Assembly: GCF_033842475.1 (NCBI RefSeq)
Contig: NZ_JAWXYB010000018.1
Location: 2,215,501 to 2,279,500 of the forward strand
From: Acidiphilium acidophilum
GTDB lineage: Bacteria > Pseudomonadota > Alphaproteobacteria > Acetobacterales > Acetobacteraceae
DNA: 64,000 bases
Reading direction: 5' to 3'
Shown here: positions 1-64,000 of the stretch, piece by piece
How the letters are laid out: every line of letters begins with the position of its first letter
Numbering within the stretch: position 1 is the stretch's first letter
Notes under the pieces: model-generated
Seen by the model: the letters and a program-made list of their open reading frames with translations, nothing else
What the model was told of the DNA's origin: nothing
Database searches by the model: none
Made by a program: the position numbers and the translations under genes

Positions 1-335
1 CCGCCGCCGATCCCCTGCAACGCCCGAGCTCCGACCAGCTCCGGCAATGTCTGCGAAACCGCGCACAGGCACGACGCCCCGACGAACAGCACGATGGAGG
101 GAATCAGGGTCCGCCTCCGCCCGAACTGGTCGGACAGGCGGCCGTAAAGCGGTGTCGTCGCCGTCGAGGTCAGAAGATAGGCCGTGACCACCCAGGACAG
201 ATGCGAAAACCCGTGCAGATCCGCCCCGATCGCCGGCACCGCCGGGATCACCACGGTCTGGTCGATCGCCGCGAGCATCATGCACAGGATGATGCCGGTA
301 ATAACCTGTAGCCGCTGCTTGTGGGTATATTCCAT
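1..335 (-). CDS. MFS drug efflux transporter, DHA2 (EmrB/QacA) type, 5' part only
   Basis: This is the first ~111 residues of a proton-driven multidrug exporter of the inner membrane; the gene runs off the left edge. The start MEYTHKQRLQ is followed by a first membrane helix with the DHA2 motif AAIDQTVV (about residues 23-30). The second helix region leads into the MFS motif A loop GRLSDQFGRR (about 65-75), then another hydrophobic segment. These two motifs in this order are diagnostic of the 14-helix DHA2 group. The substrate cannot be told from this part. Confidence 0.85.
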   Translation of the reverse strand, partial: MEYTHKQRLQVITGIILCMMLAAIDQTVVIPAVPAIGADLHGFSHLSWVVTAYLLTSTATTPLYGRLSDQFGRRRTLIPSIVLFVGASCLCAVSQTLPELVGARALQGIGG

Positions 336-504
336 GAAGCCCCGTTCCGAACCGGCGATACCATTGTCTGCCCCCGCCGCACGGGCAATCCCTCGGGTCC
401 GATTTGGTGCAGCAAGGCTGACATGCACATGGCAATGGCCCGCGTTTGCGCGGCGCCCGCCGCTGCCTTACCGTAAGCGGCAACATCACAGATGAGAGAC
501 CCCG

Positions 505-1080
505 ATGCCCCTCACCCCAGCCGAATCCCGCGAGTTGCTCCATCTGCGCGACATCGCCATTCGCGGCTACCTCCGCACCGACGGACTGGTCGATATCGAA
601 GCCCATATGGCCGATACCAAGACCTACAGTTTCGCCAACCACGATCGCGGCCGGATCAACGCCGGCGAAGCCCTGCACGGCATGTGGCTGCGCCTCACGG
701 TGGATACGGGCCTGACCGTCCAGCGCGCCGAAGCCGCGATGGATTCGACGCCGCACGCCATCTGCCCCGGCGTCGCCCCGAACTTCGCCCGGCTCGAAGG
801 CCTCACCATCGGGCGCGGCTTCCTCAAAGGTGCGATGGAACGGGTCGGTGGCACCCAGGGCTGCACCCATCTGCGCGAACTGCTCCAGCAGGTCGCAACC
901 GTCGCGATCCAGACCATGTTCAGCCTTCGCGCGCACAAGGCAGCCCGTGAAGGCGGCGTCAGCGAGGACCGGTGGGAGATCCCCCCGGCTCTGCTCAATT
1001 CGTGCCATGCTTACGACGAAACCGGCCCGCTGGTCGCGGCGGTGCGTGAACGTGCGAAGGCCCGCGCCCTTACTGACTGA
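505..1080 (+). CDS. DUF2889 family protein
   Basis: A 191-residue soluble protein without signal peptide or membrane segment. Its sequence (an early DGLVDIEAHMADTKTYSF stretch, then an internal GCTHLRELL motif) matches the DUF2889 family as I know it; the molecular function is unknown. The start is supported by the family-like N-terminus MPLTPAESRELLHLRDIAIRG. Its 3' end overlaps the convergent otnC gene by 11 bp, so the two messages are partly complementary. Its neighbours do not suggest a pathway. Confidence 0.75.
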   Translation: MPLTPAESRELLHLRDIAIRGYLRTDGLVDIEAHMADTKTYSFANHDRGRINAGEALHGMWLRLTVDTGLTVQRAEAAMDSTPHAICPGVAPNFARLEGLTIGRGFLKGAMERVGGTQGCTHLRELLQQVATVAIQTMFSLRAHKAAREGGVSEDRWEIPPALLNSCHAYDETGPLVAAVRERAKARALTD

Positions 1081-1705
1081 ATTTTGCCACGAGTGCCGCG
1101 ACCTGATCCGGCGTGAGGAAACGCGGGTTCAGGTTACGCAGCAGCAGAACCAGCCGGGCCGTCTCCTCAAGTTCCTCGATCGCGAACACTGCCGCATCGA
1201 GTTTCCGGGCAGCGACGACCGGGCCGTGGTTAGCGAGCAGCACCGCGCTATGCCGCCCCGCGAGACCACGAATGGCATCGCCCACCGCCGGGTCGCCGGG
1301 CATGTGATAGGGGATCAGCGCGAGTTTCCCGACCCGCATGACGACGTAGGGCGTGATCGGTGGCAGCACTTCGGCAGGGTCGAGATCGGGCAGGGTCGAA
1401 AGCGCGACGGCGTGGGTGGAATGAAGGTGAACCACGGCACCGGCATCGGGCCGCGTGTCGTAAAGCGCATCGTGCAGCGGGATTTCCTTGGTCGGCTTGT
1501 CACCCGAAAGCAGAATGCGGTTGCGGTCCAGCCGGGCGATCCGGGCGGGATCGAGAAAGCCGAGCGAGGCGTCGGTCGGCGTGCAAAGCCACCCGCCGTC
1601 TTCGAGGCGGACGCTGATATTACCCGAAGCGCCGGGCGTCAGGCCGCGCTCGAACAGAGAGCGGCCAAACCGGCAGATCGCCTCGCGCAGCGCGGAGTCG
1701 CTCAT
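1070..1705 (-). CDS. otnC: 3-oxo-tetronate 4-phosphate decarboxylase (class II aldolase fold)
   Basis: This predicted cytosolic zinc enzyme decarboxylates 3-oxo-tetronate 4-phosphate to dihydroxyacetone phosphate, the last step of four-carbon acid sugar breakdown. The 211 residues carry class II aldolase signatures: the phosphate-binding TPGASGNIS (about 24-32), the zinc-binding HLHSTH (about 93-98), and a third zinc histidine in LLANHGPV (about 155-162). Its stop overlaps the start of nothing upstream; its start overlaps the end of the dehydrogenase gene (ATGA overlap at 1702-1705), so the two are translationally coupled. Assignment to OtnC rather than fuculose aldolase rests on the company of ltnD, otnI and otnK. 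Confidence 0.85.
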   Translation of the reverse strand: MSDSALREAICRFGRSLFERGLTPGASGNISVRLEDGGWLCTPTDASLGFLDPARIARLDRNRILLSGDKPTKEIPLHDALYDTRPDAGAVVHLHSTHAVALSTLPDLDPAEVLPPITPYVVMRVGKLALIPYHMPGDPAVGDAIRGLAGRHSAVLLANHGPVVAARKLDAAVFAIEELEETARLVLLLRNLNPRFLTPDQVAALVAKFSQ

Positions 1706-2598
1706 GATTTCGGCGGCAGCCCGTTCAGTTCGGCGATGATATCCGACAGCATCGGCACGAAATCGTCGCCGTGGCCGGTGCCGATCGCTAGTGCATAGGA
1801 ATTTCGCACGGCGGCGGCGATCGGGTTGGCCGCCCCCTGCGCCTGGGCGAAGGCATTGAGATAGGAGGTGTCTTTCAGCGCGTTGGAGAGGGTGAATTTA
1901 TGCGCATTGCGATCGCGCCCGACCACGTAGTTCATATAGGTCTGATAAAAGCCGCAATCCATCCGGCCGCCGGTGATGACGCTGTGGAACGTCTCCGCGC
2001 TCAGACCCGATTTTTCGCCGAGCATGAGAGCCTCGGCATAAAGCGCGCCGTAGCCGAGCGAGAGGAAATTGTTCAGCAGCTTCATGGTATGGCCGGTGCC
2101 GGTCGGGCCGGTATGGATCATGCGTTGGGAGAAGGTTTCGATGATCGGGCGGACGCGGGCGATATCGTCGGCATCGCCACCGATCATGACATCGAGCGTC
2201 CCTTCCCAGGCATCCTTGGGGGTGCGGCCGAGCGGGGCATCGAGCAGGGTGATGTTCTGTGCGGCGAGGCTGGCGGCGAGTTTGGTGGTGACCGAGGGGT
2301 CGGAGGTCGAGCAATCGACGATGATCAGCGCCTTGCCGGCGGCGGCGAGGCCATCCTCCCCCTGGGTCACCGCCACGACCTGATCGCTGCCGGTCACACA
2401 GAGGAACACGATATCGCTCGCTTCGGCGAGCGCCTTAGGCGTTTTGGCTTCGGTGGCGCCGCGCCCGATCAACTCCTCGACCGGCACACGATTGCGGTGG
2501 CCCATGATCGTCAGCGGATAGCCCGCCTCGATGATGTTTTTCGCCATGCCGTGGCCCATGAAGCCGACGCCGATGAAACCGATTTTCTCTTTGGTCAT
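1702..2598 (-). CDS. NAD(P)-dependent beta-hydroxyacid dehydrogenase (HIBADH/GlxR type)
   Basis: A 298-residue 3-hydroxyisobutyrate dehydrogenase-family oxidoreductase. The N-terminal Rossmann motif GFIGVGFMGHGMAKN (about 7-21) binds the dinucleotide. The substrate-binding stretch DAPLGRTPKDAWEGTL (about 120-135) replaces the more usual DAPVSGG form. The catalytic lysine lies in HTMKLLNN (about 170-177). It is the first gene of the leftward arm of the otn cluster and is divergent from the lacI-type gene. It differs clearly from the LtnD-like enzyme at 3894, so the cluster may oxidise two related acids; the exact substrate is unknown. Confidence 0.8.
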   Translation of the reverse strand: MTKEKIGFIGVGFMGHGMAKNIIEAGYPLTIMGHRNRVPVEELIGRGATEAKTPKALAEASDIVFLCVTGSDQVVAVTQGEDGLAAAGKALIIVDCSTSDPSVTTKLAASLAAQNITLLDAPLGRTPKDAWEGTLDVMIGGDADDIARVRPIIETFSQRMIHTGPTGTGHTMKLLNNFLSLGYGALYAEALMLGEKSGLSAETFHSVITGGRMDCGFYQTYMNYVVGRDRNAHKFTLSNALKDTSYLNAFAQAQGAANPIAAAVRNSYALAIGTGHGDDFVPMLSDIIAELNGLPPKS

Positions 2599-2826
2599 GA
2601 GAAGCCTTTTGCGAAGGAGAAGGAAGCTGTCCCTGGTGTCGAAAGGACGAGAAAATTTCTGGTTCTGGTATGGTCGGCGTGCGGTGACCGTCGCGCCGAT
2701 CCGCTTGGTATAGGCATTGAGCAGGGGTGGGGCAACCCGGAACTGACAGCGCTACCACCTTGCGCCGGCGCGGAAACTTCGCGATAGTGATTGTTAATCG
2801 AAACAGCCGCGCGCGATCGCGGTATA
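2599..2826. promoter_or_regulatory. Divergent otn promoter region with possible LacI-type operator
   Basis: This 228-bp gap separates the leftward dehydrogenase-otnC pair from the rightward lacI-ltnD-otnI-otnK arm, so both promoters should lie here. A partial palindrome TGTTAATCGAAACA (2792-2805) resembles a LacI/GalR-type half-site pair. A perfect TATAAT (2823-2828) could be a -10 box for the rightward arm; if so, the regulator starts at 2848 rather than 2827. These are visual matches only. Confidence 0.35.
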
Positions 2827-3897
2827 ATGCTGGAGACCACGCCGGTTATGGACCCGATGTCCGCTTCGTTGCGCCCGCGCGAATCGCGGCGTGGCCGCCG
2901 AACCGCCGTGACGCTGAACCATGTCGCCGCCGCCGCCCACGTGTCGCCGATCACGGTCTCGCGGGCCCTGAACGCGCCGGAGGCGGTTTCGGAGACCTTG
3001 CGCGAGCGGATCAATGCCGCGGTCGAGGCTCTGGGTTATGTGCCGAACCGGATGGCGGGCGCGCTGGCTTCGGCGAAGACGCGGGTGATTCCGGTGATCG
3101 TGCCGTCCCTCTCGAATGTCGTGTTCGTCGAGGTGATCGAGGGGATTCAGGAAACGATCGAGGCAGCGGGATATCAGATGCTGCTGGGCAGCACCGATTA
3201 CGATCTCGACCGCGAGGCAGCACTGGCATCGACCCTGCTCGGCTGGGCACCGCCGGGCGTTCTGCTCGCAGGGCTGCGGCATCTGCCGCGCACCACGACT
3301 TTATTGAAGAACGCCGATGTGCCGGTAGTCGAATTCATGGAATACGGTGCCCGCTGCATCGACATGAATGTCGGCCTGTCGCACGTGCAGGCGGGTGCCG
3401 CGATGGCAGCGCATCTGCTCGCGCGCGGCTATCGGCGGATCGGGTTCGTCGGTACCCGGATGCGCGGCGATTACCGGGCCCGGCAACGCTATGACGGCAT
3501 GCGCCGGCACATTGCCGAAATGGGCGGGGCGAGCGATGTCTTGTTCGAATATCCCGGCGGCCCGGGGCAGGATGTCGGATGGCACGCGCTCGGCGATATT
3601 CTGCAAACACATCCTGACGTCGATGCGCTGTTCTTCGCCAATGACGAAATGGCGGTGGGCGCGGTCCTGCGCGCCCAGCGCGACGGGATCGCCGTGCCGG
3701 GGCGCATTGCGATCGCGGGGTTCAACGGCCTGCCGATGAGTGCACTGGTCACCCCCTCGCTCACCACGATCACCTCGCCGCGCAAGCAGATCGGCGAACA
3801 GGCCGCCGCGATGCTGCTGAGCCGGATCGATGGCAGACCCCCGCCGCAGCGCCGGATCGATGTCGGGTTCGTCCTCCAACCCCGCAGCAGCACATGA
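2827..3897 (+). CDS. LacI/GntR-type transcriptional regulator of the otn cluster
   Basis: A DNA-binding repressor of the LacI family. A short basic leader precedes the helix-turn-helix VTLNHVAAAAHVSPITVSRAL, which carries the LacI hinge features, followed by a periplasmic-binding-protein-like sensor domain ending near FANDEMAVGAV and PSLTTITSP. It probably senses a four-carbon acid or its phosphate and controls the cluster it sits in. The start is uncertain: ATG 2827 and ATG 2848 are in frame and both precede the HTH, while a TTG at 2791 would overlap the likely operator. Its 3' end overlaps ltnD (ATGA at 3894), giving a tight operon. Confidence 0.85.
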   Translation: MLETTPVMDPMSASLRPRESRRGRRTAVTLNHVAAAAHVSPITVSRALNAPEAVSETLRERINAAVEALGYVPNRMAGALASAKTRVIPVIVPSLSNVVFVEVIEGIQETIEAAGYQMLLGSTDYDLDREAALASTLLGWAPPGVLLAGLRHLPRTTTLLKNADVPVVEFMEYGARCIDMNVGLSHVQAGAAMAAHLLARGYRRIGFVGTRMRGDYRARQRYDGMRRHIAEMGGASDVLFEYPGGPGQDVGWHALGDILQTHPDVDALFFANDEMAVGAVLRAQRDGIAVPGRIAIAGFNGLPMSALVTPSLTTITSPRKQIGEQAAAMLLSRIDGRPPPQRRIDVGFVLQPRSST

Positions 3898-4796
3898 CCC
3901 CCACCCGCATCGCCGTGATCGGCCTCGGCTCGATGGGACTCGGCATGGCAACGTCGCTCCTGCATGCCGGTTTCGAGGTCGCGGGCTACGATGTGGTCAC
4001 GGCCAATGCCGAACGCCTCGCGGCGGCCGGTGGCCGGATCGCAGCAACCCCGGCGGAAGCCGCATCCGGCGCGGCGGCGGTGGTGTGCGTGGTGGTGAAC
4101 GCGGCACAGACCGAAGCAGTCCTGTTCGGCCCCGATGGGTGCGCGGCCGCGATGAAATCGGGTGCCGTGTTCATTTCCTGCGCGACGATGGCGCCGGATG
4201 TGGTGCGCGGCCTCGCCGCACGGCTGGAAGCGCAGGGGCAGCATTATCTCGATGCGCCGATCAGCGGCGGCGCGGCACGAGCCGCCGAGGGCAAGCTCAC
4301 CATCCTCGCCTCCGGCAGTGCCGCCGCCTTCGCAACGGCCCGGCCAGCGCTGGATGCGATGGCGGCGACCCTGCATGAGCTGGGCGATGCGCCGGGGGTG
4401 GGCGCGGGCTTCAAAATGGTCAACCAGCTGCTCGCCGGGGTGCATATCGCCGCCGCGTGCGAAGCAGTGGCGTTCGGGGCGTCGCTCGGGCTCGACCTGC
4501 GGAAACTCTACGAGGTGATCACCGGGTCCGCCGGGAACAGCTGGATGTTCGAGAACCGTGTGCCCCATATTCTCGATGCCGATTACACGCCGCGCAGTGC
4601 TGTGAATATTTTCACCAAGGATCTCGGCATCGTGCTCGACATGGCGCGCGCGGCCCCGCTTTCGGTGCCGATGGCGGGTTCGGCGCTGCAATTGTTCCTG
4701 ATGACGGCGGCAGCGGGGATGGGGCGGGACGACGATGCGTCGGTGGCGCGGTTGTTTGCGATGATTTCGGGGATCGATCTGCCGGACGGCAAATAG
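3894..4796 (+). CDS. ltnD: L-threonate dehydrogenase
   Basis: Predicted to oxidise L-threonate to 2-oxo-tetronate with NAD+, the entry step for the kinase and decarboxylase encoded around it. The 300-residue protein has an N-terminal Rossmann motif IGLGSMGLGMATSLL (about 9-23), the substrate loop DAPISGGAARA (about 120-130), and the catalytic lysine in GFKMVNQLL (about 170-178), all in the HIBADH-family order. It overlaps the regulator stop by 4 bp and is followed 41 bp later by otnI. The LtnD label rests on the ltnD-otnI-otnK-otnC gene set. Confidence 0.85.
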   Translation: MTPTRIAVIGLGSMGLGMATSLLHAGFEVAGYDVVTANAERLAAAGGRIAATPAEAASGAAAVVCVVVNAAQTEAVLFGPDGCAAAMKSGAVFISCATMAPDVVRGLAARLEAQGQHYLDAPISGGAARAAEGKLTILASGSAAAFATARPALDAMAATLHELGDAPGVGAGFKMVNQLLAGVHIAAACEAVAFGASLGLDLRKLYEVITGSAGNSWMFENRVPHILDADYTPRSAVNIFTKDLGIVLDMARAAPLSVPMAGSALQLFLMTAAAGMGRDDDASVARLFAMISGIDLPDGK

Positions 4797-4837
4797 GGCA
4801 GGTCGTTCCTTTTTCACTTATTCAGGGGATCACGGCC

Positions 4838-5611
4838 ATGGCGCGGTTTGCGGCTAATCTGACGATGATGTTCACCGAACACGCGTTTCTCGACCGGTTT
4901 GCCGCGGCGGCGGATGCGGGATTCGATGCGGTGGAGTTCCTGTTTCCCTACGAGCATCCGCCCGAGGCGATCGGCGCGCGCCTCGCACGACACGGGCTCA
5001 CCCAGGCCCTGTTCAACCTGCCGCCGGGAAACTGGGCGGCGGGCGAGCGCGGGCTCGCATGCCTGCCGGGGCGCCGCGATGAAATGATCGCGGGCACCGC
5101 CCTCGCCCTCGACTACGCCGCCGCGACCGGGGTGACCCGCCTGCATCTCATGGCCGGTCTGGGCGACCGCCACGACCCCGCCGCGATGACACGCTACCGC
5201 GATGCGGTTACCCGCACGGCGGAAACGCTCGCGGCCCACGGGATCGATCTGCTGCTCGAACCGATCAACGGGCGCGACATGCCGGGCTATTTTCTCAACG
5301 ACATCGATGCGGCGGCAGCGCTGATCGGCGCGTTGGGCCTCGGCAATGTCCGGCTCCAGTTCGACATGTATCACTGCCAGATCATGCACGGCGACATCAC
5401 CATGCGCTTGCGCCGCCATATCAAAATGATCGGCCATGTGCAGATCGCGAGCGTGCCCTCGCGCCACGAACCGGATGGCGAGGAGGTCAATTACCCGTTC
5501 CTGTTCGAGGAGCTGGACCGGTTGGGGTATGCCGGCATCGTCGGCTGCGAATATCGCCCGCGCGGCGCGACACGGGACGGGCTCGGCTGGTTCGAGACCC
5601 TGCGGCGATGA
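4838..5611 (+). CDS. otnI: 2-oxo-tetronate isomerase (hydroxypyruvate isomerase family)
   Basis: A TIM-barrel isomerase of the Hyi family that interconverts 2-oxo- and 3-oxo-tetronate so that OtnK can phosphorylate the product. The 257 residues begin MARFAANLTMMF and contain the metal-ligand regions LLLEPINGRDMPGYF (about 140-154), LQFDMYHCQIMHGD (about 174-187) and GHVQIASVPSRHEP (about 200-213). An ORF opens far upstream, but ATG 4838 follows the ltnD stop by 41 bp and gives the family's normal N-terminus. Its stop overlaps the otnK start by 4 bp. Confidence 0.88.
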   Translation: MARFAANLTMMFTEHAFLDRFAAAADAGFDAVEFLFPYEHPPEAIGARLARHGLTQALFNLPPGNWAAGERGLACLPGRRDEMIAGTALALDYAAATGVTRLHLMAGLGDRHDPAAMTRYRDAVTRTAETLAAHGIDLLLEPINGRDMPGYFLNDIDAAAALIGALGLGNVRLQFDMYHCQIMHGDITMRLRRHIKMIGHVQIASVPSRHEPDGEEVNYPFLFEELDRLGYAGIVGCEYRPRGATRDGLGWFETLRR

Positions 5612-6873
5612 GCCTGATGCTCGGCAGCATCGCCGATGATTACACCGGCGCGTCCGATCTCGCGAACACGCTGACAAGGCAGGGGCTGCGCACGATCCAG
5701 ACGATCGGCGTGCCCGATGCCGGGCTGGCGCTCGGGACGGTCGATGCCGTGGTGGTCGCGCTGAAAACCCGCTCGATACCGTCAGCGGACGCCGTCGCAC
5801 GGTCGCTGGCCGCGCTGGACTGGCTGCGCGGCAAGGGCGCGCGGCATATCATGTTCAAGATCTGCTCGACCTTCGATTCGACCGATGCCGGCAATATCGG
5901 GCCGGTGACCGAAGCGCTGGCCGCCGCCCTCGATGCGCCGGTGGTGCCGGTGACGCCGGCCTTCCCCGAAACCGGGCGCACGGTGTTCCAGGGTCATCTG
6001 TTCGTCGGGTCGCGCCCGCTGCATGAAAGCCCGCTGAAGGATCATCCGCTCAACCCGATGCACGATTCCGATCTGGTACGGGTGCTGGCACGGCAATCGA
6101 GGCACGGTGTCGGGCTCGTCGCGTACGATGTCGTCAGCCAGGGAGCCGCCGCCATCGCCGCGCGGCTTGCGGCGCTCGCTACATCCGGTGTGCGCAGCGC
6201 GATCGTCGATGCGATCTCGGAGCCGGATCTGATCGCCCTCGGCGCGGCGGCCCTGAGGTTGCCATTGTCCACCGGCGCTTCCGGCCTCGGGCTCGGTCTT
6301 GCCCGCGCCGCGCGGGGCGAAAGCGCGGGCACGGCACCGCCGGTATGGGAAGCGCCCGGCGGGCCTGCCGCCATCATCGCGGGCAGTTGCGCCGCCGCGA
6401 CGCTCGAACAGATCGCTGCGGTTGAGCCGGATCTGCCGGTGCATCGCCTCGATATCGATCGGCTGTTGAACGATCCGGTCTATGCCGATGCTGCACTGGC
6501 CTCGACCGAAGCACAGCTTTCGCAGGGGCCGGTGCTGCTCGCGAGCAGCGCCACGCCGGATGTGGTCGCGCGGTTGAAAGCGGCGCATGGCGATGATGTC
6601 GGGGCGCGGATCGAGGCGGCGCTGGCGCGGCTGGCCGCCGGGCTGGTCGAACGAGGGGTGCGGCGGTTGATCGTCGCGGGGGGTGAAACCTCCGGCGCGG
6701 TGATCGACCGGCTGGGGGTCGCAGCGCTGGAAATCGGCCCTGAAATCGCGCCCGGCGTGCCGTTGCTGCGCAGCATCGGCGGCGCGCCGATGCTGTTCGC
6801 CCTGAAATCGGGCAATTTCGGCGGGGCGGATTTTTTCCGCCGCGCTCTGGCCGCGATGGGTGTTACGGCTTGA
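5608..6873 (+). CDS. otnK: 3-oxo-tetronate kinase (four-carbon acid sugar kinase)
   Basis: ATP-dependent kinase making 3-oxo-tetronate 4-phosphate, which OtnC then decarboxylates. The 421-residue protein has the two-domain layout of the family: an N-terminal sugar-acid domain beginning LGSIADDYTGASDLAN (about 5-20), and a C-terminal nucleotide-binding domain with VAGGETSGAV (about 353-362) and the glycine-rich SGNFGGADFF near the end. It overlaps otnI (ATGA at 5608) and ends the rightward operon; its 3' end overlaps the convergent DsrE-like gene by 11 bp. Confidence 0.9.
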   Translation: MSLMLGSIADDYTGASDLANTLTRQGLRTIQTIGVPDAGLALGTVDAVVVALKTRSIPSADAVARSLAALDWLRGKGARHIMFKICSTFDSTDAGNIGPVTEALAAALDAPVVPVTPAFPETGRTVFQGHLFVGSRPLHESPLKDHPLNPMHDSDLVRVLARQSRHGVGLVAYDVVSQGAAAIAARLAALATSGVRSAIVDAISEPDLIALGAAALRLPLSTGASGLGLGLARAARGESAGTAPPVWEAPGGPAAIIAGSCAAATLEQIAAVEPDLPVHRLDIDRLLNDPVYADAALASTEAQLSQGPVLLASSATPDVVARLKAAHGDDVGARIEAALARLAAGLVERGVRRLIVAGGETSGAVIDRLGVAALEIGPEIAPGVPLLRSIGGAPMLFALKSGNFGGADFFRRALAAMGVTA

Positions 6874-7366
6874 GGTAGGTGAACCCGTGGGCTTCGAGCT
6901 GCATGATCCGCACCGCCCCGGCGGGGACGATCACCGCCGAAGGCAGCAGCACCGGCATGTGGCCGGTCGCCCGCTCGATCCCCATCATGGTGTTATGACA
7001 GGCATCGAACTCGATCCCTTCCGCGTTCATCGACGCGATCCGTTCGGCATCCGGCGATTTCGCGAGCAGCATGCCGAGGCCGGGGCCGAATGCGACCACG
7101 ACGATTTGCACGCGTTCCTCGCCGAAATAATCAAGGATGTTCTGCACCGAATTGAGCGCGAGGTTCCACCGTTTCGGGTTCCCCTGGCTGACCTGAACCA
7201 CAAGATGTTTTTTGCCGAACGGTGCCGGATGGATGAAAATCGGATGGTCGAAGTTGAAGTCTTTCAGCATCGACGGATTGGCGGCGCGGGCGCTGCCCGC
7301 GTTCGACAAGGCGATCGCCGCGCCGAACGCAACGATGGCGAGCAGGCGCGCGGTTTTCTTGAACAT
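6863..7366 (-). CDS. DsrE/DsrF-like secreted protein
   Basis: A 167-residue protein with an N-terminal signal sequence (FKKTARLLAIVAFGAAIALS, probably cut after the Ala-Arg-Ala region). The mature part resembles DsrE-fold proteins: KKHLVVQVSQGNPKRW, then VQIVVVAFGPGLGML, then a single cysteine in EFDACHNTM. DsrE-fold proteins are often linked to sulfur relay, but one with a signal peptide is of unknown role. ATG 7366 is chosen over the upstream in-frame start because it begins the signal peptide directly. It is not obviously part of the otn pathway. Confidence 0.65.
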   Translation of the reverse strand: MFKKTARLLAIVAFGAAIALSNAGSARAANPSMLKDFNFDHPIFIHPAPFGKKHLVVQVSQGNPKRWNLALNSVQNILDYFGEERVQIVVVAFGPGLGMLLAKSPDAERIASMNAEGIEFDACHNTMMGIERATGHMPVLLPSAVIVPAGAVRIMQLEAHGFTYLKP

Positions 7367-7458
7367 TATTGTCTCCCCAGGACAGTTTCGTTGCACGGTT
7401 GTGATCCGCTTATTGCAACCACCCTACATGTCCGACCGTCCGGGCAGCAAGCTGAAAA

Positions 7459-8304
7459 TCAATCGCCCTGCTTGATGAATGCGTCGAACGCCGCCTGGTA
7501 ATCCTTGTGCCAGCGCGACAGCGCCGGGCGGTTATGGATGATGTCGCCCGCCGCCCAGGCGATGCGCTTGTGATCGAGCGAGGGAGTCACCGCATTGTCC
7601 GGGCAGAGGATATAGAAATCGCCCTCTCCGAGCCGGTCGGCCATGAAATCGACCACCTGAGCGGGCGTCCACGCCGCGTCGGGCTTTTCGGCGACGCGCT
7701 TTCGCGTGAAGCCGGTGAAGGTGAAACCGGGGATCAGCAGATGCGCGGTAACCAGTGATCCGGCTTCGCGCAGATCATGGGCGAGCGCTTCGGTCACCGC
7801 CTTGATGCCCGCCTTAGACACATTATACGCGGTATCGCCCGGCGGCATGGTGATGCCCTGTTTCGATCCGGTATTCACAATCGCCGCCGGGCCGCCCTGC
7901 GCCATCAGGGTCGGGGTGAAAATCTGAACCCCGTTGATCACGCCCCACAGATTGGTGTCGATGATTTCATGCCAGCGCGCGGCATCCGCCGCGAGCCCGC
8001 CGCCGCCTTCGACGCCGGCATTGTTCATCACCAGCCCGATCGGCCCGGCCTTCACCGCACGATCGTGCAGCCGCTGGACATCCTGGCGTTTCGCCACATC
8101 GGTGACGATGGTTTCGATCGTCAGCCCGGGATGGCTGGCGCGCAGGGTGGTGCTGGCTGCTTCGAGCGCCGCCGCATCGATATCCGCGAGGAACAGCGGC
8201 ATGCCGAGGTCCGCGCAATAGTGGGCGGTGGCAAGGCCGATGCCGCTCGCGCCGCCCGTGATGACGGCGCCGCGGCCAGCGACAAAAGCAGGATGTGATG
8301 TCAT
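7459..8304 (-). CDS. Short-chain dehydrogenase/reductase (SDR) family oxidoreductase
   Basis: Classical SDR of 281 residues. It has the cofactor-binding TGGASGIGLA (about 16-25), an acidic residue after the second strand (ADID, favouring NAD+), NNAG (about 93-96), the catalytic serine in NTGSKQG, and the YNVSK catalytic Tyr-Lys pair (about 160-164). The substrate is unknown. It lies beside the otn cluster but separated by the DsrE-like gene, so a role in acid-sugar metabolism is possible but not shown. Confidence 0.8.
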   Translation of the reverse strand: MTSHPAFVAGRGAVITGGASGIGLATAHYCADLGMPLFLADIDAAALEAASTTLRASHPGLTIETIVTDVAKRQDVQRLHDRAVKAGPIGLVMNNAGVEGGGGLAADAARWHEIIDTNLWGVINGVQIFTPTLMAQGGPAAIVNTGSKQGITMPPGDTAYNVSKAGIKAVTEALAHDLREAGSLVTAHLLIPGFTFTGFTRKRVAEKPDAAWTPAQVVDFMADRLGEGDFYILCPDNAVTPSLDHKRIAWAAGDIIHNRPALSRWHKDYQAAFDAFIKQGD

Positions 8305-8468
8305 GGAAAACTCCGGTCAGTGCAGCGCGATGCGCCGCTGGTTCGCTCCCTACGATTGGCACGCGCTGGCATCAGGTCAAGAAGGACCGGGCGTCGGCAG
8401 CACCGTGGCGCCGTGGCACTGCAGCACCGGGCATTGACGAAATTCCGGTTCCGGGTTTGTCTTGCCCC

Positions 8469-9086
8469 ATGCCCCTGCCGATCGGCGCCCGCACCAATAT
8501 CGACGAGGAAGTCGCGCGCCTGAAACGCGGCATCGCGCGCCGGCTGGTCTATGCCGGTCTCGCGGATATATTGCTGCTCTGGGGCGGTATCATGCTGCTG
8601 AACGATGCGGTGATCGTGCTCGCGCCGCGCGTCGGTATCGTTACTCTCGCGGTCGGAATTGCCGGGCTGTTCGGCACCTGGGGGATCAGCCGGATGCGCG
8701 CCCGCTCACCGGCTCATGCCGATGCCGCGCAGAAACTGTTCTGGTGCTTCGCCGCGTTCTTCGGCTGGATCGTGCTGTGGCAGGCCCTCGGCATTCCGGT
8801 GCGGCCCGGCGGTCTGACGCGCGGCGCGCAGAATCTCGGCGTGCTGTTTCAGATCACCTTCATCATGCTGGGTCTCCTGATTTTGGGGATCTGGGTCGGC
8901 TGGGAACTGATCGTGCTCGGTCTCGGCGTGCCGGTGATCGTGATCGCGGATTACCTGCTGGCACCCTCCGGCCCGTTCATCGGCACCGCGATTCTCACCT
9001 CGGGCCTCGCTTTGCTGAGCGCCGGCCTGTGGATGCGGCTCACCGCCCGGGACATCCGGGTCGATCCGCTGGCGGTGACGCGTTAA
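8469..9086 (+). CDS. Multi-pass membrane protein of unknown function
   Basis: A 205-residue protein with a short soluble N-terminus (TNIDEEVARLKRGIARRL) and six likely transmembrane helices, for example LVYAGLADILLLWGG, GIVTLAVGIAGLFGTWGI, WCFAAFFGWIVLWQALGI and FIMLGLLILGIWVGWELI. I do not recognise the family. ATG 8469 gives a compact N-terminus; the longer upstream ORF lacks homology-like features. It converges with and slightly overlaps the next gene (4 bp). Confidence 0.65.
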   Translation: MPLPIGARTNIDEEVARLKRGIARRLVYAGLADILLLWGGIMLLNDAVIVLAPRVGIVTLAVGIAGLFGTWGISRMRARSPAHADAAQKLFWCFAAFFGWIVLWQALGIPVRPGGLTRGAQNLGVLFQITFIMLGLLILGIWVGWELIVLGLGVPVIVIADYLLAPSGPFIGTAILTSGLALLSAGLWMRLTARDIRVDPLAVTR

Positions 9087-9484
9087 TCCAGCCGGGGTTC
9101 GATCCGTCGCGCCGGCGCGCTGCGGGGCGGCGGCGCAGCGGGGCGGGGACGGCCGATCGGCTCGCGATAGGGCTCCGAAACCACCGGCGGCGGGCGGCGC
9201 ACCGGCTCGCGCTCGTAGCCTGCGGCGGTCGCGCGGGGCAGCGGATCGTAAGGGGTCTCGTCGATCGCAACACCGCGCAGCGGTTCGGGCAGCCGCATCG
9301 TCAGAATCCGCAGCTCCTCCTGCACCTGATCGAGCTGCTCCTCGATCGCTTCGAGCCGGGATTTGACCCCGAATACCGAAAACGGCATCGCCAGCATCGC
9401 CAGCGCATAGAGCAGGCCGACCAGCAGCAGGATCAGGCCAAGCCACTCGGGCATCCAGGACGGCAGGGTGAAGGGCAATATCAT
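9083..9484 (-). CDS. Small membrane-anchored protein with coiled coil and proline-rich tail
   Basis: A 133-residue protein: one N-terminal transmembrane helix ([19 protein letters not shown]), a short coiled coil ([20 protein letters not shown]), then a Pro/Arg-rich tail likely to be disordered. No known family recognised. ATG 9484 is chosen because residues before it in the longer ORF are Arg/Ala-rich and unlike a membrane-protein start. It lies divergent to fhs, sharing a 92-bp intergenic region. Confidence 0.6.
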
Positions 9485-9576
9485 GGCCCTATTTACCGGC
9501 GAGCGGGCAAGGCAGGCAAGTCTTGCGCAGACCCCCCTCCCCCGGACATAACGGGCGGCCAACCAGGGGAGACTTC

Positions 9577-11247
9577 ATGGCAACCGATCTCGATATCGCG
9601 CGCGCCGCGACCTTACGCCCGATCGCCGATATCGCCGCCGCCGCCGGCATCCCCGCCGACGCCCTGATCCCTTACGGCCGCTACAAGGGCAAGCTCGATT
9701 TCGGTTTCATCGATACGCTGCAGGCCAGGCCGGACGGCGCGCTGGTTCTGGTCGTCGGCATCAGCCCGACCCCGGCGGGCGAGGGCAAGACCACCACGAC
9801 CATCGGCCTCGGCGATGCGCTGCGCGCCGCCGGCAAACGCACCATGATCGCGCTGCGCGAACCCAGCCTCGGCCCCTGTTTCGGCCAGAAGGGCGGCGCC
9901 ACCGGCGGCGGCCATGCGCAGGTCGCGCCGATGGACGAGATCAACCTGCATTTCACCGGCGATTTCCACGCGATCACCAGCGCCAACAACCTGCTTGCGG
10001 CACTGCTCGACAATCATCTGTACTGGGGCAATGCGCTGGGGGTCGATCCCCGGAAAATCGCGGTGCAGCGCGCGATCGACATGAACGACCGCTCGCTGCG
10101 CGAAACCGTGCTCGGGCTCGGCCACGGCGCGAACGGGGCGGCACGCGAGCAGCGGTTCGACATCACGGTCGCCTCCGAGGTCATGGCGGTGTTCTGCCTC
10201 GCGAAAAATCTCGACGACCTCCAGACCCGCCTCGCCCGCATGGTGATCGCGGAGCGGCGGGACGGCAGCGCGATCACCCCGGCGGACATCAACGCGGCCG
10301 GCGCCATGACCGCCCTGCTGCGCGATGCGCTGCAACCCAATCTGGTGCAGACGCTCGAAGGCACGGCCGCCCTAGTTCACGGCGGTCCCTTCGCCAATAT
10401 CGCGCATGGCTGCAACTCGGTGATGGCGACCTCGACGGCGCTGAAACTGGCCGATTACGTGGTCACCGAAGCGGGGTTCGGGGCCGATCTCGGCGGCGAG
10501 AAATTCCTCGACATCAAATGCCGCCAGGCCGGTCTCGCCCCGTCCTGCGCCGTGGTGGTCGCGACCATGCGCGCGCTGAAAATGCACGCGGGAACCGCCA
10601 AGGCCGATCTCGGCACCCCCAACCCGTCCGCAGTGGCCGAGGGGGCTTCAAACCTGCGCCGTCACGTCGCCGCGATGCGCGCCTTCGGCCTGCCGGTGAT
10701 CGTCGCGATCAACGGATTCCTCGGCGATACCGAAGCCGAACGCGCGGCGTTGCGTGCCGCGCTCGATGCGGATGACATCACGGCGGTGTTCTGCACCCAT
10801 TGGGCGGACGGCTCGGCGGGTGCCGCGGATCTTGCGCGGGCGGTCGTTGCGGCGACGGAGTCGAAAGCCGCCCGCTTCGCCCCACTCTATCCCGACGACA
10901 TGCCGATTGCCGACAAGCTGCGGACCCTGGTGCGCAGGATTTACGGCGGTGATGATATCGAACTGACCCCGAAAGCCGCGAAACAGATCGCGCGGCTGGA
11001 AGCCCGGGGCTACGGCAGCCTGCCGGTCTGCATGGCCAAGACCCAGTACAGTTTCACCGCCGACCCGGCGCGGCGCGGCGCGCCGACCGGCTTCACCCTG
11101 CCGATCCGCGAACTCCGCCTCTCCGCCGGTGCGGGGTTCGTGGTGGCGCTGGCCGGTGACATCCTGACCATGCCGGGCCTGCCGCGAATCCCCGCGGCGG
11201 ACAGTATCGGCGTGAACGAAGCGGGCGAGATATTCGGAATTTTCTAG
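9577..11247 (+). CDS. fhs: Formate-tetrahydrofolate ligase
   Basis: ATP-dependent synthesis of 10-formyl-tetrahydrofolate from formate, feeding one-carbon metabolism in the cytosol. The 556-residue length is normal for FTHFS. The ATP-binding signature [19 protein letters not shown] lies near residues 64-82, and further conserved blocks include [17 protein letters not shown] and [14 protein letters not shown] purine-rich AGGGGAG lies just before ATG 9577. An earlier in-frame start at 9523 adds residues with no family match. I saw no riboswitch in the short leader. Confidence 0.95.
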
Positions 11248-11280
11248 GCCCGCCCCCTGCCTGTAACCACCGCCCGATCC

Positions 11281-14019
11281 TCAGTGGGCGTCCGACCAGT
11301 TGGCCCCGATTCCGGCTTCGACCAGCAGCGGCACCGAAAGCACGGCGGCCTGCTGCATCACCTCACGCGCGACCGCCGCCGCCGCCGGGGCCTGATCGAT
11401 CGGGGCTTCGAACAGGAGTTCGTCGTGGACCTGCAACAGAATCCGCATGTCGAGCCCTGAGGCCGCGATCGCGTCCGGCAGGCGGACCATCGCCCGTTTG
11501 ATGATATCGGCGGCCCCGCCCTGCAGCGGCGCGTTGATCGCCTGACGTTCGGCATAGCCGCGTCGTGCCGGGTTCTTGTCGGCGATGCCGGGCACATGGC
11601 AGCGGCGACCGAACGGGGTGACGACATAGCCGTGGGTGCGGGCGAATTCGCGGGTGTCGTTCATGTAGCGGCGGATTTCGGGATAGCGGGCGAAATAGGC
11701 GTCGATATAGCGTTTCGCCTCGCCGTTATCGATCCCGAGCTGCCGGGCGAGGCCGAAGGCGGAAATGCCGTAGATGATCCCGAAATTGATCGCCTTGGCG
11801 CGGCGGCGGGTCGCGCCGTCCATACCCTCCATCGGCACGCCGAACACTTCCGAGGCGGTGCGGGCGTGGATGTCCTCGTTGTTGATGAAACTCGCCTTGA
11901 GCGCGGGAATATCCGCGACATGGGCGAGCAGGCGCAATTCGATCTGGGAATAATCCGCCGAGATCAGCGCGTGGCCGGGGGCAGCGATGAATGCGCGGCG
12001 GATGCGCGCCCCCTCGCTGGTGCGGATCGGGATATTCTGCAGATTGGGGTCGTTCGAGGAGAGCCGCCCGGTCGCGGCGATCGCCTGGGCGTAGCTGGTG
12101 TGGACCCGGCGATCCTCGATATCGATTTCGGTGACCAGCGCATCGGCATAGGTCGATTTGAGTTTCTGCAGCTGGCGCCAGTCGAGGATCCGGCGCGGCA
12201 GTTCGTGCCCGGCTTCGGCGAGTTCTTCGAGCGCGGCGGCGTCGGTGCCCCAGGCGCCGGTCTTGGTGCGTTTGCCGCCTTGCAGCTTCATCTCGCCGAA
12301 CAGGATCTCGCCGAGCTGCTTCGGGCTGCCGAGGTTGAAGGCGTGGCCGACCAGCTGTTCGATATCGCGCTGGATCTCGTCCATCCGGCGGGCGAATTCG
12401 TCGGACATCGCGACGAGATCGTCGCGGTCGACCATGATGCCGGCGCGTTCCATCGCGAGCAGAACCGGCACCAGCCCGCGCTCCATGGTTTCGTACAGGG
12501 TGAGCGCCTTCGCCTCGCGCAGGCGGGGGCGGAGCCATTGCCAGAGACGCAAGGTGACGTCGGCATCCTCGGCGGCGTAGGCGGTGGCGCGATCGACCGG
12601 CACGGCGGAAAAACTCACCCGGTTGCGGCCGGTGCCGGTGACCTCGTCATACGAGATCGGTTTATGATCGAGATGCAGGACGGATAATTCATCCATGCCA
12701 TGACCATGCGCGCCGGCTTCGAGCGCATAGGAGATCAGCATGGTGTCGTCGAACGGGGCCGCATCGGGCAGGGCAGCGGCGGCGAGCACGTGCAGGTCGA
12801 ACTTCGCGTTGTGGAATATTTTGAGAATGGCGGGGTCGGTCAGGATCGGCGCGAGGCGGGCGTGGACCAGAGCGCGCGGCAATTGCTCGCCGGCTTCATG
12901 GCCGAGCGGCAGATAGGCGGCGCGGCCCGGGGCGGTTGCGAGCGAAATGCCGACCAGACGGGTCCGTCTTGCGTTGAGGTCCGTGGTTTCGGTGTCGATC
13001 GCAACGAAGCCGGTCGCGATGATGTCGGCGATCCAGCGATCGAGGGCGGCTTCGGTATCGATCGTCTCGTAGGGTCCGAACGGCGCATCGGACGTGGTCA
13101 CCACCGGGACCGCGGCGACCGGCGGGGCGCTGCGCTCTTCGTGCCGCCGGGCAAGACCGTCGAGGCCGAGCCGGGCCTTGATGCTCTTGAACCCCTGGGC
13201 ATCGAGAAAATCGTGCAGCACGGCATCGTCATGGGGGGCGATCGCGAGATCATCGATCGGGCAGGGCAGGGCGACGTTGCACCGCAGTTCAACGAGGCGG
13301 CGCGAGATCCTGGCATCCTCGGCATGGGCGATCAGCGCGTCGCGCCGCTTCGAGGGTTTCATGGTACCCGATGACGCCGCGGCCAGGATGGCGTCGAGCG
13401 TGCCGTATTCGTTGATGAGCTGTGCTGCCCCTTTCGGCCCGATTCCGGCGACGCCGGGGACGTTGTCGACCGAATCGCCCATCAGCGCCTGCGCGTCGAT
13501 CATCTGCGCCGGGGTGACGCCGAATTTTTCCATTACCTGGGCGGGTCCGATCGCGGTGGATTTGATCGGGTCGAGCATCGAGACGCCGTTGCCGAGCAAC
13601 TGCATCAGATCCTTGTCCGACGACACGATGATGACCTCGCCGCCTGCCGCCTTCATGGCTTCGGCATAGCTCGCGATCAGATCATCCGCCTCGAACCCGT
13701 CGAGTTCGATCGCCGGCACCGCGAAGGCGCGGGTCGCCTCGCGCACCAGGGCGAATTGCGGGATCAGTTCAGCGGGCGGTTCGGGCCGCTGCGCCTTGTA
13801 GCGCGGGTCGATCGCGTTGCGGAACGTGGTTCGTCCGGCATCGAAGATCACCGCGAGATGGGTGCCGGTGTGCTCCTTGAGCAGGCGGGTGAGCATGTTG
13901 CAGAAGCCGAACACCGCGTTGACCGGGGTGCCGTCCGGCCTTGTCATCGGCGGCAGGGCGTGGAAGGCGCGGAAGATGAAGCCCGAGCCGTCGACCAGGA
14001 CCAGATTTTTTTTGCTCAA
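11281..14019 (-). CDS. polA: DNA polymerase I
   Basis: Replication and repair polymerase with three domains in order: a 5'-3' nuclease (from KKNLVLVDGSGFIFRAFHAL), a 3'-5' exonuclease whose AIDTETTDLN keeps the catalytic Asp/Glu pair, and the polymerase domain ending with the metal-binding VHDELLFEA and a short C-terminus. I place the start at TTG 14019 (LSKKNLVLVDG), giving 912 residues. This TTG overlaps the stop of the upstream zinc-finger gene (TTGA), a typical coupled arrangement, and the longer in-frame ATG start lies inside that gene. Confidence 0.93.
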   Translation of the reverse strand: MSKKNLVLVDGSGFIFRAFHALPPMTRPDGTPVNAVFGFCNMLTRLLKEHTGTHLAVIFDAGRTTFRNAIDPRYKAQRPEPPAELIPQFALVREATRAFAVPAIELDGFEADDLIASYAEAMKAAGGEVIIVSSDKDLMQLLGNGVSMLDPIKSTAIGPAQVMEKFGVTPAQMIDAQALMGDSVDNVPGVAGIGPKGAAQLINEYGTLDAILAAASSGTMKPSKRRDALIAHAEDARISRRLVELRCNVALPCPIDDLAIAPHDDAVLHDFLDAQGFKSIKARLGLDGLARRHEERSAPPVAAVPVVTTSDAPFGPYETIDTEAALDRWIADIIATGFVAIDTETTDLNARRTRLVGISLATAPGRAAYLPLGHEAGEQLPRALVHARLAPILTDPAILKIFHNAKFDLHVLAAAALPDAAPFDDTMLISYALEAGAHGHGMDELSVLHLDHKPISYDEVTGTGRNRVSFSAVPVDRATAYAAEDADVTLRLWQWLRPRLREAKALTLYETMERGLVPVLLAMERAGIMVDRDDLVAMSDEFARRMDEIQRDIEQLVGHAFNLGSPKQLGEILFGEMKLQGGKRTKTGAWGTDAAALEELAEAGHELPRRILDWRQLQKLKSTYADALVTEIDIEDRRVHTSYAQAIAATGRLSSNDPNLQNIPIRTSEGARIRRAFIAAPGHALISADYSQIELRLLAHVADIPALKASFINNEDIHARTASEVFGVPMEGMDGATRRRAKAINFGIIYGISAFGLARQLGIDNGEAKRYIDAYFARYPEIRRYMNDTREFARTHGYVVTPFGRRCHVPGIADKNPARRGYAERQAINAPLQGGAADIIKRAMVRLPDAIAASGLDMRILLQVHDELLFEAPIDQAPAAAAVAREVMQQAAVLSVPLLVEAGIGANWSDAH

Positions 14020-14210
14020 TGCGCGGCCCCGCGCGGCGCGCCGGCGGCGAGGATGTAATGGCGCGAGCAATAGGGGCAGATGATCGCCTCATCCTCGATT
14101 TTCAGGAACACGCGCGGATGGCCGAGCGGCTCGCCCCCGCCATCGCAGGCGACCACACGATCGTGAACCTCGAAGGTCTCGGCAGCGGGCGAAAGCGGGG
14201 CATCTGGCAT
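14016..14210 (-). CDS. CHCC-type zinc-finger protein
   Basis: A 64-residue protein of the zf-CHCC family (related to the mitochondrial complex I subunit NDUFS6). It has a cysteine in VVACDGGG, a histidine in LGHPRVF, and the CPYC pair near the end; together these four residues would hold one zinc ion. ATG 14210 gives the usual compact length, while an in-frame start at 14354 adds unlikely Arg/Gln-rich residues. It is translationally coupled to polA by a TTGA overlap; the functional link is unknown. Confidence 0.75.
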   Translation of the reverse strand: MPDAPLSPAAETFEVHDRVVACDGGGEPLGHPRVFLKIEDEAIICPYCSRHYILAAGAPRGAAH

Positions 14211-14240
14211 CGGAACCTCTTTGCTTGATCTAGAGCGTCC

Positions 14241-15245
14241 ATGATACCGAATTGCGCCGTGAATGCCTATCGAGCCGGATTGCTGGGTCTGCTGCTGATC
14301 GCGCTTGCCGGTTGTGCCGTGCCGTTTCGGGTGCCGCGCGCGACGGTGGATCATCCGATCGTGACCGATGGCTATTTCGTGCTCGGATCGGGCGCCCGGC
14401 TACCCTATCGGGACTGGCTGCCCGCCGGGCCGCCGCGTGCCGTGGTGCTCGCGCTGCACGGGTTCAACGACAGCCGGGATGCCTGGGCGCTGATCGCGCC
14501 GGAATTCACCAAGGCGGGGATTGCGATCTACGCGCCGGATCAGCGCGGCTTCGGCGCGGCGCCGGATCGGGGGCGGTGGCCGGGGACGGCACGGCTGGTG
14601 GGGGATGCGCGCCAGATGATCGCCCTGCTGCACCGGCGCTATCCGGGGGTCAGGCTGACGCTGATGGGCGAGAGCATGGGCGGGGCGGTCGCTCTGCTGC
14701 TCGGTGCGCGGGGCGACAGGTTGATAAACTCCTACGTGCTGATTTCACCGGCGGTGTGGGGCGGCAAGACCCTGGCCTGGCCGCTGCGCGCGAGCCTGAT
14801 CGCGGGCGATACCTTCGTGCCCTGGATGCGGCTGACCGGGAAGCAGGCTCATATACTGGCGAGCGACAATATCCCCGCGCTGATCGCCTTTTCGGAAGAT
14901 CCGCTGACGATCCACGCCACGCGGATCGCGACGATCGCGGGGCTGGTCCGTATGATGGGGCGGGCGCAACACGCTTGCGCGGCATTCGCCCCCGCTCATG
15001 CGCTGATCCTGTATGGCGGGCACGATCAGTTGATCCCCAAAGAAGCGATGGCGCGCTGCTGGCGGCGGTTGCCGGAGGATTCCGGCGTGATCACCGCCTA
15101 TTATCCGGCGGATTATCATCTGATGCTGCTCGATCATCAGCGCCGGGTTCCGGCTCGCGACATTATCGGCTTTATCCTCCACCCGCGCCGTCCGCTGGAT
15201 TCGGATGCCGCGACCGACGCCATGATTTTCAGCGCGCAGCATTGA
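14241..15245 (+). CDS. Lipoprotein alpha/beta hydrolase (lysophospholipase-like)
   Basis: A 334-residue serine hydrolase anchored as a lipoprotein: the signal LLGLLLIALAGC ends in a lipobox with Cys25. The mature protein shows the alpha/beta hydrolase strand LALHGFNDSRDAW with its oxyanion HG, the nucleophile elbow GESMGG, an acid in YGGHDQLIP, and the catalytic histidine in ADYHLMLLD. The closest group is the monoglyceride lipase/lysophospholipase (Hydrolase_4) family; the true substrate is unknown. It is divergent from the zinc-finger/polA pair. Confidence 0.8.
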   Translation: MIPNCAVNAYRAGLLGLLLIALAGCAVPFRVPRATVDHPIVTDGYFVLGSGARLPYRDWLPAGPPRAVVLALHGFNDSRDAWALIAPEFTKAGIAIYAPDQRGFGAAPDRGRWPGTARLVGDARQMIALLHRRYPGVRLTLMGESMGGAVALLLGARGDRLINSYVLISPAVWGGKTLAWPLRASLIAGDTFVPWMRLTGKQAHILASDNIPALIAFSEDPLTIHATRIATIAGLVRMMGRAQHACAAFAPAHALILYGGHDQLIPKEAMARCWRRLPEDSGVITAYYPADYHLMLLDHQRRVPARDIIGFILHPRRPLDSDAATDAMIFSAQH

Positions 15246-15278
15246 ACCCCGGCCCGAACCGGGCTATCAGACCGGCGT

Positions 15279-15355
15279 GGACCCGTAGCTCAGCTGGATA
15301 GAGCGTTGCCCTCCGAAGGCAAAGGTCGCGCGTTCGAATCGCGCCGGGTCCGCCA
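15279..15355 (+). tRNA. tRNA-Arg (anticodon CCG)
   Basis: A complete 77-nt tRNA: acceptor GGACCCG pairs with CGGGTCC, discriminator G, encoded CCA. The anticodon loop CTCCGAA reads CCG, and the T loop is GTTCGAATC. This is the chromosomal gene used as integration target; the element's attL core (15308-15356) supplies its 3' half, so the tRNA remains intact after integration. Confidence 0.97.
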
Positions 15356-15356
15356 A
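15308..15356. repeat. attL: left copy of the 49-bp integration core
   Basis: 49 bp from the anticodon stem of tRNA-Arg(CCG) to one base after its CCA, identical to 41505-41553. Identity stops sharply on both sides (TT versus TC before; A versus T after). A direct repeat of a tRNA 3' half next to a tyrosine integrase is the standard mark of site-specific integration. Confidence 0.95.
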
Positions 15357-15409
15357 ATTCCCCAAGAAAATCAACGACTTAGCAAAAGCGCCGGGAATTT
15401 ATTTGATTT

Positions 15410-15440
15410 TGCGCTCCAATTAAGGTCCAACTGCGCTCCA
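15410..15440. promoter_or_regulatory. Putative integrase arm-type sites, left end
   Basis: TGCGCTCCAAT at 15410-15420 and TGCGCTCCA at 15432-15440, with a degenerate copy (GGTCCAACT) between. The same 11-mer occurs twice in tandem at the other end of the element (41371-41392). Repeats shared by both ends, just inside the att cores, are what integrase N-terminal domains usually bind. Confidence 0.6.
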
Positions 15441-15453
15441 CAAGGAGACGGTG

Positions 15454-16503
15454 ATGGCAACGATTCGGGCGCGGCGAGATCGGGACAAAAACATAATCGG
15501 CTTCCAGGCGTTGATCCGGCGCGCTGGGCATCCACAACAAATCAAGACGTTCAGAAACAAGCGCGATGCAGAAATCTGGTCGAACGCCATTGAGTCAGAG
15601 ATGGAGCGCAACGTGTTCGTCGATCGCTCAGAAGCGTCTCGAACCACGCTCCGCCAGGTCCTAGAACGCTACAAGACCGAGATTTCGACGGCAAAGCGGG
15701 GGTCTGGCCCGGAAATATCTCGAATCACCGCTTTGATGGACCATCCGCTCGCATCCCGAAAAATGGCCGCCATCACGTCATCAGACATTGCCAAATGGCG
15801 GAACGAACGACTCCAAGCCGTATCTGCATCGACTACAAAAAGAGAAATGACGATCTTGTCTCACGTTTTCTCGATAGCGATCGACGAATGGGGTATCAGT
15901 CTCGAAAAGAATCCACTGGCGAAGGTTTCTAGACCAAAAGTTAACGATCAGCGTGATCGCAGATTTCAAGACGAAGAGGAAAAAGCGCTGATCGAAGCGG
16001 CGACGCAGTACGAACAGAGACAGGACGCAATGCCGATCGTGTTCATGATCCGGTTCCTGGTTGAAACCAGCATGCGCCGGTCTGAACTGGTTAATATGAA
16101 ATGGGAACACGTAAATCTGACTCGCCGTACCCTACGCATTCCGAACTCAAAAACCGATACCGAGCGTGAAAAAGGCAGGACGATTCCGATTTCATCGAAA
16201 GCTGTCGCCGTCTTGATCGACCTCGGCCCCCACGAAGCCGGACCCGTGTGGGGTAATATAAAGCCAGACTCTGTTACCAGAGCGTTTTCGCGGATCTGCG
16301 ACCGCGCCGGCCTAAAAAACCTGCGACTACATGACCTAAGGCACGAAGCGATTTCAAGAATCTATGAACAAACTGACTTGGATGCGCTGGAAGTCAGCCG
16401 GGTCAGCGGCCACAAGTCCATCTCGATGCTAAGCCGATACACGCATCTGCGCCCAGACGATCTGGCCGATCGCTTGGACGGCAAGCGACGCGGCGGCGGA
16501 TGA
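15454..16503 (+). CDS. int: Tyrosine site-specific integrase
   Basis: 349-residue recombinase that would integrate and excise the element at tRNA-Arg. The N-terminal part (MATIRARRDRDKNIIGFQAL, then TFRNKRDAEIWS) is an arm-binding/AP2-like domain; residues ~65-150 form the core-binding SAM-like domain. The catalytic domain retains R208 (MRRSEL), H293 and R296 (HDLRHEA), H320 (SGHKS) and nucleophile Y329 (RYTHLR). ATG 15454 is preferred over the adjacent GTG 15451 because AAGGAG at 15442-15447 lies 6 bp before it. It directly follows attL and has no frameshift, so it may be active. Confidence 0.95.
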   Translation: MATIRARRDRDKNIIGFQALIRRAGHPQQIKTFRNKRDAEIWSNAIESEMERNVFVDRSEASRTTLRQVLERYKTEISTAKRGSGPEISRITALMDHPLASRKMAAITSSDIAKWRNERLQAVSASTTKREMTILSHVFSIAIDEWGISLEKNPLAKVSRPKVNDQRDRRFQDEEEKALIEAATQYEQRQDAMPIVFMIRFLVETSMRRSELVNMKWEHVNLTRRTLRIPNSKTDTEREKGRTIPISSKAVAVLIDLGPHEAGPVWGNIKPDSVTRAFSRICDRAGLKNLRLHDLRHEAISRIYEQTDLDALEVSRVSGHKSISMLSRYTHLRPDDLADRLDGKRRGGG

Positions 16504-16518
16504 TTTAGGATTGCCGAT

Positions 16519-16535
16519 AACACCATTATGGTGTT
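16519..16535. promoter_or_regulatory. Perfect 17-bp palindrome upstream of the MqsR-like gene
   Basis: AACACCATTATGGTGTT: two 8-bp arms around a central T. It sits 11 bp before the likely GTG start of the toxin-like gene, where toxin-antitoxin operators usually lie. Operator function is inferred from position. Confidence 0.5.
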
Positions 16536-16546
16536 ATGTGTCTGGG

Positions 16547-16765
16547 GTGACGGATAAACGCAAACCGACTTACGACCTTGACGCATTCAAGTTGGCCGCA
16601 GGTGGCATGCGGGTCACGATCGTTGCGACGAGAACGGCGGCTGGTCTGGGGTTCGGGCGCGCCGAAATCGAAGCCACGATTCAGACCATTCAACGGACAC
16701 ACTTCTACAAGTCCATGACCTCCCACGGTGATCATCGGATTTGGCAGGATGTTTGTTACGGCTAA
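16547..16765 (+). pseudogene. C-terminally truncated MqsR-type mRNA interferase toxin
   Basis: The 72 residues from GTG 16547 match MqsR: DKRKPTYDLDAFK at the start, then FYKSMTSHGDHRIWQDV, the most conserved block of the family. E. coli MqsR has 98 residues; this one stops after DVCYG, losing the last two strands. No MqsA-like antitoxin gene follows: the next 650 bp are G-rich or iteron DNA. The gene is therefore probably a decayed toxin remnant without its antitoxin, though a short active form cannot be excluded. Starts further upstream (TTG 16511, GTG 16538) are possible. Confidence 0.7.
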
Positions 16766-16766
16766 G

Positions 16767-16790
16767 GTCACATAATATGCAGTATGTGAC
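16767..16790. promoter_or_regulatory. Inverted repeat GTCACATA-N8-TATGTGAC
   Basis: Two perfect 8-bp arms separated by 8 bp, just after the toxin remnant's stop. It shares the TCACA/TGTGA half-sites of the element's leader palindromes but with 12 instead of 7 bp between them, so it may be a variant binding site or a terminator-like hairpin. Confidence 0.4.
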
Positions 16791-17050
16791 GTTTGTAAGC
16801 CGCGCCACATTTGATCAGAAGGCGGCACGAAAGCCACGGAAAGCAAGAGGTTGGTCGGCGCGTCCAGCGCGGCGGCGGGCCTTGGCGGGCCGCCGGGACG
16901 GCGGGAGTGTGGTCAGGCGGCGGGCGGGCTGGGGCGGCCCTGGCGGGCCAGGGCGGGACCGGCGGGAGCGGAGTGCCGGGCAGCCTGATGGCGGGCCTGA
17001 GCGGGCCTTGGGCGGCCCGGCAGTGAGCCCCCGCCGGCGGCGGGGAAGAA
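16791..17050. other. G-rich non-coding stretch left of the origin-like region
   Basis: 260 bp with many GGCGGGCC/GGGCGGG runs on the plus strand. Open frames here lack ribosome-binding sites and have Arg/Gly/Pro-only composition, so I see no gene. The G runs could form G-quadruplex or strong hairpin structures beside the iterons. Confidence 0.4.
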
Positions 17051-17440
17051 GACACAGCCGCCGCGCGGGCGCGGCCCCTGGTTTACCTCAAGGCTAAAAT
17101 GATCATTGCGATCATTTTATGATCATTTTATGATCATTTTAGTGATCATTTTAGTTGTAGATATATCCTTCACTTTTTCAAAATAAGGATAAAATGATCA
17201 TATATTCTGAAAAACACATACCATATAGGATTTTTGCAAAATTTCAGATCTCGTAGAATCGAATTTCTGTGGGTGTATGTGCTGAGCCGGAATCGTGATC
17301 ATTTAGCCCGATTTTGGCAAAGATGCAGGTATAATCTACAACTAAAATGATCACTAAAATGATCATAAAATGATCCGGGGGTGATCATTTTAGCCGTTAA
17401 GGTAAACTCCGGGCCGCGCCGCCGGCGCGGCGGCTGTGTC
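17051..17440. promoter_or_regulatory. oriV: Plasmid origin-like region: TGATCA iterons flanked by a ~55-bp inverted repeat
   Basis: The AT-rich core (17100-17395) carries nine exact TGATCA motifs, mostly in the form AAAATGATCA or its complement, plus two one-base variants (CGATCA, TGATCC). The core is bracketed by long inverted arms: 17051-17105 and 17382-17440 match as reverse complements with only a few differences, and both contain GACACAGCCGCCGCGC, GTTTACCT and GGCTAAAATGATCA. RSF1010 oriV has the same plan, with iterons plus two primase sites (ssiA, ssiB) in opposite orientation. The adjacent gene is an RSF1010 RepB'-type primase, which supports the reading. Confidence 0.65.
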
Positions 17441-18575
17441 TTTACGCCGGGCCCGCCCGGCGGCGCGGCGCAGCCGCCTTGGCGATCTCGGCCCAGCCGG
17501 TGTGGTACGCCCGCGTTTTCTCAAGGCTCCGGTCTCCCGCCGGCCCGAACGCCGCGCCGGCGGTGCGGCGGGCATAGTCGGGCCAGTCATGCCTGCGCCC
17601 CTCTCTCGTCGTCGACCTTTCGATGATCTGTGCGATCGCATCGCGCCCGATCCCGATCGCCCGCAAGCGGATCGCGATCATAAAATCCACTTTGGACATA
17701 TCGCGCTCGGGCGCATCGCGCATCACGGTAGTCTCGATGTCGTGTAGAAAGACCTCATATAGCGCGTCCGGCGTCCCCCCGGCCTCGGGCCGCCCCATCG
17801 GCCTGATGGCCGGCCTGGCGGGGCTCGTCTGTTCCCTCACGCGCGGGGTTTGCGACATGATCGCGGCGATCCGATCTCGCCCGCCGGTCGATTGAGCAAC
17901 CTGATGTCTGGAAAATAGGGCGAGCGGGGGTCAGGCATCCTGGTAGTCCCACTTGATGTAGCCCTTGGTGTCGGCGGCCCATTTTTCATCGATTTCGACG
18001 AGGACGGCGCTGACGAGGCGTTCGAGGGAGGCTTCGTTGGGGAAGACCCTGATTTTGGTGGTGCGGCGTTTGAGTTCCTGCTGGATGCCGCGTTCCATGG
18101 GGTTGGAAGTGCGAAGCCGGCGCTGGTGGGGTTCTGGCAGTGTGAAGACGGTGAGGCCTTCGGGGATATTTCGTTCGAGCCAATCGGCGAGCTTTGGTGC
18201 GGTGTCGCGATAGGCATTGACGAGGGTTGTGAGAGCGATCTGGGCAGCGGCGAGGGAATTTGCGTTCCAGACGGTCCGGAGTTCTGCGCCGATGCGTTTG
18301 CGGATGGCGTGGTTGGGGGCGTGGTGGATGGCGTTTTGGGCGAGGTGGAACTGGCATCGTTGCCAGTGTGCGGCGCCGAAGACGGCGCGGCGTGCGGCGT
18401 GCAATCCGGCATGGTCATCGGAGACGATGAATTCGACGCCTCGCAGGCCACGCTGATGGAGGCTTTCGAGGAAGGCACGCCAATGGACTTCGGCCTCGGA
18501 AAGGGCGACCGAGACGCCGAGGACACGGCGGCGTTCATCGGGTCCGATGCCGATGGCCGAGAGCACGGCGGCATC

Positions 18576-19928
18576 GGTGGTGTAACCTGACGTCTGGAAA
18601 TTCATTTTGGGTTGGGAGTTGGTGCCCTTGCCGGGGCATGCCCCGGCAAGGGCTGTTCATTCTGGTATTCCATGCAGTTGTTCACACCAACATGGAGACC
18701 GATGAATGGACGCCAAAAAGGATACGATTATCGAGGCACTTTTGGAACATCTGATCGAAAACGGCGCAGGCGATATCGCCACGGTATTTGCCAGGACCTT
18801 CGAACTCGCCATGCAGATCGAGCGCGAACGCTTCCTCCACGCCAGTCACTACGAGCGCAACCCCGATCGTCAGGGTTACGCCAATGGCTACAAGCCCAAG
18901 CGGATCGATACCCCGGCCGGGTCGATCACCGTCGATGTCCCCAAAACCGCCGGTCACGTGGGCGAACCCTTCTACCCACAGTCCCTCGAACGCGGCCGAC
19001 GCTCGGTCCGCGCCGTCATGGTCGCCGTCGCCGAAATGTACATCAAAGGCGTCTCCACCCGCGACGTCGAGGCCGTCATGCGCGAATTCGGCATCGAAAG
19101 CCTCTCCTCCGCTCAGGTCAGCCGCGCCAGCAAGCTGCTCGATGACGAACTCGCCGCCTGGCGCACCCGACCCCTCGCCGAGATCCGCTACCTCATCCTC
19201 GACGCCAGATATGAAAAAATGCGCGATAATGGCGTCGTCCGCGATGCCGCCGTGCTCTCGGCCATCGGCATCGGACCCGATGAACGCCGCCGTGTCCTCG
19301 GCGTCTCGGTCGCCCTTTCCGAGGCCGAAGTCCATTGGCGTGCCTTCCTCGAAAGCCTCCATCAGCGTGGCCTGCGAGGCGTCGAATTCATCGTCTCCGA
19401 TGACCATGCCGGATTGCACGCCGCACGCCGCGCCGTCTTCGGCGCCGCACACTGGCAACGATGCCAGTTCCACCTCGCCCAAAACGCCATCCACCACGCC
19501 CCCAACCACGCCATCCGCAAACGCATCGGCGCAGAACTCCGGACCGTCTGGAACGCAAATTCCCTCGCCGCTGCCCAGATCGCTCTCACAACCCTCGTCA
19601 ATGCCTATCGCGACACCGCACCAAAGCTCGCCGATTGGCTCGAACGAAATATCCCCGAAGGCCTCACCGTCTTCACACTGCCAGAACCCCACCAGCGCCG
19701 GCTTCGCACTTCCAACCCCATGGAACGCGGCATCCAGCAGGAACTCAAACGCCGCACCACCAAAATCAGGGTCTTCCCCAACGAAGCCTCCCTCGAACGC
19801 CTCGTCAGCGCCGTCCTCGTCGAAATCGATGAAAAATGGGCCGCCGACACCAAGGGCTACATCAAGTGGGACTACCAGGATGCCTGACCCCCGCTCGCCC
19901 TATTTTCCAGACATCAGGTTGCTCAATC
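18576..19928 (+). mobile_element. IS256-family element, copy B, inserted within copy A
   Basis: A complete 1353-bp copy in the opposite orientation to its host, with an 8-bp duplication GCGGCATC (18568-18575 and 19929-19936). The self-insertion makes a large palindrome-like structure: about 650-680 bp of copy A on each side are complementary to parts of copy B. Confidence 0.96.
18706..19887 (+). CDS. tnpA: IS256-family transposase (copy B)
   Basis: 393-residue DDE transposase of the Mutator-like IS256 family. The three acidic regions are LDARYEK, VSDDHAG and the C-terminal NPMERGIQQELKRRTTK. The family's C/D(2)H motif is present as CQFH in HWQRCQFHLAQN. Identical to the products of copies C and D and intact throughout. 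A long reading frame on the opposite strand (up to 336 codons) is a codon-bias shadow of this gene. Confidence 0.97.
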   Translation: MDAKKDTIIEALLEHLIENGAGDIATVFARTFELAMQIERERFLHASHYERNPDRQGYANGYKPKRIDTPAGSITVDVPKTAGHVGEPFYPQSLERGRRSVRAVMVAVAEMYIKGVSTRDVEAVMREFGIESLSSAQVSRASKLLDDELAAWRTRPLAEIRYLILDARYEKMRDNGVVRDAAVLSAIGIGPDERRRVLGVSVALSEAEVHWRAFLESLHQRGLRGVEFIVSDDHAGLHAARRAVFGAAHWQRCQFHLAQNAIHHAPNHAIRKRIGAELRTVWNANSLAAAQIALTTLVNAYRDTAPKLADWLERNIPEGLTVFTLPEPHQRRLRTSNPMERGIQQELKRRTTKIRVFPNEASLERLVSAVLVEIDEKWAADTKGYIKWDYQDA

Positions 19929-20882
19929 GCGGCATCGCGGACGACGCCATTATCGCGCATTTTTTCATATCTGGCGTCGAGGATGAGGTAGCGGATCTCG
20001 GCGAGGGGTCGGGTGCGCCAGGCGGCGAGTTCGTCATCGAGCAGCTTGCTGGCGCGGCTGACCTGAGCGGAGGAGAGGCTTTCGATGCCGAATTCGCGCA
20101 TGACGGCCTCGACGTCGCGGGTGGAGACGCCTTTGATGTACATTTCGGCGACGGCGACCATGACGGCGCGGACCGAGCGTCGGCCGCGTTCGAGGGACTG
20201 TGGGTAGAAGGGTTCGCCCACGTGACCGGCGGTTTTGGGGACATCGACGGTGATCGACCCGGCCGGGGTATCGATCCGCTTGGGCTTGTAGCCATTGGCG
20301 TAACCCTGACGATCGGGGTTGCGCTCGTAGTGACTGGCGTGGAGGAAGCGTTCGCGCTCGATCTGCATGGCGAGTTCGAAGGTCCTGGCAAATACCGTGG
20401 CGATATCGCCTGCGCCGTTTTCGATCAGATGTTCCAAAAGTGCCTCGATAATCGTATCCTTTTTGGCGTCCATTCATCGGTCTCCATGTTGGTGTGAACA
20501 ACTGCATGGAATACCAGAATGAACAGCCCTTGCCGGGGCATGCCCCGGCAAGGGCACCAACTCCCAACCCAAAATGAATTTCCAGACGTCAGGTTACACC
20601 ACCCGCCGGTCCACTCCCCGCCTGTCGCTTCGATCATGGTGACGATCGGTGCTCCACCGTTGATCTGGCGTGCCTTTTTGACGTTCGGCGTCCCAGGCAT
20701 GCGATGCGGCTGGATAATATTTGTCAGTCCGGGATCGCCGAACTCCCGGTTTAGCTCTTGCGCCAGCGCGACAGACGCGAGATATTCTTGCGACTTTACA
20801 GATGATTCGAGATGTGGCGCATTGACGTTATGGATACGCGGTATTCTGATGAGCGCTTGCCATGAGCTTTGACTCGTTTGTT

Positions 20883-22546
20883 GTAACCGTTCACACCCCC
20901 CGGGTCAGACCGCTACCTGGGCAGGGATTGTGGGCAGCAGATTGTTAGCTCGTGCGGCGGTGATGAGGGCGCAGGCATAGGCCCATGGATCAGTGCCACG
21001 CTTGCGGCAGGTGTCAATGACGCTGAGCGCGGCGGCATAGAACCGGCTCCCTTCATCGGATCGCGTGCCAAAGCTGATGCGCCTCGAGATCACCGCGTGG
21101 CGGAGCGCACGTTCGGCATCATTGTTGGTGGGCGGTAAATCCCGATCGGCGACGAAGGCGACCACTGCGTCCCAGTCATTGAGGATTTCACCTGCCAGCC
21201 CGCGAACTTTCGCATCGATCTCATGGCGATTGCATTGACAGTTCCATTTGATGCTCGCGGTCAGGCGCTTGATGGCGGCGGGGTCGTCGCCGTCATGCAC
21301 GCGCTCGATCAGGCGGCGCAGATCGCGGACCAGATCGCTGCCGAAGCCTGATCCCGCGCCGTAATGCCCCTCTGCCAGCGCGCGGGCCTTACGGATCAGG
21401 TGCGCCAGACATCTCTGGCGGCGTGGATGATCGCGATAGGCACCGTAACCGTCGGTGACGAGCCAACCCAGAAAGGCCTCGCCGATCAGCGCGGCCAATT
21501 CGCAGTGCTTGCGGCTGCCGATCCGATAGACGATCGTGGTTGCCGTCACCGCAACCCAGAGCCACAGCAGACTTGCCTTTTGATACCACGGGGTTTCGTC
21601 GAGATGGACGATGTCAGCCGCACGCACATCTTCGATCAATTGCTCGACCACGGGTTCGCTCGCCAGACCGAATTCGTGAATGCAGCGTTCGATGGTGGCA
21701 ATCCCGAGCTCAACGCCCAGCCAGTCAGCCAGGAATTCAGCGATCTTGACGCGCGAGAGGCGGAAACGCAGCGACAGCGCCGCGATGAAGGTGGCGAGCA
21801 TCGGGCCAACCAGGCAGCGCTCGCTCATCAGCAGGTCGCGCCGGCGCCCCTCGACATGTGAGCACAGTCCGGTTGCGGGGCGTGCGATGGTCTCGTGGCC
21901 ACAGTCGCAGCGTATCGCCAGATAGCAATGTTTCGTGGCTGCGACATGAAGGCTCATGTCGCCGCGGGTGAGTTCAAAGCTCAGATGAGCGCTGACTTGG
22001 CGGCTTTGCGAGACGGTGGAAGATCCGAAAACTGCACGGCATGCGTCGCACGCTGTCGGCGCATGCAGGAGTTCACCGCTGACTATAATCGGCAACCGGC
22101 GCCAAAACCCTTTCGTCCCTGGCCGTTTGCCGGCCGGCTTGGGTCCAGGGTTGCCGGCGGAAGCGTTGCCGCCCGGCGCGGAACCACCACCCCCATCGGT
22201 TTTGTCGTCCCGGTCGGAGCGCTCAGAACTTTGCCCGCTCTTGGTGTTACGCCGGTAGGGATTGTCGCTGGAAGGCGGACGGGAACTGGTTGTTGAATCC
22301 TCGCCGGCATGGTTTGCCAGCGCTCGCGCCAATTCATGTAAATCCCAGGTCAGTTCTTCAAGCTCGACGCGCGACATCGCAGATAAATCAGTACGTTTAA
22401 TGTCTTTCAGGCCGGGGATTCTCTGACGGGGCATCAGAATCGTAGAGTCCGGTTCGGGTGGAAAAGCAAGCCCAGCCTTTCGACATTTTACCGGCCGTTG
22501 GCTAACGCTTCATTCGAGGCAAGAAAGGGGGGGTGTGAATGGTTAC
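20883..22546 (-). mobile_element. IS66-family element, copy 1
   Basis: 1664 bp with terminal inverted repeats GTAACCGTTCACACCCCCC / GTAACCATTCACACCCCCC (one mismatch) and an 8-bp duplication CGTTTGTT (20875-20882 and 22547-22554). GTAA ends and 8-bp duplications are typical of IS66. The single ORF without tnpA/tnpB accessory genes fits the ISBst12 subgroup. It splits the primase gene. Bases 22455-22546 between the gene start and the right end hold the IS promoter region. Confidence 0.95.
20905..22434 (-). CDS. tnpC: IS66-family transposase (copy 1)
   Basis: 509-residue transposase: an N-terminal leucine-zipper-like helix (MSRVELEELTWDLHELARAL), a Ser/Gly-rich linker (SSRPPSSDNPYRR), a zinc-binding region with CDAC, and the DDE catalytic domain with HLDETPWYQK and VTDGYGAYRDHP, followed by PPTNNDAERALRHAV containing the final glutamate. 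The product of copy 2 is identical. Other frames here are shadows. Confidence 0.95.
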   Translation of the reverse strand: MPRQRIPGLKDIKRTDLSAMSRVELEELTWDLHELARALANHAGEDSTTSSRPPSSDNPYRRNTKSGQSSERSDRDDKTDGGGGSAPGGNASAGNPGPKPAGKRPGTKGFWRRLPIIVSGELLHAPTACDACRAVFGSSTVSQSRQVSAHLSFELTRGDMSLHVAATKHCYLAIRCDCGHETIARPATGLCSHVEGRRRDLLMSERCLVGPMLATFIAALSLRFRLSRVKIAEFLADWLGVELGIATIERCIHEFGLASEPVVEQLIEDVRAADIVHLDETPWYQKASLLWLWVAVTATTIVYRIGSRKHCELAALIGEAFLGWLVTDGYGAYRDHPRRQRCLAHLIRKARALAEGHYGAGSGFGSDLVRDLRRLIERVHDGDDPAAIKRLTASIKWNCQCNRHEIDAKVRGLAGEILNDWDAVVAFVADRDLPPTNNDAERALRHAVISRRISFGTRSDEGSRFYAAALSVIDTCRKRGTDPWAYACALITAARANNLLPTIPAQVAV

Positions 22547-22934
22547 CGTTTGTTGCACATATGCGAAGACGACGCCGGCCATTTTCGCTGCATCGATCTT
22601 CTCGGGATTTGTATCGTCGATCAGTACGATGTGATGTGATTTCGATAGCGGTGTAAGGTATAGATGTTCTATATTAGATTGCACTAGACGCTCAATGATA
22701 AACCATGGGATCTTGTCGGGTGAGTAGCCGGGTAGTGTGCCATCTTCCTCTTTATTTAGATGCCAGGTTCGACCGCTCTCCTTTCGACTTGTAACACGGT
22801 AAGCATCAGCTTTGACGGCTCGATGATATATTTGAAAGGCCGTCGCGGCATCGGTTTTCGGAAGGCTGCTCGATTTTATGATTCTAATCAGGCTCATGGG
22901 TCACTCCTGGTGGCTGTCTCATTTCGCTGCCGTT

Positions 22935-22951
22935 TCGCTGCCGCGATGTGA
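22935..22951 (-). promoter_or_regulatory. Degenerate leader palindrome upstream of the primase gene
   Basis: Read on the minus strand: TCACATCGCGGCAGCGA, one perfect half-site (TCACA) and one poor half (AGCGA). It ends 37 bp before the primase start, matching the position of the perfect palindromes in front of other operons of the element. Confidence 0.35.
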
Positions 22952-23006
22952 AGCGCAGGGCCAATTGTCAGTTTTAGTATAACCGGCCCGCGCGGGCTGA
23001 ACCACT

Positions 23007-23023
23007 TCACATCGACGATGTGA
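23007..23023 (+). promoter_or_regulatory. Leader palindrome TCACA-N7-TGTGA before the secreted repeat protein
   Basis: TCACATCGACGATGTGA, a perfect 17-bp palindrome ending 38 bp before ATG 23062. It is followed by a hairpin (GGGGGC 23030-23035, loop GCTCCG, GCCCCC 23042-23047) and then AAGGAGG. The preceding GAACCACT is shared with the copy at 34227. Confidence 0.75.
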
Positions 23024-23061
23024 GATTCCGGGGGCGCTCCGGCCCCCAAGGAGGTTATCAG

Positions 23062-24228
23062 ATGAAATTCAGGACAATCTTGCTGGCGACGGCGTGCGGC
23101 TTGGCGGTGCCCGTGGCCGCCACGGCTGCCGGCCCCACCCCAGCCCCAGCCGCCCCGCTTCAGGTAGGCAAGCCGTCGGTCAAGGTCGTGCCGGTGTTCC
23201 AGGTGACGCCACCGAACCAGTTGCCGCCCGCCAATGAGCTTCCGACCGCGCCGTTTGCGGTAGGATTATATTCCGCGATCCTGGCCCAGGCGAACGACTC
23301 AAATGAACTTCCGACATCGCCGCCGCCGCCGCAATCGGCCTTGCCGTCGTGCTCTGGTTATCAACTCAACAAGTATTCATGGTACTGGCCGTCCGTTACG
23401 CAGTCGCAGACATGGTGGGCGGCGCAGCCTGGCGCGCCGGCCAAGGGGTCTGAGGCTTATACTATCGGGATTGCCATTTCGCACCAGCAACAGGAAGGAT
23501 GGCAGGTAACCGGCGGTTGCGTTGCAGATCCGGAACCCGCCTGTTCCGGCGCGGGATACACAAGTCATTATACCTGGGGCGGCCAATTCAGCGGATGGGG
23601 TGGGTACTGCAATTACCAGCCGCAGCCATCATGCCCTACCGGCGCGGGTTATACAGGTAGCTATAACTGGAACGGATCGAGATGGGTGTCAGGCTGCCAA
23701 TATCAATCGCAGCCGTCATGCCCTACCGGCGCGGGTTACACCGGCAGCTATAGCTGGAATGGTTCCAGTTGGGTCTCAGGCTGCCAGTACCAGGCCCAGC
23801 CGTCATGTCCTGCCCGGTATAGTGGCAGCTATAGCTGGACCGGTGCGGCATGGGTCGATAACTGCGTCGCTCCGCCTGCGCCATCAACTCCGCCCGCTTC
23901 GTCCCCGCCCTCGTCGAACAATGGCGGATCATCGAGTAACGGGGGCGGCGGCGCTGCGTCATCGACACAGTATTATCTATACTTCTCGCGCGGCAATACA
24001 GCGCGTGGGCAGGGCCAGGGCGGTCAACGATATTCAGTATCGCAATCAGACTTCGATCAAGTCGTCGCGAGCGGCAACTTTGTCATCGATTATGCTGATC
24101 CTGCGCACAATGTCGCCAACTCGGCTGACGGCGCATATACATTGCCGCCGGAATGTACGATATTACCCGACGGCGTGGATAGTATTGAGGGCACTACTAT
24201 TCCAGATATAAGCTGCGCACCACGATAA
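23062..24228 (+). CDS. Secreted protein with Cys/Trp-rich tandem repeats
   Basis: A 388-residue exported protein: the signal MKFRTILLATACGLAVPVAA, a Pro-rich segment, then four to five tandem ~29-residue units of the form CPTGAGYTGSYxWNGSxWVSGCQ, then a Gly/Ser-rich linker and a unique C-terminal domain (YYLYFSRGNTARG, FVIDYADPAHN). Regular Cys pairs suggest disulfide-bonded modules outside the cytoplasm. I do not know the family. Its place among pilin, DotA/TraY-type and relaxase genes suggests a surface or mating-contact role. It has the element's leader module and ends at a bidirectional terminator. Confidence 0.7.
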   Translation: MKFRTILLATACGLAVPVAATAAGPTPAPAAPLQVGKPSVKVVPVFQVTPPNQLPPANELPTAPFAVGLYSAILAQANDSNELPTSPPPPQSALPSCSGYQLNKYSWYWPSVTQSQTWWAAQPGAPAKGSEAYTIGIAISHQQQEGWQVTGGCVADPEPACSGAGYTSHYTWGGQFSGWGGYCNYQPQPSCPTGAGYTGSYNWNGSRWVSGCQYQSQPSCPTGAGYTGSYSWNGSSWVSGCQYQAQPSCPARYSGSYSWTGAAWVDNCVAPPAPSTPPASSPPSSNNGGSSSNGGGGAASSTQYYLYFSRGNTARGQGQGGQRYSVSQSDFDQVVASGNFVIDYADPAHNVANSADGAYTLPPECTILPDGVDSIEGTTIPDISCAPR

Positions 24229-24230
24229 GA

Positions 24231-24263
24231 AAAAGGGGGCTCCGATGATGGAGCCCCCTTTTT
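24231..24263. terminator. Bidirectional Rho-independent terminator
   Basis: GGGGGCTCC (24235-24243), a six-base loop, then GGAGCCCCC (24250-24258), extended by A and T runs on either side. It lies between the convergent secreted-repeat and small secreted protein genes and would stop transcription from both. Confidence 0.85.
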
Positions 24264-24285
24264 ACTCCTTTCATTTAGTTGATGA

Positions 24286-24489
24286 TTATTTATGCGCGGC
24301 GGCCTTCCCGGCGGTCGCGATCGACTTCGTTTTGGGGCTGCAATACTTCGCATTGGCGAAACGAGCGCCGGGCGAGGCGCAGGAATGAGCGAACCACTGG
24401 GGCGCGGGGGAGCCCCAACGCGCGAACGCAGGGCTGGTCGCGCCGACGAGGGCTGCAAGGGTGACGATTGAGATGATGACTGCGCGCAT
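24286..24489 (-). CDS. Small secreted protein of unknown function
   Basis: 67 residues: a clear signal peptide (RAVIISIVTLAALVGATSPAFA, cut after AFA) followed by a ~44-residue mature peptide with two cysteines (SCASPGARF, KYCSPKTKS) and a basic C-terminus. AGGAGATATCTC precedes the ATG. No family recognised. It reads away from the GATACC array, so its promoter probably lies inside or beside that array. Confidence 0.55.
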   Translation of the reverse strand: MRAVIISIVTLAALVGATSPAFARWGSPAPQWFAHSCASPGARFANAKYCSPKTKSIATAGKAAAHK

Positions 24490-24520
24490 TGAGATATCTC
24501 CTGATTGCCACCGACGTTGA

Positions 24521-24966
24521 TGGTATCAGTTATATAGTTGGTATCAGAATGGAACGCAATAGCTGATACCATGAATAACCGCCGCTCACGCTGTTGTGAT
24601 ACCATCTAAGCTGGAACGGCGATCGATACGTGATACCGGGTATCTGCCGCGCGGAGATATACCTGATACCATGTACCGGGGCGTATATGGTATCATGTAT
24701 ACGATATGCGATACCATCTATCACGTCGGGTAGGTGGTATCATATACGATCCGGGCAGCGATACCTGATACCATGTACCGCCGAGCCGCAGAGATATTTG
24801 TGATACCAGGTATGGAGTTTTTTATGGTATCATGTACCAGATTACTGATACCACCTAACAGGGTTTTCATGGTATCACCTATCGTTTACCTGATACCATC
24901 TATCAATCTCGTTGAATTATCTTTATATGGTATCAGGAAAACCCGATTGGACTCAAATCATGGTAT
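24521..24966. repeat. Array of ~18 GATACC/GGTATC motifs
   Basis: Motifs of the form TGATACCAT(G/C)TA or its complement occur about every 20-35 bp in both orientations, for example at 24564, 24597, 24665, 24688, 24736, 24766, 24825, 24869, 24891, 24927 and 24961. The ATG of the downstream RHH gene lies inside the last one. Layout next to a ribbon-helix-helix gene resembles plasmid partition centromeres or multi-site operators. No other gene is seen in this stretch. Confidence 0.8.
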
Positions 24967-25190
24967 CATATATAGCGAATCGCGTGGGCAGAAAACGGAT
25001 CAACGACGAGTTCATGAGCGCGAGATTCCCCGCCGGCACCTTTGCGCGCATCGACGCAAATCTGCGCGAGAGAGAGGCGCGGTCTGATTTTATTCGGCTT
25101 GCGGTCGATGCCGAGATCGCCCGGCGCGAGGGCGCTTCCGGCCCGCCACCAGCGAAAAAGAAGCCCGCCGCCCCGTCCGACCAGGGCTGA
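24960..25190 (+). CDS. Ribbon-helix-helix (CopG/Arc-like) DNA-binding protein
   Basis: 76 residues. The segment RINDEFMSARFPAGTFARID forms the ribbon strand and first helix, and ARSDFIRLAVDAEIARRE the second helix, a typical RHH plan; a Pro/Lys-rich tail follows. RHH dimers bind short repeated sites, and the gene lies at the end of the GATACC array with its start codon embedded in one motif, so it very likely binds the array and represses itself. An in-frame start at 24912 would add residues encoded by a further motif copy. Confidence 0.7.
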   Translation: MVSYIANRVGRKRINDEFMSARFPAGTFARIDANLREREARSDFIRLAVDAEIARREGASGPPPAKKKPAAPSDQG

Positions 25191-25216
25191 TCCCGCCCGG
25201 CCCGGCGCGCCGCATT

Positions 25217-25233
25217 TCACATCGATACCGTGA
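25217..25233 (+). promoter_or_regulatory. Leader palindrome before the DotA/TraY-type gene
   Basis: TCACATCGATACCGTGA, one mismatch from TCACA-N7-TGTGA, ending 38 bp before ATG 25272. A hairpin follows (CCCGCC 25241-25246, loop ACATCC, GGCGGG 25253-25258), then AGGAGG. The palindrome also contains one GATACC motif, so both regulatory signals of the element meet here. Confidence 0.7.
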
Positions 25234-25271
25234 CCATCGACCCGCCACATCCGGCGGGCAGGAGGTGGTTT

Positions 25272-27431
25272 ATGGGCAGTTTCGTGATTCCGAGCGGAGA
25301 TTACGTCAACGCAATGTTCCTGATGATCTTTGGTCCCATCTGGACCGCGATCGTCAACTCGGGTCTCAATTTCGGCGCGGTCGGCAGTGCCGGGGGTGGC
25401 GTCTTCGGGCCTGCCTTCATGGTTTACAACCTGGCGATAATGGGCCTGACGCTTTTCTACATCGTCAAGATTGTGCTCGAAGGCGTCGTTGGCACGGCGT
25501 ACCATGGCGAATGGCTGGGCAAAAGTTTCCATGGCTTTTTCACGCCGATGCGCGTCATTATCATGCTCGCGCTGATCGCTCCGGTTTCTTCTGGCTTTTC
25601 AATCTCGCAGATCATCGTTTTGTGGACCGCCGGGCAGGCAATCGCAGTCGCGGACGGCATATCGAATACTATGCTAATCTCAATATTAAAGACAGGTTTA
25701 GTCTTCAATCCACAGATTATGCCGTCGTCGCGCCAAGTCGCCTCGTCTCTGCTACAAGACCTGGTATGCGTTGACACATATAATAGCGGCGCGTCTGGCG
25801 GGCCTGCCCTCATGACGTCAAGTAGTACCGGGTCCGGGACTACACATGGTGTTGAATTTGGTGGCAGACCTGGCACGAATATTTCACCGTCTGCTTGCGG
25901 CACGATCATCGTATCTTCCGCAAGTCAGCCGAAATCATCGGCGGAAATCAACGGAATCAACGCGATGATGCCGATATTGAATCCTGTCGCGCTCAAAATA
26001 ACGAACGGAGCCCTGGGCCAGCCGACGCAAAACACCTCGACCGGATCAGTATTATCTGGCTCTACTTCCGGCATTCCAAGTAACGCAGTAAGTCTCGCAG
26101 CCCAGGCGTATAGCGAAGCGGTGCAATCTGCGGTCGCGAGCCAGGTCACCGCCGCCAACTCCGGACTAACGAATTCGTGGTCGACCGCGCTCCAAAATGA
26201 CGGGTTCGGCGCGCTCGGGAGCTTCCAGATTCAGGTGTCATCGCTCGACCAGAAAATCGCTGACTTCAGCGCTGCGCAGCCCGATATCACCGGCCCGGCG
26301 ACCGCAGACCTACCGGCGGGCTATGGGTATCAGCAGACCAGCGCAGCCGCTATGTCATACATCGAAAATGACAATCAGTTAGCCGCAACGCCCGGCTCGC
26401 TGGCCGGCCAGATCACAAACCCGCTTGGAAACCTGAAGTCGGGATCGCTCATGGCGCGAATAATCGACCCCGTTTTGATCCGCCTGAATGGCTCGATACT
26501 AAGCGATGTCAAGTCGTTGTCGTCCTCAACAAGTAACCCGATTGGTGCTCTGCAAACGCTCGGCATTACGCTGATGGTATCCGGCCTGACGGCTTACTCG
26601 ATACTGTTGCTCGGCGTTGGTTCACTTGGGGCTGCCACTGGCAACCTCGTGGGCAATGCTGCGGGTGCAGGTAAAGCCGCGAGTTTCGTCATAGGGTTTA
26701 TCAAGCCCGTTGCACTTATGCTGATCGCGGGACCGATCTTGGCGGGCGGAATACTTGCATACGTCATTCCTGCGATGCTCTATATTATGTACACCTTTGC
26801 GGTCATTGGTTGGGTCGCGGCTGTATTTGTTGGGGTCGTCGGCGCACCGCTGTGGGCTGCGAGTCATGCAGTCCCGGATGGTGAAGGGTTTGTACCGGCT
26901 GGTGCGTCGCAAGGTTATAAGTTGCTGCTCTCAATATTCGCAAAGCCCGCGCTAATTGTATTCGGGTTCTTCGCCGCAATGTTGTTGTTCAGCGCGGGCG
27001 AATACCTGATCAACAAGACTTTCATTTTCGTTGCGAACGGCGTTCTACAGTCGAGCATGGGCGGTAGTGTCGCGCAAGGTGTTGCGGGGGCGCTCATGTC
27101 GCTAATTGGGACGTTGATATATGTCGGGATTCTTGTCGTGGTATACTGGAAGCTCGGCGAGTGGAGCTTTGGACTTGTCAATCTCGTGCCGGATCGGGCG
27201 CTCGATTGGATCGGGTTGAACGACATCTCGATGTCCGAGGAGGGCGTACATGGGGAGGTGTACGGCGGGGTGGTGAGCCATACGCGGACTGTCCAGGGGG
27301 CGGTCGTGCAACCGCTTCCTGAGCGCGCGGGTGGTGGCGGCAATGGGAACGAAAGCGGGGAAACTGGCAGCAACGCTACACCCGCCGCCAAGACGCTTGA
27401 GACCGACGTTCTTCCTGAACGGAATACATGA
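25272..27431 (+). CDS. DotA/TraY-family type IVB secretion membrane protein
   Basis: A 719-residue polytopic inner-membrane protein. The N-terminal third matches the DotA/TraY plan: a helix pair, then GEWLGKSFHGFFTPMRVIIMLALIAP, then SGFSISQIIVLWTAGQAIAVAD, a block conserved in DotA. A ~250-residue hydrophilic, Ser/Gly-rich (probably periplasmic) region follows, then a C-terminal membrane cluster (GILAYVIPAMLYIMYTFAVIGW, GAPLWAASHAVPDGEGF) and a charged tail. In IncI plasmids TraY is needed for transfer and is the target of entry exclusion. Here it stands alone, with no other Dot/Icm genes in the element. ATG 25272 has AGGAGG 7 bp upstream. Confidence 0.8.
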   Translation: MGSFVIPSGDYVNAMFLMIFGPIWTAIVNSGLNFGAVGSAGGGVFGPAFMVYNLAIMGLTLFYIVKIVLEGVVGTAYHGEWLGKSFHGFFTPMRVIIMLALIAPVSSGFSISQIIVLWTAGQAIAVADGISNTMLISILKTGLVFNPQIMPSSRQVASSLLQDLVCVDTYNSGASGGPALMTSSSTGSGTTHGVEFGGRPGTNISPSACGTIIVSSASQPKSSAEINGINAMMPILNPVALKITNGALGQPTQNTSTGSVLSGSTSGIPSNAVSLAAQAYSEAVQSAVASQVTAANSGLTNSWSTALQNDGFGALGSFQIQVSSLDQKIADFSAAQPDITGPATADLPAGYGYQQTSAAAMSYIENDNQLAATPGSLAGQITNPLGNLKSGSLMARIIDPVLIRLNGSILSDVKSLSSSTSNPIGALQTLGITLMVSGLTAYSILLLGVGSLGAATGNLVGNAAGAGKAASFVIGFIKPVALMLIAGPILAGGILAYVIPAMLYIMYTFAVIGWVAAVFVGVVGAPLWAASHAVPDGEGFVPAGASQGYKLLLSIFAKPALIVFGFFAAMLLFSAGEYLINKTFIFVANGVLQSSMGGSVAQGVAGALMSLIGTLIYVGILVVVYWKLGEWSFGLVNLVPDRALDWIGLNDISMSEEGVHGEVYGGVVSHTRTVQGAVVQPLPERAGGGGNGNESGETGSNATPAAKTLETDVLPERNT

Positions 27432-27437
27432 CGCAAA

Positions 27438-27465
27438 CCGGCGTCGCTAAAGAAAGCGACGCCGG
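27438..27465. terminator. Hairpin between convergent genes
   Basis: CCGGCGTCGCT (27438-27448), loop AAAGAA, AGCGACGCCGG (27455-27465): a perfect 11-bp stem. It overlaps the stop of the leftward gene and follows the dotA-like stop. There is no T run, so termination may be weak or Rho-aided. Confidence 0.5.
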
Positions 27466-27833
27466 AGGCTATTCTGGATCGTAACCGACTTATCGAGCAA
27501 GGCCCTGTCTCTGGCCGCGCTCTTTTTTGTCGCCTCGATGACCTCAAGCACCTTCTCGGCACTGGCATCTCTGTCTGACATCAAAAATTCAAGGCCGGCC
27601 TTGAACGCGACGGCGTCAGCATGCTCGTCCTGGGCGACGTATGCCAACTCCGCCAGGGCTGCTCGCCGCCAGTCGTCGCCCTTTTTCCATTCGTTCCGCA
27701 CCTGCTCAAGCTGCGACTGTGCTGCCCGCAGATCGCCCCGAGCGCGTTGGAGCGCCGCACTGTTGCCAGCAAATTCGGCGTCATAGCTGACCTGGGGCTT
27801 GCCCCGCGAATCATAACTTGTTCGAAACATCAC
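27447..27833 (-). CDS. Hypothetical coiled-coil protein
   Basis: 128 residues, mostly helical and highly charged, with a likely coiled coil (ALQRARGDLRAAQSQLEQVRN) and no signal or membrane segment. Not recognised. It is the third gene of the leftward relaxase operon (relaxase, small membrane protein, this gene), which suggests a mobilisation accessory role. Either of the adjacent ATG codons (27833, 27830) could be used. Confidence 0.55.
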   Translation of the reverse strand: MMFRTSYDSRGKPQVSYDAEFAGNSAALQRARGDLRAAQSQLEQVRNEWKKGDDWRRAALAELAYVAQDEHADAVAFKAGLEFLMSDRDASAEKVLEVIEATKKSAARDRALLDKSVTIQNSLRRRFL

Positions 27834-27903
27834 GCGACCTCATTTGATTTCAGCACTATATCAAGTTACAGTGCAGTTGTCAACATAATTCCACAAGTTA
27901 AAG

Positions 27904-28260
27904 TCAAAACTGGCCGGGCCGGCGTCCCAAAAGTAGTCCAGCAACGCCCATGACAAGCGGAATGGTTGCGGGGACAAGTAGCGACGCAAGCTCATAATCC
28001 CGTGTGATAAGCACAAAGGCGACGACAAGGCCATATAGCGCGAACGAAAGCAGAATTTTATTGTAACACTCGACCGCCGCGATCCGCATCTGCGGGTGCT
28101 GTTTCTCGCCGACGGGGGCGATCAAGGTTTTTGACATGGTGGTGAGGCGGCTTTTAGTGTCTCGACCGGCGGCGATGAAAGGGTTGAAAAACCGCATTTC
28201 GGCCCGGGCTGCGCGGCGGAAGAGGCCGGGTTTGCGGGGTTTCGAGGGTGATGTTGTCAT
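27904..28260 (-). CDS. Small two-helix membrane protein
   Basis: 118 residues: a basic N-terminal half (SPSKPRKPGLFRRAARAEMRFF) and two C-terminal transmembrane helices (ILLSFALYGLVVAFVLIT, LLVPATIPLVMGVAGLLLG). Not recognised; size and layout resemble small accessory subunits of type IV secretion systems, but this is only an analogy. It has its own leader module: palindrome, hairpin GCCCCGC-GCCGT-GCGGGGC and AAAGGAGAT before the ATG. Confidence 0.55.
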   Translation of the reverse strand: MTTSPSKPRKPGLFRRAARAEMRFFNPFIAAGRDTKSRLTTMSKTLIAPVGEKQHPQMRIAAVECYNKILLSFALYGLVVAFVLITRDYELASLLVPATIPLVMGVAGLLLGRRPGQF

Positions 28261-28303
28261 GGTGTATCTCCTTTATGCCCCGCACGGCGCGGGGCTTCGA
28301 TGA

Positions 28304-28320
28304 TCACACTCGTGATGTGA
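28304..28320 (-). promoter_or_regulatory. Leader palindrome before the small membrane protein gene
   Basis: TCACACTCGTGATGTGA (plus strand), perfect half-sites with a 7-bp spacer, 43 bp before the start at 28260. A GC-rich hairpin (arms GCCCCGC/GCGGGGC, about 28277-28296) and AAAGGAGAT follow in the reading direction. It lies between the relaxase stop and this gene, so the gene has its own control. Confidence 0.7.
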
Positions 28321-28420
28321 AGTCCGACCCGATTCTCCGCCCGCCCGCCCGCCCGGCGGCGGCGGCGGCGGCGGCGGCTGTGGCTCCTTTCTTCCTTGCC
28401 GCGTCCCGACGGACGCGGCA

Positions 28421-31207
28421 TCACCGAAGGCGCACCCGCGCTCGGTCCCGATCGACCCCGCCGACCACCACCGGCGCTACCACCGGCTCGGCCAGCTTCT
28501 CCGCCGCCGCCTGGCGCAATTCCGTCAGCCTTTCCCGATCGACCTCGCCCGGCCCGTCAGTCGCCCCGAGCGCCGTTTTTCTTTCGGCCCACCCCGCCCA
28601 CGACTTTGAAAGTCTGTTGATATTATCAGTAATGATCGAAAGCTGATACCGCTCGCGGCTGCACGCGACGTATGCGCTCTCTGCCGTTGCGACTCTCGAT
28701 GATTCCCCGGCGACGATCACGCTGTCGACCGTTCTTCCCTGGCTCAAATGCGTCGTCAGCGCCCAGCCTCGGTCGACTGCCACCCCTTTCCGCCGATCGA
28801 TCGTCGTCAGTCGCCCGTCATCCAACCGCACCGCCGCCGTTCCCTTCGCCTTGTCAACCTCCTCGACCACCCCCCCGGCCCCGTTGGTAATTCTTTCGTT
28901 CCCCCGCCCGATTGGCTCCCTGAACACCACCCGATCGCCTCCCGCGAGCGTCATGGCCCGCCGCGTATACACTCGCGCGCCCGCCACCGGCTTCCATCGT
29001 TTCTCGGCCCCAGCATCATCAACAAGTATAACCTCGCCGCCAGCAACGTCACGGACAGTGTAATCCACAAGCTGCTTGTTCTCATAAAGTCGCACGATCA
29101 TCCCGGATTTATACGTGACCGCCCGCGATAGTGCTTCTTTCGTCGCATCGACTTTATCAAGCGCGATGATCTCGATTTCGTCGCCGCTGATCTCACGTTG
29201 TAGTTTTAGACCAGCACGGATGAGGTCGTTGACTTGCTGGCGGACCGCATTTGTGCCGCTGAGTACAAGGGTCGATGCGCGATCTTCTGGGTTTTTACTA
29301 AGATATGCTTGCGCTGTAGCGGCGGCAATGGCCGCGCGACGCTCCATGGTGGTCGGAAGTGGCTTGCCGTCGGCCCCGCGTTGCGCGGTCGGAACTGCGA
29401 CTTCAGACATAAATGGGCGGGCGGCGATTACGGCCTCGGCTGCCCGGCCAGACGCGAACGCGCTGGCGATCTTCAAGAGATTAGGGTCTTTTTGTCGTTG
29501 AATCTCGCTGATCCGTGCGGTTTGGAGGGAGCCAGACTCAATCATCTGACCGAAAGGTGACCCGGCCGCGACGCTTGCAAGCTGGCGCGGGTCGCCAACG
29601 AAAATCGCTCGATCGCCCGCCGATTCGATCTGTGCGATCAGACGTTCCATGTCTGATGATCCGACCATGCCAGACTCGTCGATCAGGATGAGGCGGCCCC
29701 CGCCCGGTGGCGGTTTTGCGAGGAAACTTGCGATGGTCGTGCTGTCGCAGCCCGCCGACCTCAACTCGCGCGCGGCGCTGGTCGATGGCGCGAGTCCGAT
29801 GATTTCGAACCCGCCGGCGCGGGCCGCTTGAACGAGGGCGTTCATCGCGGTGGTTTTCCCCGCGCCCGCCGCGCCAACAATTCCGATATACCGATCACTT
29901 GTGGTGAGCGCGAGGCTGATCGCGGAACGCTGGCCCTGCCCATACTGCCACCCCTGGTCGACCTCACGCGCGGCGATGAATCGGGCGGCTTCGTCGGCCT
30001 CGGTAATCGGCGCAATCTGCTCGCGTCCGGCACGCGCGGCGGCCAGGATCAGTGACTCTCTATATAAGGAGTCCTCCGTGGCCAGCCGCCCGCCGCCCGC
30101 ATCGATCAACCCGGCTTCACCTGCCGCGATCGCCTGGTCGATCTCGTCGATCATCGCCGCGCCGATGCCGAACGTGAGCGCTTCGAGCCGGACCGAGTCT
30201 CTCGGAAAGACGCTTGCCCGCTCGCTCAAATGCCGCGCCGCCGATCGAACTGCCTCGCCCGCCTTCGATTCCGGGGCTGGCATGGTCCCGCGTTTGATGG
30301 CTGCTCGCGCCGCAAACGTCAGCCCCAGCCCCAGCGCCGCCGACCGCTCGCGCCATTCTTGCTGCTGATCTTGTTGGGCCAGGCCGGATTTCCCTTGTCG
30401 CGTTTTCAGATTCGCGGCGGTTCGCTGGGCAGCGGTGCTGTCGTCGCGGTCGAGGCCGGCATCTTCGAGCGCTTCGTCGATTTGGACCTTGCGCTGGCTA
30501 AAATGCTCGATCGCATCTGCCGGGATACCAGCGATCTCGAAACCGTCCCCCGTTGGCTCGATCCCGTACCCGAGCCTGACCAGTGACCTTGCCAGCGCAC
30601 TTTTATATATACTGTCCGCCAGCCTCATCCGAACAGCTTGCTCACCCCAGTCCAGATCGACTGCGCGTAATCCATCCGGCCCCCGTGTCGCATTTATGAT
30701 AATACAATGTGAGTGTAGCTGCGGGTCAGCCCGGCCATCAACTGATCGCGCATCTTCGTGTCTGAAAATGGCAGCCGCAATACCGCCACCCGATCGCGTT
30801 TTTACTCCATTTTTACCGAACCGCGACTTTGCGACTTCCCGCTCGACGAATTTTAATGCCTCTTTTACTGCTGCATCATGCGCGATTGCGATGCGCTCGT
30901 CGCCACCGATGAGGCACATCATTGAGACTGACTTCGGCGCGCTCAGGGTGACGTCATGGCCCGCGCGGCGATCTGACCTTGTTTTACCGAGATCCTCAGC
31001 GCCGATTCGCCCCTCTAGCGCCGCGAGGAAATCTTGATCTTCGACCGCGCCGACCAGACCGCTTTCGGCTGCCAGCCCGCCGATCCACTGCGACGGTGCG
31101 CCACTATTATAGTAACCATGTTTTGCCTCGGGCCTGGGCTTTTTATGTTTACAATAGCGAACGATTTTCTTTGCGTCTTTGGCTGATAGCGGTTTTGTCG
31201 ACAACAT
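28421..31207 (-). CDS. MobF-family conjugative relaxase/helicase (TrwC/TraI type)
   Basis: Nicks the transfer origin and pilots the single strand during conjugation. From start 31207 (928 residues, MLSTKPLSAKDAKKIVRYC) Tyr18 lies where TrwC has its first nicking tyrosine, and a Tyr-Tyr pair follows at ~32-33. GHDVTLSAPKSVSMM (~84-98) is MobF motif; the three metal histidines are in FRHEDAR and DPQLHSHC (about 150, 165, 167). The C-terminal helicase half has Walker A GAAGAGKTTAM, ILIDESGMVGS and a UvrD-like end (STHLSQGRTVDSVIV). GGAG sits 9 bp before ATG 31207; an in-frame ATG at 31222 overlaps it. Intact. Confidence 0.93.
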   Translation of the reverse strand: MLSTKPLSAKDAKKIVRYCKHKKPRPEAKHGYYNSGAPSQWIGGLAAESGLVGAVEDQDFLAALEGRIGAEDLGKTRSDRRAGHDVTLSAPKSVSMMCLIGGDERIAIAHDAAVKEALKFVEREVAKSRFGKNGVKTRSGGGIAAAIFRHEDARSVDGRADPQLHSHCIIINATRGPDGLRAVDLDWGEQAVRMRLADSIYKSALARSLVRLGYGIEPTGDGFEIAGIPADAIEHFSQRKVQIDEALEDAGLDRDDSTAAQRTAANLKTRQGKSGLAQQDQQQEWRERSAALGLGLTFAARAAIKRGTMPAPESKAGEAVRSAARHLSERASVFPRDSVRLEALTFGIGAAMIDEIDQAIAAGEAGLIDAGGGRLATEDSLYRESLILAAARAGREQIAPITEADEAARFIAAREVDQGWQYGQGQRSAISLALTTSDRYIGIVGAAGAGKTTAMNALVQAARAGGFEIIGLAPSTSAARELRSAGCDSTTIASFLAKPPPGGGRLILIDESGMVGSSDMERLIAQIESAGDRAIFVGDPRQLASVAAGSPFGQMIESGSLQTARISEIQRQKDPNLLKIASAFASGRAAEAVIAARPFMSEVAVPTAQRGADGKPLPTTMERRAAIAAATAQAYLSKNPEDRASTLVLSGTNAVRQQVNDLIRAGLKLQREISGDEIEIIALDKVDATKEALSRAVTYKSGMIVRLYENKQLVDYTVRDVAGGEVILVDDAGAEKRWKPVAGARVYTRRAMTLAGGDRVVFREPIGRGNERITNGAGGVVEEVDKAKGTAAVRLDDGRLTTIDRRKGVAVDRGWALTTHLSQGRTVDSVIVAGESSRVATAESAYVACSRERYQLSIITDNINRLSKSWAGWAERKTALGATDGPGEVDRERLTELRQAAAEKLAEPVVAPVVVGGVDRDRARVRLR

Positions 31208-31223
31208 TTTGATGATCTCCATC

Positions 31224-31269
31224 AGGCCGGCACCGCGCCGGCCTGCTGAAAATCACATCATCTTTGTGA
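31224..31269 (-). promoter_or_regulatory. Leader module of the relaxase operon (palindrome plus hairpin)
   Basis: Palindrome TCACATCATCTTTGTGA at 31253-31269, with perfect half-sites and a 7-bp spacer. In the reading direction it is followed by a perfect 8-bp hairpin (AGGCCGGC, loop of 5, GCCGGCCT, 31224-31244), then TGGAGAT and ATG 31207. Confidence 0.7.
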
Positions 31270-31308
31270 AATCAGCCCGCCTTTTCCCCGCCGCCGCCCG
31301 CCACGATT

Positions 31309-31325
31309 TCACATGCCTGCTGTCT
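31309..31325 (+). promoter_or_regulatory. Half-conserved leader palindrome before the small membrane protein at 31368
   Basis: TCACATGCCTGCTGTCT: left half perfect, right half TGTCT instead of TGTGA. It ends 42 bp before ATG 31368, the same distance as the perfect copies. No strong hairpin follows. Confidence 0.4.
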
Positions 31326-31367
31326 CCATTAGCCCGGCATCCCGTCGAGGCGGAAGGAGAACAGCAA

Positions 31368-31634
31368 ATGACTATCGAATCATCAACAAGTAGACGAGCG
31401 ATCAGCCGCAATACAACAAAGGCGGTCGATCATGTGGAAGCGCAACATTATCTGATCAATAGCGTAATGGCGCTGGGGACCGGGCTGATATTCAGCTATA
31501 TCCCGGCGCATCTTCATGGTGTGACTTACCATCTCGATGATCGCGCGGCGGCGATGGCGTTTAGCGGGCTGGCGGTTGTGTTCGGGATCATGGGGCTGGC
31601 GAAGGCGCGGCGGGCCAGGCTGGCGGGGAGATAA
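31368..31634 (+). CDS. Small membrane protein of unknown function
   Basis: 88 residues: a polar N-terminus (TIESSTSRRAISRNTTKAVD), then two transmembrane helices (YLINSVMALGTGLIFSYI, AMAFSGLAVVFGIMGLAK) and a basic tail. Not recognised. GAAGGAGA lies just before ATG 31368. It lies divergent to the relaxase and ahead of the prepilin gene, 72 bp apart, and the prepilin has a separate leader module. Confidence 0.5.
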   Translation: MTIESSTSRRAISRNTTKAVDHVEAQHYLINSVMALGTGLIFSYIPAHLHGVTYHLDDRAAAMAFSGLAVVFGIMGLAKARRARLAGR

Positions 31635-31647
31635 AGGCGGGCGGATT

Positions 31648-31664
31648 TCACAAAATTGGTGTGA
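31648..31664 (+). promoter_or_regulatory. Leader palindrome before the prepilin gene
   Basis: TCACAAAATTGGTGTGA, perfect half-sites with a 7-bp spacer, ending 41 bp before ATG 31706. Then comes a hairpin with 8-bp arms (GCCCGTCG 31674-31681, CGGCGGGC 31686-31693, one G-T pair) and GGAGGG. Confidence 0.7.
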
Positions 31665-31705
31665 TCGACAGAAGCCCGTCGAGGTCGGCGGGCATGGAGG
31701 GTAAG

Positions 31706-32341
31706 ATGAGATTGATAAGAGCTAAAAAGGGTGTGACCGGAATCGAGTATGGGATGTTGCTCGCGCTGATCGGCGCGGTGATCCTCGTGCCGGTCATATC
31801 AACCGGTGCGAGTTTGCAACAAATATTTTGCAATATGGGTGGGGCAATAGGGGGCGCGGCGTGCCCAGATGCAAGTGCCGCCCCGCCGGCTACGCTGCCG
31901 ATTACGTTCCCGCAGACGAGCGTCGCAAATATCGGTCCCAGCGATCAACTATTTGCGACATCAACCGGCAGTCTCGACGGCGTTATTATCAGTCCGGCGG
32001 CAGCATCTATTTATCCGATCGGCCCTTTCGGCACGTCGTATAGTTCGACCGGCAACGAATCTATTGCGACGTTCGGTAATGGAACAGGATCGCCCTGGGG
32101 CGCGATTGTTGACAATGCGCCGGCGCTCGATGCACTCAAAAGTGCGTGCAGCGCTGGCGTCGTCCCGGCGACGTCCGTTCATCAGGTACCCGCCGGGCCG
32201 CCGGGCGGGGTGGCGATTGTTACGTCGATTGGCGACACGCCGACGAATGAGCTTGATTCGCTACAGTATGGTACAGCGACCGCAGGCTCAAATTTTTCAT
32301 CGAGCGATTCAGTCGTGACGTGCGCCGCACCGGCAGGCTGA
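31706..32341 (+). CDS. Flp-type (type IVb) prepilin-like protein with long C-terminal domain
   Basis: 211 residues. The N-terminus MRLIRAKKG / VTGIEYGMLLALIGAVI is a textbook Flp prepilin site: cleavage after Gly9, with Glu at +5 and Tyr at +6, followed by the hydrophobic assembly helix. True Flp pilins are only 50-80 residues; here ~170 polar, Ser/Thr/Gly-rich residues with four cysteines (IFCNMGG, AACPDA, KSACSAG, VVTCAAP) follow, more like a minor pilin or pseudopilin. No pilus ATPase or prepilin peptidase is present in the element, so it would rely on host or helper machinery. A strong terminator follows. Confidence 0.75.
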   Translation: MRLIRAKKGVTGIEYGMLLALIGAVILVPVISTGASLQQIFCNMGGAIGGAACPDASAAPPATLPITFPQTSVANIGPSDQLFATSTGSLDGVIISPAAASIYPIGPFGTSYSSTGNESIATFGNGTGSPWGAIVDNAPALDALKSACSAGVVPATSVHQVPAGPPGGVAIVTSIGDTPTNELDSLQYGTATAGSNFSSSDSVVTCAAPAG

Positions 32342-32356
32342 TCCCGGCTCCGCACC

Positions 32357-32389
32357 AAAAAGGCCGGGTCGCCCCCGGCCTTTTTTTTT
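32357..32389 (+). terminator. Rho-independent terminator after the prepilin gene
   Basis: GGCCGGG (32362-32368), loop of 5, CCCGGCC (32374-32380), preceded by an A run and followed by nine T residues. Strong, 16 bp after the stop. Confidence 0.9.
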
Positions 32390-32405
32390 GAGCCCAACTT
32401 TCAAT

Positions 32406-32504
32406 CACGAGATAATCGCAACATCATCGCAAGCTGATCGCGAGATCATGACAAGATGATCGCGAGATCATCGCAAGGTCATCGCAAGATAATCGCGAGA
32501 TCGA
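32406..32504. repeat. Nine tandem 11-bp repeats (consensus CGCRAGATCAT)
   Basis: Nine consecutive 11-bp units from 32406 to 32504, for example CGCGAGATCAT (32439-32449 and 32461-32471), CGCAAGGTCAT (32472-32482), CGCAAGATAAT (32483-32493). The unit is about one helical turn, so a protein could bind each on the same DNA face. The remaining bases up to the IS at 32612 hold no gene I can support. Confidence 0.8.
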
Positions 32505-32611
32505 CCGGCGCAGCGCCAGACCAACCTTCATCGCCGGAGGCGCAAGCCAATCTTCCTTCAGCCGTAGGCCCCGCCCGACCTTTAGTCCGGACACGGATGC
32601 GTTTGTGTGGA

Positions 32612-33964
32612 GGTGGTGTAACCTGACGTCTGGAAATTCATTTTGGGTTGGGAGTTGGTGCCCTTGCCGGGGCATGCCCCGGCAAGGGCTGTTCATTCTG
32701 GTATTCCATGCAGTTGTTCACACCAACATGGAGACCGATGAATGGACGCCAAAAAGGATACGATTATCGAGGCACTTTTGGAACATCTGATCGAAAACGG
32801 CGCAGGCGATATCGCCACGGTATTTGCCAGGACCTTCGAACTCGCCATGCAGATCGAGCGCGAACGCTTCCTCCACGCCAGTCACTACGAGCGCAACCCC
32901 GATCGTCAGGGTTACGCCAATGGCTACAAGCCCAAGCGGATCGATACCCCGGCCGGGTCGATCACCGTCGATGTCCCCAAAACCGCCGGTCACGTGGGCG
33001 AACCCTTCTACCCACAGTCCCTCGAACGCGGCCGACGCTCGGTCCGCGCCGTCATGGTCGCCGTCGCCGAAATGTACATCAAAGGCGTCTCCACCCGCGA
33101 CGTCGAGGCCGTCATGCGCGAATTCGGCATCGAAAGCCTCTCCTCCGCTCAGGTCAGCCGCGCCAGCAAGCTGCTCGATGACGAACTCGCCGCCTGGCGC
33201 ACCCGACCCCTCGCCGAGATCCGCTACCTCATCCTCGACGCCAGATATGAAAAAATGCGCGATAATGGCGTCGTCCGCGATGCCGCCGTGCTCTCGGCCA
33301 TCGGCATCGGACCCGATGAACGCCGCCGTGTCCTCGGCGTCTCGGTCGCCCTTTCCGAGGCCGAAGTCCATTGGCGTGCCTTCCTCGAAAGCCTCCATCA
33401 GCGTGGCCTGCGAGGCGTCGAATTCATCGTCTCCGATGACCATGCCGGATTGCACGCCGCACGCCGCGCCGTCTTCGGCGCCGCACACTGGCAACGATGC
33501 CAGTTCCACCTCGCCCAAAACGCCATCCACCACGCCCCCAACCACGCCATCCGCAAACGCATCGGCGCAGAACTCCGGACCGTCTGGAACGCAAATTCCC
33601 TCGCCGCTGCCCAGATCGCTCTCACAACCCTCGTCAATGCCTATCGCGACACCGCACCAAAGCTCGCCGATTGGCTCGAACGAAATATCCCCGAAGGCCT
33701 CACCGTCTTCACACTGCCAGAACCCCACCAGCGCCGGCTTCGCACTTCCAACCCCATGGAACGCGGCATCCAGCAGGAACTCAAACGCCGCACCACCAAA
33801 ATCAGGGTCTTCCCCAACGAAGCCTCCCTCGAACGCCTCGTCAGCGCCGTCCTCGTCGAAATCGATGAAAAATGGGCCGCCGACACCAAGGGCTACATCA
33901 AGTGGGACTACCAGGATGCCTGACCCCCGCTCGCCCTATTTTCCAGACATCAGGTTGCTCAATC
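32612..33964 (+). mobile_element. IS256-family element, copy C
   Basis: Intact 1353-bp copy, identical in layout to copies B and D, with an 8-bp duplication TGTGTGGA (32604-32611 and 33965-33972). It sits between the 11-bp repeats and the ParA operon, in non-coding DNA. Confidence 0.96.
32742..33923 (+). CDS. tnpA: IS256-family transposase (copy C)
   Basis: 393 residues, identical to the copy B product, with all three acidic regions and the CQFH motif intact. Read the entry at 18706 for domain details. Confidence 0.96.
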   Translation: MDAKKDTIIEALLEHLIENGAGDIATVFARTFELAMQIERERFLHASHYERNPDRQGYANGYKPKRIDTPAGSITVDVPKTAGHVGEPFYPQSLERGRRSVRAVMVAVAEMYIKGVSTRDVEAVMREFGIESLSSAQVSRASKLLDDELAAWRTRPLAEIRYLILDARYEKMRDNGVVRDAAVLSAIGIGPDERRRVLGVSVALSEAEVHWRAFLESLHQRGLRGVEFIVSDDHAGLHAARRAVFGAAHWQRCQFHLAQNAIHHAPNHAIRKRIGAELRTVWNANSLAAAQIALTTLVNAYRDTAPKLADWLERNIPEGLTVFTLPEPHQRRLRTSNPMERGIQQELKRRTTKIRVFPNEASLERLVSAVLVEIDEKWAADTKGYIKWDYQDA

Positions 33965-33972
33965 TGTGTGGA

Positions 33973-34226
33973 TTATCAATAGTACATCCCGCAGGGATGT
34001 ACGTCTCTATGAATCAATACGAGATGAGCCGTTTTTTATCACAGGTGATCCCCATGACGACCGGTGGTCATCGAATACGGGCGGGGTCAGGCTGTAATCG
34101 GGGGATTTCGAGTTGATGTTGGTGGGTAGACGGTCGAAATCGAGGTGATGGACGGCGTAAACCGGTGAAGATGACCGATCTGTAGCCGCATCTGGGTCGG
34201 CGTAGGGCGAAAAACGGCGAACCACT
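33973..34226. other. Intergenic region with a 9-bp hairpin
   Basis: Continuation of the non-coding region split by IS256 copy C. A perfect inverted repeat GTACATCCC-GCA-GGGATGTAC lies at 33982-34002. No gene is supported. Being just ahead of the ParA-type mobilisation operon and behind the 11-bp repeats, it is a candidate cis-acting site (partition site or transfer origin), without proof. Confidence 0.4.
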
Positions 34227-34243
34227 TCACATCAACCCTGTGA
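34227..34243 (+). promoter_or_regulatory. Leader palindrome before the ParA operon
   Basis: TCACATCAACCCTGTGA, perfect half-sites with a 7-bp spacer, ending 32 bp before ATG 34276. The preceding GAACCACT is identical to that before 23007. The following hairpin is weak compared with the other leaders; ACAGGAGAT is the ribosome-binding site. Confidence 0.65.
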
Positions 34244-34275
34244 TGAGCATCCCCCGGCCAGACAGGAGATGTACC

Positions 34276-34596
34276 ATGGCAATTGAGGAGCTACGCGGCC
34301 CACCACCCGAACCCGATATCCGCGCGGTCGTAATCAGACACTATCACGACATCAGGGCCGCGCGCGCCGGAGGGTGGAGATGGTCGGCAATCGGGATCGT
34401 CATCGGGTTGCCCGGTGAGGCAATCCGGCGGGCGTTTGAGCGAGTTGATCGCCGGATTGTCGCCGGCCTGCTGACCCCCCCTGCTGCACCACCACCATCG
34501 GCGGGGCTGAAGGTTGCCAGGCCCGCCGCGCTGGCCGCCGCCGCCCGCCCGTTCGGGTCCAATTTTGAAGATCTTACTCAGGGAACAAATTCATGA
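34276..34596 (+). CDS. Hypothetical small protein, first gene of the ParA operon
   Basis: 106 residues. The central part (AVVIRHYHDIRAARAGGWRWSAIG, IGLPGEAIRRAFERVDRR) looks like a helix-turn-helix with an extra helix; the C-terminus is Pro/Ala-rich. Not recognised. It overlaps the ParA-like gene by ATGA (34593-34596) and follows the leader palindrome, so it is co-expressed with the ATPase; a DNA-binding partner of the ATPase is a reasonable guess. Confidence 0.55.
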   Translation: MAIEELRGPPPEPDIRAVVIRHYHDIRAARAGGWRWSAIGIVIGLPGEAIRRAFERVDRRIVAGLLTPPAAPPPSAGLKVARPAALAAAARPFGSNFEDLTQGTNS

Positions 34597-35312
34597 AGAA
34601 ACTCCTACTGGTTCATGGCGATAAAGGCGGGGTCGGCAAATCGACACTTGCCTCAGCCTTGATCGACCTCGCGCTGGCCGGCGGTCCAATATGCGTGGTT
34701 GAAGGAGACATAAAAGTTGCCGATGTCGCCCGCCGCTTCAGTGGCATTCCGGACGTGCTTGGCTTGGTGATCGATCTCGCGCGACCGGACGGTTCAGAAG
34801 ATGCGATTATCGGGCTCTTCGAAAAGATCGAAGCGGCGGGTGCGCCAGAGATGATCGTCGTCAATCTTCCTGCGGGCGCGTCAAGTACGATCGACGCTCA
34901 AGCTCAAATCCTTCATGCCGCGTCGCGCGAAATCGGATACGAAATCAGGGTGGCCTGGATGATTGGGGCGGGCGCGGACTCGGCGCGGCTGGCCGGTGAA
35001 TCGGCGATATGCCGCGTAGCCGACAAGAAGATCGCAGTGTTCAATGCTGCTCTCGGCGAAATTGCAAAATCGGTCTGGATGAATCATCCGGCGCGCGACG
35101 CATGGCTATCAAGCGGCGGCCTGGAAACAATCATGCCGGCGCTCGCAAGTCGCGTGATGACCGAGGTACGAGACCGGCCCGGTCGATACACTGATCTCAT
35201 CGCGCCAACATCGGGACTGTCTGTTATTTCGAGGCAGATAATCAAAAATTGGATGTCGGCAATCGCCGCCGGCCCCGGCGGGCTGATGTTCCATGATGGA
35301 GATGAAAAATGA
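34593..35312 (+). CDS. ParA/MinD-like (VirC1-type) ATPase
   Basis: 239 residues with a deviant Walker A motif HGDKGGVGKST (about 8-18), the signature of ParA/MinD ATPases. EGDIKVADVAR follows the first switch region, and MIVVNLPAGAS is the Walker B-like strand. Such proteins either partition plasmids or bring relaxosomes to the pole (VirC1). The neighbour is a TraM-like protein rather than ParB, which leans toward mobilisation. It overlaps genes on both sides by 4 bp, giving a compact three-gene operon. Confidence 0.8.
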   Translation: MKKLLLVHGDKGGVGKSTLASALIDLALAGGPICVVEGDIKVADVARRFSGIPDVLGLVIDLARPDGSEDAIIGLFEKIEAAGAPEMIVVNLPAGASSTIDAQAQILHAASREIGYEIRVAWMIGAGADSARLAGESAICRVADKKIAVFNAALGEIAKSVWMNHPARDAWLSSGGLETIMPALASRVMTEVRDRPGRYTDLIAPTSGLSVISRQIIKNWMSAIAAGPGGLMFHDGDEK

Positions 35313-35874
35313 TCACACCCCCGCGCTATCCAATAACCGAGCCGATCCCACCAGATCATATATACGAAGATGGTCAAGACGAACTTCTCGAAGACCACCC
35401 CGACCTCTTAAAGATCGCGAATCGGTACGGCATCAAAGACGATGATCCCGTCTGGCTTCTCGTGCAGGCCGTCGCGGACGCGGAACGCGCCGCCTCGGGC
35501 GCTACCGGGGCGATCATCGCCCTCGAAGCCGCCCGCCAATTGCTCGACTCGATGCCAGCCCGGATCGAAGAATCCGCCGCGTCCGCCGCCGCGCGCCTTG
35601 AGGGCGATCTATCGACATGGGGAACGACCGCCGCCGCGATAGTATCCGCCCGCCTAAAATCCATGCTCATCGACCTGATGCCCGAGGTCGAGCGTCACTC
35701 GAAAGCCTCGATGAACGCGCTATCAACAATAGTCGATACACTCTCACTCGATATAACCTCAATCGAAGCAAAGATGAGGGCCGCATTTGCGAGCGCGCAA
35801 AGTCGATACCGCGATGATCTCGCGGATACCGCCCGCACTTTAATACAAGCTGAACTGGTGAAGACAACAAGGCG

Positions 35875-37538
35875 GTAACCGTTCACACCCCCCGGGTCAG
35901 ACCGCTACCTGGGCAGGGATTGTGGGCAGCAGATTGTTAGCTCGTGCGGCGGTGATGAGGGCGCAGGCATAGGCCCATGGATCAGTGCCACGCTTGCGGC
36001 AGGTGTCAATGACGCTGAGCGCGGCGGCATAGAACCGGCTCCCTTCATCGGATCGCGTGCCAAAGCTGATGCGCCTCGAGATCACCGCGTGGCGGAGCGC
36101 ACGTTCGGCATCATTGTTGGTGGGCGGTAAATCCCGATCGGCGACGAAGGCGACCACTGCGTCCCAGTCATTGAGGATTTCACCTGCCAGCCCGCGAACT
36201 TTCGCATCGATCTCATGGCGATTGCATTGACAGTTCCATTTGATGCTCGCGGTCAGGCGCTTGATGGCGGCGGGGTCGTCGCCGTCATGCACGCGCTCGA
36301 TCAGGCGGCGCAGATCGCGGACCAGATCGCTGCCGAAGCCTGATCCCGCGCCGTAATGCCCCTCTGCCAGCGCGCGGGCCTTACGGATCAGGTGCGCCAG
36401 ACATCTCTGGCGGCGTGGATGATCGCGATAGGCACCGTAACCGTCGGTGACGAGCCAACCCAGAAAGGCCTCGCCGATCAGCGCGGCCAATTCGCAGTGC
36501 TTGCGGCTGCCGATCCGATAGACGATCGTGGTTGCCGTCACCGCAACCCAGAGCCACAGCAGACTTGCCTTTTGATACCACGGGGTTTCGTCGAGATGGA
36601 CGATGTCAGCCGCACGCACATCTTCGATCAATTGCTCGACCACGGGTTCGCTCGCCAGACCGAATTCGTGAATGCAGCGTTCGATGGTGGCAATCCCGAG
36701 CTCAACGCCCAGCCAGTCAGCCAGGAATTCAGCGATCTTGACGCGCGAGAGGCGGAAACGCAGCGACAGCGCCGCGATGAAGGTGGCGAGCATCGGGCCA
36801 ACCAGGCAGCGCTCGCTCATCAGCAGGTCGCGCCGGCGCCCCTCGACATGTGAGCACAGTCCGGTTGCGGGGCGTGCGATGGTCTCGTGGCCACAGTCGC
36901 AGCGTATCGCCAGATAGCAATGTTTCGTGGCTGCGACATGAAGGCTCATGTCGCCGCGGGTGAGTTCAAAGCTCAGATGAGCGCTGACTTGGCGGCTTTG
37001 CGAGACGGTGGAAGATCCGAAAACTGCACGGCATGCGTCGCACGCTGTCGGCGCATGCAGGAGTTCACCGCTGACTATAATCGGCAACCGGCGCCAAAAC
37101 CCTTTCGTCCCTGGCCGTTTGCCGGCCGGCTTGGGTCCAGGGTTGCCGGCGGAAGCGTTGCCGCCCGGCGCGGAACCACCACCCCCATCGGTTTTGTCGT
37201 CCCGGTCGGAGCGCTCAGAACTTTGCCCGCTCTTGGTGTTACGCCGGTAGGGATTGTCGCTGGAAGGCGGACGGGAACTGGTTGTTGAATCCTCGCCGGC
37301 ATGGTTTGCCAGCGCTCGCGCCAATTCATGTAAATCCCAGGTCAGTTCTTCAAGCTCGACGCGCGACATCGCAGATAAATCAGTACGTTTAATGTCTTTC
37401 AGGCCGGGGATTCTCTGACGGGGCATCAGAATCGTAGAGTCCGGTTCGGGTGGAAAAGCAAGCCCAGCCTTTCGACATTTTACCGGCCGTTGGCTAACGC
37501 TTCATTCGAGGCAAGAAAGGGGGGGTGTGAATGGTTAC
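35875..37538 (-). mobile_element. IS66-family element, copy 2
   Basis: 1664 bp, the same ends and ORF as copy 1, with an 8-bp duplication ACAAGGCG (35867-35874 and 37539-37546). Confidence 0.95.
35897..37426 (-). CDS. tnpC: IS66-family transposase (copy 2)
   Basis: 509 residues, identical to the product at 20905-22434, with an intact DDE domain. The gene opposes the operon it interrupts. Confidence 0.95.
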   Translation of the reverse strand: MPRQRIPGLKDIKRTDLSAMSRVELEELTWDLHELARALANHAGEDSTTSSRPPSSDNPYRRNTKSGQSSERSDRDDKTDGGGGSAPGGNASAGNPGPKPAGKRPGTKGFWRRLPIIVSGELLHAPTACDACRAVFGSSTVSQSRQVSAHLSFELTRGDMSLHVAATKHCYLAIRCDCGHETIARPATGLCSHVEGRRRDLLMSERCLVGPMLATFIAALSLRFRLSRVKIAEFLADWLGVELGIATIERCIHEFGLASEPVVEQLIEDVRAADIVHLDETPWYQKASLLWLWVAVTATTIVYRIGSRKHCELAALIGEAFLGWLVTDGYGAYRDHPRRQRCLAHLIRKARALAEGHYGAGSGFGSDLVRDLRRLIERVHDGDDPAAIKRLTASIKWNCQCNRHEIDAKVRGLAGEILNDWDAVVAFVADRDLPPTNNDAERALRHAVISRRISFGTRSDEGSRFYAAALSVIDTCRKRGTDPWAYACALITAARANNLLPTIPAQVAV

Positions 37539-37777
37539 ACAAGGCGCGAGCATCGCAAGTCGTTGTTGCACAATGCAATCGCGTTGACAATCGCGGCGGG
37601 GCTCGGGGCGGGGCTGTTCTTTGGGTTTATGGTATACAATGGCCAATACTCGCCGCTCCCAGTATATCGGATCAACAGCGATACTTATGACGTGCTGTCG
37701 AGCCGGGACTTTGGGCTCAGTATACAGAAGTGCGGCGGGCAGCCGTGCGTTTTGATAAAGGCGGCCAGGAGGTAAGA

Positions 37778-37808
37778 CACCTGGCCCGCCCTGGGGGCGG
37801 GCCAGGTG
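37778..37808. terminator. Strong hairpin between convergent operons
   Basis: CACCTGGCCCGCC (37778-37790) pairs perfectly with GGCGGGCCAGGTG (37796-37808), a 13-bp stem with a 5-base loop. It lies between the TraM-like and helicase genes. No T run follows. Confidence 0.6.
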
Positions 37809-37814
37809 GCGGGA

Positions 37815-39698
37815 TCAGAATGGCGGATCTTCTTCGACGATATCGTCCTCGGCCTCGGCCTCGGCTTCTTGAACCCCGCCGGCCTTTACCTGTTTCATGA
37901 CGATTTCGGTTGGAATCCATACCCCGGCCCACAAAGAACCCGCCCCCAGCCGCACCCTGACGGTGCTCGGTTTAGCGGCGGGCGATTCGGAAAGCACACT
38001 CGTCAGACCAGCGATGCCGAGCCTTGCCCCCAGAGCCCGGACCCCGCCATGCTTTGTACTCGCGACGAACATCCAGATCTGGCCCGTCGACGACAGTTTC
38101 GCAGTGATCCCGCTCATTCTGAGCGCGGTCCCGATCGCCCCGCCCGATCCCCGCCCCTTCTGCCCCAGCCCCGTCTTGATCGCTTCGACTAGCGCATCCC
38201 CGACCTGTATTTTAACCCCTCGATCAAGTTCAAGCGGCGAAGCCAACAGTTTAGCAAGCGCGACGACGTGCGCCACTGACGTCTCGACTTCCGGGTTGCA
38301 GTAACACTCGTTGACTGCTTTGATAATACCAGCGATGTACTGATCATCAAGAGACAAATCGAGACCGGCAGCAAGTGCAGCAATAGGCGCACCAAAAGTC
38401 TGTCGCACACGAATATCATTATGGTCAATGCGATCGACTACAAGTTTGAAATACTCGCAAAATTGCGAATAGCGAGACCACATTCGACGATAGACACGTG
38501 GCCCGAGGTCATCTGGCAATATAGGTGGGCCGTTTCCGACTCGCGGGAATTCCCGCAAGTTAAGGTTCAGCACTCTATTCGCGTCTGCTTCGTCATCATC
38601 AAGTCGAACAGTAGACGCATACATGCATGCAGCAACGAGTGACCTGCTGATTGATTTGCCACTGGTTGACCCCTTGAGGTCACCATATATCCGCGTACCC
38701 GTGTGATTACTATACGCCGACTTTAGATGTTGTCGAATATCAGTCAAGACGCGGTTTATTCTCGCGGTTTCATCAGGACTTGTGCCTTCGGTTGGCTGCG
38801 TTTCATCAATAAAAACAGTCATTGCATCTTGATTAAGCTCCTGCTGGACCCCAGCAACTGTTGTTGATTTGCCGGCCAGTACTTGAAATGACCACCCTTC
38901 ACAGAACGATTTTGCGAGCGACATAAGTGTAGACTTGCCGCTCATCGACTTCCCAGTCAATGAAACCCCTGGTCGCACCGGCGCCGCACCTACAAACGGC
39001 TGACTTAACAACCAGCCGCCAAATATTGCATAATCCACGTGATTGCGCCAACGCCAAGTATCAATTGCTTCGATAAGCATCTTTACTTCATCATAACTCG
39101 CTTCTACGTCTGTCCAGATTCCGTGACTAGTCAATGGATACATGTGACGACCATAAAGTCGTTTTACTTGTGACACATTCCCGTCTTTATCGATACGATG
39201 AATTTCCGGCCCGCCGTTGACAATCAAACCGCCTTCACCGTCAGACCAGACGCCAGCCCCGCGAAGCATCGAGTCGAGCGAGTAACGACCTTTACTATGA
39301 CACTCCGTGATCACTTTATCTCGCGCGCAACTTAATACGAATTGATCCGCGTACTCAGCATCTTTATTCTTCGATTCTTTTACAACGCAAACTCGTTCTA
39401 CAAGAATCTCATCGCAGTATTCCGGCCCGAAGTTACTATAGTAGTGTACTTCCTTGTCAAGCATTGTTGCACTCATCGATACCGCGTCCTGGTGATAATT
39501 GGACCAGATCCAGTATCGCGGTCCGCCATCGGTCATTTCGATCCCGAGCGGAATAAATCCTTGGTTTTCTTCAAGAAATTTCCGCCGCTCTGCTTTGAGT
39601 CGAGCCTTCTCTTCCGCCTCGATCTTAGTACGAGTCTCGGAATCCTCCGTGCTCGCCTTGACATCGTCATCGACTTTGTCTATCTTCATCATACCCAT
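37815..39698 (-). CDS. P-loop ATPase, DUF927/phage-plasmid helicase-like
   Basis: 627 residues. The N-terminal third is charged (residues 20-45 predicted coiled coil), then a beta-rich domain (RYWIWSNYHQDAV). The ATPase domain has Walker A GVSLTGKSMSGKST (about 244-257) and Walker B MTVFIDETQ (about 293-301), then arginine-containing sensor segments (GDLKGSTSGKSISRSLVA). The overall plan resembles DUF927/D5-type replication helicases of integrated elements. Last gene of a leftward three-gene operon with an HTH protein and an AlpA-like protein, so a replication helicase is the most likely role. GGAG precedes ATG 39698. Codon use is less GC-rich than in the chromosomal flanks. Confidence 0.65.
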   Translation of the reverse strand: MGMMKIDKVDDDVKASTEDSETRTKIEAEEKARLKAERRKFLEENQGFIPLGIEMTDGGPRYWIWSNYHQDAVSMSATMLDKEVHYYSNFGPEYCDEILVERVCVVKESKNKDAEYADQFVLSCARDKVITECHSKGRYSLDSMLRGAGVWSDGEGGLIVNGGPEIHRIDKDGNVSQVKRLYGRHMYPLTSHGIWTDVEASYDEVKMLIEAIDTWRWRNHVDYAIFGGWLLSQPFVGAAPVRPGVSLTGKSMSGKSTLMSLAKSFCEGWSFQVLAGKSTTVAGVQQELNQDAMTVFIDETQPTEGTSPDETARINRVLTDIRQHLKSAYSNHTGTRIYGDLKGSTSGKSISRSLVAACMYASTVRLDDDEADANRVLNLNLREFPRVGNGPPILPDDLGPRVYRRMWSRYSQFCEYFKLVVDRIDHNDIRVRQTFGAPIAALAAGLDLSLDDQYIAGIIKAVNECYCNPEVETSVAHVVALAKLLASPLELDRGVKIQVGDALVEAIKTGLGQKGRGSGGAIGTALRMSGITAKLSSTGQIWMFVASTKHGGVRALGARLGIAGLTSVLSESPAAKPSTVRVRLGAGSLWAGVWIPTEIVMKQVKAGGVQEAEAEAEDDIVEEDPPF

Positions 39699-39731
39699 AT
39701 TACTTCTCCGTGACTACGCTCGCGTTGCTGT

Positions 39732-40289
39732 TCAGAGCAACGCGAGCTGGGTTACTGTTGTTACGTGGCGGTTTTTCTTGATCGATGAAGTATTGCGCCA
39801 CGCCCGTGTAATAGGCAGATCGATGCCGCAAGCTGAAAACAGCGGCAGCGCAATACTCTTAATCAGCGTTGGCAATAAATCGCGCATTTTATCGCGTATA
39901 TAGTATATCTGTCGCCGTGTAAGGCCGACCTTTTCTGCTATTTTTGCGAACGGGATCGTTTGTACTATAAGCGCGACGGCACGTTTACTTGCGAGTGACT
40001 TGAAGTGCGGAAGTAGAGCGGGCAGTAGCGCTGAAAGCTGATCGCGATATTTTGCAAAGATGTCAGGTTTTTCAGGCGTATACTCAATATCGTCAGGTGA
40101 TGGCAGCATATCATCGTGGTCGTTAAGTAGTGCGTGATGAATACTGCCGTCATAGCGAATAGAGCCAGCGCGTGACTTGCGATACTCATCATGGCGGACC
40201 GCTTTTAGTGCGCGGGCACCATGCTTTGCATAGTGAGGATCGTTTTCTGCGAGCCATTTCAGGGTAGCAGCTTCGAGATCGGGCCTCAT
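39732..40289 (-). CDS. Helix-turn-helix protein of the replication-like operon
   Basis: 185 residues. A sigma-70-region-4-like or recombinase-like HTH is visible at IPFAKIAEKVGLTRRQIYYIRDKM; the N-terminus (MRPDLEAATLKWLAENDPHYAKHG) is a separate small helical domain. ATG 40289 overlaps the upstream gene's stop (ATGA), so the pair is coupled. By position it could be the iteron-binding initiator or an activator, but no family is recognised. Confidence 0.55.
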   Translation of the reverse strand: MRPDLEAATLKWLAENDPHYAKHGARALKAVRHDEYRKSRAGSIRYDGSIHHALLNDHDDMLPSPDDIEYTPEKPDIFAKYRDQLSALLPALLPHFKSLASKRAVALIVQTIPFAKIAEKVGLTRRQIYYIRDKMRDLLPTLIKSIALPLFSACGIDLPITRAWRNTSSIKKNRHVTTVTQLALL

Positions 40290-40939
40290 GACCGGCCCCC
40301 TTTTTGGCAAATCCTGGGGCGGCCACGGGGCCGGGGAGCAGGCTCACGGTATAATGGCGCGCGAGCTTCGAACGCTTCGACGTCGACCAAGCGCCACCGG
40401 GGTCCGCGCGCGCCCGAAAGCCGGATCGCCGGCGGCAAATCGGCTCCTTTCGATAAGCAGTTCTTGATTGTTTGACATGCAACGCTCCACCGCGCCGCCA
40501 GATCTGCGATAGTAAGAAGTAACGGCGGCGGTGGTTCTCCGCCGCCGCCGTCGTCGCCGGAAGACGCTTTTTTCCCGCCGCCGCCCGCACTCCCGACCCG
40601 GTGACTCGCCCGCCGCCCACCCCGGCCCGCCGCCTGAATTTCAACGACGGCGGATGCGGGACGCGCCATTTTTTCGGCGGGCCGCGAGCGTGCAAGCCGC
40701 CAGCGGCGGCGTCGCTCTTCGTGGTCAATGTGCTTCGATACAGCGATCTCGTGATGCCATAACGATCTCGATTCATTATCGAAGTATTTACTTACATCGC
40801 TCTCGCGATACCGACGCGACCGGCGCGGGTATGATTCAACTTCGAACTCTGGCTCAACTTCGATCTCGATGAAATCCGAAGAATTACCAAAATTCTGCTG
40901 AAGGTATTCGTTTTCCAAGGCGTTTTCTGCGTTTTCCAT
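40286..40939 (-). CDS. AlpA/excisionase-like DNA-binding protein with long N-terminal extension
   Basis: 217 residues. The C-terminal ~70 form an AlpA/HTH_17-type winged helix: LLTIADLAARWSVACQTIKN followed by GARGPRWRLVDVEAFEARAP, the pattern of phage excisionases and MerR-like starters. The first ~140 residues are unusual: acidic, then very Arg-rich, then Gly/Pro-rich, and probably disordered. First gene of the leftward operon, 1.1 kb from attR's inner flank at its start. It could act as excisionase for the integrase or as operon regulator. Confidence 0.6.
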   Translation of the reverse strand: MENAENALENEYLQQNFGNSSDFIEIEVEPEFEVESYPRRSRRYRESDVSKYFDNESRSLWHHEIAVSKHIDHEERRRRWRLARSRPAEKMARPASAVVEIQAAGRGGRRASHRVGSAGGGGKKASSGDDGGGGEPPPPLLLTIADLAARWSVACQTIKNCLSKGADLPPAIRLSGARGPRWRLVDVEAFEARAPLYREPAPRPRGRPRICQKGGRS

Positions 40940-41017
40940 AGCGACACCAAAACCAATGTTTCGATCGCAATATGGAGACTCATTTTGTCGCGGTCAAGTC
41001 ATCTTTTTCGGCGCATT

Positions 41018-41034
41018 TCACATCTGACAGTGCA
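41018..41034. promoter_or_regulatory. Degenerate leader palindrome between divergent genes near attR
   Basis: TCACATCTGACAGTGCA: left half perfect, right half GTGCA instead of TGTGA. It lies between the AlpA-like gene (leftward) and a small rightward ORF. Confidence 0.35.
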
Positions 41035-41050
41035 TAACGAGATCGACGAA

Positions 41051-41350
41051 ATGGTATCCGAGTCGCTTTCGATACGAGCCGCAAGAAAGAAAGGTTATTG
41101 TTCGATGAGTAGGATTAATATCGAGTCACGTAAGGGAAATCGCGTCGTGTATCGTCCCGTTTTGAACGTGTCGCGCGTGTTTTACAGCAAAGAAGATGCT
41201 GAGGCCTGGATAGTAGAGGCTCAAGATTTACTTAAACGCGTATATTTTGCTGGCCCTGCTTTACCAGAATCCTCCCCGCTCGGCGGACGGCGGCAGGTCG
41301 GCCCCAGCGGATCACGTTTGCGTGATACTGGTAAACGCCGTTCCGGATAG
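41051..41350 (+). CDS. Hypothetical small protein next to attR, integrase arm-domain-like
   Basis: About 99 residues from ATG 41051. The middle part (SRINIESRKGNRVVYRPVLN, VSRVFYSKEDAEAWIVEAQD) resembles the AP2-like arm-binding domain found at the start of tyrosine integrases, without a catalytic domain. It may be a stand-alone accessory DNA-binding protein or a remnant of a second integrase. Its beginning repeats the ATGGTATC motif of the RHH gene start. The start codon is uncertain. Confidence 0.45.
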   Translation: MVSESLSIRAARKKGYCSMSRINIESRKGNRVVYRPVLNVSRVFYSKEDAEAWIVEAQDLLKRVYFAGPALPESSPLGGRRQVGPSGSRLRDTGKRRSG

Positions 41351-41370
41351 CGAACGAAAGGTAGGAATCT

Positions 41371-41392
41371 TGCGCTCCAATTGCGCTCCAAT
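41371..41392. promoter_or_regulatory. Putative integrase arm-type sites, right end
   Basis: Two tandem copies of TGCGCTCCAAT (41371-41381 and 41382-41392), the same word as at 15410 and (shortened) 15432 inside the left end. Confidence 0.6.
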
Positions 41393-41407
41393 TATCCCCC
41401 GAAAATC

Positions 41408-41443
41408 GGTATCCGGCGGTATCGAGAGGTATCCGCCGGTATC
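41408..41443. repeat. Four GGTATC motifs at exact 10-bp spacing
   Basis: GGTATC begins at 41408, 41418, 41428 and 41438, one helical turn apart, all in the same orientation. It is the same core as the array in front of the RHH gene. Located between the arm sites and attR, it may be where the RHH protein acts on excision. The bases from here to attR hold no gene. Confidence 0.65.
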
Positions 41444-41504
41444 ATAAGCACTTGATATCGTGGTACTATTTCTAAAGGATGTAGATATAGAGTCGCGTGA
41501 GATC

Positions 41505-41553
41505 GCCCTCCGAAGGCAAAGGTCGCGCGTTCGAATCGCGCCGGGTCCGCCAA
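41505..41553. repeat. attR: right copy of the 49-bp integration core
   Basis: Identical to 15308-15356. It holds only the 3' half of tRNA-Arg(CCG), without a D arm or 5' acceptor strand, so it is not a functional tRNA gene. It marks the right end of the element. Confidence 0.95.
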
Positions 41554-41615
41554 TTTTTATCCATTAGTTCTGGGCTGGATAGGCGGTGGTCACCTTGCGT
41601 GGTGATTTTGCGCGG

Positions 41616-41643
41616 TATTTTGTTGCTATATCGTAACAAAATA
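41616..41643. terminator. AT-rich hairpin downstream of attR
   Basis: TATTTTGTT (41616-41624) pairs with AACAAAATA (41635-41643) around a 10-base loop. It probably lay just downstream of tRNA-Arg(CCG) before the element inserted, and also follows the leftward gene at 41656. Confidence 0.4.
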
Positions 41644-41655
41644 GGCGTGAGTGGG

Positions 41656-42360
41656 CTATTTCGGGTGGACGATGAAAAAATCGGGTGGGGTGAACCAGGG
41701 GTTATGGGTTTGGGCGCGGGGGCTGAAGGTCTGGTCGAGGAGGGATTGGATGGCATCCAGCGTGGGGGCGCGGAGTGGCGGGTCGGGTGGTTTGGGATTG
41801 GGCGCGCGGGGTTTGGACGGGCGGGGTTTGGTGGATGGGGTGCGCAGGAGGGGGTGGGGTTTGGTTTGGGTGGGGTTTTGCGGATGGGGTGGGGGGATCA
41901 TGCGGTAGATCAAGGTGAGGTCGATGCCGAGGAGGTGGCAGAGAGGGCGGAGGATGCGGCCGATGCGGGGGTCGCTCGTGATGAGGGATTCGGTTTCGGG
42001 CTCGCAGAGGAACTGGCGGAGGGTTTGGGCGTGGGTGTTGGCTTCCGGGATCGGTTGGGCGATCCAGCCGAAGCGGCGCGGTAAAACCGGGGGTGGCTTG
42101 GGGGTGGATTTGCGCGGGGCGCGCTGATGGGGGCCGGGCGCGGGGATGCGGCGGGGCTTGGTGCGCTCGGCTTCGATGCGGGCGAGGAGGTCGCGCAGGC
42201 GGGTGGTGAGGCGGGAGAGGCGACCGTAGAGCATCAGGCCGAGCGGGGCGGGCAGACGTGCGGGACGGCCCTGCACCTTCACGCTGGCGGCGGCGATGGT
42301 CTGCTTCAGGCGATCTATGAAGCCCGCGAAACGGGTGAAGAGGGGTGAGGCCGCGTTCAT
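41656..42360 (-). CDS. Hypothetical proline-rich protein
   Basis: 234 residues: helical N-terminus (FTRFAGFIDRLKQTIAAASV), a basic Pro-rich linker, a central segment (GRILRPLCHLLGIDLTLIYRM), then a second Pro/Lys-rich stretch. No signal peptide or membrane segment. I do not know its function; composition is chromosome-like, so it is probably not part of the element. First chromosomal gene right of attR. Confidence 0.6.
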   Translation of the reverse strand: MNAASPLFTRFAGFIDRLKQTIAAASVKVQGRPARLPAPLGLMLYGRLSRLTTRLRDLLARIEAERTKPRRIPAPGPHQRAPRKSTPKPPPVLPRRFGWIAQPIPEANTHAQTLRQFLCEPETESLITSDPRIGRILRPLCHLLGIDLTLIYRMIPPPHPQNPTQTKPHPLLRTPSTKPRPSKPRAPNPKPPDPPLRAPTLDAIQSLLDQTFSPRAQTHNPWFTPPDFFIVHPK

Positions 42361-42458
42361 GCCGACGTTAGAGCATGAGGGGTGGGGGGTGGGAAAGGGT
42401 TAGTTTGGTGACGGGCGGGGGTGGGGTGGGGGAAAAGTAAGGAAGGAAAAAAGAAAGC

Positions 42459-42482
42459 GCTTCTTTTTTGGAAAAAAGAAGC
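42459..42482. terminator. Hairpin downstream of the phytochrome gene
   Basis: GCTTCTTTTTT (42459-42469), loop GG, AAAAAAGAAGC (42472-42482), perfect. Purine/pyrimidine-rich, 45 bp after the bphP stop. It could be a terminator or part of a dispersed repeat, since AAGAAGCAAAAAACTTTTG follows. Confidence 0.4.
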
Positions 42483-42526
42483 AAAAAACTTTTGTTAGTT
42501 TAGGGAAGGCAAAATGAAAGGGCTGC

Positions 42527-44728
42527 TCAGGGAGGGGTTTGGGAGAACAGGTTGCGGAGGACCTCGGTCGTGCGGGTTACGGAGTCGCGGACACTCTCCA
42601 GCATGACCGACATGCGGGCGGAATCGGCGCGGTCGGTGATTTCGAGGGCGGCGAGCTGGGCGTTTTCGAACATCGATTTGAGCAGGGTCTGGAACATCAG
42701 ATCGTTGCTCGACGCGATCAGACCGCTGGCCCGCCGGTTGTTTTCCATGATGCCGTCCTGAAAGACCAGCCTCGCCGTATCCGCCGCTTTCTGTTCCGTC
42801 AGGTCCGAAACCATCAGCACATACCCCAGCACCCGGTCGGCGGCGGCGAAGATCGGGTCGGCGCGGATCAGCAGCGGCACCGACCGCTCGCCGTCGCGCC
42901 TCATCGTGACCTCGCCGCGCCAGCTGAGATGATGCGCCTGCAACGCCTGCAGACGATCCGCCACCGGCGCCGGATGGGCGAACAGATCCGGCAACTGCGC
43001 CAGGGTTTCCAGCTTCTGGTTGTGGCCCGCGATCAGCCGGGAGAACGCCTCGTTGACCAGCAGGATCTGGCCCGCGACATCCGCGATGATCACCGGCTGG
43101 CTCGACCGCACGACATCGCGCCGCACCACTTCGAGCTGGTCATGGGCGATCAGCATCCGCACCGAACGCGATTGCAGGATCACGTCCGAAACCATCGCGC
43201 CGATCAGCCTTGCCGCTGCAATGTCGGCCTTGCTCCACGGTGCGGATTGCCGGCGCATCACCTCGTGCCACTTGGCGAAGGACCGCCGGGGCGACAGATC
43301 CGCCGGATCGTCGCCCACCGCGACCGGCTTGGTGGGATCGCCGCCCCAGGTGACGGTGCGGACCTGCTCGGGCCGCATCCAGAACAGATAGGCGCCCGGC
43401 GATTCCGCCAGCGATACCGCGAGCACCCCGCTCGCCGAGGCAACGATGCTCTCGAACGCGCCGCGCTGCCGGCTGAGCGAGGCGGTGACGGTCAGCCCCT
43501 CCTCGCCCCGCTCGTCGAGCCAGTGGGCGATGGCGCGGATGTCGTGGGTGGAGGGGACATCGCCCGCGACGGTCACTTCATCGTCGATCACCAGCGCGGC
43601 ACCGCTCGCGCGCACCGGGGCGAGGAGCAACTGGGCATTGTCGAACAAAGCGACCTTCCAGTTGCCCTCGCGCGAGAGAACCTCGAACATGCGATGCTCC
43701 AGCCGCCGCGCCGACAGCTCGGCCTGGGCTTCGGCGAAATTCTCCAGCGCGGTGATGCGGGTGGCCAGAGCCTCGGAGAGAAACTCGCAGGCGCAGCGGG
43801 TCATCGCCGGGACGAAATAGGGTTGGTAATGGTGGCAGGAAATCAGCCCCCATAACTGGCCGCCGACCATGATCGAGACCACGAGGGTGGCCCGCACCTC
43901 CATGTTGTGCAGATACTGGATATGAAGCGGCGACGGGCTGCGCAGGCCGCACAGCGACATGTCGAGTTCGGCACCGGTGAGCGGGGAGAGGTTCGGGGTG
44001 AGCGGCACCGGCTGGAACCCGACATCGACCAGCAGGCGGATGCGGTTGCGCTCATAGAGGCGGCGGGCGATCTGCGGGATGTCGCTCGCGGGATAGCGAT
44101 TGCCGAGATAGGGTTCGAGTCCCGGCTCGCGCTGCTCGGCGAAGACCTCGCCGTGGCCTTCATCGTCGAACCGGTAGATCATCACGCGGTCATAGCCGGT
44201 GATGGTCCTGACGCTGCGGGCGACCTCGTCGCACAGGGCATTGAGCGAGGTGGCACCGAGAACCGACTGGAGCGCCGCCTCGATCGCCGGGCCGAGATCG
44301 GCCTTGGGGGCACCGACCGTGGGGGATTCGGCCGTGGGGGTACCGGCCTGAACATCGGCTGGTTCCAGTTCGATCAGCAAGCCGCCGCCGGGGGGGCGGT
44401 GGATCAGGGCGGTCATCGGGCGCGGGGGCGATCCGGCTTCGCATCGCACCGCGACGGGGCGGATGTGGAGGGCTTCGCTGCTTTCGCGGGCGATCGCGCT
44501 GGCGAGGGTGCCGGGGATATCGGTGAGGCCGAGACCCGTCAGATCGCCGGTCAGGCCGAGAAATCCGGCGGCGTTTTCGCTGTGCTGGACGATGACGCGG
44601 GAGGGTTCGCGGCAGAGCAGCAGGGCGCCGTGGGGCTGGATCGATCCGGCGAACTGGATCTGTTCACGCTCGCAATTCGAGAGATCGGCGGTTCCGAACC
44701 GGGGTGCCGATGCGATTTGCGATGCCAT
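42527..44728 (-). CDS. bphP: Bacteriophytochrome lacking a histidine kinase
   Basis: 733-residue red/far-red photoreceptor. The chromophore-binding Cys19 (LSNCEREQIQFAGSIQPHGAL) is present. PAS, GAF (ASDIPQIARRLYERNRIRLL, then LRSPSPLHIQYLHNM) and PHY domains follow, then a single C-terminal PAS (VIIADVAGQILLVNEAFSRL) and a helical tail (MFQTLLKSMFENAQLAALE). No H, N or G boxes of a histidine kinase exist. The same PAS-ended plan is known from Bradyrhizobium BphP, which relieves PpsR repression of photosynthesis genes in far-red light. Here ppsR is the adjacent gene and a heme oxygenase (chromophore source) lies beyond it. Confidence 0.9.
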   Translation of the reverse strand: MASQIASAPRFGTADLSNCEREQIQFAGSIQPHGALLLCREPSRVIVQHSENAAGFLGLTGDLTGLGLTDIPGTLASAIARESSEALHIRPVAVRCEAGSPPRPMTALIHRPPGGGLLIELEPADVQAGTPTAESPTVGAPKADLGPAIEAALQSVLGATSLNALCDEVARSVRTITGYDRVMIYRFDDEGHGEVFAEQREPGLEPYLGNRYPASDIPQIARRLYERNRIRLLVDVGFQPVPLTPNLSPLTGAELDMSLCGLRSPSPLHIQYLHNMEVRATLVVSIMVGGQLWGLISCHHYQPYFVPAMTRCACEFLSEALATRITALENFAEAQAELSARRLEHRMFEVLSREGNWKVALFDNAQLLLAPVRASGAALVIDDEVTVAGDVPSTHDIRAIAHWLDERGEEGLTVTASLSRQRGAFESIVASASGVLAVSLAESPGAYLFWMRPEQVRTVTWGGDPTKPVAVGDDPADLSPRRSFAKWHEVMRRQSAPWSKADIAAARLIGAMVSDVILQSRSVRMLIAHDQLEVVRRDVVRSSQPVIIADVAGQILLVNEAFSRLIAGHNQKLETLAQLPDLFAHPAPVADRLQALQAHHLSWRGEVTMRRDGERSVPLLIRADPIFAAADRVLGYVLMVSDLTEQKAADTARLVFQDGIMENNRRASGLIASSNDLMFQTLLKSMFENAQLAALEITDRADSARMSVMLESVRDSVTRTTEVLRNLFSQTPP

Positions 44729-44842
44729 GCCCAGACGCTCCCCAAACCGGTGGTTGACGGCTCCGGTCGATTCCCTGATCGGATCAGATGGTCTTGATCG
44801 AACCGAATGACCGGTCGGGTTAATTGTTGGTGTCGCCCGGCC

Positions 44843-46153
44843 TCATTCCAACCCGTACCGGTTCATTTTCAGATAAAGACTCTGGCGGCTGAGGCCGATC
44901 AGCGCGGCGGCGGCCTTGCGGTTGCCCGCGACCTGCGCCAGCGCGGTGGTGATGAAATGACGTTCGACCACCGCGACCGTTTCATCGACCGCTTCGTGGA
45001 TCGTGGTGGCGCCGATATCCCATGACAGGGATTGCAGGGCGCGGGCGAGCGGGCCGGGTGCGCTGGTGCTGTCGGCCGGGCGGGACTCGCGGCTGATATC
45101 GCGGATCAGCAGGCCGATCATGCCGCCCGCGGCGCTGGCGGAAAGTTCGACCATGTGTTCCGCGCCGAATTCGCCTCGCAGCACGACCGGCAGGCGGATC
45201 AGGGTGCCGTGATTGCGGATCAGGTCGAGGATGATCGCGGTATCGGCGGTGCCGCGCTTCAGCCAGCGGTCCAGCGGTTGGGCGAGGACGACGGACTCGC
45301 TGCCTGCCTCGACCAGTTCGAGGAAGGCGAGATTGGCCTGCTCGATGATGCCCTCGCTATCCATCACCACGAACGCGTCGGGCAGGCGGGCGATCAGGGT
45401 CGGGTGGATCGCGCGGTTTGCCGGCGTGTCGCTGAGGTTGTCGGGGTGGCTGAGGTGCAGGAGCAGCGACGGGGCGGGGCCGGTTTCGATCAGCGAGATG
45501 CGGACGATCCAGGAAATCCGGTCCGGCCCGATCGCGGCGATCACGCCGGGGGCCTGACCGTCGTTGCGGACCTGGCGCAGGGTGGCGGCGAAGGAGCGCC
45601 GCCGGGGCTCGGTCAGCAGATCGAGAAAGCGCCCGATGCAGGCGGCACCGAGAGCCTGCCGCGCGGCCGGGTTGGCGCGCAGGATGACCGAGGTTTCAGG
45701 GTCGAGCAGCAGCATCGGGTCCGCCGCGGCGTTGAACACCAGATCGTCGCGGGGTTCGCTTTCGCGCAGCCGCCAATGGTTGCTCTCCATCGTGCGGCGG
45801 CTTTCGATCAGCCGTGCCTCGACATCGGCGACGACGTTGAAGCGCCGGCCGATCGCGATGAGGCCGCCGTCATCACCGAGGCTGACGGTGGTGTATTCGA
45901 GCGGGATTTCCGCGCCGCCCGGGAACATCTGGTTGACCGGGGCGAAACTCGAAACGCCGCTGGCCAGAGCTTCATCGACCAGGCGGCGGATGGTTTCGAC
46001 CCCCGCCGCCGTGACGGTTTCGTGCCAGTGCCGCCCGTGCCAGCCGGGGACGGTTTCGATCCGGTCGTGCTCCATCATCGTCGCCGCCACGATCAGACCC
46101 TCGCGGGTGAGACGCAGCGTGACATCGGGGCGGGTGAGGTTGACACTGTTCAT
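44843..46153 (-). CDS. ppsR: PpsR/CrtJ-type photosynthesis gene repressor
   Basis: 436 residues: an N-terminal PAS-like domain, a Q-linker, two PAS domains (NAAADPMLLLDPETSVILRANPA, then LPDAFVVMDSEGIIEQANLA) and a C-terminal Fis-type HTH (ALAQVAGNRKAAAALIGLSRQ), the PpsR layout. PpsR represses bacteriochlorophyll and carotenoid genes under oxygen. The protein shows no cysteine in the HTH-proximal segment, where PpsR from Rhodobacter has a redox cysteine, so its signal may come mainly from the phytochrome. ATG 46153 is chosen; ATG 46183 adds ten residues. It is upstream of bphP on the same strand, 114 bp apart, and divergent to the heme oxygenase. Confidence 0.88.
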   Translation of the reverse strand: MNSVNLTRPDVTLRLTREGLIVAATMMEHDRIETVPGWHGRHWHETVTAAGVETIRRLVDEALASGVSSFAPVNQMFPGGAEIPLEYTTVSLGDDGGLIAIGRRFNVVADVEARLIESRRTMESNHWRLRESEPRDDLVFNAAADPMLLLDPETSVILRANPAARQALGAACIGRFLDLLTEPRRRSFAATLRQVRNDGQAPGVIAAIGPDRISWIVRISLIETGPAPSLLLHLSHPDNLSDTPANRAIHPTLIARLPDAFVVMDSEGIIEQANLAFLELVEAGSESVVLAQPLDRWLKRGTADTAIILDLIRNHGTLIRLPVVLRGEFGAEHMVELSASAAGGMIGLLIRDISRESRPADSTSAPGPLARALQSLSWDIGATTIHEAVDETVAVVERHFITTALAQVAGNRKAAAALIGLSRQSLYLKMNRYGLE

Positions 46154-46735
46154 GCAACGTTCAATCAGAGTTTGATGGAACATACCCGATCCGGCGCTGG
46201 AACACCAATCTCCGTTTCAATATTGTTACGGAATTGATGGCAATGGGGGCTGGCGAGGCCGTGGCGCGGGGGATGACGCCACCGGAGGTTGATCTGGTGG
46301 GCGAGTTGGTGAGCGATGTGGCGGGTGATCTGGCGGGCGATCTGGCGGGGCGGTTGCGGCAGGCGACGTGGGATTTGCATCGCGAGGCCGAACGCTCGGG
46401 CGTGGTGGCGCTGATGCTCTCCGGCGGGATGGGGCGTGAGGCGTATGGGCTGTTCCTGCGCAATCTGCTGGCCGTGTACGAGGCGCTGGAATCGGGGCTC
46501 GACTCGGCTCGGGATCATGCGGCGGTGGGGGCTCTCGCGCGGGAGGAACTTTATCGGGGCGCGGCGTTGCGGGCCGATCTGGCTGCGCTCGGCGGGGCGG
46601 ATTGGGCCGCGCGGTGGCCGGTTCTGCCGGAGGGGCGGGATTATGCGGCGCGGATTGCGGCGGTGGCGGCTTGTGATCCGCTCCGTCTGCTCGCGCATGC
46701 CTATGTGCGGTATCTCGGTGATCTCAATGGCGGGC

Positions 46736-48088
46736 GATTGAGCAACCTGATGTCTGGAAAATAGGGCGAGCGGGGGTCAGGCATCCTGGTAGTCCCACTT
46801 GATGTAGCCCTTGGTGTCGGCGGCCCATTTTTCATCGATTTCGACGAGGACGGCGCTGACGAGGCGTTCGAGGGAGGCTTCGTTGGGGAAGACCCTGATT
46901 TTGGTGGTGCGGCGTTTGAGTTCCTGCTGGATGCCGCGTTCCATGGGGTTGGAAGTGCGAAGCCGGCGCTGGTGGGGTTCTGGCAGTGTGAAGACGGTGA
47001 GGCCTTCGGGGATATTTCGTTCGAGCCAATCGGCGAGCTTTGGTGCGGTGTCGCGATAGGCATTGACGAGGGTTGTGAGAGCGATCTGGGCAGCGGCGAG
47101 GGAATTTGCGTTCCAGACGGTCCGGAGTTCTGCGCCGATGCGTTTGCGGATGGCGTGGTTGGGGGCGTGGTGGATGGCGTTTTGGGCGAGGTGGAACTGG
47201 CATCGTTGCCAGTGTGCGGCGCCGAAGACGGCGCGGCGTGCGGCGTGCAATCCGGCATGGTCATCGGAGACGATGAATTCGACGCCTCGCAGGCCACGCT
47301 GATGGAGGCTTTCGAGGAAGGCACGCCAATGGACTTCGGCCTCGGAAAGGGCGACCGAGACGCCGAGGACACGGCGGCGTTCATCGGGTCCGATGCCGAT
47401 GGCCGAGAGCACGGCGGCATCGCGGACGACGCCATTATCGCGCATTTTTTCATATCTGGCGTCGAGGATGAGGTAGCGGATCTCGGCGAGGGGTCGGGTG
47501 CGCCAGGCGGCGAGTTCGTCATCGAGCAGCTTGCTGGCGCGGCTGACCTGAGCGGAGGAGAGGCTTTCGATGCCGAATTCGCGCATGACGGCCTCGACGT
47601 CGCGGGTGGAGACGCCTTTGATGTACATTTCGGCGACGGCGACCATGACGGCGCGGACCGAGCGTCGGCCGCGTTCGAGGGACTGTGGGTAGAAGGGTTC
47701 GCCCACGTGACCGGCGGTTTTGGGGACATCGACGGTGATCGACCCGGCCGGGGTATCGATCCGCTTGGGCTTGTAGCCATTGGCGTAACCCTGACGATCG
47801 GGGTTGCGCTCGTAGTGACTGGCGTGGAGGAAGCGTTCGCGCTCGATCTGCATGGCGAGTTCGAAGGTCCTGGCAAATACCGTGGCGATATCGCCTGCGC
47901 CGTTTTCGATCAGATGTTCCAAAAGTGCCTCGATAATCGTATCCTTTTTGGCGTCCATTCATCGGTCTCCATGTTGGTGTGAACAACTGCATGGAATACC
48001 AGAATGAACAGCCCTTGCCGGGGCATGCCCCGGCAAGGGCACCAACTCCCAACCCAAAATGAATTTCCAGACGTCAGGTTACACCACC
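46736..48088 (-). mobile_element. IS256-family element, copy D
   Basis: Intact 1353-bp copy outside the integrative element, with an 8-bp duplication TGGCGGGC (46728-46735 and 48089-48096), inserted in the heme oxygenase gene. Confidence 0.96.
46777..47958 (-). CDS. tnpA: IS256-family transposase (copy D)
   Basis: 393 residues, identical to the copies B and C products. The long plus-strand frame over it is a shadow. Confidence 0.96.
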   Translation of the reverse strand: MDAKKDTIIEALLEHLIENGAGDIATVFARTFELAMQIERERFLHASHYERNPDRQGYANGYKPKRIDTPAGSITVDVPKTAGHVGEPFYPQSLERGRRSVRAVMVAVAEMYIKGVSTRDVEAVMREFGIESLSSAQVSRASKLLDDELAAWRTRPLAEIRYLILDARYEKMRDNGVVRDAAVLSAIGIGPDERRRVLGVSVALSEAEVHWRAFLESLHQRGLRGVEFIVSDDHAGLHAARRAVFGAAHWQRCQFHLAQNAIHHAPNHAIRKRIGAELRTVWNANSLAAAQIALTTLVNAYRDTAPKLADWLERNIPEGLTVFTLPEPHQRRLRTSNPMERGIQQELKRRTTKIRVFPNEASLERLVSAVLVEIDEKWAADTKGYIKWDYQDA

Positions 48089-48347
48089 TGGCGGGCGGGT
48101 TCTGCGGCGGCTGGTCGCACGGGCGCTCGGGCTCGATGGGGCGGGGCTGGCGTTTTATGAGTTCGGCGGCATTGCCGATCCGGCCGCTTTCGCGACCTCC
48201 TACCGGCGCGGGTTCGAGACGCTCGATCTGCCGGAGGCGGGCAGCCGCGCGATCATCGAGGAGGCGCGGCAGGCGTTCCGGCATAATATCGCGCTATCGC
48301 GGGCGGTGGCCGCGTTCGGAGCGTGAGCGGGGCCGGTTTGAGGGGGC

Positions 48348-49667
48348 TCAGGCGATCGATTCGCCGTGGAGCACTTCGTCGAGCCCCTGACGTTCCTCAT
48401 CGCGGGTGACGCGCAGGCCCATGGTGCGGTCGAGCACGAACAGGATCGCGCCGGTCATGGCACCGCTATAGGCGATGGTGGCGCCGACGCCGATCGCCTG
48501 GATCAGCAATTGGTGCAGCCCGGCGTGGATTGCGCCGCCCGAGAGCGGTGCGAAGGCGAGCACGCCGATCGAGAGTGTGCCGAGGATGCCGGCGACGCCG
48601 TGGACGCCGAAGGCATCGAGCGAGTCATCGTAGCCGAAGCGGGTTTTGGCCATGGTCACCGCGATATAGGACACGATGCCGGCGGCGAGGCCGAGCAGGA
48701 TGGCGGCGCCGGGCAGGACGAAACCCGCCGCCGGGGTGATGGCGACCAGACCTGCGACGGCGCCGGAAATGGCACCCAGAACCGTGGGTTTGCCCTGAAA
48801 CAGCCATTCGACCGCCGACCATGACAGGGTGGCGCCGGCTGCCGCCATTTGCGTGACCAGAACCGCCATGCCGGCATTGGGATTGGCCCCCCCTGCCCCG
48901 CCGGAGTTGAACCCGAGCCAGCCGACCCAGAGGAGCGAGGCACCCATGACCGCGTAGGACAGGTTCCACGGCATCATGTTGTCCTGACCGAAGCCGAGGC
49001 GCCGGCCGAGATAGAGGGCGCAGATCAGCCCGGCGATTCCGGAATTGATCTCGACCACGGTGCCGCCGGCGTAATCGGCGAGGCCGAGCCGGTAGAGCCA
49101 GCCCGCCGGGCTCCAGACCCAGTGGGCGACCGGGGCGTAGACCAGGATCGACCAGCAGGCCATCAGCACGAGGAGGGCGGAGAACTTCATCCGCTCGGCG
49201 AAGCTGCCGGTGATGACGGCGGGGGTGATGATGGCGAAGGTGAGCTGGAACATGATGAACACGCTTTCGGGCACCCGCAGATGCACCGCATCGCTCAGGC
49301 CGGCACCGAGGGTGAACGGGGTGTTCCAGTCATGCGCGAGGTTGGCGAGCAGGGCATCCGACAGGCCGCCGATGAAGGCGTTGCCGTTGGAGAAGGCCAG
49401 GCTGTAGCCGATCAGCATCCACAGGACCGTGACCAGCGCGCAGATCACGACGCTCTGCATCATCATGGCGAGGACGTTTTTCTTGCGGACCATGCCGCCA
49501 TAGAACAGGACGAGGCCGGGGATGGTCATCAACAGGACCAGAACCGAACTGACCAACATCCAGGCAGTATCGCCCGCGCTTAAGCCGGTGTTTGCCGCTT
49601 TTGCGGGCAGTGACAAGCCGACAAGCGGGAGCGACAGCGCCCCCGCGACCCAATGATGCCGCGCCAT
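48348..49667 (-). CDS. amtB: Ammonium transporter with Glu in place of the first pore histidine
   Basis: 439-residue Amt/MEP/Rh channel of the inner membrane, with a cleavable-looking signal (LSLPLVGLSLPAKA) and eleven helices. Family motifs: FYGGMVRKKNV, FAIITPAVITGSFAERM, and ADYAGGTVV with the conserved Asp198. The second pore histidine is present (DAFGVHGVAG, His356). The first twin histidine is replaced: GGTVVEINSG has Glu206 where E. coli AmtB has His168. No glnK gene lies next to it, unlike the usual glnK-amtB pair. Confidence 0.93.
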   Translation of the reverse strand: MARHHWVAGALSLPLVGLSLPAKAANTGLSAGDTAWMLVSSVLVLLMTIPGLVLFYGGMVRKKNVLAMMMQSVVICALVTVLWMLIGYSLAFSNGNAFIGGLSDALLANLAHDWNTPFTLGAGLSDAVHLRVPESVFIMFQLTFAIITPAVITGSFAERMKFSALLVLMACWSILVYAPVAHWVWSPAGWLYRLGLADYAGGTVVEINSGIAGLICALYLGRRLGFGQDNMMPWNLSYAVMGASLLWVGWLGFNSGGAGGANPNAGMAVLVTQMAAAGATLSWSAVEWLFQGKPTVLGAISGAVAGLVAITPAAGFVLPGAAILLGLAAGIVSYIAVTMAKTRFGYDDSLDAFGVHGVAGILGTLSIGVLAFAPLSGGAIHAGLHQLLIQAIGVGATIAYSGAMTGAILFVLDRTMGLRVTRDEERQGLDEVLHGESIA

Positions 49668-49771
49668 GAAATCCTACTCCCTGTTGATCCGCCCGTTTGC
49701 CGGTGCGGTGATCCCGTGTGACGGCGGCGGTTAAGCACGAAACGTGCCAAGGCGGGTTGCCGGGTGTGGGT

Positions 49772-50437
49772 TCAGGTTGTTGGGGGGTCGCTGCGATGGT
49801 GGCCGTAGCCGGCGAATTGGGCGCGGGTGGCTTCGATTTCGGCTTCGGTGAGGATGTGCGGGTTGCCGAGGAGGAGCGCGTGGTAATACTGGCGGGCGAG
49901 GGTTTCGAGCTCGACGGCGCGCCACATTGCGGCGTCGATCGTTTCGCCCAGCGCGATCATGCCGTGATTGGCGAGCAGGCAGCCCATGCGGTCCTGCAGG
50001 GCGGTGAGGGCGTGGGCGGAGAGTTCGCTCGTGCCGAAAGTGGCGTAGGGGGCGCAGCGGATATCGGTGCCGCCGAAGACCGCGATCATGTAATGGCATG
50101 CCTCGATCGGCTTGCGGGCGATCGCCAGCGTGGTCGCGAAGGTAGGGTGGCTGTGGACGACGGCCTGGATGTCGGGGCGGGCGCGCAGGATATCGCGGTG
50201 AAAGCGCCATTCGGTCGAGGGTTTTTTCGGGCCGGTCCAGCGCCCGTCATCGGCGTCGAGCGGCATGGCGGCGATCATGTCGGGTTCCAGCGCGTCGTAG
50301 AGCGTGGCTGAGGGCGAGATCAGCATGGTGGTGCCGGAGCGGAGGCTGATGTTGCCGGAGGTGCCCTGGTTGATGCCGAGCGCGTTCATCTGGCGGCAGG
50401 CGTGGATCAGGGCGGTGCGCAGGGCGGGTTCGTTCAT
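49772..50437 (-). CDS. Class II aldolase (fuculose-1-phosphate aldolase-like)
   Basis: 221 residues, zinc-dependent aldolase fold: INQGTSGNISLR (about 22-33) binds substrate phosphate, VVHSHPTFATTLA (about 90-102) has the zinc histidines, and LLANHGMIAL (about 152-161) supplies the third. Likely cleaves a short ketose phosphate into dihydroxyacetone phosphate and an aldehyde; the substrate is unknown. It is a paralogue of OtnC at 1070, but no sugar-kinase or isomerase gene is nearby. Confidence 0.8.
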   Translation of the reverse strand: MNEPALRTALIHACRQMNALGINQGTSGNISLRSGTTMLISPSATLYDALEPDMIAAMPLDADDGRWTGPKKPSTEWRFHRDILRARPDIQAVVHSHPTFATTLAIARKPIEACHYMIAVFGGTDIRCAPYATFGTSELSAHALTALQDRMGCLLANHGMIALGETIDAAMWRAVELETLARQYYHALLLGNPHILTEAEIEATRAQFAGYGHHRSDPPTT

Positions 50438-50764
50438 GGTTGGGTACCCTCTTCAGCAGGGGTTGCGGGGCGGCTCGCCGGGGAGCGGGCTATTACGAGG
50501 CTCGCTGCGCAGGTTCGCACCGCCACCGTTCGACGCCGACCTCTATGCGGCGATTATTGATGCAGCAGCACAATTTCGTTATCATGACGGCGTGAACGGA
50601 GATCCCATAACATTTATCGTCGCAGGTCATGGAGGTCCATTTGGAATTTCGGTCACCCGCACAAAAACTTTATACTCCGGAGGACGTTTCGCTACCATGA
50701 GGGAGGCGATCGGTATTTGTAGTATAAGGATTTCACGTAGTAGCGCGTGGAGGCAACCGACATT
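50438..50764. other. Intergenic region, no supported gene
   Basis: From about 50540 the base composition becomes clearly more AT-rich than the flanks. A frame reading FDADLYAAIIDAAAQFRYHD... through GRFATMREAIG is open but has no proper start or known family and could be a gene remnant. The promoter of the OmpA-like gene is probably in the last 60 bp. Confidence 0.35.
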
Positions 50765-51232
50765 ATGATTTACTCTAAATATTTCATCAAATTTTCGGCC
50801 ATCATCGTATTTTTTGGGTTACTTTTGTCGTCATTTTCCTTCGCGCAGTCACAATCACCTCCCACAGTTGGATGTGGATGTTCGCCACCAATGCCAAAGA
50901 GATTCCTTGTATTTTTTAAGGCTAAGCAGGCTGATTTGAATTCGGGCGCCCTTACAATTATAGGCGAGGCTGCTGACGCGGCACAGCACGAAAAAGGAGC
51001 GTTTTTGACGGTTCAGGGTTACACGTCTTCCAAGCATAAGACAAACGCCGACATGTTGCTCTCACGTCGCCGCGCCGATAATGTCGTGGACGTGCTCGTT
51101 GCAGACGGCGTGTCAAAGCGCCAGATAACCGTCAAAACAACTGGTGCATTTCCTCTGGTTCGGAATGCACCCAAAGCGCTCATTCGGTATAACCGCCGTG
51201 CTCAAATAGTTATATACGCCCCGACTAAGTGA
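50765..51232 (+). CDS. OmpA-domain periplasmic/outer-membrane protein
   Basis: 155 residues: a signal (FIKFSAIIVFFGLLLSSFSFA) cut near AQS, then an OmpA C-terminal peptidoglycan-binding-like domain with LTVQGYTSSKHKTNADMLLSRRRADNVVDVL and RYNRRAQIVI at its end. Two cysteines (CGC) follow the signal region. The family's first strand (RFLVFFKAKQADLN) is recognisable. ATG 50765 starts the signal peptide directly. AT-rich codon use differs from the surrounding chromosome, which suggests acquisition by transfer. Confidence 0.75.
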   Translation: MIYSKYFIKFSAIIVFFGLLLSSFSFAQSQSPPTVGCGCSPPMPKRFLVFFKAKQADLNSGALTIIGEAADAAQHEKGAFLTVQGYTSSKHKTNADMLLSRRRADNVVDVLVADGVSKRQITVKTTGAFPLVRNAPKALIRYNRRAQIVIYAPTK

Positions 51233-51487
51233 CAGGCTGTCTCGAAACGTATGTGACATGATGGGGTGAGGGGCTGGGCGGTCGGGCCAGATCGTGATCG
51301 TCAAAGTTGCATTGCTTTGGACAAGACCTCGATATGGACCCTGACGATTTGGCGACAGCATAGCCACAGGAACCTGCGTCATGGAATGACGTGACGGATG
51401 CCGAACGAATGATCGTACCGGCGTTTTTGCCGCCACCATGTTCCTGCGGATGAAGCGCAAGTGGTAAATGCAGGATTTTATGCGATC
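51233..51487. other. Intergenic region next to tRNA-Arg(CCT), no supported gene
   Basis: 255 bp with only short Ser/Pro/His-rich frames on either strand and no recognisable protein. It abuts the 3' end of the tRNA, where integrated DNA is often found; I found no second copy of that tRNA end in the window. Confidence 0.35.
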
Positions 51488-51564
51488 TGGCGTCCCCGGC
51501 GGGATTCGAACCCACGGCCCCAGGATTAGGAATCCTGTGCTCTATCCTGCTGAGCTACGGAGAC
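51488..51564 (-). tRNA. tRNA-Arg (anticodon CCT)
   Basis: 77 nt with encoded CCA. Acceptor GTCTCCG pairs with CGGGGAC (one G-T), discriminator G. The anticodon loop TTCCTAA gives CCT; T loop GTTCGAATC. Reads leftward, so its 3' end faces the AT-rich OmpA region. Confidence 0.95.
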
Positions 51565-51597
51565 GTGGGCCGATTATAGCGGCACCGGGGCGGCGCG

Positions 51598-52314
51598 TCA
51601 CGCTGCGGCTTCGGTGGCTTCCTGGTTCAGGCGATAGCCGCCGCCTTCGGTGATCAGGAGGCGGGCCTGGTTCGGTTCCGGCTCGATTTTCTGGCGCAGG
51701 CGGTAGACGTGGGTTTCCAGCGTGTGGGTGGTGACCGCCGCGTTGTAGCCCCAGACTTCGTTGAGCAGGATCTGGCGGCCGACCGATTTGCCCCCGGCGC
51801 GGTAGAGGAATTTCAGGATGGCGGCTTCCTTGTCGGTCAGGCGGATGCGGCGGTTCTTGACCGGTTCGTGGAGGAGTTTCATCGCCGGGCGGAAGGTGTA
51901 GGGGCCGATCTGGAGCACGGCGTCCTCGCTGCTCTCGAAATTGCGCAGATGGGCGCGCAGGCGGGCGAGCAGTTCGGCAAGGCGGAACGGCTTTGCGATA
52001 TAGTCGTTGGCACCGGAATCGAGGCCGCGCACCACGTCCTGCTCCTCGGCGGCGCCGGTGAGCATGATGATCGGGATTTTCAGGCCGGCTTCGCGCAGGC
52101 GGCCGCAGAAGGCCCGGCCATCGCCATCGGGCAGGCCGACATCGAGGATGATGGCGTCGAAGCGGTTTTCGCCCTTGGCGAGGATCTGCTCGGCTTCGGC
52201 GATCGTTCCGGCCTCGACCGGCGCGAACTCGCGATCCGCCCGCAGCTGGTCGGTCAGCGTGGTGCGAAGGGCCAGATCATCGTCAACGATCAGGATCGGA
52301 TGATGGGTCGTCAT
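51598..52314 (-). CDS. OmpR/PhoB-family response regulator
   Basis: 238 residues: receiver domain with acidic pocket VDDD (about 10-13), phospho-acceptor Asp58 (AIILDVGLPDGDG), conserved Thr (MLTGA) and Lys (AKPF); then a winged-helix DNA-binding domain (LTDKEAAILKFLYRAGGKSV, HTLETHVYRLRQKIE). It has no adjacent sensor kinase gene, so its partner is elsewhere. The promoter probably lies in the 328 bp before ribA. Confidence 0.88.
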   Translation of the reverse strand: MTTHHPILIVDDDLALRTTLTDQLRADREFAPVEAGTIAEAEQILAKGENRFDAIILDVGLPDGDGRAFCGRLREAGLKIPIIMLTGAAEEQDVVRGLDSGANDYIAKPFRLAELLARLRAHLRNFESSEDAVLQIGPYTFRPAMKLLHEPVKNRRIRLTDKEAAILKFLYRAGGKSVGRQILLNEVWGYNAAVTTHTLETHVYRLRQKIEPEPNQARLLITEGGGYRLNQEATEAAA

Positions 52315-52642
52315 TGCGCGGTTCCTTCGAAATGCCGGGTGATCCGGGTTCTGTCATTGTTGCGATAGACGCTAGATGCCGTCGAGGCCACCCCGATTAC
52401 AGGGCCGGGTGGCCGAATTCGAGGCGCGGAGGGCCGGTTTCGGCGCCCGGGCCTCTCACATGCGTGTGACCGGACGGTTCGATATGATAGGAAAACGCGC
52501 GGCGCGGGCTCCGGCACGTCCGCCAGCGTCGGGGCGGCTGTGTCTGCGTCGATTGCGGCCTTGGCGGATCCCGCGGACAGCGCCATATCGATACGACTCC
52601 TCGGTACTCCGACCGATATTGGGACCTCACGAACGAATTGCC

Positions 52643-53812
52643 ATGATTTCAGTGCAAACCGATCAATCCGATCTGCCCGCCTCCCCCGGCAACTCCTATT
52701 CCGGGGTGGAGACGCACGCGACCATGGGGGTGCCGCGGACCCGGGCGGTGCATCGCGCGGTGGCGGATGCGCGGCGCGGGGTGCCGGTGATCGTGGCGGG
52801 GCCGCATCCGCTGATCGTCGGGCCGGCCGAGACGCTGGGCGCGGAGGGGTTGCATCTGATCGATCGGCTGAGCGCGGGGCCGGCCTCGCTGGTGCTGGCG
52901 CCGAGCCGGGCGGCTGCCGTGCTGCGCACGCCGATTGCCGATGATGCGCAGGCGGTTGCGCTGGCGCTGAGCCGCCCGCTGATCGACGTGGCGACGCTGC
53001 GGCGGGTGGCGGACCCGACGCTGGAACAGATCATGCCGAATTTCACCCGGACCGCGCCACCGGAACAGGCCGGGGCGGCGCTGGCGCTCGGCAAGCTCGC
53101 GCGGTTGCTGCCGGCGATGGTGGTGGCCCCGGTGCGGCCGGGATGGGCGTCCCTGCCGCTCGGGGCGGGGCTGCTGGTGGTGCCGGCGGCGGATTTGCTG
53201 ACCTATCCGACCGAACTCGCGGCGACGCTGCACCGGGTCGCCGAGGTTGCGATCCCGCTCGACGATGCGCCGGATGCGCGGCTGATTGCGTTTCGCGCGC
53301 TGGATCAGGGGATCGAGCACATGGCCATACTGGTCGGTGACCCGCTGCGGGAGGCGGCGCCGCTGGTGCGGATTCATTCCGAGTGTTTCACCGGGGATCT
53401 GCTCGGCTCGCTGCGGTGCGATTGCGGGCCGCAACTGAAGGGGGCGATCAGGCGGATGGCCGAATCGGGGGCCGGGGCGGTGCTTTATCTGGCGCAGGAG
53501 GGGCGCGGCATCGGGCTGATCAACAAGCTGCGCGCCTATACGCTGCAGGATCGCGGGCTCGATACGGTGGATGCCAACCGCGCGCTCGGCTGGCAGGCGG
53601 ATGAGCGGAATTTCCACATCGCCGCCGCCATGCTGGATGCGCTGGGTTTGAAGCGCATCCGGCTGCTGACCAATAATCCGGAGAAGCTGGCGGGGCTGCT
53701 GGCGTGCGGGGTGGATGTGGCGGAGCGGGTGCCGCACATCATGGAGCCGAACGGGGTCAATGACGGGTATCTGGCGACCAAGGCGCGCCGCTTCGGCCAT
53801 CTGCTTGGTTGA
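52643..53812 (+). CDS. ribA: GTP cyclohydrolase II with alphaproteobacterial N-terminal extension
   Basis: First step of riboflavin synthesis: GTP to a diaminopyrimidine, formate and pyrophosphate. The C-terminal ~200 residues form RibA, with the zinc site ECFTGDLLGSLRCDCG (three cysteines), GRGIGLINKLRAY (GTP binding, catalytic Arg) and RLLTNNPEKL. The first ~180 residues are not a DHBP synthase (no catalytic RibB motifs) and their role is unknown. ATG 52643 gives 389 residues; the frame is open further upstream but that part is Arg/Pro-rich and not conserved-looking. Its stop overlaps the next gene. Confidence 0.88.
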   Translation: MISVQTDQSDLPASPGNSYSGVETHATMGVPRTRAVHRAVADARRGVPVIVAGPHPLIVGPAETLGAEGLHLIDRLSAGPASLVLAPSRAAAVLRTPIADDAQAVALALSRPLIDVATLRRVADPTLEQIMPNFTRTAPPEQAGAALALGKLARLLPAMVVAPVRPGWASLPLGAGLLVVPAADLLTYPTELAATLHRVAEVAIPLDDAPDARLIAFRALDQGIEHMAILVGDPLREAAPLVRIHSECFTGDLLGSLRCDCGPQLKGAIRRMAESGAGAVLYLAQEGRGIGLINKLRAYTLQDRGLDTVDANRALGWQADERNFHIAAAMLDALGLKRIRLLTNNPEKLAGLLACGVDVAERVPHIMEPNGVNDGYLATKARRFGHLLG

Positions 53813-54308
53813 GCCGCAGCGCATCGCCACGTTGCGCGAGGGCGCGCTGTGGTTCGACGGGCGGCGGTTTCCCGCTGCCATCGGCGCGCATGGCGTGGTG
53901 GCGCACAAGGAGGAAGGCGATAGCGGGACGCCGTCGGCGCTGATGGCGCTGCGCCGGGTGCTGTATCGGGCCGACCGGATCGCGCCGCCGCGCGCCGCCG
54001 TTGCGATCGAGCCGATCGCGCCGGATGACGGGTGGTGCGACGACCCTGCCCATGCCGACTACAACCGGATGATCCGCCTGCCCCACCCCGGGCGGCACGA
54101 GGCGTTGTGGCGCGGCGATGGGTTGTATGACGTGATCGGGGTGCTCGGCTGGAACGATGATCCGGTCCGGCGCGGTCGGGGTTCGGCGATTTTTCTGCAT
54201 GTCGCGCGGGCGGATTTCCGGCCGACCGAGGGTTGCATCGCGCTGGCCGCCGCCGACCTGCTCGGCGTGCTCGCCCAGGGGCTGGGCGGGATCGACACGC
54301 GCGGCTGA
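53805..54308 (+). CDS. L,D-transpeptidase (YkuD family)
   Basis: 167 residues. The catalytic YkuD signature is present as FLHVARADFRPTEGCIAL, with His and the nucleophile Cys. Such enzymes cross-link peptidoglycan or attach lipoproteins to it. No signal peptide is visible from TTG 53805, which overlaps the ribA stop by 8 bp; a cytoplasmic start would be odd for a wall enzyme, so export may be unconventional or the start misplaced. Confidence 0.72.
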   Translation: MVEPQRIATLREGALWFDGRRFPAAIGAHGVVAHKEEGDSGTPSALMALRRVLYRADRIAPPRAAVAIEPIAPDDGWCDDPAHADYNRMIRLPHPGRHEALWRGDGLYDVIGVLGWNDDPVRRGRGSAIFLHVARADFRPTEGCIALAAADLLGVLAQGLGGIDTRG

Positions 54309-54373
54309 GGAGGCCGCTGGACGGCGGGGGATCGGAAAGTTGACAACCGCGCCGGGTTGGCCAATTCCGGCGC

Positions 54374-54718
54374 ATGGACAGCGCAACGATAGATCATGCC
54401 GATTTCGAGCGGGTCGATATCCGGGTCGGGATCGTGGTCGACGCCAAACCGTTTCCCGAAGCGCGCAAGCCGGCGATCAAGCTGTGGATCGATTTCGGCG
54501 GCACGATCGGGGTCCGGCGATCCTCGGCGCAGCTCACGGCGCATTACACGCCGGACCGGCTGCTCGGGCGGCAGGTATGCGCGGTGGTGAATTTTCCGCC
54601 CCGGCAGATCGGGCCGTTCATTTCGGAAGTTCTCACCCTCGGTATGCCGGACGATAATGGCGCGGTCGTTCTGGTGCGCCCTGATTTCGACGTGCCGGTC
54701 GGCGGGAAATTATTCTGA
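54374..54718 (+). CDS. csaA: tRNA-binding protein, CsaA-like
   Basis: 114 residues forming an OB-fold tRNA-binding domain (EMAP II/CsaA type): [22 protein letters not shown] at the start, [18 protein letters not shown] in the middle and the end GGKLF. CsaA proteins have export-related chaperone activity in Bacillus. The stop overlaps the start of gpt by 1 base (TGATG region at 54716-54720), so the two are co-translated. Confidence 0.85.
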
Positions 54719-55188
54719 TGGCTCAACATTATTATACCGTGTCGTGGGACCAGCTGCATCGCGACTCCAAGGCGCTGGCATGGCGGCTCAGCACCATGAC
54801 GCCGTTCGACGGGATCGTGGCGATTACCCGTGGCGGGCTGATCCCGGCGGCGATTATTGCGCGCGAGCTGGAATGCCGGTTGATCGAGACGGTTTCGATC
54901 GTCACCTACGATGATGAGCGGCGCGGCGAACCGCGCATTACCAAGCCGCCGGTCGCCGCGGGGGATGGCACCGGGTTTCTGATCATCGACGATCTGGTGG
55001 ATACCGGGACCACGGCGCGGCAGGTGCGCGCCCTGTTGCCCCGGGCGCATTTCGCGACGGTTTATGCCAAGCCCGCCGGGAAAGAGCTGGTCGATACCTT
55101 CATCACCGAAGTGTCGCAGGATACCTGGATCCTGTTTCCGTGGGACACCGAGGCGCAGTTCGTCGCGCCGATCATGCGCAAGGCGTGA
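54718..55188 (+). CDS. gpt: Xanthine(-guanine) phosphoribosyltransferase
   Basis: 156 residues, purine salvage enzyme making XMP/GMP from PRPP and base. It shows [18 protein letters not shown] (pyrophosphate loop region) and the PRPP-binding motif [17 protein letters not shown] (about 88-104), then [11 protein letters not shown] near the end, as in E. coli Gpt (152 residues). Follows csaA directly. Confidence 0.9.
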
Positions 55189-55223
55189 TGCGCCGATCGG
55201 GCGCGACGGGTGGGCCGCCCGGC

Positions 55224-56087
55224 TCAGCCGGGGAGATGGCGGGCGATGTAGGGCGGTAGCCAGAAGGCGGCGACATGGACCTGGGGCGACCAGTATTCCG
55301 TGGTTCCGGCAATTCCCGCCGCCTGTGCCCGTTCCGCGATGGTCGCGACCGGCAGGGTTGTGAGGCTGGGGTCCTTGCCGGCCCAGCCCAGCGTCATGTA
55401 GCCGCCGACATAGGTGGGGACGGCGGCGACATAGGCGGTGACGTGGGGGAAGAATTTCCGCCGCCGGGCCGAGGTTTCGCGCAGTTCGTCGGCCTGCATG
55501 AAGGGCACGCCGCACTGGTTCACGATGAGGCCGCGCCCGGTGAGGATGCGGGCGCAATTGCTGTAGAAATCATCGGTGAACAGGACTTCGCCGACGCCGA
55601 TCGGGTCGGTGCTGTCGACGATGATGACGTCGAACGACGCATCGGGCGCTTTTCTGACATAGTCGATCCCGTCGCCGACGATGACGTCCGCGCGCGGATC
55701 GGTCCAGGTATCGCCGCCGATGTTGGGCAGGAATTCCTTGGACAGCCGGATCACCTCGCCGTCGATTTCGACCATGACCGCTTTGGTGACGCCCGGGTGC
55801 ATCAGCACCCGGCGGAGCACGCCGCCGTCTCCGGCGCCGATGATCAGGACCGATTTCGCATCGCCATGGGCGAGCAGCGGCACGTGAGCGAGCATTTCCT
55901 GATAGACGAATTCATCGCGTTCGGTGATCTGCACGATCCCGTCGAGCAGCATCACCCGGCCGTGGAATTCGCTTTCGAAGATGGCGATATCCTGAAAGGC
56001 GCTTTTCGCCCGGGCGAGTTCGCGCGTGACGCCGAAGCGCTGGCCCCAGAAAGGGTAGAGGGTTTCGTTCACCCACATATCGGTCAT
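55224..56087 (-). CDS. speE: Spermidine synthase (polyamine aminopropyltransferase)
   Basis: Transfers an aminopropyl group from decarboxylated S-adenosylmethionine to putrescine. 287 residues with an N-terminal beta-hairpin domain (LFPFWGQ-like start, FQDIAIFESEFHGRVMLLDG) and a Rossmann methyltransferase-like domain: IIGAGDGGVLRRVLMH (about 87-102; Gly-Ala-Gly where GGG is usual) and the catalytic DSTDPIGVGEVLFT. It lies just downstream of speD, which makes its co-substrate, with a hairpin between them. Confidence 0.92.
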   Translation of the reverse strand: MTDMWVNETLYPFWGQRFGVTRELARAKSAFQDIAIFESEFHGRVMLLDGIVQITERDEFVYQEMLAHVPLLAHGDAKSVLIIGAGDGGVLRRVLMHPGVTKAVMVEIDGEVIRLSKEFLPNIGGDTWTDPRADVIVGDGIDYVRKAPDASFDVIIVDSTDPIGVGEVLFTDDFYSNCARILTGRGLIVNQCGVPFMQADELRETSARRRKFFPHVTAYVAAVPTYVGGYMTLGWAGKDPSLTTLPVATIAERAQAAGIAGTTEYWSPQVHVAAFWLPPYIARHLPG

Positions 56088-56103
56088 TGATCGGTCTCCA
56101 TAC

Positions 56104-56134
56104 CAAAACGCCGCCCTGCCGGAGCAGGACGGCG
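56104..56134 (-). terminator. Hairpin between speD and speE
   Basis: On the minus strand CGCCGTCCTGC pairs with GCAGGGCGGCG (56109-56134), followed by TTTT. This could be a terminator after speD or a partial one that lowers speE expression relative to speD. The speE promoter or leader must lie within the same 69-bp gap if termination is complete. Confidence 0.6.
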
Positions 56135-56156
56135 TGCCGGTTTCAGTCTGGTGGAA

Positions 56157-56621
56157 TCAGGAGGTCAGCCCGCGGCGCTGTTCGCCGACCTGCACGTCGT
56201 TCGGTGAGAACGCCGCGCGCAGGAAGGGAATCGCCTTGTACGGGTCGCATTCGCCGCACATGAAAATATCGATCGCGGCAAAACCGCGTTCGGGCCATGT
56301 GTGGATCGAGATATGGCTTTCCGCCAGCACCACCACGCCGGACACGCCGCCATTGGGGGTGAAATGATGGAAATGACTGTGCAGGATCGTCGCCCCGGCG
56401 GCGAGCGCCCCGTCGCGCAGCGTCACGTCGATCAGGGCGGGGTCGTCGAGCCTGTCGGCCCCCCACAGATCGATGAGCAGATGCGTACCGGCGAACTTCA
56501 CGCCGTCACGTTCCACGAAATAATCCTTCGGCACGGCGACATCATCGACCGTGTCATGAGCAAACGTCTGGTTTTCGCTCGGAATTTCCGAGACCATCCC
56601 CAGTCGGGCAAGTGCGTTCAT
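56157..56621 (-). CDS. speD: S-adenosylmethionine decarboxylase proenzyme
   Basis: Makes decarboxylated S-adenosylmethionine for SpeE. 154 residues, the short prokaryotic class that self-cleaves at Glu-Ser: ESHISIHTWPE gives a pyruvoyl group from Ser102. Further conserved features are HLLIDLWG and the catalytic His/Cys residues in HSHFHHF and FMCGECDPYKA. ATG 56621 gives a normal length with a ~40-residue leader before the conserved part; ATG 56663 adds unlikely residues. Confidence 0.92.
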   Translation of the reverse strand: MNALARLGMVSEIPSENQTFAHDTVDDVAVPKDYFVERDGVKFAGTHLLIDLWGADRLDDPALIDVTLRDGALAAGATILHSHFHHFTPNGGVSGVVVLAESHISIHTWPERGFAAIDIFMCGECDPYKAIPFLRAAFSPNDVQVGEQRRGLTS

Positions 56622-56859
56622 CGCGAACCCCCTCAACCAGTGACAGCCTGTAGAACGCAGCACCGCGCCACGCCCCCCGGGGCCAAAGAGAGCGCGATAT
56701 GCGCAGAAATGTCCTGAGGCGCAAGGGCTTGGCGCCGATAGTTATGTGAAATTTTGCCCCATGGCGCACAGGGCGGTCATGCGGGGGGCCGGTGGCGGTC
56801 GATCGCGGTACACCGGTCGGCATGATCGGGATGTCGCGGTCCACAAGCAGTGGACCGTT

Positions 56860-58767
56860 TCAGAACTCCTCCCACGACGAGTCGCTCGAACTGACTGCGA
56901 CGAGGTTCGGTCTCGCTTGGGTCGGTACGGATGCGGGGTTCGTGCTTTGCCTGGCGGCTCCGGACGCGAAAGGGCGCGTGGCCAGATTGCGTCGCTCGAC
57001 TTGACGCTGACGCGCCGGTGCCGGCTCGACATCGCCAATCACGAATCCCTCGACCAGTCTTGCGAGTTCGGCGGCTTCGCTGGAGAGGCCGTGGCTTGCG
57101 GCCGTCGCCTGTTCGACCATGGCGGCGTTCTGCTGCGTGACCTGATCCATCTGATTGACCGCCACGTTGACCTCGTGCAGGCCAGTGGACTGTTCGCTGG
57201 CCGAGGCGGCGATGTCGGTGATCAGCACGTTGAGCCGGGCGACCTGATCCGCGATCCGGCCCAGCGCCTGCCCGGTTTCGCCGACCAGGCGGACGCCCAC
57301 CGCGACCTGTTGCCCGGAAGCGGAGATCAGCCCCTGGATCTCTTTCGCCGCAGAGGCGGAGCGTTGCGCCAAGGCGCGCACTTCCGTCGCGACCACGGCG
57401 AAGCCCCGCCCGGCATCGCCCGCGCGAGCGGCTTCGATCCCCGCATTCAGGGCGAGCAGATTGGTCTGGAAAGCGATTTCGTCGATCAGGTCGACGATTT
57501 TGTCGATCTGGCGGGATGATCCTTCGATCGCGCTCATCGCCTTCACGGTTTCGAGCACGACGTCGCCGGACTGTTTCGCGTCCTGCCCGGCAGCCGAGGC
57601 CAGATCCCGTACGTCGCTGCTGCGCAGGGCCGTGGTGCGGACCGTTGCGGTGATCTGATCCATGGCGGCTGCGGTTTCCTGGAGTGTCGCCGCCTGTTGC
57701 TCGGTGCGCCGCGCCAGGTCGTCGGACGCTTGCGTGATCTCGCTGGCGCCGGCACGCACGCCGGCGCTGCTCACGGCAATGGCGGTCATGGCGGTCTGCA
57801 ATTTCGCGATCGCCCCGTTGAAATCGCGCCCGAGTTTTTCGTATCGGCCGGGCAGCGTGCCATCGATCCGATAGGTCAGGTTGCCCGTTTCGAGTTGCTC
57901 CAACCCTGCCGCCACCGCAGTGATCGCCAGCGTCTGGCTTCGGGTGATGGAGCGCTGTTCGGCGGCCAGGCGTCGACTTACGTCATCGGCCTCCTGACGC
58001 TTGGCGATCGCAAGCTCCATGGCGGCCAACTGCCCGGACCCGATGATCTCCAGATTGTCGATGTTGGCCGCAACCGACCCGACACACGGCCTGGTCGGGG
58101 GGATCCGGGTCGAGGACCCGACGATCGATGCGGATGGTACGCCCACGAACAGAATACCGATCACCCGATCATCCCGCAGGATCGGCTCGTACACCGTGAT
58201 GTAGGACTCGCCGAGAATCTCGGTGACGCCACGGTAGCTGAGACCCTGTACGAGCACGCGCTCATACACCGGCCCGGGCGCGAGCGTGGTTCCGATCGCG
58301 CGGGTACCCGCTTGAGTCAGGACGTTGGTGGATACGCGTCGATCGCGCGCGAAAATCGTGGCGGCACCGCCAAATTTTGCCTTCACTTGATCGACGAGCT
58401 CGAAATCGCCGTTGATCCGGTGGTCGCCGAACCAGAGATCCTCGCGCTCCAGGCGCGCTTCACCATAGTCCTGGGTCAGACTACGCAACATGTCGATATT
58501 CTGGCTGAGGGCGTTTTGCGTCAGCATCATGCGCTCATGTTCCGCCGCACGGGCGACGACCGCCGCAATATGGTCGCAGACGGGCTTCAATTGTTGTCTG
58601 GCCCAGACCCGCTCGATCAAAACACCGAGGCCAACGACGACGACGGAGAGGGCAAGCGGAAGCCAGCTCATGGCCGGTTCCCCGCGGTCCGAGACCTCCA
58701 CCCTGCGGAGCACCCGCTGATCGTGAGACTTCTGTTCAAGAAAAGCTTCTCCGTTCACGACCGACAT
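56860..58767 (-). CDS. Methyl-accepting chemotaxis protein with Cache-type sensor
   Basis: 635 residues. One transmembrane helix ([20 protein letters not shown]) near residues 35-55, then a Cache_3-like ligand-binding domain ([39 protein letters not shown]), a helical linker and the signalling domain with the invariant hairpin tip ([27 protein letters not shown] region). The second helix is not obvious, so topology is uncertain. It ends in the pentapeptide SWEEF, a CheR/CheB docking tail. ATG 58767 is chosen over upstream starts lacking a ribosome-binding site. It is divergent from the second MCP. Confidence 0.88.
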
Positions 58768-59063
58768 GATCGATGTATCCGAACTGTGCCTCAAAGATAT
58801 TAACGGATAGTTAACCGCCAGACCTTCCGTTTGCGCCCGGTGCAAGCGGTCTTGCGTGCTGAAGCCAATCAGGGGGGCGGATCAAACTCGGAGGGGGGAC
58901 AGCGGCGCTGGACGTTGAGCGATCGGCCATAATCGGATCTCGCCGTTAACGATGGGGTAATCTTTGGTCGCTATCGTGATGAATGGGGGTTGGAGTCGCG
59001 CGGTGCCGACACGCGATGCGTTCGATCCCGACCGTTAACATCAAGACAAGTGGCGAGGCGCAC

Positions 59064-60581
59064 ATGCTGACCTGGTTCCGTGAGACCGCTCCGATCCGTT
59101 TGAAGCTTACCGTGGCATTTGCAATGGAAAGCGCGTTGGTGCTCGTTTGTCTCGGTGCGGCGGCGAGCGCCTCCGATCCGGCGCGGAGCAGCGTTCCGCT
59201 TGTGGTGGGTATCGCCGCGCTGCTGGTCTCGATCGGCCTCGGTTATGTCATGCGGCGGGCCATCGCCTATCCTTATGTCATCATGGTCGAACGCATGGAG
59301 GCGCTGGCGGCGGGGGATCTCGATTCGCCGATCCGGTTCACCCGGCATCGTGACTGCGTGGGACGGCTGACCAAGGCGATGGACGGATTTCGGACCATGA
59401 TGATCGCGCGCAACAAGGCTGAGGAAGGGCTGACGTCGCGCATGGAACTCGAAGAGCAGCGGGCGCGCGCCGAAGCGGAGCGTGAGGCAGCGGCCAGGGC
59501 GCTGGAGCACGTGGTCCGCTCCCTGGCCGAAGGACTTGATCGGCTTTCCTCGGGCGTGCTCACCTATCGGATTAACGAGGCATTCGCCCCGGACTACGAA
59601 CGGCTGCGCGGCGACTTCAACGGGGCGCTCGCCCGACTTCAGGAAACCATGAGAACCGTCGCGACCAATACGGCGGCGATCCGGTCCGGGACCGGTGAGA
59701 TTTCGTCGGCTGCCGATGATCTGTCGCGGCGTACCGAGCAGCAGGCGGCCAGCCTTGAGCAGACTGCGGCGGCGCTGGATCAGATCACCGCGACGGTGGG
59801 CAAGACCGCTGAGGGTGCGACCCATGCGCGTGACGTGGTGGGGACGGCTCAGGCCGATGCGGAACGCAGCGGGGCGGTGGTGCGTGAGGCCGTGGCGGCG
59901 ATGAGCGGGATCGAGGCCTCGTCGCTCCAGATCAGCAATATTATCGGTGTGATCGATGAAATTGCTTTCCAGACCAATTTGTTGGCCTTGAACGCGGGGG
60001 TCGAGGCCGCACGCGCCGGGGATGCCGGGCGTGGATTTGCGGTGGTCGCCTCGGAAGTCAGGGCGCTTGCCCAGCGCTCAGCGGATGCGGCCAAGGAAAT
60101 CAAGGCGCTGATTTCAACGTCGTCGAAGCAGGTCGGCAGCGGGGTCGAACTGGTCGGGCAGACCGGCAAGGCGCTGCAGCATCTGGTCGTTCAGATCGGC
60201 GAGATCAACCAGATCGTCGTGCAGATCGCGGCCTCTGCCCAGGAGCAGGCGACCGGGCTGCATCAGGTGAATGCCGCAGTCAATCAGATGGATCAGGTCA
60301 CGCAGCAGAACGCCGCGATGGTGGAGCAATCGACCGCGGCGAGCCATGCGCTGGCTCAGGAGACCGAGCAGCTCGCGACATTGATCGCGCAGTTCCAGAT
60401 CGGCGATGTTGCCGCGCCACCGTCACGCCAGGTGATTCGCAAACCTGTCGCGCGACTGGCCCCGGCCGCGCGCCCTGCCAAGCTATCCCGGCCAGTGGCG
60501 ACCCCGATGAAGGCAGCCGCAGCGGGCACATCGCGCAAGCTCGCGGTCGTTGCGGATGCCGATAACTGGGAGGAGTTCTGA
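59064..60581 (+). CDS. Methyl-accepting chemotaxis protein without periplasmic domain
   Basis: 505 residues. Two closely spaced N-terminal helices ([38 protein letters not shown]) leave almost no periplasmic domain; a HAMP domain and the MCP signalling hairpin follow ([20 protein letters not shown] tip). The C-terminus NWEEF is a CheR/CheB docking pentapeptide. It heads the rightward chemotaxis operon (STAS, CheY, CheA, CheW) and probably senses an internal or membrane signal such as energy state. ATG 59064 starts the first helix properly. Confidence 0.88.
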
Positions 60582-60586
60582 GCGTC

Positions 60587-60916
60587 ATGACCAGGCGGAC
60601 GCGTATAGCCAAGAGCAATGGCAAGAGCATTGGCAAGATGAAAATAAGGCTCGATCCCGTGCTCGATATCAAGGCGGCAGCGCCACTTTATGCGCTGTTA
60701 AGCAGCAGGCGCGGGGGTGATCTCGCAATCGATGCCAGCGCGGTTGAGCGAATTGGCGGGCAGTGCCTGCAGGTGTTGCTTGCGGCGCGTGCGCGCTGGG
60801 AGGCCGATCAGCGTAGATTTCTGATCGAGGGATTTTCCCCCGATGTGATCGCCACGCTGAGATTGATGGGCATCGAGCCCGCCGCGTTCGATCATCGAAG
60901 GGAAACAGACGCTTGA
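60587..60916 (+). CDS. STAS-domain protein of the chemotaxis operon
   Basis: 109 residues. After a basic leader, MKIRLDPVLDIKAAAPLYALL and GGDLAIDASAVERIGGQCLQVLLAA follow the STAS (anti-sigma-factor antagonist) fold. The SpoIIAA phospho-serine position is here Gly-Gly, so regulation by phosphorylation is unlikely. An internal ATG at 60638 could be the real start. The stop overlaps the cheY TTG start (TTGA), so the genes are coupled. Confidence 0.72.
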   Translation: MTRRTRIAKSNGKSIGKMKIRLDPVLDIKAAAPLYALLSSRRGGDLAIDASAVERIGGQCLQVLLAARARWEADQRRFLIEGFSPDVIATLRLMGIEPAAFDHRRETDA

Positions 60917-61278
60917 TCAAGACAGTTTTGACGGTCGATGATTCACGGACGATGCGCGACATGCTGCGCTTGTCCCTCGTGGAGGCCGGTTTCAGGGTGG
61001 TGCAGGCGGAGGACGGCGTCCACGGGCTCGAAGTGCTGCGGGACGAAACGCCGGATGTCATCGTCACCGACATCAACATGCCGCGGATGGACGGGTTCGG
61101 CTTCATCGAAGCGGTGCGGCGCGATGCCGCCTGGCGATCGACGCCGGTTCTGGTGCTGACCACCGAGGTGGATGCCGAAAAGAAGAGCCGCGCGAAGGCG
61201 GCGGGGGCGACGGGGTGGATCGTCAAGCCGTTCGATCCGGTCAAGCTGGTCGACGTGATCCGACGCGTGGCGGCGTAA
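60913..61278 (+). CDS. cheY: Chemotaxis response regulator CheY
   Basis: 121-residue single receiver domain: VDDS (about 8-11) acidic pair, phospho-acceptor Asp53 (VIVTDINMPRMDG), Thr in VLTTE and Lys in WIVKPF. After phosphorylation by CheA it switches the flagellar motor. Starts with TTG 60913, overlapping the STAS gene stop. Confidence 0.92.
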   Translation: MIKTVLTVDDSRTMRDMLRLSLVEAGFRVVQAEDGVHGLEVLRDETPDVIVTDINMPRMDGFGFIEAVRRDAAWRSTPVLVLTTEVDAEKKSRAKAAGATGWIVKPFDPVKLVDVIRRVAA

Positions 61279-61289
61279 GGAGGCACGTC

Positions 61290-63569
61290 ATGGACCCGAT
61301 GGCGGCAATCCGTGAGACATTCTTTCAGGAGTGCGAGGAGCAGCTATCCGAACTCGAAGGCGGCTTGATGCGGATGGAGACCGGCGAGACCGATCAGGAG
61401 ACGGTCAATGCGGTGTTCCGGGCAGTTCATTCGATCAAGGGCGGTGCCGGTGCGTTCGGGCTGGAGGATCTGGTTCGCTTCGCTCATGTCTTCGAGACGA
61501 CACTCGATCAGGTGCGGGCGGGCAGGCTCGATCCTTCGGCGAGCACGATGCGACTCATGCTTCGCGCCTCCGATGCGCTCGCCGATCTGGTCCGCTGCGC
61601 GCGCGAGGGGACCATGCCGGATGAGGCACAGACGACATCGCTCGCTGCGGCGTTGAAGGCCCTGACCAATGACGGCATGGCCGAAGGGATTGGTGCCGAG
61701 GACGACGATGACGGGCTTGGCGACCTGAATTTTCTGCCCCTGGCGGTCGCGGTCGAGCAGGAGACGATGCCGGATGCCGGATGGGTCATCACGTTTCGCC
61801 CTCTCGCTGCCTTGTATGCGAATGCGAATGAAGCGGCCCTGCTGCTGCGTGAAGTCGGCATGCTCGGGCCGGTGAGCGTGACGGTCGATACGTCTTCGCT
61901 TCCCGACTTTGGCGATCTCGATCCGGAAGGGGCGTATCTGACCTGGACGATCATGCTCCAGACGGATTGCGATGAGGCGGCAATTCGGGCTGCCTTCGAA
62001 TTCGTCGAGGACGATTGCGATCTGGTCATCAGCCGTGCTGCGGATCGGCCTGCCGAGGCGGGGCTTGTTCAGGTACGGCCCGATGAAGATGCGGCGGGCG
62101 TGGTCGCGGATGTCCGTGTCCTCGATGGTGATGAGGCGGCTCCGGCGAGCTCCTTTGCCGATATACCTTCCGATGCCGATGTGCTGGCGATAATCCGCAA
62201 GGCGCAGGAGAGCGTATCCGCGCCTCATGATGACCGGCCGGTGGCGGTTGGAGGCGGCGCGGTCGCGCCGGTCGCGGCGCAATCGCGTCCGGAGGCGCGG
62301 GGGGGCACGGATGGACCGGCCTCCAGAAGCGATAGCGGCGCGGCGGTCGGGGCGACCATTCGGGTCGATCTCGACCGGGTGGATCGGCTGATCGACCTGG
62401 TGGGCGAACTCGTGATCAACGAGGCGATGCTGTCGCAGCGCGTCATGGAAGCCGGTCTGGCGCGAGCCTCGGGGGTGGCGGCGGCGCTCGACGAGCTTGA
62501 GCATCTGACCCGCGAGATTCAGGACAGCGTGATGGCGATCAGGGCGCAGCCGGTGCGGTCGGTTTTCCAGCGCATGCCCCGGCTGGTGCGCGAGGTGGCG
62601 GCGATGACCGGCAAGCAGGTCCGGTTGCTGACCGACGGCGAGGGGACCGAGGTCGACAAGACCGTCATCGAGCGGATTGCCGATCCGTTGACCCATATGA
62701 TCCGCAACGCGATCGATCATGGGCTGGAGCCGACCGAGGCGCGAGTTGCGGCCGGCAAACCGGAGGAGGGGGTGGTCAAGCTGACCGCCCTGCACCGGTC
62801 CGGGCGGATCGTGATCGAGGTGGCGGATGATGGCGCGGGGATCGATCGCGAGCGGGTCAAGGCGAAGGCGATCGAGAAGGGGCTGATCGCGCCGGACGCC
62901 CAGTTGAACGACGAGGAAACCGATAATCTCATCTTTCTGCCGGGTTTTTCCACCGCGAGCACCGTTTCGGACATCTCGGGCCGTGGGGTCGGCATGGATG
63001 TGGTGCGGCGCTCGGTCCAGTCGCTCGGCGGGCGGATTTCGATCGCGTCGCGGCCCGGCGCGGGTTCGACCTTCACGCTGAGCCTGCCGCTGACGCTGGC
63101 GGTGCTCGATGGCATGGTGGTCAGCGTGGCCGGTCATACGCTGATCGTTCCGCTCAGTGCGATTATCGAGACGTTGCAGCCGCAGGCGGCGACTGTTCAT
63201 ACGCTCGGGATGGATGCGCGGGTCGTCGCGATGCGCGGGCGTTACATTCCGCTGGTCGATGTCAGTGTCGCACTGGGCTATCGCGACGCGCCGCTCGATG
63301 CGGACAAGAGCGTGGCTCTGCTGGTCGAGGGCGAGGGCGGCGTCCGCGCGGTGCTGATCGTCGATGCGATTCAGGGCCAGCGGCAGGTCGTGATCAAAAG
63401 CCTCGAGGCGAATTACCGGGCGGTGCCCGGTATCGCCGCGGCGACCGTGATGGGCGATGGGCGCGTCGCGCTGATTCTCGATGTCGATGCGATCGTCTCC
63501 GTGACGAGAACCGAACGTCTCCGTGGTGACGGGCTGCGGGCCGAACCAACTCTTTCACAGGCAGGGTAA
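61290..63569 (+). CDS. cheA: Chemotaxis histidine kinase CheA
   Basis: 759 residues. P1 phosphotransfer domain with His47 (FRAVHSIKGGAGAFG), a variable acidic P2-like region, P3 dimerisation helix, P4 ATPase with the N box (HMIRNAIDHGLEP), G1 (VADDGAGID) and G2 (GRGVGMDVVRR) boxes, and a C-terminal CheW-like P5 domain (GHTLIVPLSAIIETL). AAGGAGG lies just before ATG 61290. Upstream in-frame starts lie in the end of cheY. Confidence 0.95.
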   Translation: MDPMAAIRETFFQECEEQLSELEGGLMRMETGETDQETVNAVFRAVHSIKGGAGAFGLEDLVRFAHVFETTLDQVRAGRLDPSASTMRLMLRASDALADLVRCAREGTMPDEAQTTSLAAALKALTNDGMAEGIGAEDDDDGLGDLNFLPLAVAVEQETMPDAGWVITFRPLAALYANANEAALLLREVGMLGPVSVTVDTSSLPDFGDLDPEGAYLTWTIMLQTDCDEAAIRAAFEFVEDDCDLVISRAADRPAEAGLVQVRPDEDAAGVVADVRVLDGDEAAPASSFADIPSDADVLAIIRKAQESVSAPHDDRPVAVGGGAVAPVAAQSRPEARGGTDGPASRSDSGAAVGATIRVDLDRVDRLIDLVGELVINEAMLSQRVMEAGLARASGVAAALDELEHLTREIQDSVMAIRAQPVRSVFQRMPRLVREVAAMTGKQVRLLTDGEGTEVDKTVIERIADPLTHMIRNAIDHGLEPTEARVAAGKPEEGVVKLTALHRSGRIVIEVADDGAGIDRERVKAKAIEKGLIAPDAQLNDEETDNLIFLPGFSTASTVSDISGRGVGMDVVRRSVQSLGGRISIASRPGAGSTFTLSLPLTLAVLDGMVVSVAGHTLIVPLSAIIETLQPQAATVHTLGMDARVVAMRGRYIPLVDVSVALGYRDAPLDADKSVALLVEGEGGVRAVLIVDAIQGQRQVVIKSLEANYRAVPGIAAATVMGDGRVALILDVDAIVSVTRTERLRGDGLRAEPTLSQAG

Positions 63570-63572
63570 GTC

Positions 63573-64000
63573 ATGAATGAACCGCTCACAAACGGGGCCG
63601 AGGGACGCGAGCTGATTGCGTTTCGCGTGGGTCAGCAGGAGTTCTGCGTCAACATCATGGCGGTGCGGGAAATTCGCGGATGGACGGCGGCGACCGCCCT
63701 GCCCCAGGCGCCGCGCTATATCTGCGGCGTCATCAATCTGCGCGGTGCGGTGCTGCCGATCGTGGATTTCGCGGTGCGGCTCGGCCTGCCGGGATCGGCA
63801 CCGACCGCGCGGCATGTGATCATCGTGACCCAGATCCACAACCAGCAGGTCGGGCTGCTGGTCGATGCGGTTTCGGACATTCTGACGTTGAACGAGAGCG
63901 CGATCCAGCCGACGCCGGATGTCGCTTCCGATCTGGTCAAGGCGTTCGTGCGCGGGCTGCTGCCGGTGGACGGGCGCATGATCAGCGTGATATCGCTCGA
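63573..64000 (+). CDS. cheW: Chemotaxis coupling protein CheW, 5' part only
   Basis: The first ~142 residues of the scaffold that links CheA to receptors: [22 protein letters not shown] at the start, [20 protein letters not shown] in the middle and [12 protein letters not shown] later, all CheW family blocks. The gene starts 4 bp after cheA and runs off the right edge; at ~150-160 residues, little is missing. Confidence 0.93.

Follow-up and report, generated by a model that had tools for sequence, protein, structure and literature searches.

An AYTTCACA-N8-GT site, mostly followed by a leader hairpin, recurs ahead of the transfer genes of an integrated MOBF element in Acidiphilium

The element and its genes

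The window analysed (the whole 64-kb stretch of DNA) harbors a 26-kb element of the MOBF type, integrated at a tRNA-Arg gene of an Acidiphilium chromosome. Its ends and the genes considered here are as follows:

15308-15356, +: attL core of 49 bp, which takes in the 3' end of the gene for tRNA-Arg(ccg) (15279-15355, found by ARAGORN) and is repeated directly and exactly at 41505-41553
23062-24228, +: gene with a putative signal peptide and ~29-aa repeats, function unassigned (ORF, family search)
25272-27431, +: DotA/TraY family protein, a lone I-type T4SS subunit (TIGR04346, 279.8 bits, cutoff 100)
27904-28260, -: small putative membrane protein (ORF), for which no family match was found
28421-31207, -: MOBF (TrwC) relaxase-helicase (PF08751, 233 bits)
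31368-31634, +: small putative membrane protein (ORF, family search)
31706-32341, +: Flp/Fap-pilin-like protein (PF04964, 25.2 bits, under the Pfam cutoff of 32.2)
34276-35878, +: three genes, namely 34276-34596, the ParA-like 34593-35312, and 35309-35878, which is interrupted by IS66 (ORFs, family search)
41505-41553, +: attR core, the right end of the element (exact 49-bp repeat of the attL core)

The element combines a relaxase and a single T4SS pore subunit (DotA/TraY) with att repeats, and no further T4SS genes were found among the element proteins scanned. It is mobilizable in appearance rather than self-transmissible. A plasmid-like contig of the same genome, C1, carries homologs of DotA, DotI and DotG. 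For the candidate regulators, i.e., the RHH (24960), HTH (39732) and AlpA-like (40286) proteins, family searches returned nothing useful, and folding the HTH protein from its sequence alone gave an unreliable model (pLDDT 43).

The sole relative detected occurs in Acidiphilium STC_15; its relaxase is 83% identical and its DNA, available in fragments, 76% identical. The viral contigs searched contained no relatives of the element, and PLSDB only distant ones.

A directional site ahead of the transfer genes

A sequence-only reading of this DNA had described a 17-bp palindrome, TCACA-N7-TGTGA, at six strong positions. Five of them are exact (23007, 28304, 31253, 31648 and 34227), and the sixth (25217) has one mismatch. 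Weaker copies had been listed too, and these stood with two mismatches each at 22935 and 31309 and three at 41018 (by inspection), except that the 22935 copy is to be read on the minus strand, where it acts as TTTCACATCGCGGCAGCGA and precedes the ATG at 22897 by about 37 nt. The sites are as follows:

22935-22951, -: weak site for the gene 22502-22897(-), TCACATCGCGGCAGCGA (read from the sequence)
23004-23023, +: site for the gene 23062-24228, ACTTCACATCGACGATGTGA
25214-25233, +: site for the DotA/TraY gene, ATTTCACATCGATACCGTGA
28304-28323, -: site for the gene 27904-28260(-), conserved in the relative, ACTTCACATCACGAGTGTGA
31253-31272, -: site for the relaxase gene, conserved in the relative, ATTTCACAAAGATGATGTGA
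31306-31325, +: variant site for the gene 31368-31634, ATTTCACATGCCTGCTGTCT (counterpart in the relative, ACTTCACACTACGGCTGTCC)
31645-31664, +: site for the pilin-like gene, conserved in the relative, ATTTCACAAAATTGGTGTGA
34224-34243, +: site for the 34276, ParA-like and 35309 genes, ACTTCACATCAACCCTGTGA; in the relative its left half is unchanged and its right half altered
41015-41034, +: weak half-site between the AlpA-like gene and 41106, ATTTCACATCTGACAGTGCA, which does not match AYTTCACA-N8-GT

The symmetric reading of this motif was not borne out and was dropped. In the 12 aligned orthologous sites of the element and its relative, columns -2 to +5 and +14/+15 vary little or not at all, and the spacing is constant. 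The conserved unit is the directional AYTTCACA-N8-GT, with a near-invariant upstream half and a variable downstream half.

The following lines of evidence tie this unit to the element and to its start codons. First, a whole-genome check set beforehand confirmed the predicted enrichment in the element only: all five exact copies of TCACA-N7-TGTGA in the 4.16-Mb genome lie in the 26-kb element (0.04 copies being expected by chance in the window, and the reversed pattern having no match genome-wide), as do all seven matches to AYTTCACA-N8-GT (P ~4e-16 for random placement). Second, these seven directional sites all aim at a start codon, 32-45 nt beyond the 17-bp site, which includes the six strong cases, as had been noted; the chance of falling 50-75 nt before a Shine-Dalgarno sequence (SD) and a start codon is ~1-2% per site. 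Third, the STC_15 relative has sites ahead of the same five genes. Fourth, among 299 genomes of the family, none other has more than one AYTTCACA-N7-TGTGA site (one perfect palindrome, matching on both strands, aside). The motif is likewise absent from Acidiphilium multivorum pACMV3 and from genome G223, the relaxases of which are ~42-47% identical, and the regions upstream of their mobF genes have another sequence in common, ACACACAACCGCACC. Two further matches were rejected, a fifth one in the relative's genome (G382:C431), which lies within a CDS, and one in another genome (G096:C40), which is coding in appearance (by inspection).

It was overstated that nearly every operon of the element carries the module. 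It is confined to the transfer/ParA block at 22.9-35.9 kb, and is missing from the integrase, RHH, 27833(-) and ATPase/HTH/AlpA-like genes.

Concerning promoter signals, a consensus scan found no sigma-70 -35/-10 pair at 16-18 bp spacing at the sites. The module-free gene 27833(-) has a sigma-70 promoter (27883-27855(-), 11/12 match) that is conserved in the relative. The AT-rich stretch is the site itself, and the 35 bp upstream are GC-rich in the aligned sites. When the latter were compared by eye with sigma-70, extended -10, ECF-type spacing and lambda boxA, none fitted the conserved columns together with an intact transcribed hairpin.

These observations bear on whether the site is a mere operator, on which an element-encoded repressor would act over ordinary host promoters in a KorA-like manner, the transfer genes being on unless repressed. 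Such regulons are classical in plasmids (PMC2680271), and a near-palindromic, two-sided site over the start region, very near the start codon, would suit one. We nevertheless regard this possibility as unlikely, given that all 12 sites are directional, conservation being strongest in the upstream half and its AY flank, and that no sigma-70-type promoter was found by the consensus scan at the sites. Because the site is directional and no -35/-10 consensus was found, control by an activator or a promoter-specificity factor appears somewhat more likely than simple repression.

In STC_15, the right halves of three strong sites all read GCAGTGA (vs TGTGA), while their hairpins and flanks differ. 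It looks as if the sites had tracked an altered binding protein; this parallel change represents one evolutionary lineage, and local homogenisation of the copies could have produced it.

Structured leaders between site and start codon

A hairpin lies upstream of the ribosome-binding site in six of the seven leaders, starting ~6-9 nt past the site; no hairpin was found by folding in the remaining one (34227). The hairpins are as follows:

23030-23047, +: 6-bp stem, 23062 gene (fold, z -1.9)
25241-25258, +: CCCGCC..GGCGGG, DotA/TraY gene (fold, z -2.3)
28277-28295, -: GCCCCGC..GCGGGGC, gene 27904-28260(-), kept in the relative (fold, z -2.6)
31223-31245, -: CAGGCCGGC..GCCGGCCTG, relaxase gene (fold, z -4.6)
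31332-31351, +: weaker hairpin, gene 31368-31634, a perfect stem in the relative (fold)
31674-31693, +: GCCCGTCG..CGGCGGGC, pilin-like gene, kept in the relative (fold, z -3.3)

The five leaders originally said to contain a hairpin between site and SD (23007, 25217, 28304, 31253 and 31648) do so, with arms of 6, 6, 7, 9 and 8 bp, respectively. The further claim that the structure is selected is supported by three observations. First, the mean hairpin z-score (folding vs shuffles) is -2.6, as compared with -0.94 in 52 control leaders (p = 0.0007). Second, all four hairpins that could be compared persist in the relative. Third, the relative has matching changes in the two arms of the relaxase leader hairpin; this covariation rests on a loop-anchored reading, the automatic pair count on the gapped alignment having scored no compensatory pairs.

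Could the whole module act as RNA? The motif would then form a 5-bp stem-loop, UCACA-N7-UGUGA, which together with the GC hairpin would make a two-part leader RNA that either acts in nut/put-like antitermination or is bound by an RNA-binding protein or sRNA. This would agree with the orientation of the motif, which always matches the gene, and with the second structured hairpin usually found at a fixed distance after it; AYUUCACA, moreover, bears a loose likeness to the 3' part of lambda boxA. Several features make this reading quite unlikely. The left arm is invariant, and the changes in the right arm of the relative's sites unpair it without compensation, leaving an A.A in three sites and at least two broken pairs in the counterparts of 31309 and 34227. 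The hairpin loops differ among all leaders, which leaves no boxB-like code, unlike the lambda nut (boxA-boxB) sites. The 35 bp upstream offer no -10-like AT-rich stretch, and the divergent sites 31253 and 31309 are separated by 39 bp, into which two full promoters would need to fit. Finally, an Rfam search returned no match.

Over a length of 64 nt, the leader of the relaxase gene is 77% like that of the pilin-like gene, as would be seen if the leaders were non-functional copies of a mobile repeat that landed by chance ahead of genes. That explanation is scarcely credible, since most copies keep the core alone, at a constant distance from and orientation to the start codons, and the orthologous sites are retained in the relative, the DNA of which is 76% identical.

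A proposed transfer regulon, compared with known systems

We propose, with a probability of roughly 0.54, that the module is a promoter-operator cassette, directional and dispersed, which makes the transfer genes a regulon read by a single trans-acting DNA-binding protein; the latter is most likely a product of the element itself. The cassette comprises, in this order, AYTTCACA-N8-GTGA, 6-9 nt, the leader hairpin, the SD and the start codon, and the regulon comprises the relaxase, the lone DotA/TraY, the pilin-like gene and the small membrane genes. The site would be bound by a regulator dimer or by a regulator-RNA polymerase complex, and transcription would begin just before the hairpin, in the short gap that separates it from the site. 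The mRNA would then open with a stem-loop that could shield its 5' end, leaving the SD open. A single regulator probably switches the transfer genes on or off together, in line with the coordinated control suggested at the outset; the genes would be held off by it until induction. Since the regulon includes the lone DotA/TraY, induction may allow the element to borrow, in remodelled form, an I-type transfer channel, for instance the one of contig C1.

A bolder version, which we put forward tentatively and hold to be rather unlikely as a whole, is that AYTTCACA-N8-GTGA forms a self-contained promoter class, specific to the element and mostly with a built-in 5' hairpin. Its reader would be a specificity factor of the element that has so far escaped recognition and that changes together with its sites from one element lineage to another (TGTGA to GCAGTGA), the regulon switching the element to hijacking of an I-type channel via its own DotA/TraY.

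The proposed cassette, in which a transcriptional site is joined to a leader hairpin, would provide integrated MOBF elements of an undescribed family in acidophilic alphaproteobacteria with a compact and testable regulon. The three sites that changed in parallel in the relative offer a handle on the regulator and on the co-evolution of mobile-element regulons.

The lone DotA/TraY under the control of the module suggests that I-type (Dot/Icm-like) channels may be exploited in the manner of SGI1, a strategy for which we know of no described case. In the AcaCD/SGI1 system, the mobilizable element is integrated and has a dispersed site ahead of its transfer genes, the promoters have no -35 boxes, and SGI1-encoded T4SS subunits remodel the helper pore (PMC5058578, PMC5389848). 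The present element is similarly integrated, with a relaxase and a T4SS pore subunit and no complete T4SS of its own. Its sites might be read by a helper-plasmid regulator, as those of SGI1 are by IncC AcaCD, and both the mobilizable-looking element with its lone T4SS subunit (cf. traN/H/G of SGI1; PMC5389848) and the co-resident plasmid-like contig with its Dot homologs would be consistent with this. It is very unlikely, because a regulator of a helper's own transfer would be expected to have targets on that helper, and contig C1 (181 kb) has no AYTTCACA-N8-GT site, its single looser match (TCAC-N9-GTGA) lying inside a 900-aa ORF. The AcaCD core, GCCCAAAATGGGC, is unrelated to the motif of the element. 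AcaCD sites end at about -35, and most start codons follow the transcription start by 22-30 nt (PMC5058578), whereas here the site-to-ATG gap is 32-51 nt. As this gap is occupied by the hairpin and the SD, the class II geometry of AcaCD appears to be a poor fit.

Comparison with IncI, where TraY/DotA is the target of entry exclusion (ExcA-TraY; PMC12365149), is limited to the protein family: the TraY/DotA of the element is a lone subunit, encoded by an integrated element, and would be swapped into a helper channel. As for the hairpins, the ompA, papA and aprE leaders have 5'-terminal stem-loops that stabilise the mRNA, according to titles cited in PMC3997798. The element leaders likewise place a stable hairpin between the SD and the presumed 5' end, close to the latter, but their hairpins vary in sequence and recur regulon-wide at a fixed distance from a regulatory site; stabilisation is putative.

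The earlier statement that no described system has this layout was too strong as to the regulon, even though our literature search found no matching layout. In IncP-1 (RK2) plasmids, one or two plasmid regulators (KorA/KorB) act on short palindromes ahead of several operons; the KorA operator overlaps the -10 region, and the promoter regions have been proposed to spread "as preformed units" (PMC2680271). The likeness lies in one short operator that precedes several operons of one element and is rare elsewhere. The differences are that the KorA/KorB operators read TTTAGCTAAA / TTTAGC(C/G)GCTAAA and the element core AYTTCACA-N8-GT, and that korAp has clear -35/-10 boxes and no described leader hairpins, whereas the element site is directional. 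No KorA/KorB homolog was found in Pfam and NCBIfam searches of the element proteins scanned, a set that covered the small ORFs in part. Element-wide operator regulons are classical, as exemplified by KorA/KorB and AcaCD/SGI1, and the layout described here is unlike either.

The tRNA-Arg element and its gene content

The 26-kb element lies at tRNA-Arg(ccg) in the 64-kb window; the contig around it measures 3.64 Mb, and the Acidiphilium-group genome, in 21 contigs, 4.16 Mb. Several IS copies break the element up. It comprises the following features:

15308-15356 and 41505-41553: 49-bp direct repeat bounding the element
15451-16503: tyrosine integrase
25272-27431: lone DotA/TraY family protein (TIGR04346, 280 bits)
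within the element: MOBF relaxase (PF08751, 233 bits)
within the element: Flp/Fap-pilin-like protein (weak match)
within the element: small putative membrane proteins and a ParA-like ATPase
other strand of the element: ATPase/HTH/AlpA-like gene group

Mutator-type IS copies are nested head to head at 17837-20567, and an IS66-type insertion splits one gene (35309-35878 and 37527-37775) that is a single unbroken reading frame in the relative Acidiphilium sp. STC_15. Just ahead of the RHH gene (24960), at least 16 TGATACC/GGTATCA repeats occur in both orientations (24517-24975; eight matches elsewhere in the window), possibly as a centromere/operator for the RHH and ParA-like proteins, or as iterons. 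In an AT-rich gap, eight repeats at 17087-17380 (TGATCATTTTA or TAAAATGATCA, according to orientation) form a candidate origin or operator array; they have no match elsewhere in the window. In another Acidiphilium-group genome, the att sequence is found twice, 17.9 kb apart (G096:C41:12951-30854, locus L087); this att pair suggests that another element, lacking the motif described below, occupies the tRNA-Arg there.

A directional motif specific to the element

The leader module, i.e. a TCACA-N7-TGTGA site followed by a hairpin and an SD, is real, non-random, element-specific and evolutionarily constrained, as indicated by the following lines of evidence. First, all site positions of the sequence-only reading were correct on re-checking, and each site precedes a start codon by 32-45 nt in the correct orientation. 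Second, TCACA-N7-TGTGA occurs five times in the window (0.04 expected), and these five copies, all in the element, are the only ones in the genome; the finding thereby withstands the refuting condition that the sequence-only reading had set, an equal frequency in the rest of the chromosome. Third, in an alignment of 12 sites (seven from the window, five from STC_15), AYTTCACA is present in 12/12 and is followed, after exactly 8 nt, by G in 12/12 and T in 11/12, then mostly by GA, AT-rich bases and a C. The conserved unit is thus directional rather than palindromic: variation is largely confined to the downstream half, with the upstream half and its AY flank almost unchanged, and every site has one and the same orientation relative to its gene. 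Fourth, all seven AYTTCACA-N8-GT matches in the 4.16 Mb lie within the element, each before a gene (random-placement P ~4e-16, a guide only, the motif having been refined on these same sites). Among 299 family genomes, no other holds more than one AYTTCACA-N7-TGTGA site, bar one whose perfect palindrome scores once per strand.

The module was said to precede nearly every operon; it stands before transfer genes, whereas the genes for regulation and maintenance (integrase, RHH and the ATPase/HTH/AlpA-like group) have no strong site (a half-site at 41015 adjoins the AlpA-like gene).

Leader hairpins and parallel change in STC_15

A GC-rich hairpin with 6-9-bp arms lies between site and SD in five leaders; that of 31306 is weaker, and the leader of 34224 has none. 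The average z against dinucleotide shuffles stands at −2.6, compared with −0.94 for the 52 leaders taken as controls (Mann-Whitney p = 0.0007). Across 64 nt, the leaders of the relaxase and of the pilin-like gene are 77% alike, consistent with propagation as one unit.

Orthologous stretches of STC_15 (JAQTXO010000189.1) lie on a 6.16-kb contig (L031, G382:C296), where the relaxase is 82-83% identical and the DNA 76%, and on a second contig (C337, L086). AYTTCACA-N8-GT has four matches on the orthologous contig plus one within a coding sequence, and 4/4 comparable hairpins are kept. In the relaxase leader, both arms change in concert, CAGGCCGGC..GCCGGCCTG becoming GGTCCGGC..GCTGGACC. With the unchanged loop as anchor, the change amounts to two compensatory pairs plus one G.U; on a gapped sequence alignment the score differs, and the covariation claim is therefore limited to this one hairpin.

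The three strong right halves of STC_15 (relaxase, pilin-like and 28260 genes) all read GCAGTGA in place of TGTGA despite differing flanks and hairpins; variant site 31306 retains its peculiar right half in both elements (CTGTCT/CTGTCC). Such a parallel change does not readily follow from simple drift; its natural reading, in this one lineage, would be a shared binding factor of shifted preference, though local homogenisation of the copies may also have produced it.

Probable transcription start, putative regulator and known systems

Since SD and hairpin need transcription to act, the likeliest start is within the 6-9 nt that separate the site from the hairpin, and the site would then span about −28 to −8. 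The AT-rich stretch coincides with the site, GC content being 73-77% in the bins 15-35 bp upstream; the gap between divergent sites 31253 and 31309 is just 39 bp, and a consensus scan listed no sigma-70-type promoter at the sites. The module-less gene 27447-27833 has a near-consensus one (11/12; 27883-27855, minus strand), kept in STC_15. A repressor would also suit the near-palindrome placed over the presumed start region; from the directionality and the missing −35/−10, we somewhat favour an activator or specificity factor as the regulator. In the best-supported model, a cassette ordered site, start, 5' hairpin and SD would have spread across the element as a common switch for transfer genes, and the hairpin may shield mRNA 5' ends and hold the SD clear.

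For an AcaCD-like class II layout, in which the site ends at −35 and 22-30 nt make up the 5' UTR (PMC5058578), the available 32-51 nt would probably be too short. More distant MOBF relaxase genes, of pACMV3 and G223, have ACACACAACCGCACC in common upstream (L074 20560-21020, L021 1000-1450), perhaps an oriT or another operator. The likeness of the relaxase and pilin-like leaders is compatible with the unit-wise spread proposed for IncP-1 promoters (PMC2680271). SGI1 remodels the helper pore and evades exclusion with its own TraN/H/G (PMC5389848), and the exclusion target of IncI plasmids is TraY (PMC12365149); similarly, our putatively mobilizable element carries its own channel subunit, the lone DotA/TraY. 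A 181-kb plasmid-like contig of the same genome (C1, L032), in which no motif sites were found, holds an I-type T4SS locus with DotA, DotI and DotG homologs, and by analogy the two suggest SGI1-like channel borrowing. The module belongs to a known class of mobile-element regulons, and its combined layout is unusual.

Follow-up and report, generated by a model that had tools for sequence, protein, structure and literature searches.

Small ribbon-helix-helix (RHH) autorepressors of phages and plasmids, of the Arc and CopG type, are short proteins with a strand-helix-helix layout in which residues of the N-terminal strand alternate toward the DNA, and their operators lie over their own promoter. 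RHH strands in known complexes show just such an alternation of DNA-facing residues, as with Q9, N11 and R13 of Arc. In another described system, the RHH protein Omega/ParB of plasmid pSM19035 binds 7-bp repeats that double as operators, with four or more contiguous heptad repeats typifying partition of this kind (PMC9499535).

Here we analyze a 64,000-nucleotide stretch of Acidiphilium acidophilum DNA (the window), in which a large array of short sites stands in front of a predicted RHH repressor gene. The locus resembles Omega/ParB of pSM19035 in its predicted RHH protein, in the 7-bp repeat geometry and in having sites at what would be the gene's own promoter, but in place of long runs of contiguous heptads it has inverted hexamers in operators set apart by gaps, and it lacks an adjacent cognate ParA. 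It departs from the Arc and CopG type in that each operator contains three TA steps spaced by 7 bp, and in that there are 17–19 such operators rather than 2–4. A literature search found no published work on the operator of this RHH family; the comparisons below allow us to predict both a function and an operator for this family of small RHH proteins from phages and plasmids.

Results

The array lies within a mobile element of about 26 kb (15308–41553) that is integrated at tRNA-Arg, on a 3.6-Mb contig of a 4.16-Mb genome. The element is bounded by identical 49-bp repeats on the plus strand, attL (15308..15356), inside the 3′ part of tRNA-Arg(CCG) (15279–15355), and attR (41505..41553); a tyrosine integrase gene (15451..16503, +) adjoins the left end, and a MobF (TrwC-type) relaxase-helicase is encoded at 28421..31222 (−). 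TTGCGCTCCAATTA repeats at 15409–15422 and 41370–41394, beside both att sites, are probably integrase arm sites. Other element genes include one near the right end (37815–39698) whose product matches a DNA primase family (PHROG 35358, 1.7e-27) and one (31661–32341) with a weak, below-cutoff Flp/Fap pilin match (1.7e-5). The element also contains several insertion sequences. Several copies of one 393-aa transposase gene are present (17931–20473, 32742–33923 and 46777–47958), the first region apparently holding one copy inserted into another in opposite orientation. Two same-orientation 509-aa transposase genes (20905–22434 and 35897–37426), identical by eye as far as compared, bracket the array and the RHH, dotA, relaxase and ATPase genes, and this pair with the genes it encloses could be a composite element. 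An Rfam search returned no family except tRNA.

The array and RHH gene DNA are absent from 12 congeners, apart from one 40-bp partial match (E 5e-4), and an RHH match is also present in a congener contig near 64.3 kb. In the search for close relatives of the element, plasmid DNA gave no match. No exact empty site was recovered in the congeners, where matches stop at the att repeat, and a related congener integrase (48%) is found at tRNA-Val; its att region has no GATACC cluster nearby.

The operator array (24505..24983) fills the intergenic gap between two divergent genes, that of a small predicted secreted protein on its left side (24286..24489, −; signal peptide judged by eye) and the RHH gene (+). 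Between 24522 and 24967 we find 19 exact cores in 446 bp, 10 GATACC and 9 GGTATC, which bears out the roughly 18 copies in 445 bp reported in front of the RHH gene by a first-pass annotation. The cores are at 24522−, 24540−, 24565+, 24598+, 24632+, 24639−, 24665+, 24689−, 24710+, 24736−, 24760+, 24767+, 24802+, 24826−, 24847+, 24871−, 24892+, 24929− and 24962−, where the sign gives the orientation. Dinucleotide-shuffled versions of the array contain 0.7 cores on average and at most 5, and the window as a whole contains 61 matches to GATACC/GGTATC versus 19.9 expected. TGATACCAT occurs 20 times in the 4.16-Mb genome, with 11 copies inside the array, and every one of the seven genomic occurrences of a stricter operator, TANNNGATACCNNNTA, falls within it. 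The G+C content of the array is 44%, against 54–57% in the surrounding 2-kb windows, and no sigma-70-like promoter directed toward the RHH gene was found in it. When the array is shifted against itself so that most sites coincide, spacer identity is about 35%, while all 19 cores are intact; intact cores among nearly unrelated spacers suggest selection on the sites rather than fresh duplication. With spacer identity at only about 35% for the best-supported offsets, we reject the view that the entire array arose by recent tandem duplication.

A scan of viral contigs for pairs of TGATACCAT returned 59 stretches; one of them, in L173, has more than four cores in its vicinity, namely 8 of the GATACC type at 11488–11650, mostly 18 bp apart. 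In another viral contig (L223), a TCTATGG/CCATAGA word recurs 17 times within 450 bp around position 2114.

The RHH gene (24984..25190, +) would encode 68 residues from GTG 24984, or 76 if translation began at ATG 24960. Three lines lead us to the RHH assignment: the sequence pattern, the alignment of the family and the predicted order of strand, helix and helix. A single-chain model (mean pLDDT 84) has a strand region followed by helices at residues 19–26 and 33–50, and structure searches return weak RHH-like matches in the PDB (CopG-family 7by2, E 0.08; CdbA 6sbx, Z 4.4). A Pfam search with the protein gave no match. NCBIfam YlcI_YnfO_N (NF041551) scores 25.2 bits, under its cutoff of 30; the likeness to the YlcI/YnfO family is this below-cutoff match of the RHH core, and the E. 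coli ylcI and ynfO promoters, unlike the window, lack the operator set.

Comparison with about 121 relatives bears on the start codon. The codon that precedes a conserved Gly-Arg is ATG in 53 of them and GTG in 49, and in several the frame upstream of this position contains a stop. Because ATG or GTG precedes Gly-Arg across the relatives, translation in the window probably starts at GTG 24984, and ATGGTATCA (24960..24968, −) would therefore be the last operator core, 24 nt upstream of the start. This offset from the conserved ATG/GTG is the same in relatives, and phages carry GTGATATCA at the place that matches the last operator of the window. The first-pass annotation had read ATGGTATCA at 24960 as the start codon, which is in frame; given the conserved ATG/GTG, we judge a start there unlikely. 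A group of sphingomonad plasmids is the exception, with GTT, GCA or GTC at the conserved position, and translation of their RHH genes probably starts further upstream. Directly downstream of the window RHH gene, and probably co-transcribed with it, is a dotA/traY-family gene (25272..27431, +; TIGR04346, 5e-83) with AGGAGG at 25260. Among DotA homologues in the family, identity does not exceed 29%, and such an array accompanies none of them in the fetched DNA.

We then compared about 120 loci that carry a relative of the RHH gene, drawn from plasmids, genomes and viral contigs, with upstream motifs taken from a blind short-word count for each RHH gene; directed counts added the GATACC pairs of the sphingomonad plasmids. 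The blind count finds a palindrome-like hexamer (GATATC, CATATG, TGTACA, TACATACG or others) in most loci, and in most of the relatives it is present in 2–7 copies directly upstream of the RHH gene. No tested hexamer is present twice in 35 of 122 loci, several of which have single or variant sites. When the sites are aligned, they share one common form, TA-N5-TA-N5-TA, with a variable hexamer surrounding the middle TA; logos drawn for four classes of hexamer have the flanking TA steps in common. Of 97 loci, 63 have the strict form close to the start of the RHH gene, compared with 0.06% of control windows. The consensus in the window, ATANNTGATACCATNTAY, has this form too, and its strict version is confined to the array in this genome. 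Most relatives have 2–4 operator copies upstream of the RHH gene versus 17–19 in the window, and the highest word count near an RHH gene in the other fetched loci is about seven. From this comparison, the window array appears to be an expanded operator, unique among the RHH loci sampled.

The class of hexamer (GATATC, CATATG, GATACC, TGTACA or others) tracks the DNA-facing strand residues 10, 12 and 14, even at matched relatedness. Within the family, residue 12 is the best predictor of hexamer class and residue 14 the second best, followed by 34, 7, 8 and 10. When pairs of proteins with helices 60–70% identical are considered, a matching that controls for shared ancestry in part, residue 12 is identical in 79% of same-class versus 1% of different-class pairs; the corresponding values are 46 versus 42% for residue 11 and 68 versus 59% for residue 13, both of which are expected to face inward. 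P12 is seen with GATATC, Q12 with CATATG, and S, M, L or T12 with GATACC, a class with few independent members, 4 after redundancy removal. This covariation of residue and hexamer is the strongest indication we have that the RHH protein would bind the array, and the protein-to-DNA recognition code that it describes is apparently new to the literature.

We conclude that the array is most likely the RHH protein's own operator, because the operator co-occurs with the family and its hexamer follows the DNA-facing residues; on these computational grounds, sites that match the specificity of the protein stand upstream of its own gene. Array binding and self-repression by the RHH protein had both been proposed in the first-pass annotation; binding is strongly supported by the co-occurrence and by covariation with the DNA-contact strand, while self-repression is something we infer. 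It is highly improbable that the repeats are replication iterons for an initiator unrelated to the RHH protein, as the hexamer tracks the RHH protein in relatives and the primase-like gene of the element (37815–39698), which together with the multiple short repeats upstream of a gene might suggest such a role, is 13 kb from the array.

A further proposal of the first-pass annotation, that array, RHH protein and a ParA-like ATPase encoded at 34593 form a split partition system, is not supported. The ATPase (34593..35312, +) is MobD/StbB-like and is the middle product of a MobD-type trio, flanked by genes for a small protein (34276..34596, +) and for the third member (35309..35878, +). Its matches to ParA-type models are weak; it shares 31% identity with a P-loop NTPase from a plasmid, some of the plasmid proteins that it matches are annotated mobD, and it has the deviant Walker A motif KGGXXK[T/S] of the MobD/TraL group (MKKLLLVHGDKGGVGKST), which together with the mob-type trio points to the StbB/MobD group. 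In Xanthomonas and Pseudorhodobacter plasmids, the homologous ATPase gene is likewise the middle of a similar-sized three-gene unit near relaxase genes; the outer two genes have no detectable similarity to those of the Pseudorhodobacter plasmid (L233). MobD belongs to the StbB group, and StbB of R388 is needed for transfer, not for stability (PMC3098194).

We therefore regard it as unlikely that the array is a centromere-like site for which the RHH protein serves as a ParB-like adaptor, segregating the excised element with the 34593 ATPase. The RHH ParB of pSM19035 offers a precedent, as its 7-bp repeats are also operators (PMC9499535), the window operator has the same 7-bp period, and the number of sites is beyond the need of autoregulation. 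The array even contains two ladders, runs of 5–6 TA steps in 7-bp register, most operators being separated by gaps. However, no cognate ParA is encoded with the window RHH protein, the nearest ATPase found being 9.4 kb away in its own trio of a transfer-related type; most relatives that share these operators lack a ParA in the fetched DNA; and no plasmid replication initiator was identified in the element, which is chromosomal. A ParA-like motif is found near the RHH gene only in the sphingomonad GATACC-pair group, whose annotated plasmids carry their own ParB. These plasmids share with the window a GGTATC/GATACC hexamer upstream of the RHH gene, but have just two sites 25 bp apart, and their RHH gene adjoins a full ParA-ParB operon and a gene for a single-stranded-DNA-binding protein. 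In L012, L014 and L015 the RHH gene, which lies between the latter two, is often unannotated.

Conjugation suggests another role: like TrwA or TraY, the RHH protein could be an accessory protein of the relaxosome, with the array marking or flanking an oriT for the MobF relaxase. The element does encode such a relaxase, and some accessory proteins of the RHH type are known to regulate their own genes as well (PMC4175270), but operators of the same form are found in phage and viral contigs, several of the neighborhoods we viewed have no conjugation genes, the relaxase gene is 3 kb from the array, and no R388-like nic sequence was found in the array. We consider this role decidedly unlikely.

A second cluster, of four GATACC cores (as GGTATC; 41408..41443, −) at an exact 10-bp spacing, lies 62 bp inside attR, between the arm-like repeats and the attR core. 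GATACC cores spaced by 10 bp are found here alone in the genome, and even a triple occurs nowhere else. These cores lack the flanking TA steps of the array operators, and the cluster is thus not supported as a further set of operators of the same form. The RHH protein might nonetheless bind these four repeats and steer excision, as a dual-role regulator like Apl of phage 186, though we think this rather doubtful. The uniqueness of the cluster is consistent with such a role. Directionality factors are known to bind direct repeats spaced by one turn of the helix, Apl acts at att as well as at promoter sites (PMC7498355), and some RHH relatives lie near integrase-like genes. Set against this are the missing TA steps and the rarity with which relatives have another cluster of their cognate hexamer (2 of 86); moreover, the directionality factors of this kind that have been studied best belong to the winged-helix proteins. 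The broader idea that one RHH protein joins the array and the attR repeats, acting as master repressor and excision regulator with the 19-site array as its hub, is likewise improbable.

Discussion

Our analysis favors autoregulation, and we think it likely that the array is an expanded, cooperatively bound autoregulatory super-operator over the RHH-dotA operon. Each site would be an 18-bp element, with three TA steps 7 bp apart around the specificity hexamer, to which two or more RHH dimers would probably bind via the outward N-terminal strand residues F10, S12 and R14. In relatives, the 2–4 sites extend over the promoter and the segment immediately ahead of the start codon; in the window, this set has grown to 17–19 sites, which take up most of the space separating the secreted-protein gene from the RHH-dotA operon. 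By coating the array cooperatively, the RHH protein would turn its own operon off with a steep threshold, and the divergent secreted-protein gene may be shut off as well. Cooperativity we infer, as we do the reason for the expansion. Three observations speak against this reading: no sigma-70-like promoter toward the RHH gene was found in the array, autoregulation alone does not account for 19 sites where relatives have 2–4, and 35 of 122 loci have none of the tested hexamers twice.

If the RHH protein did also act at attR, it would be an RHH counterpart of the winged-helix Apl-type factors. For the family, the comparison suggests a readable code, from strand residue to DNA hexamer, that is directly testable, and the 19-site array would provide a natural case in which to see what a five- to tenfold expansion of an operator does to a genetic switch.
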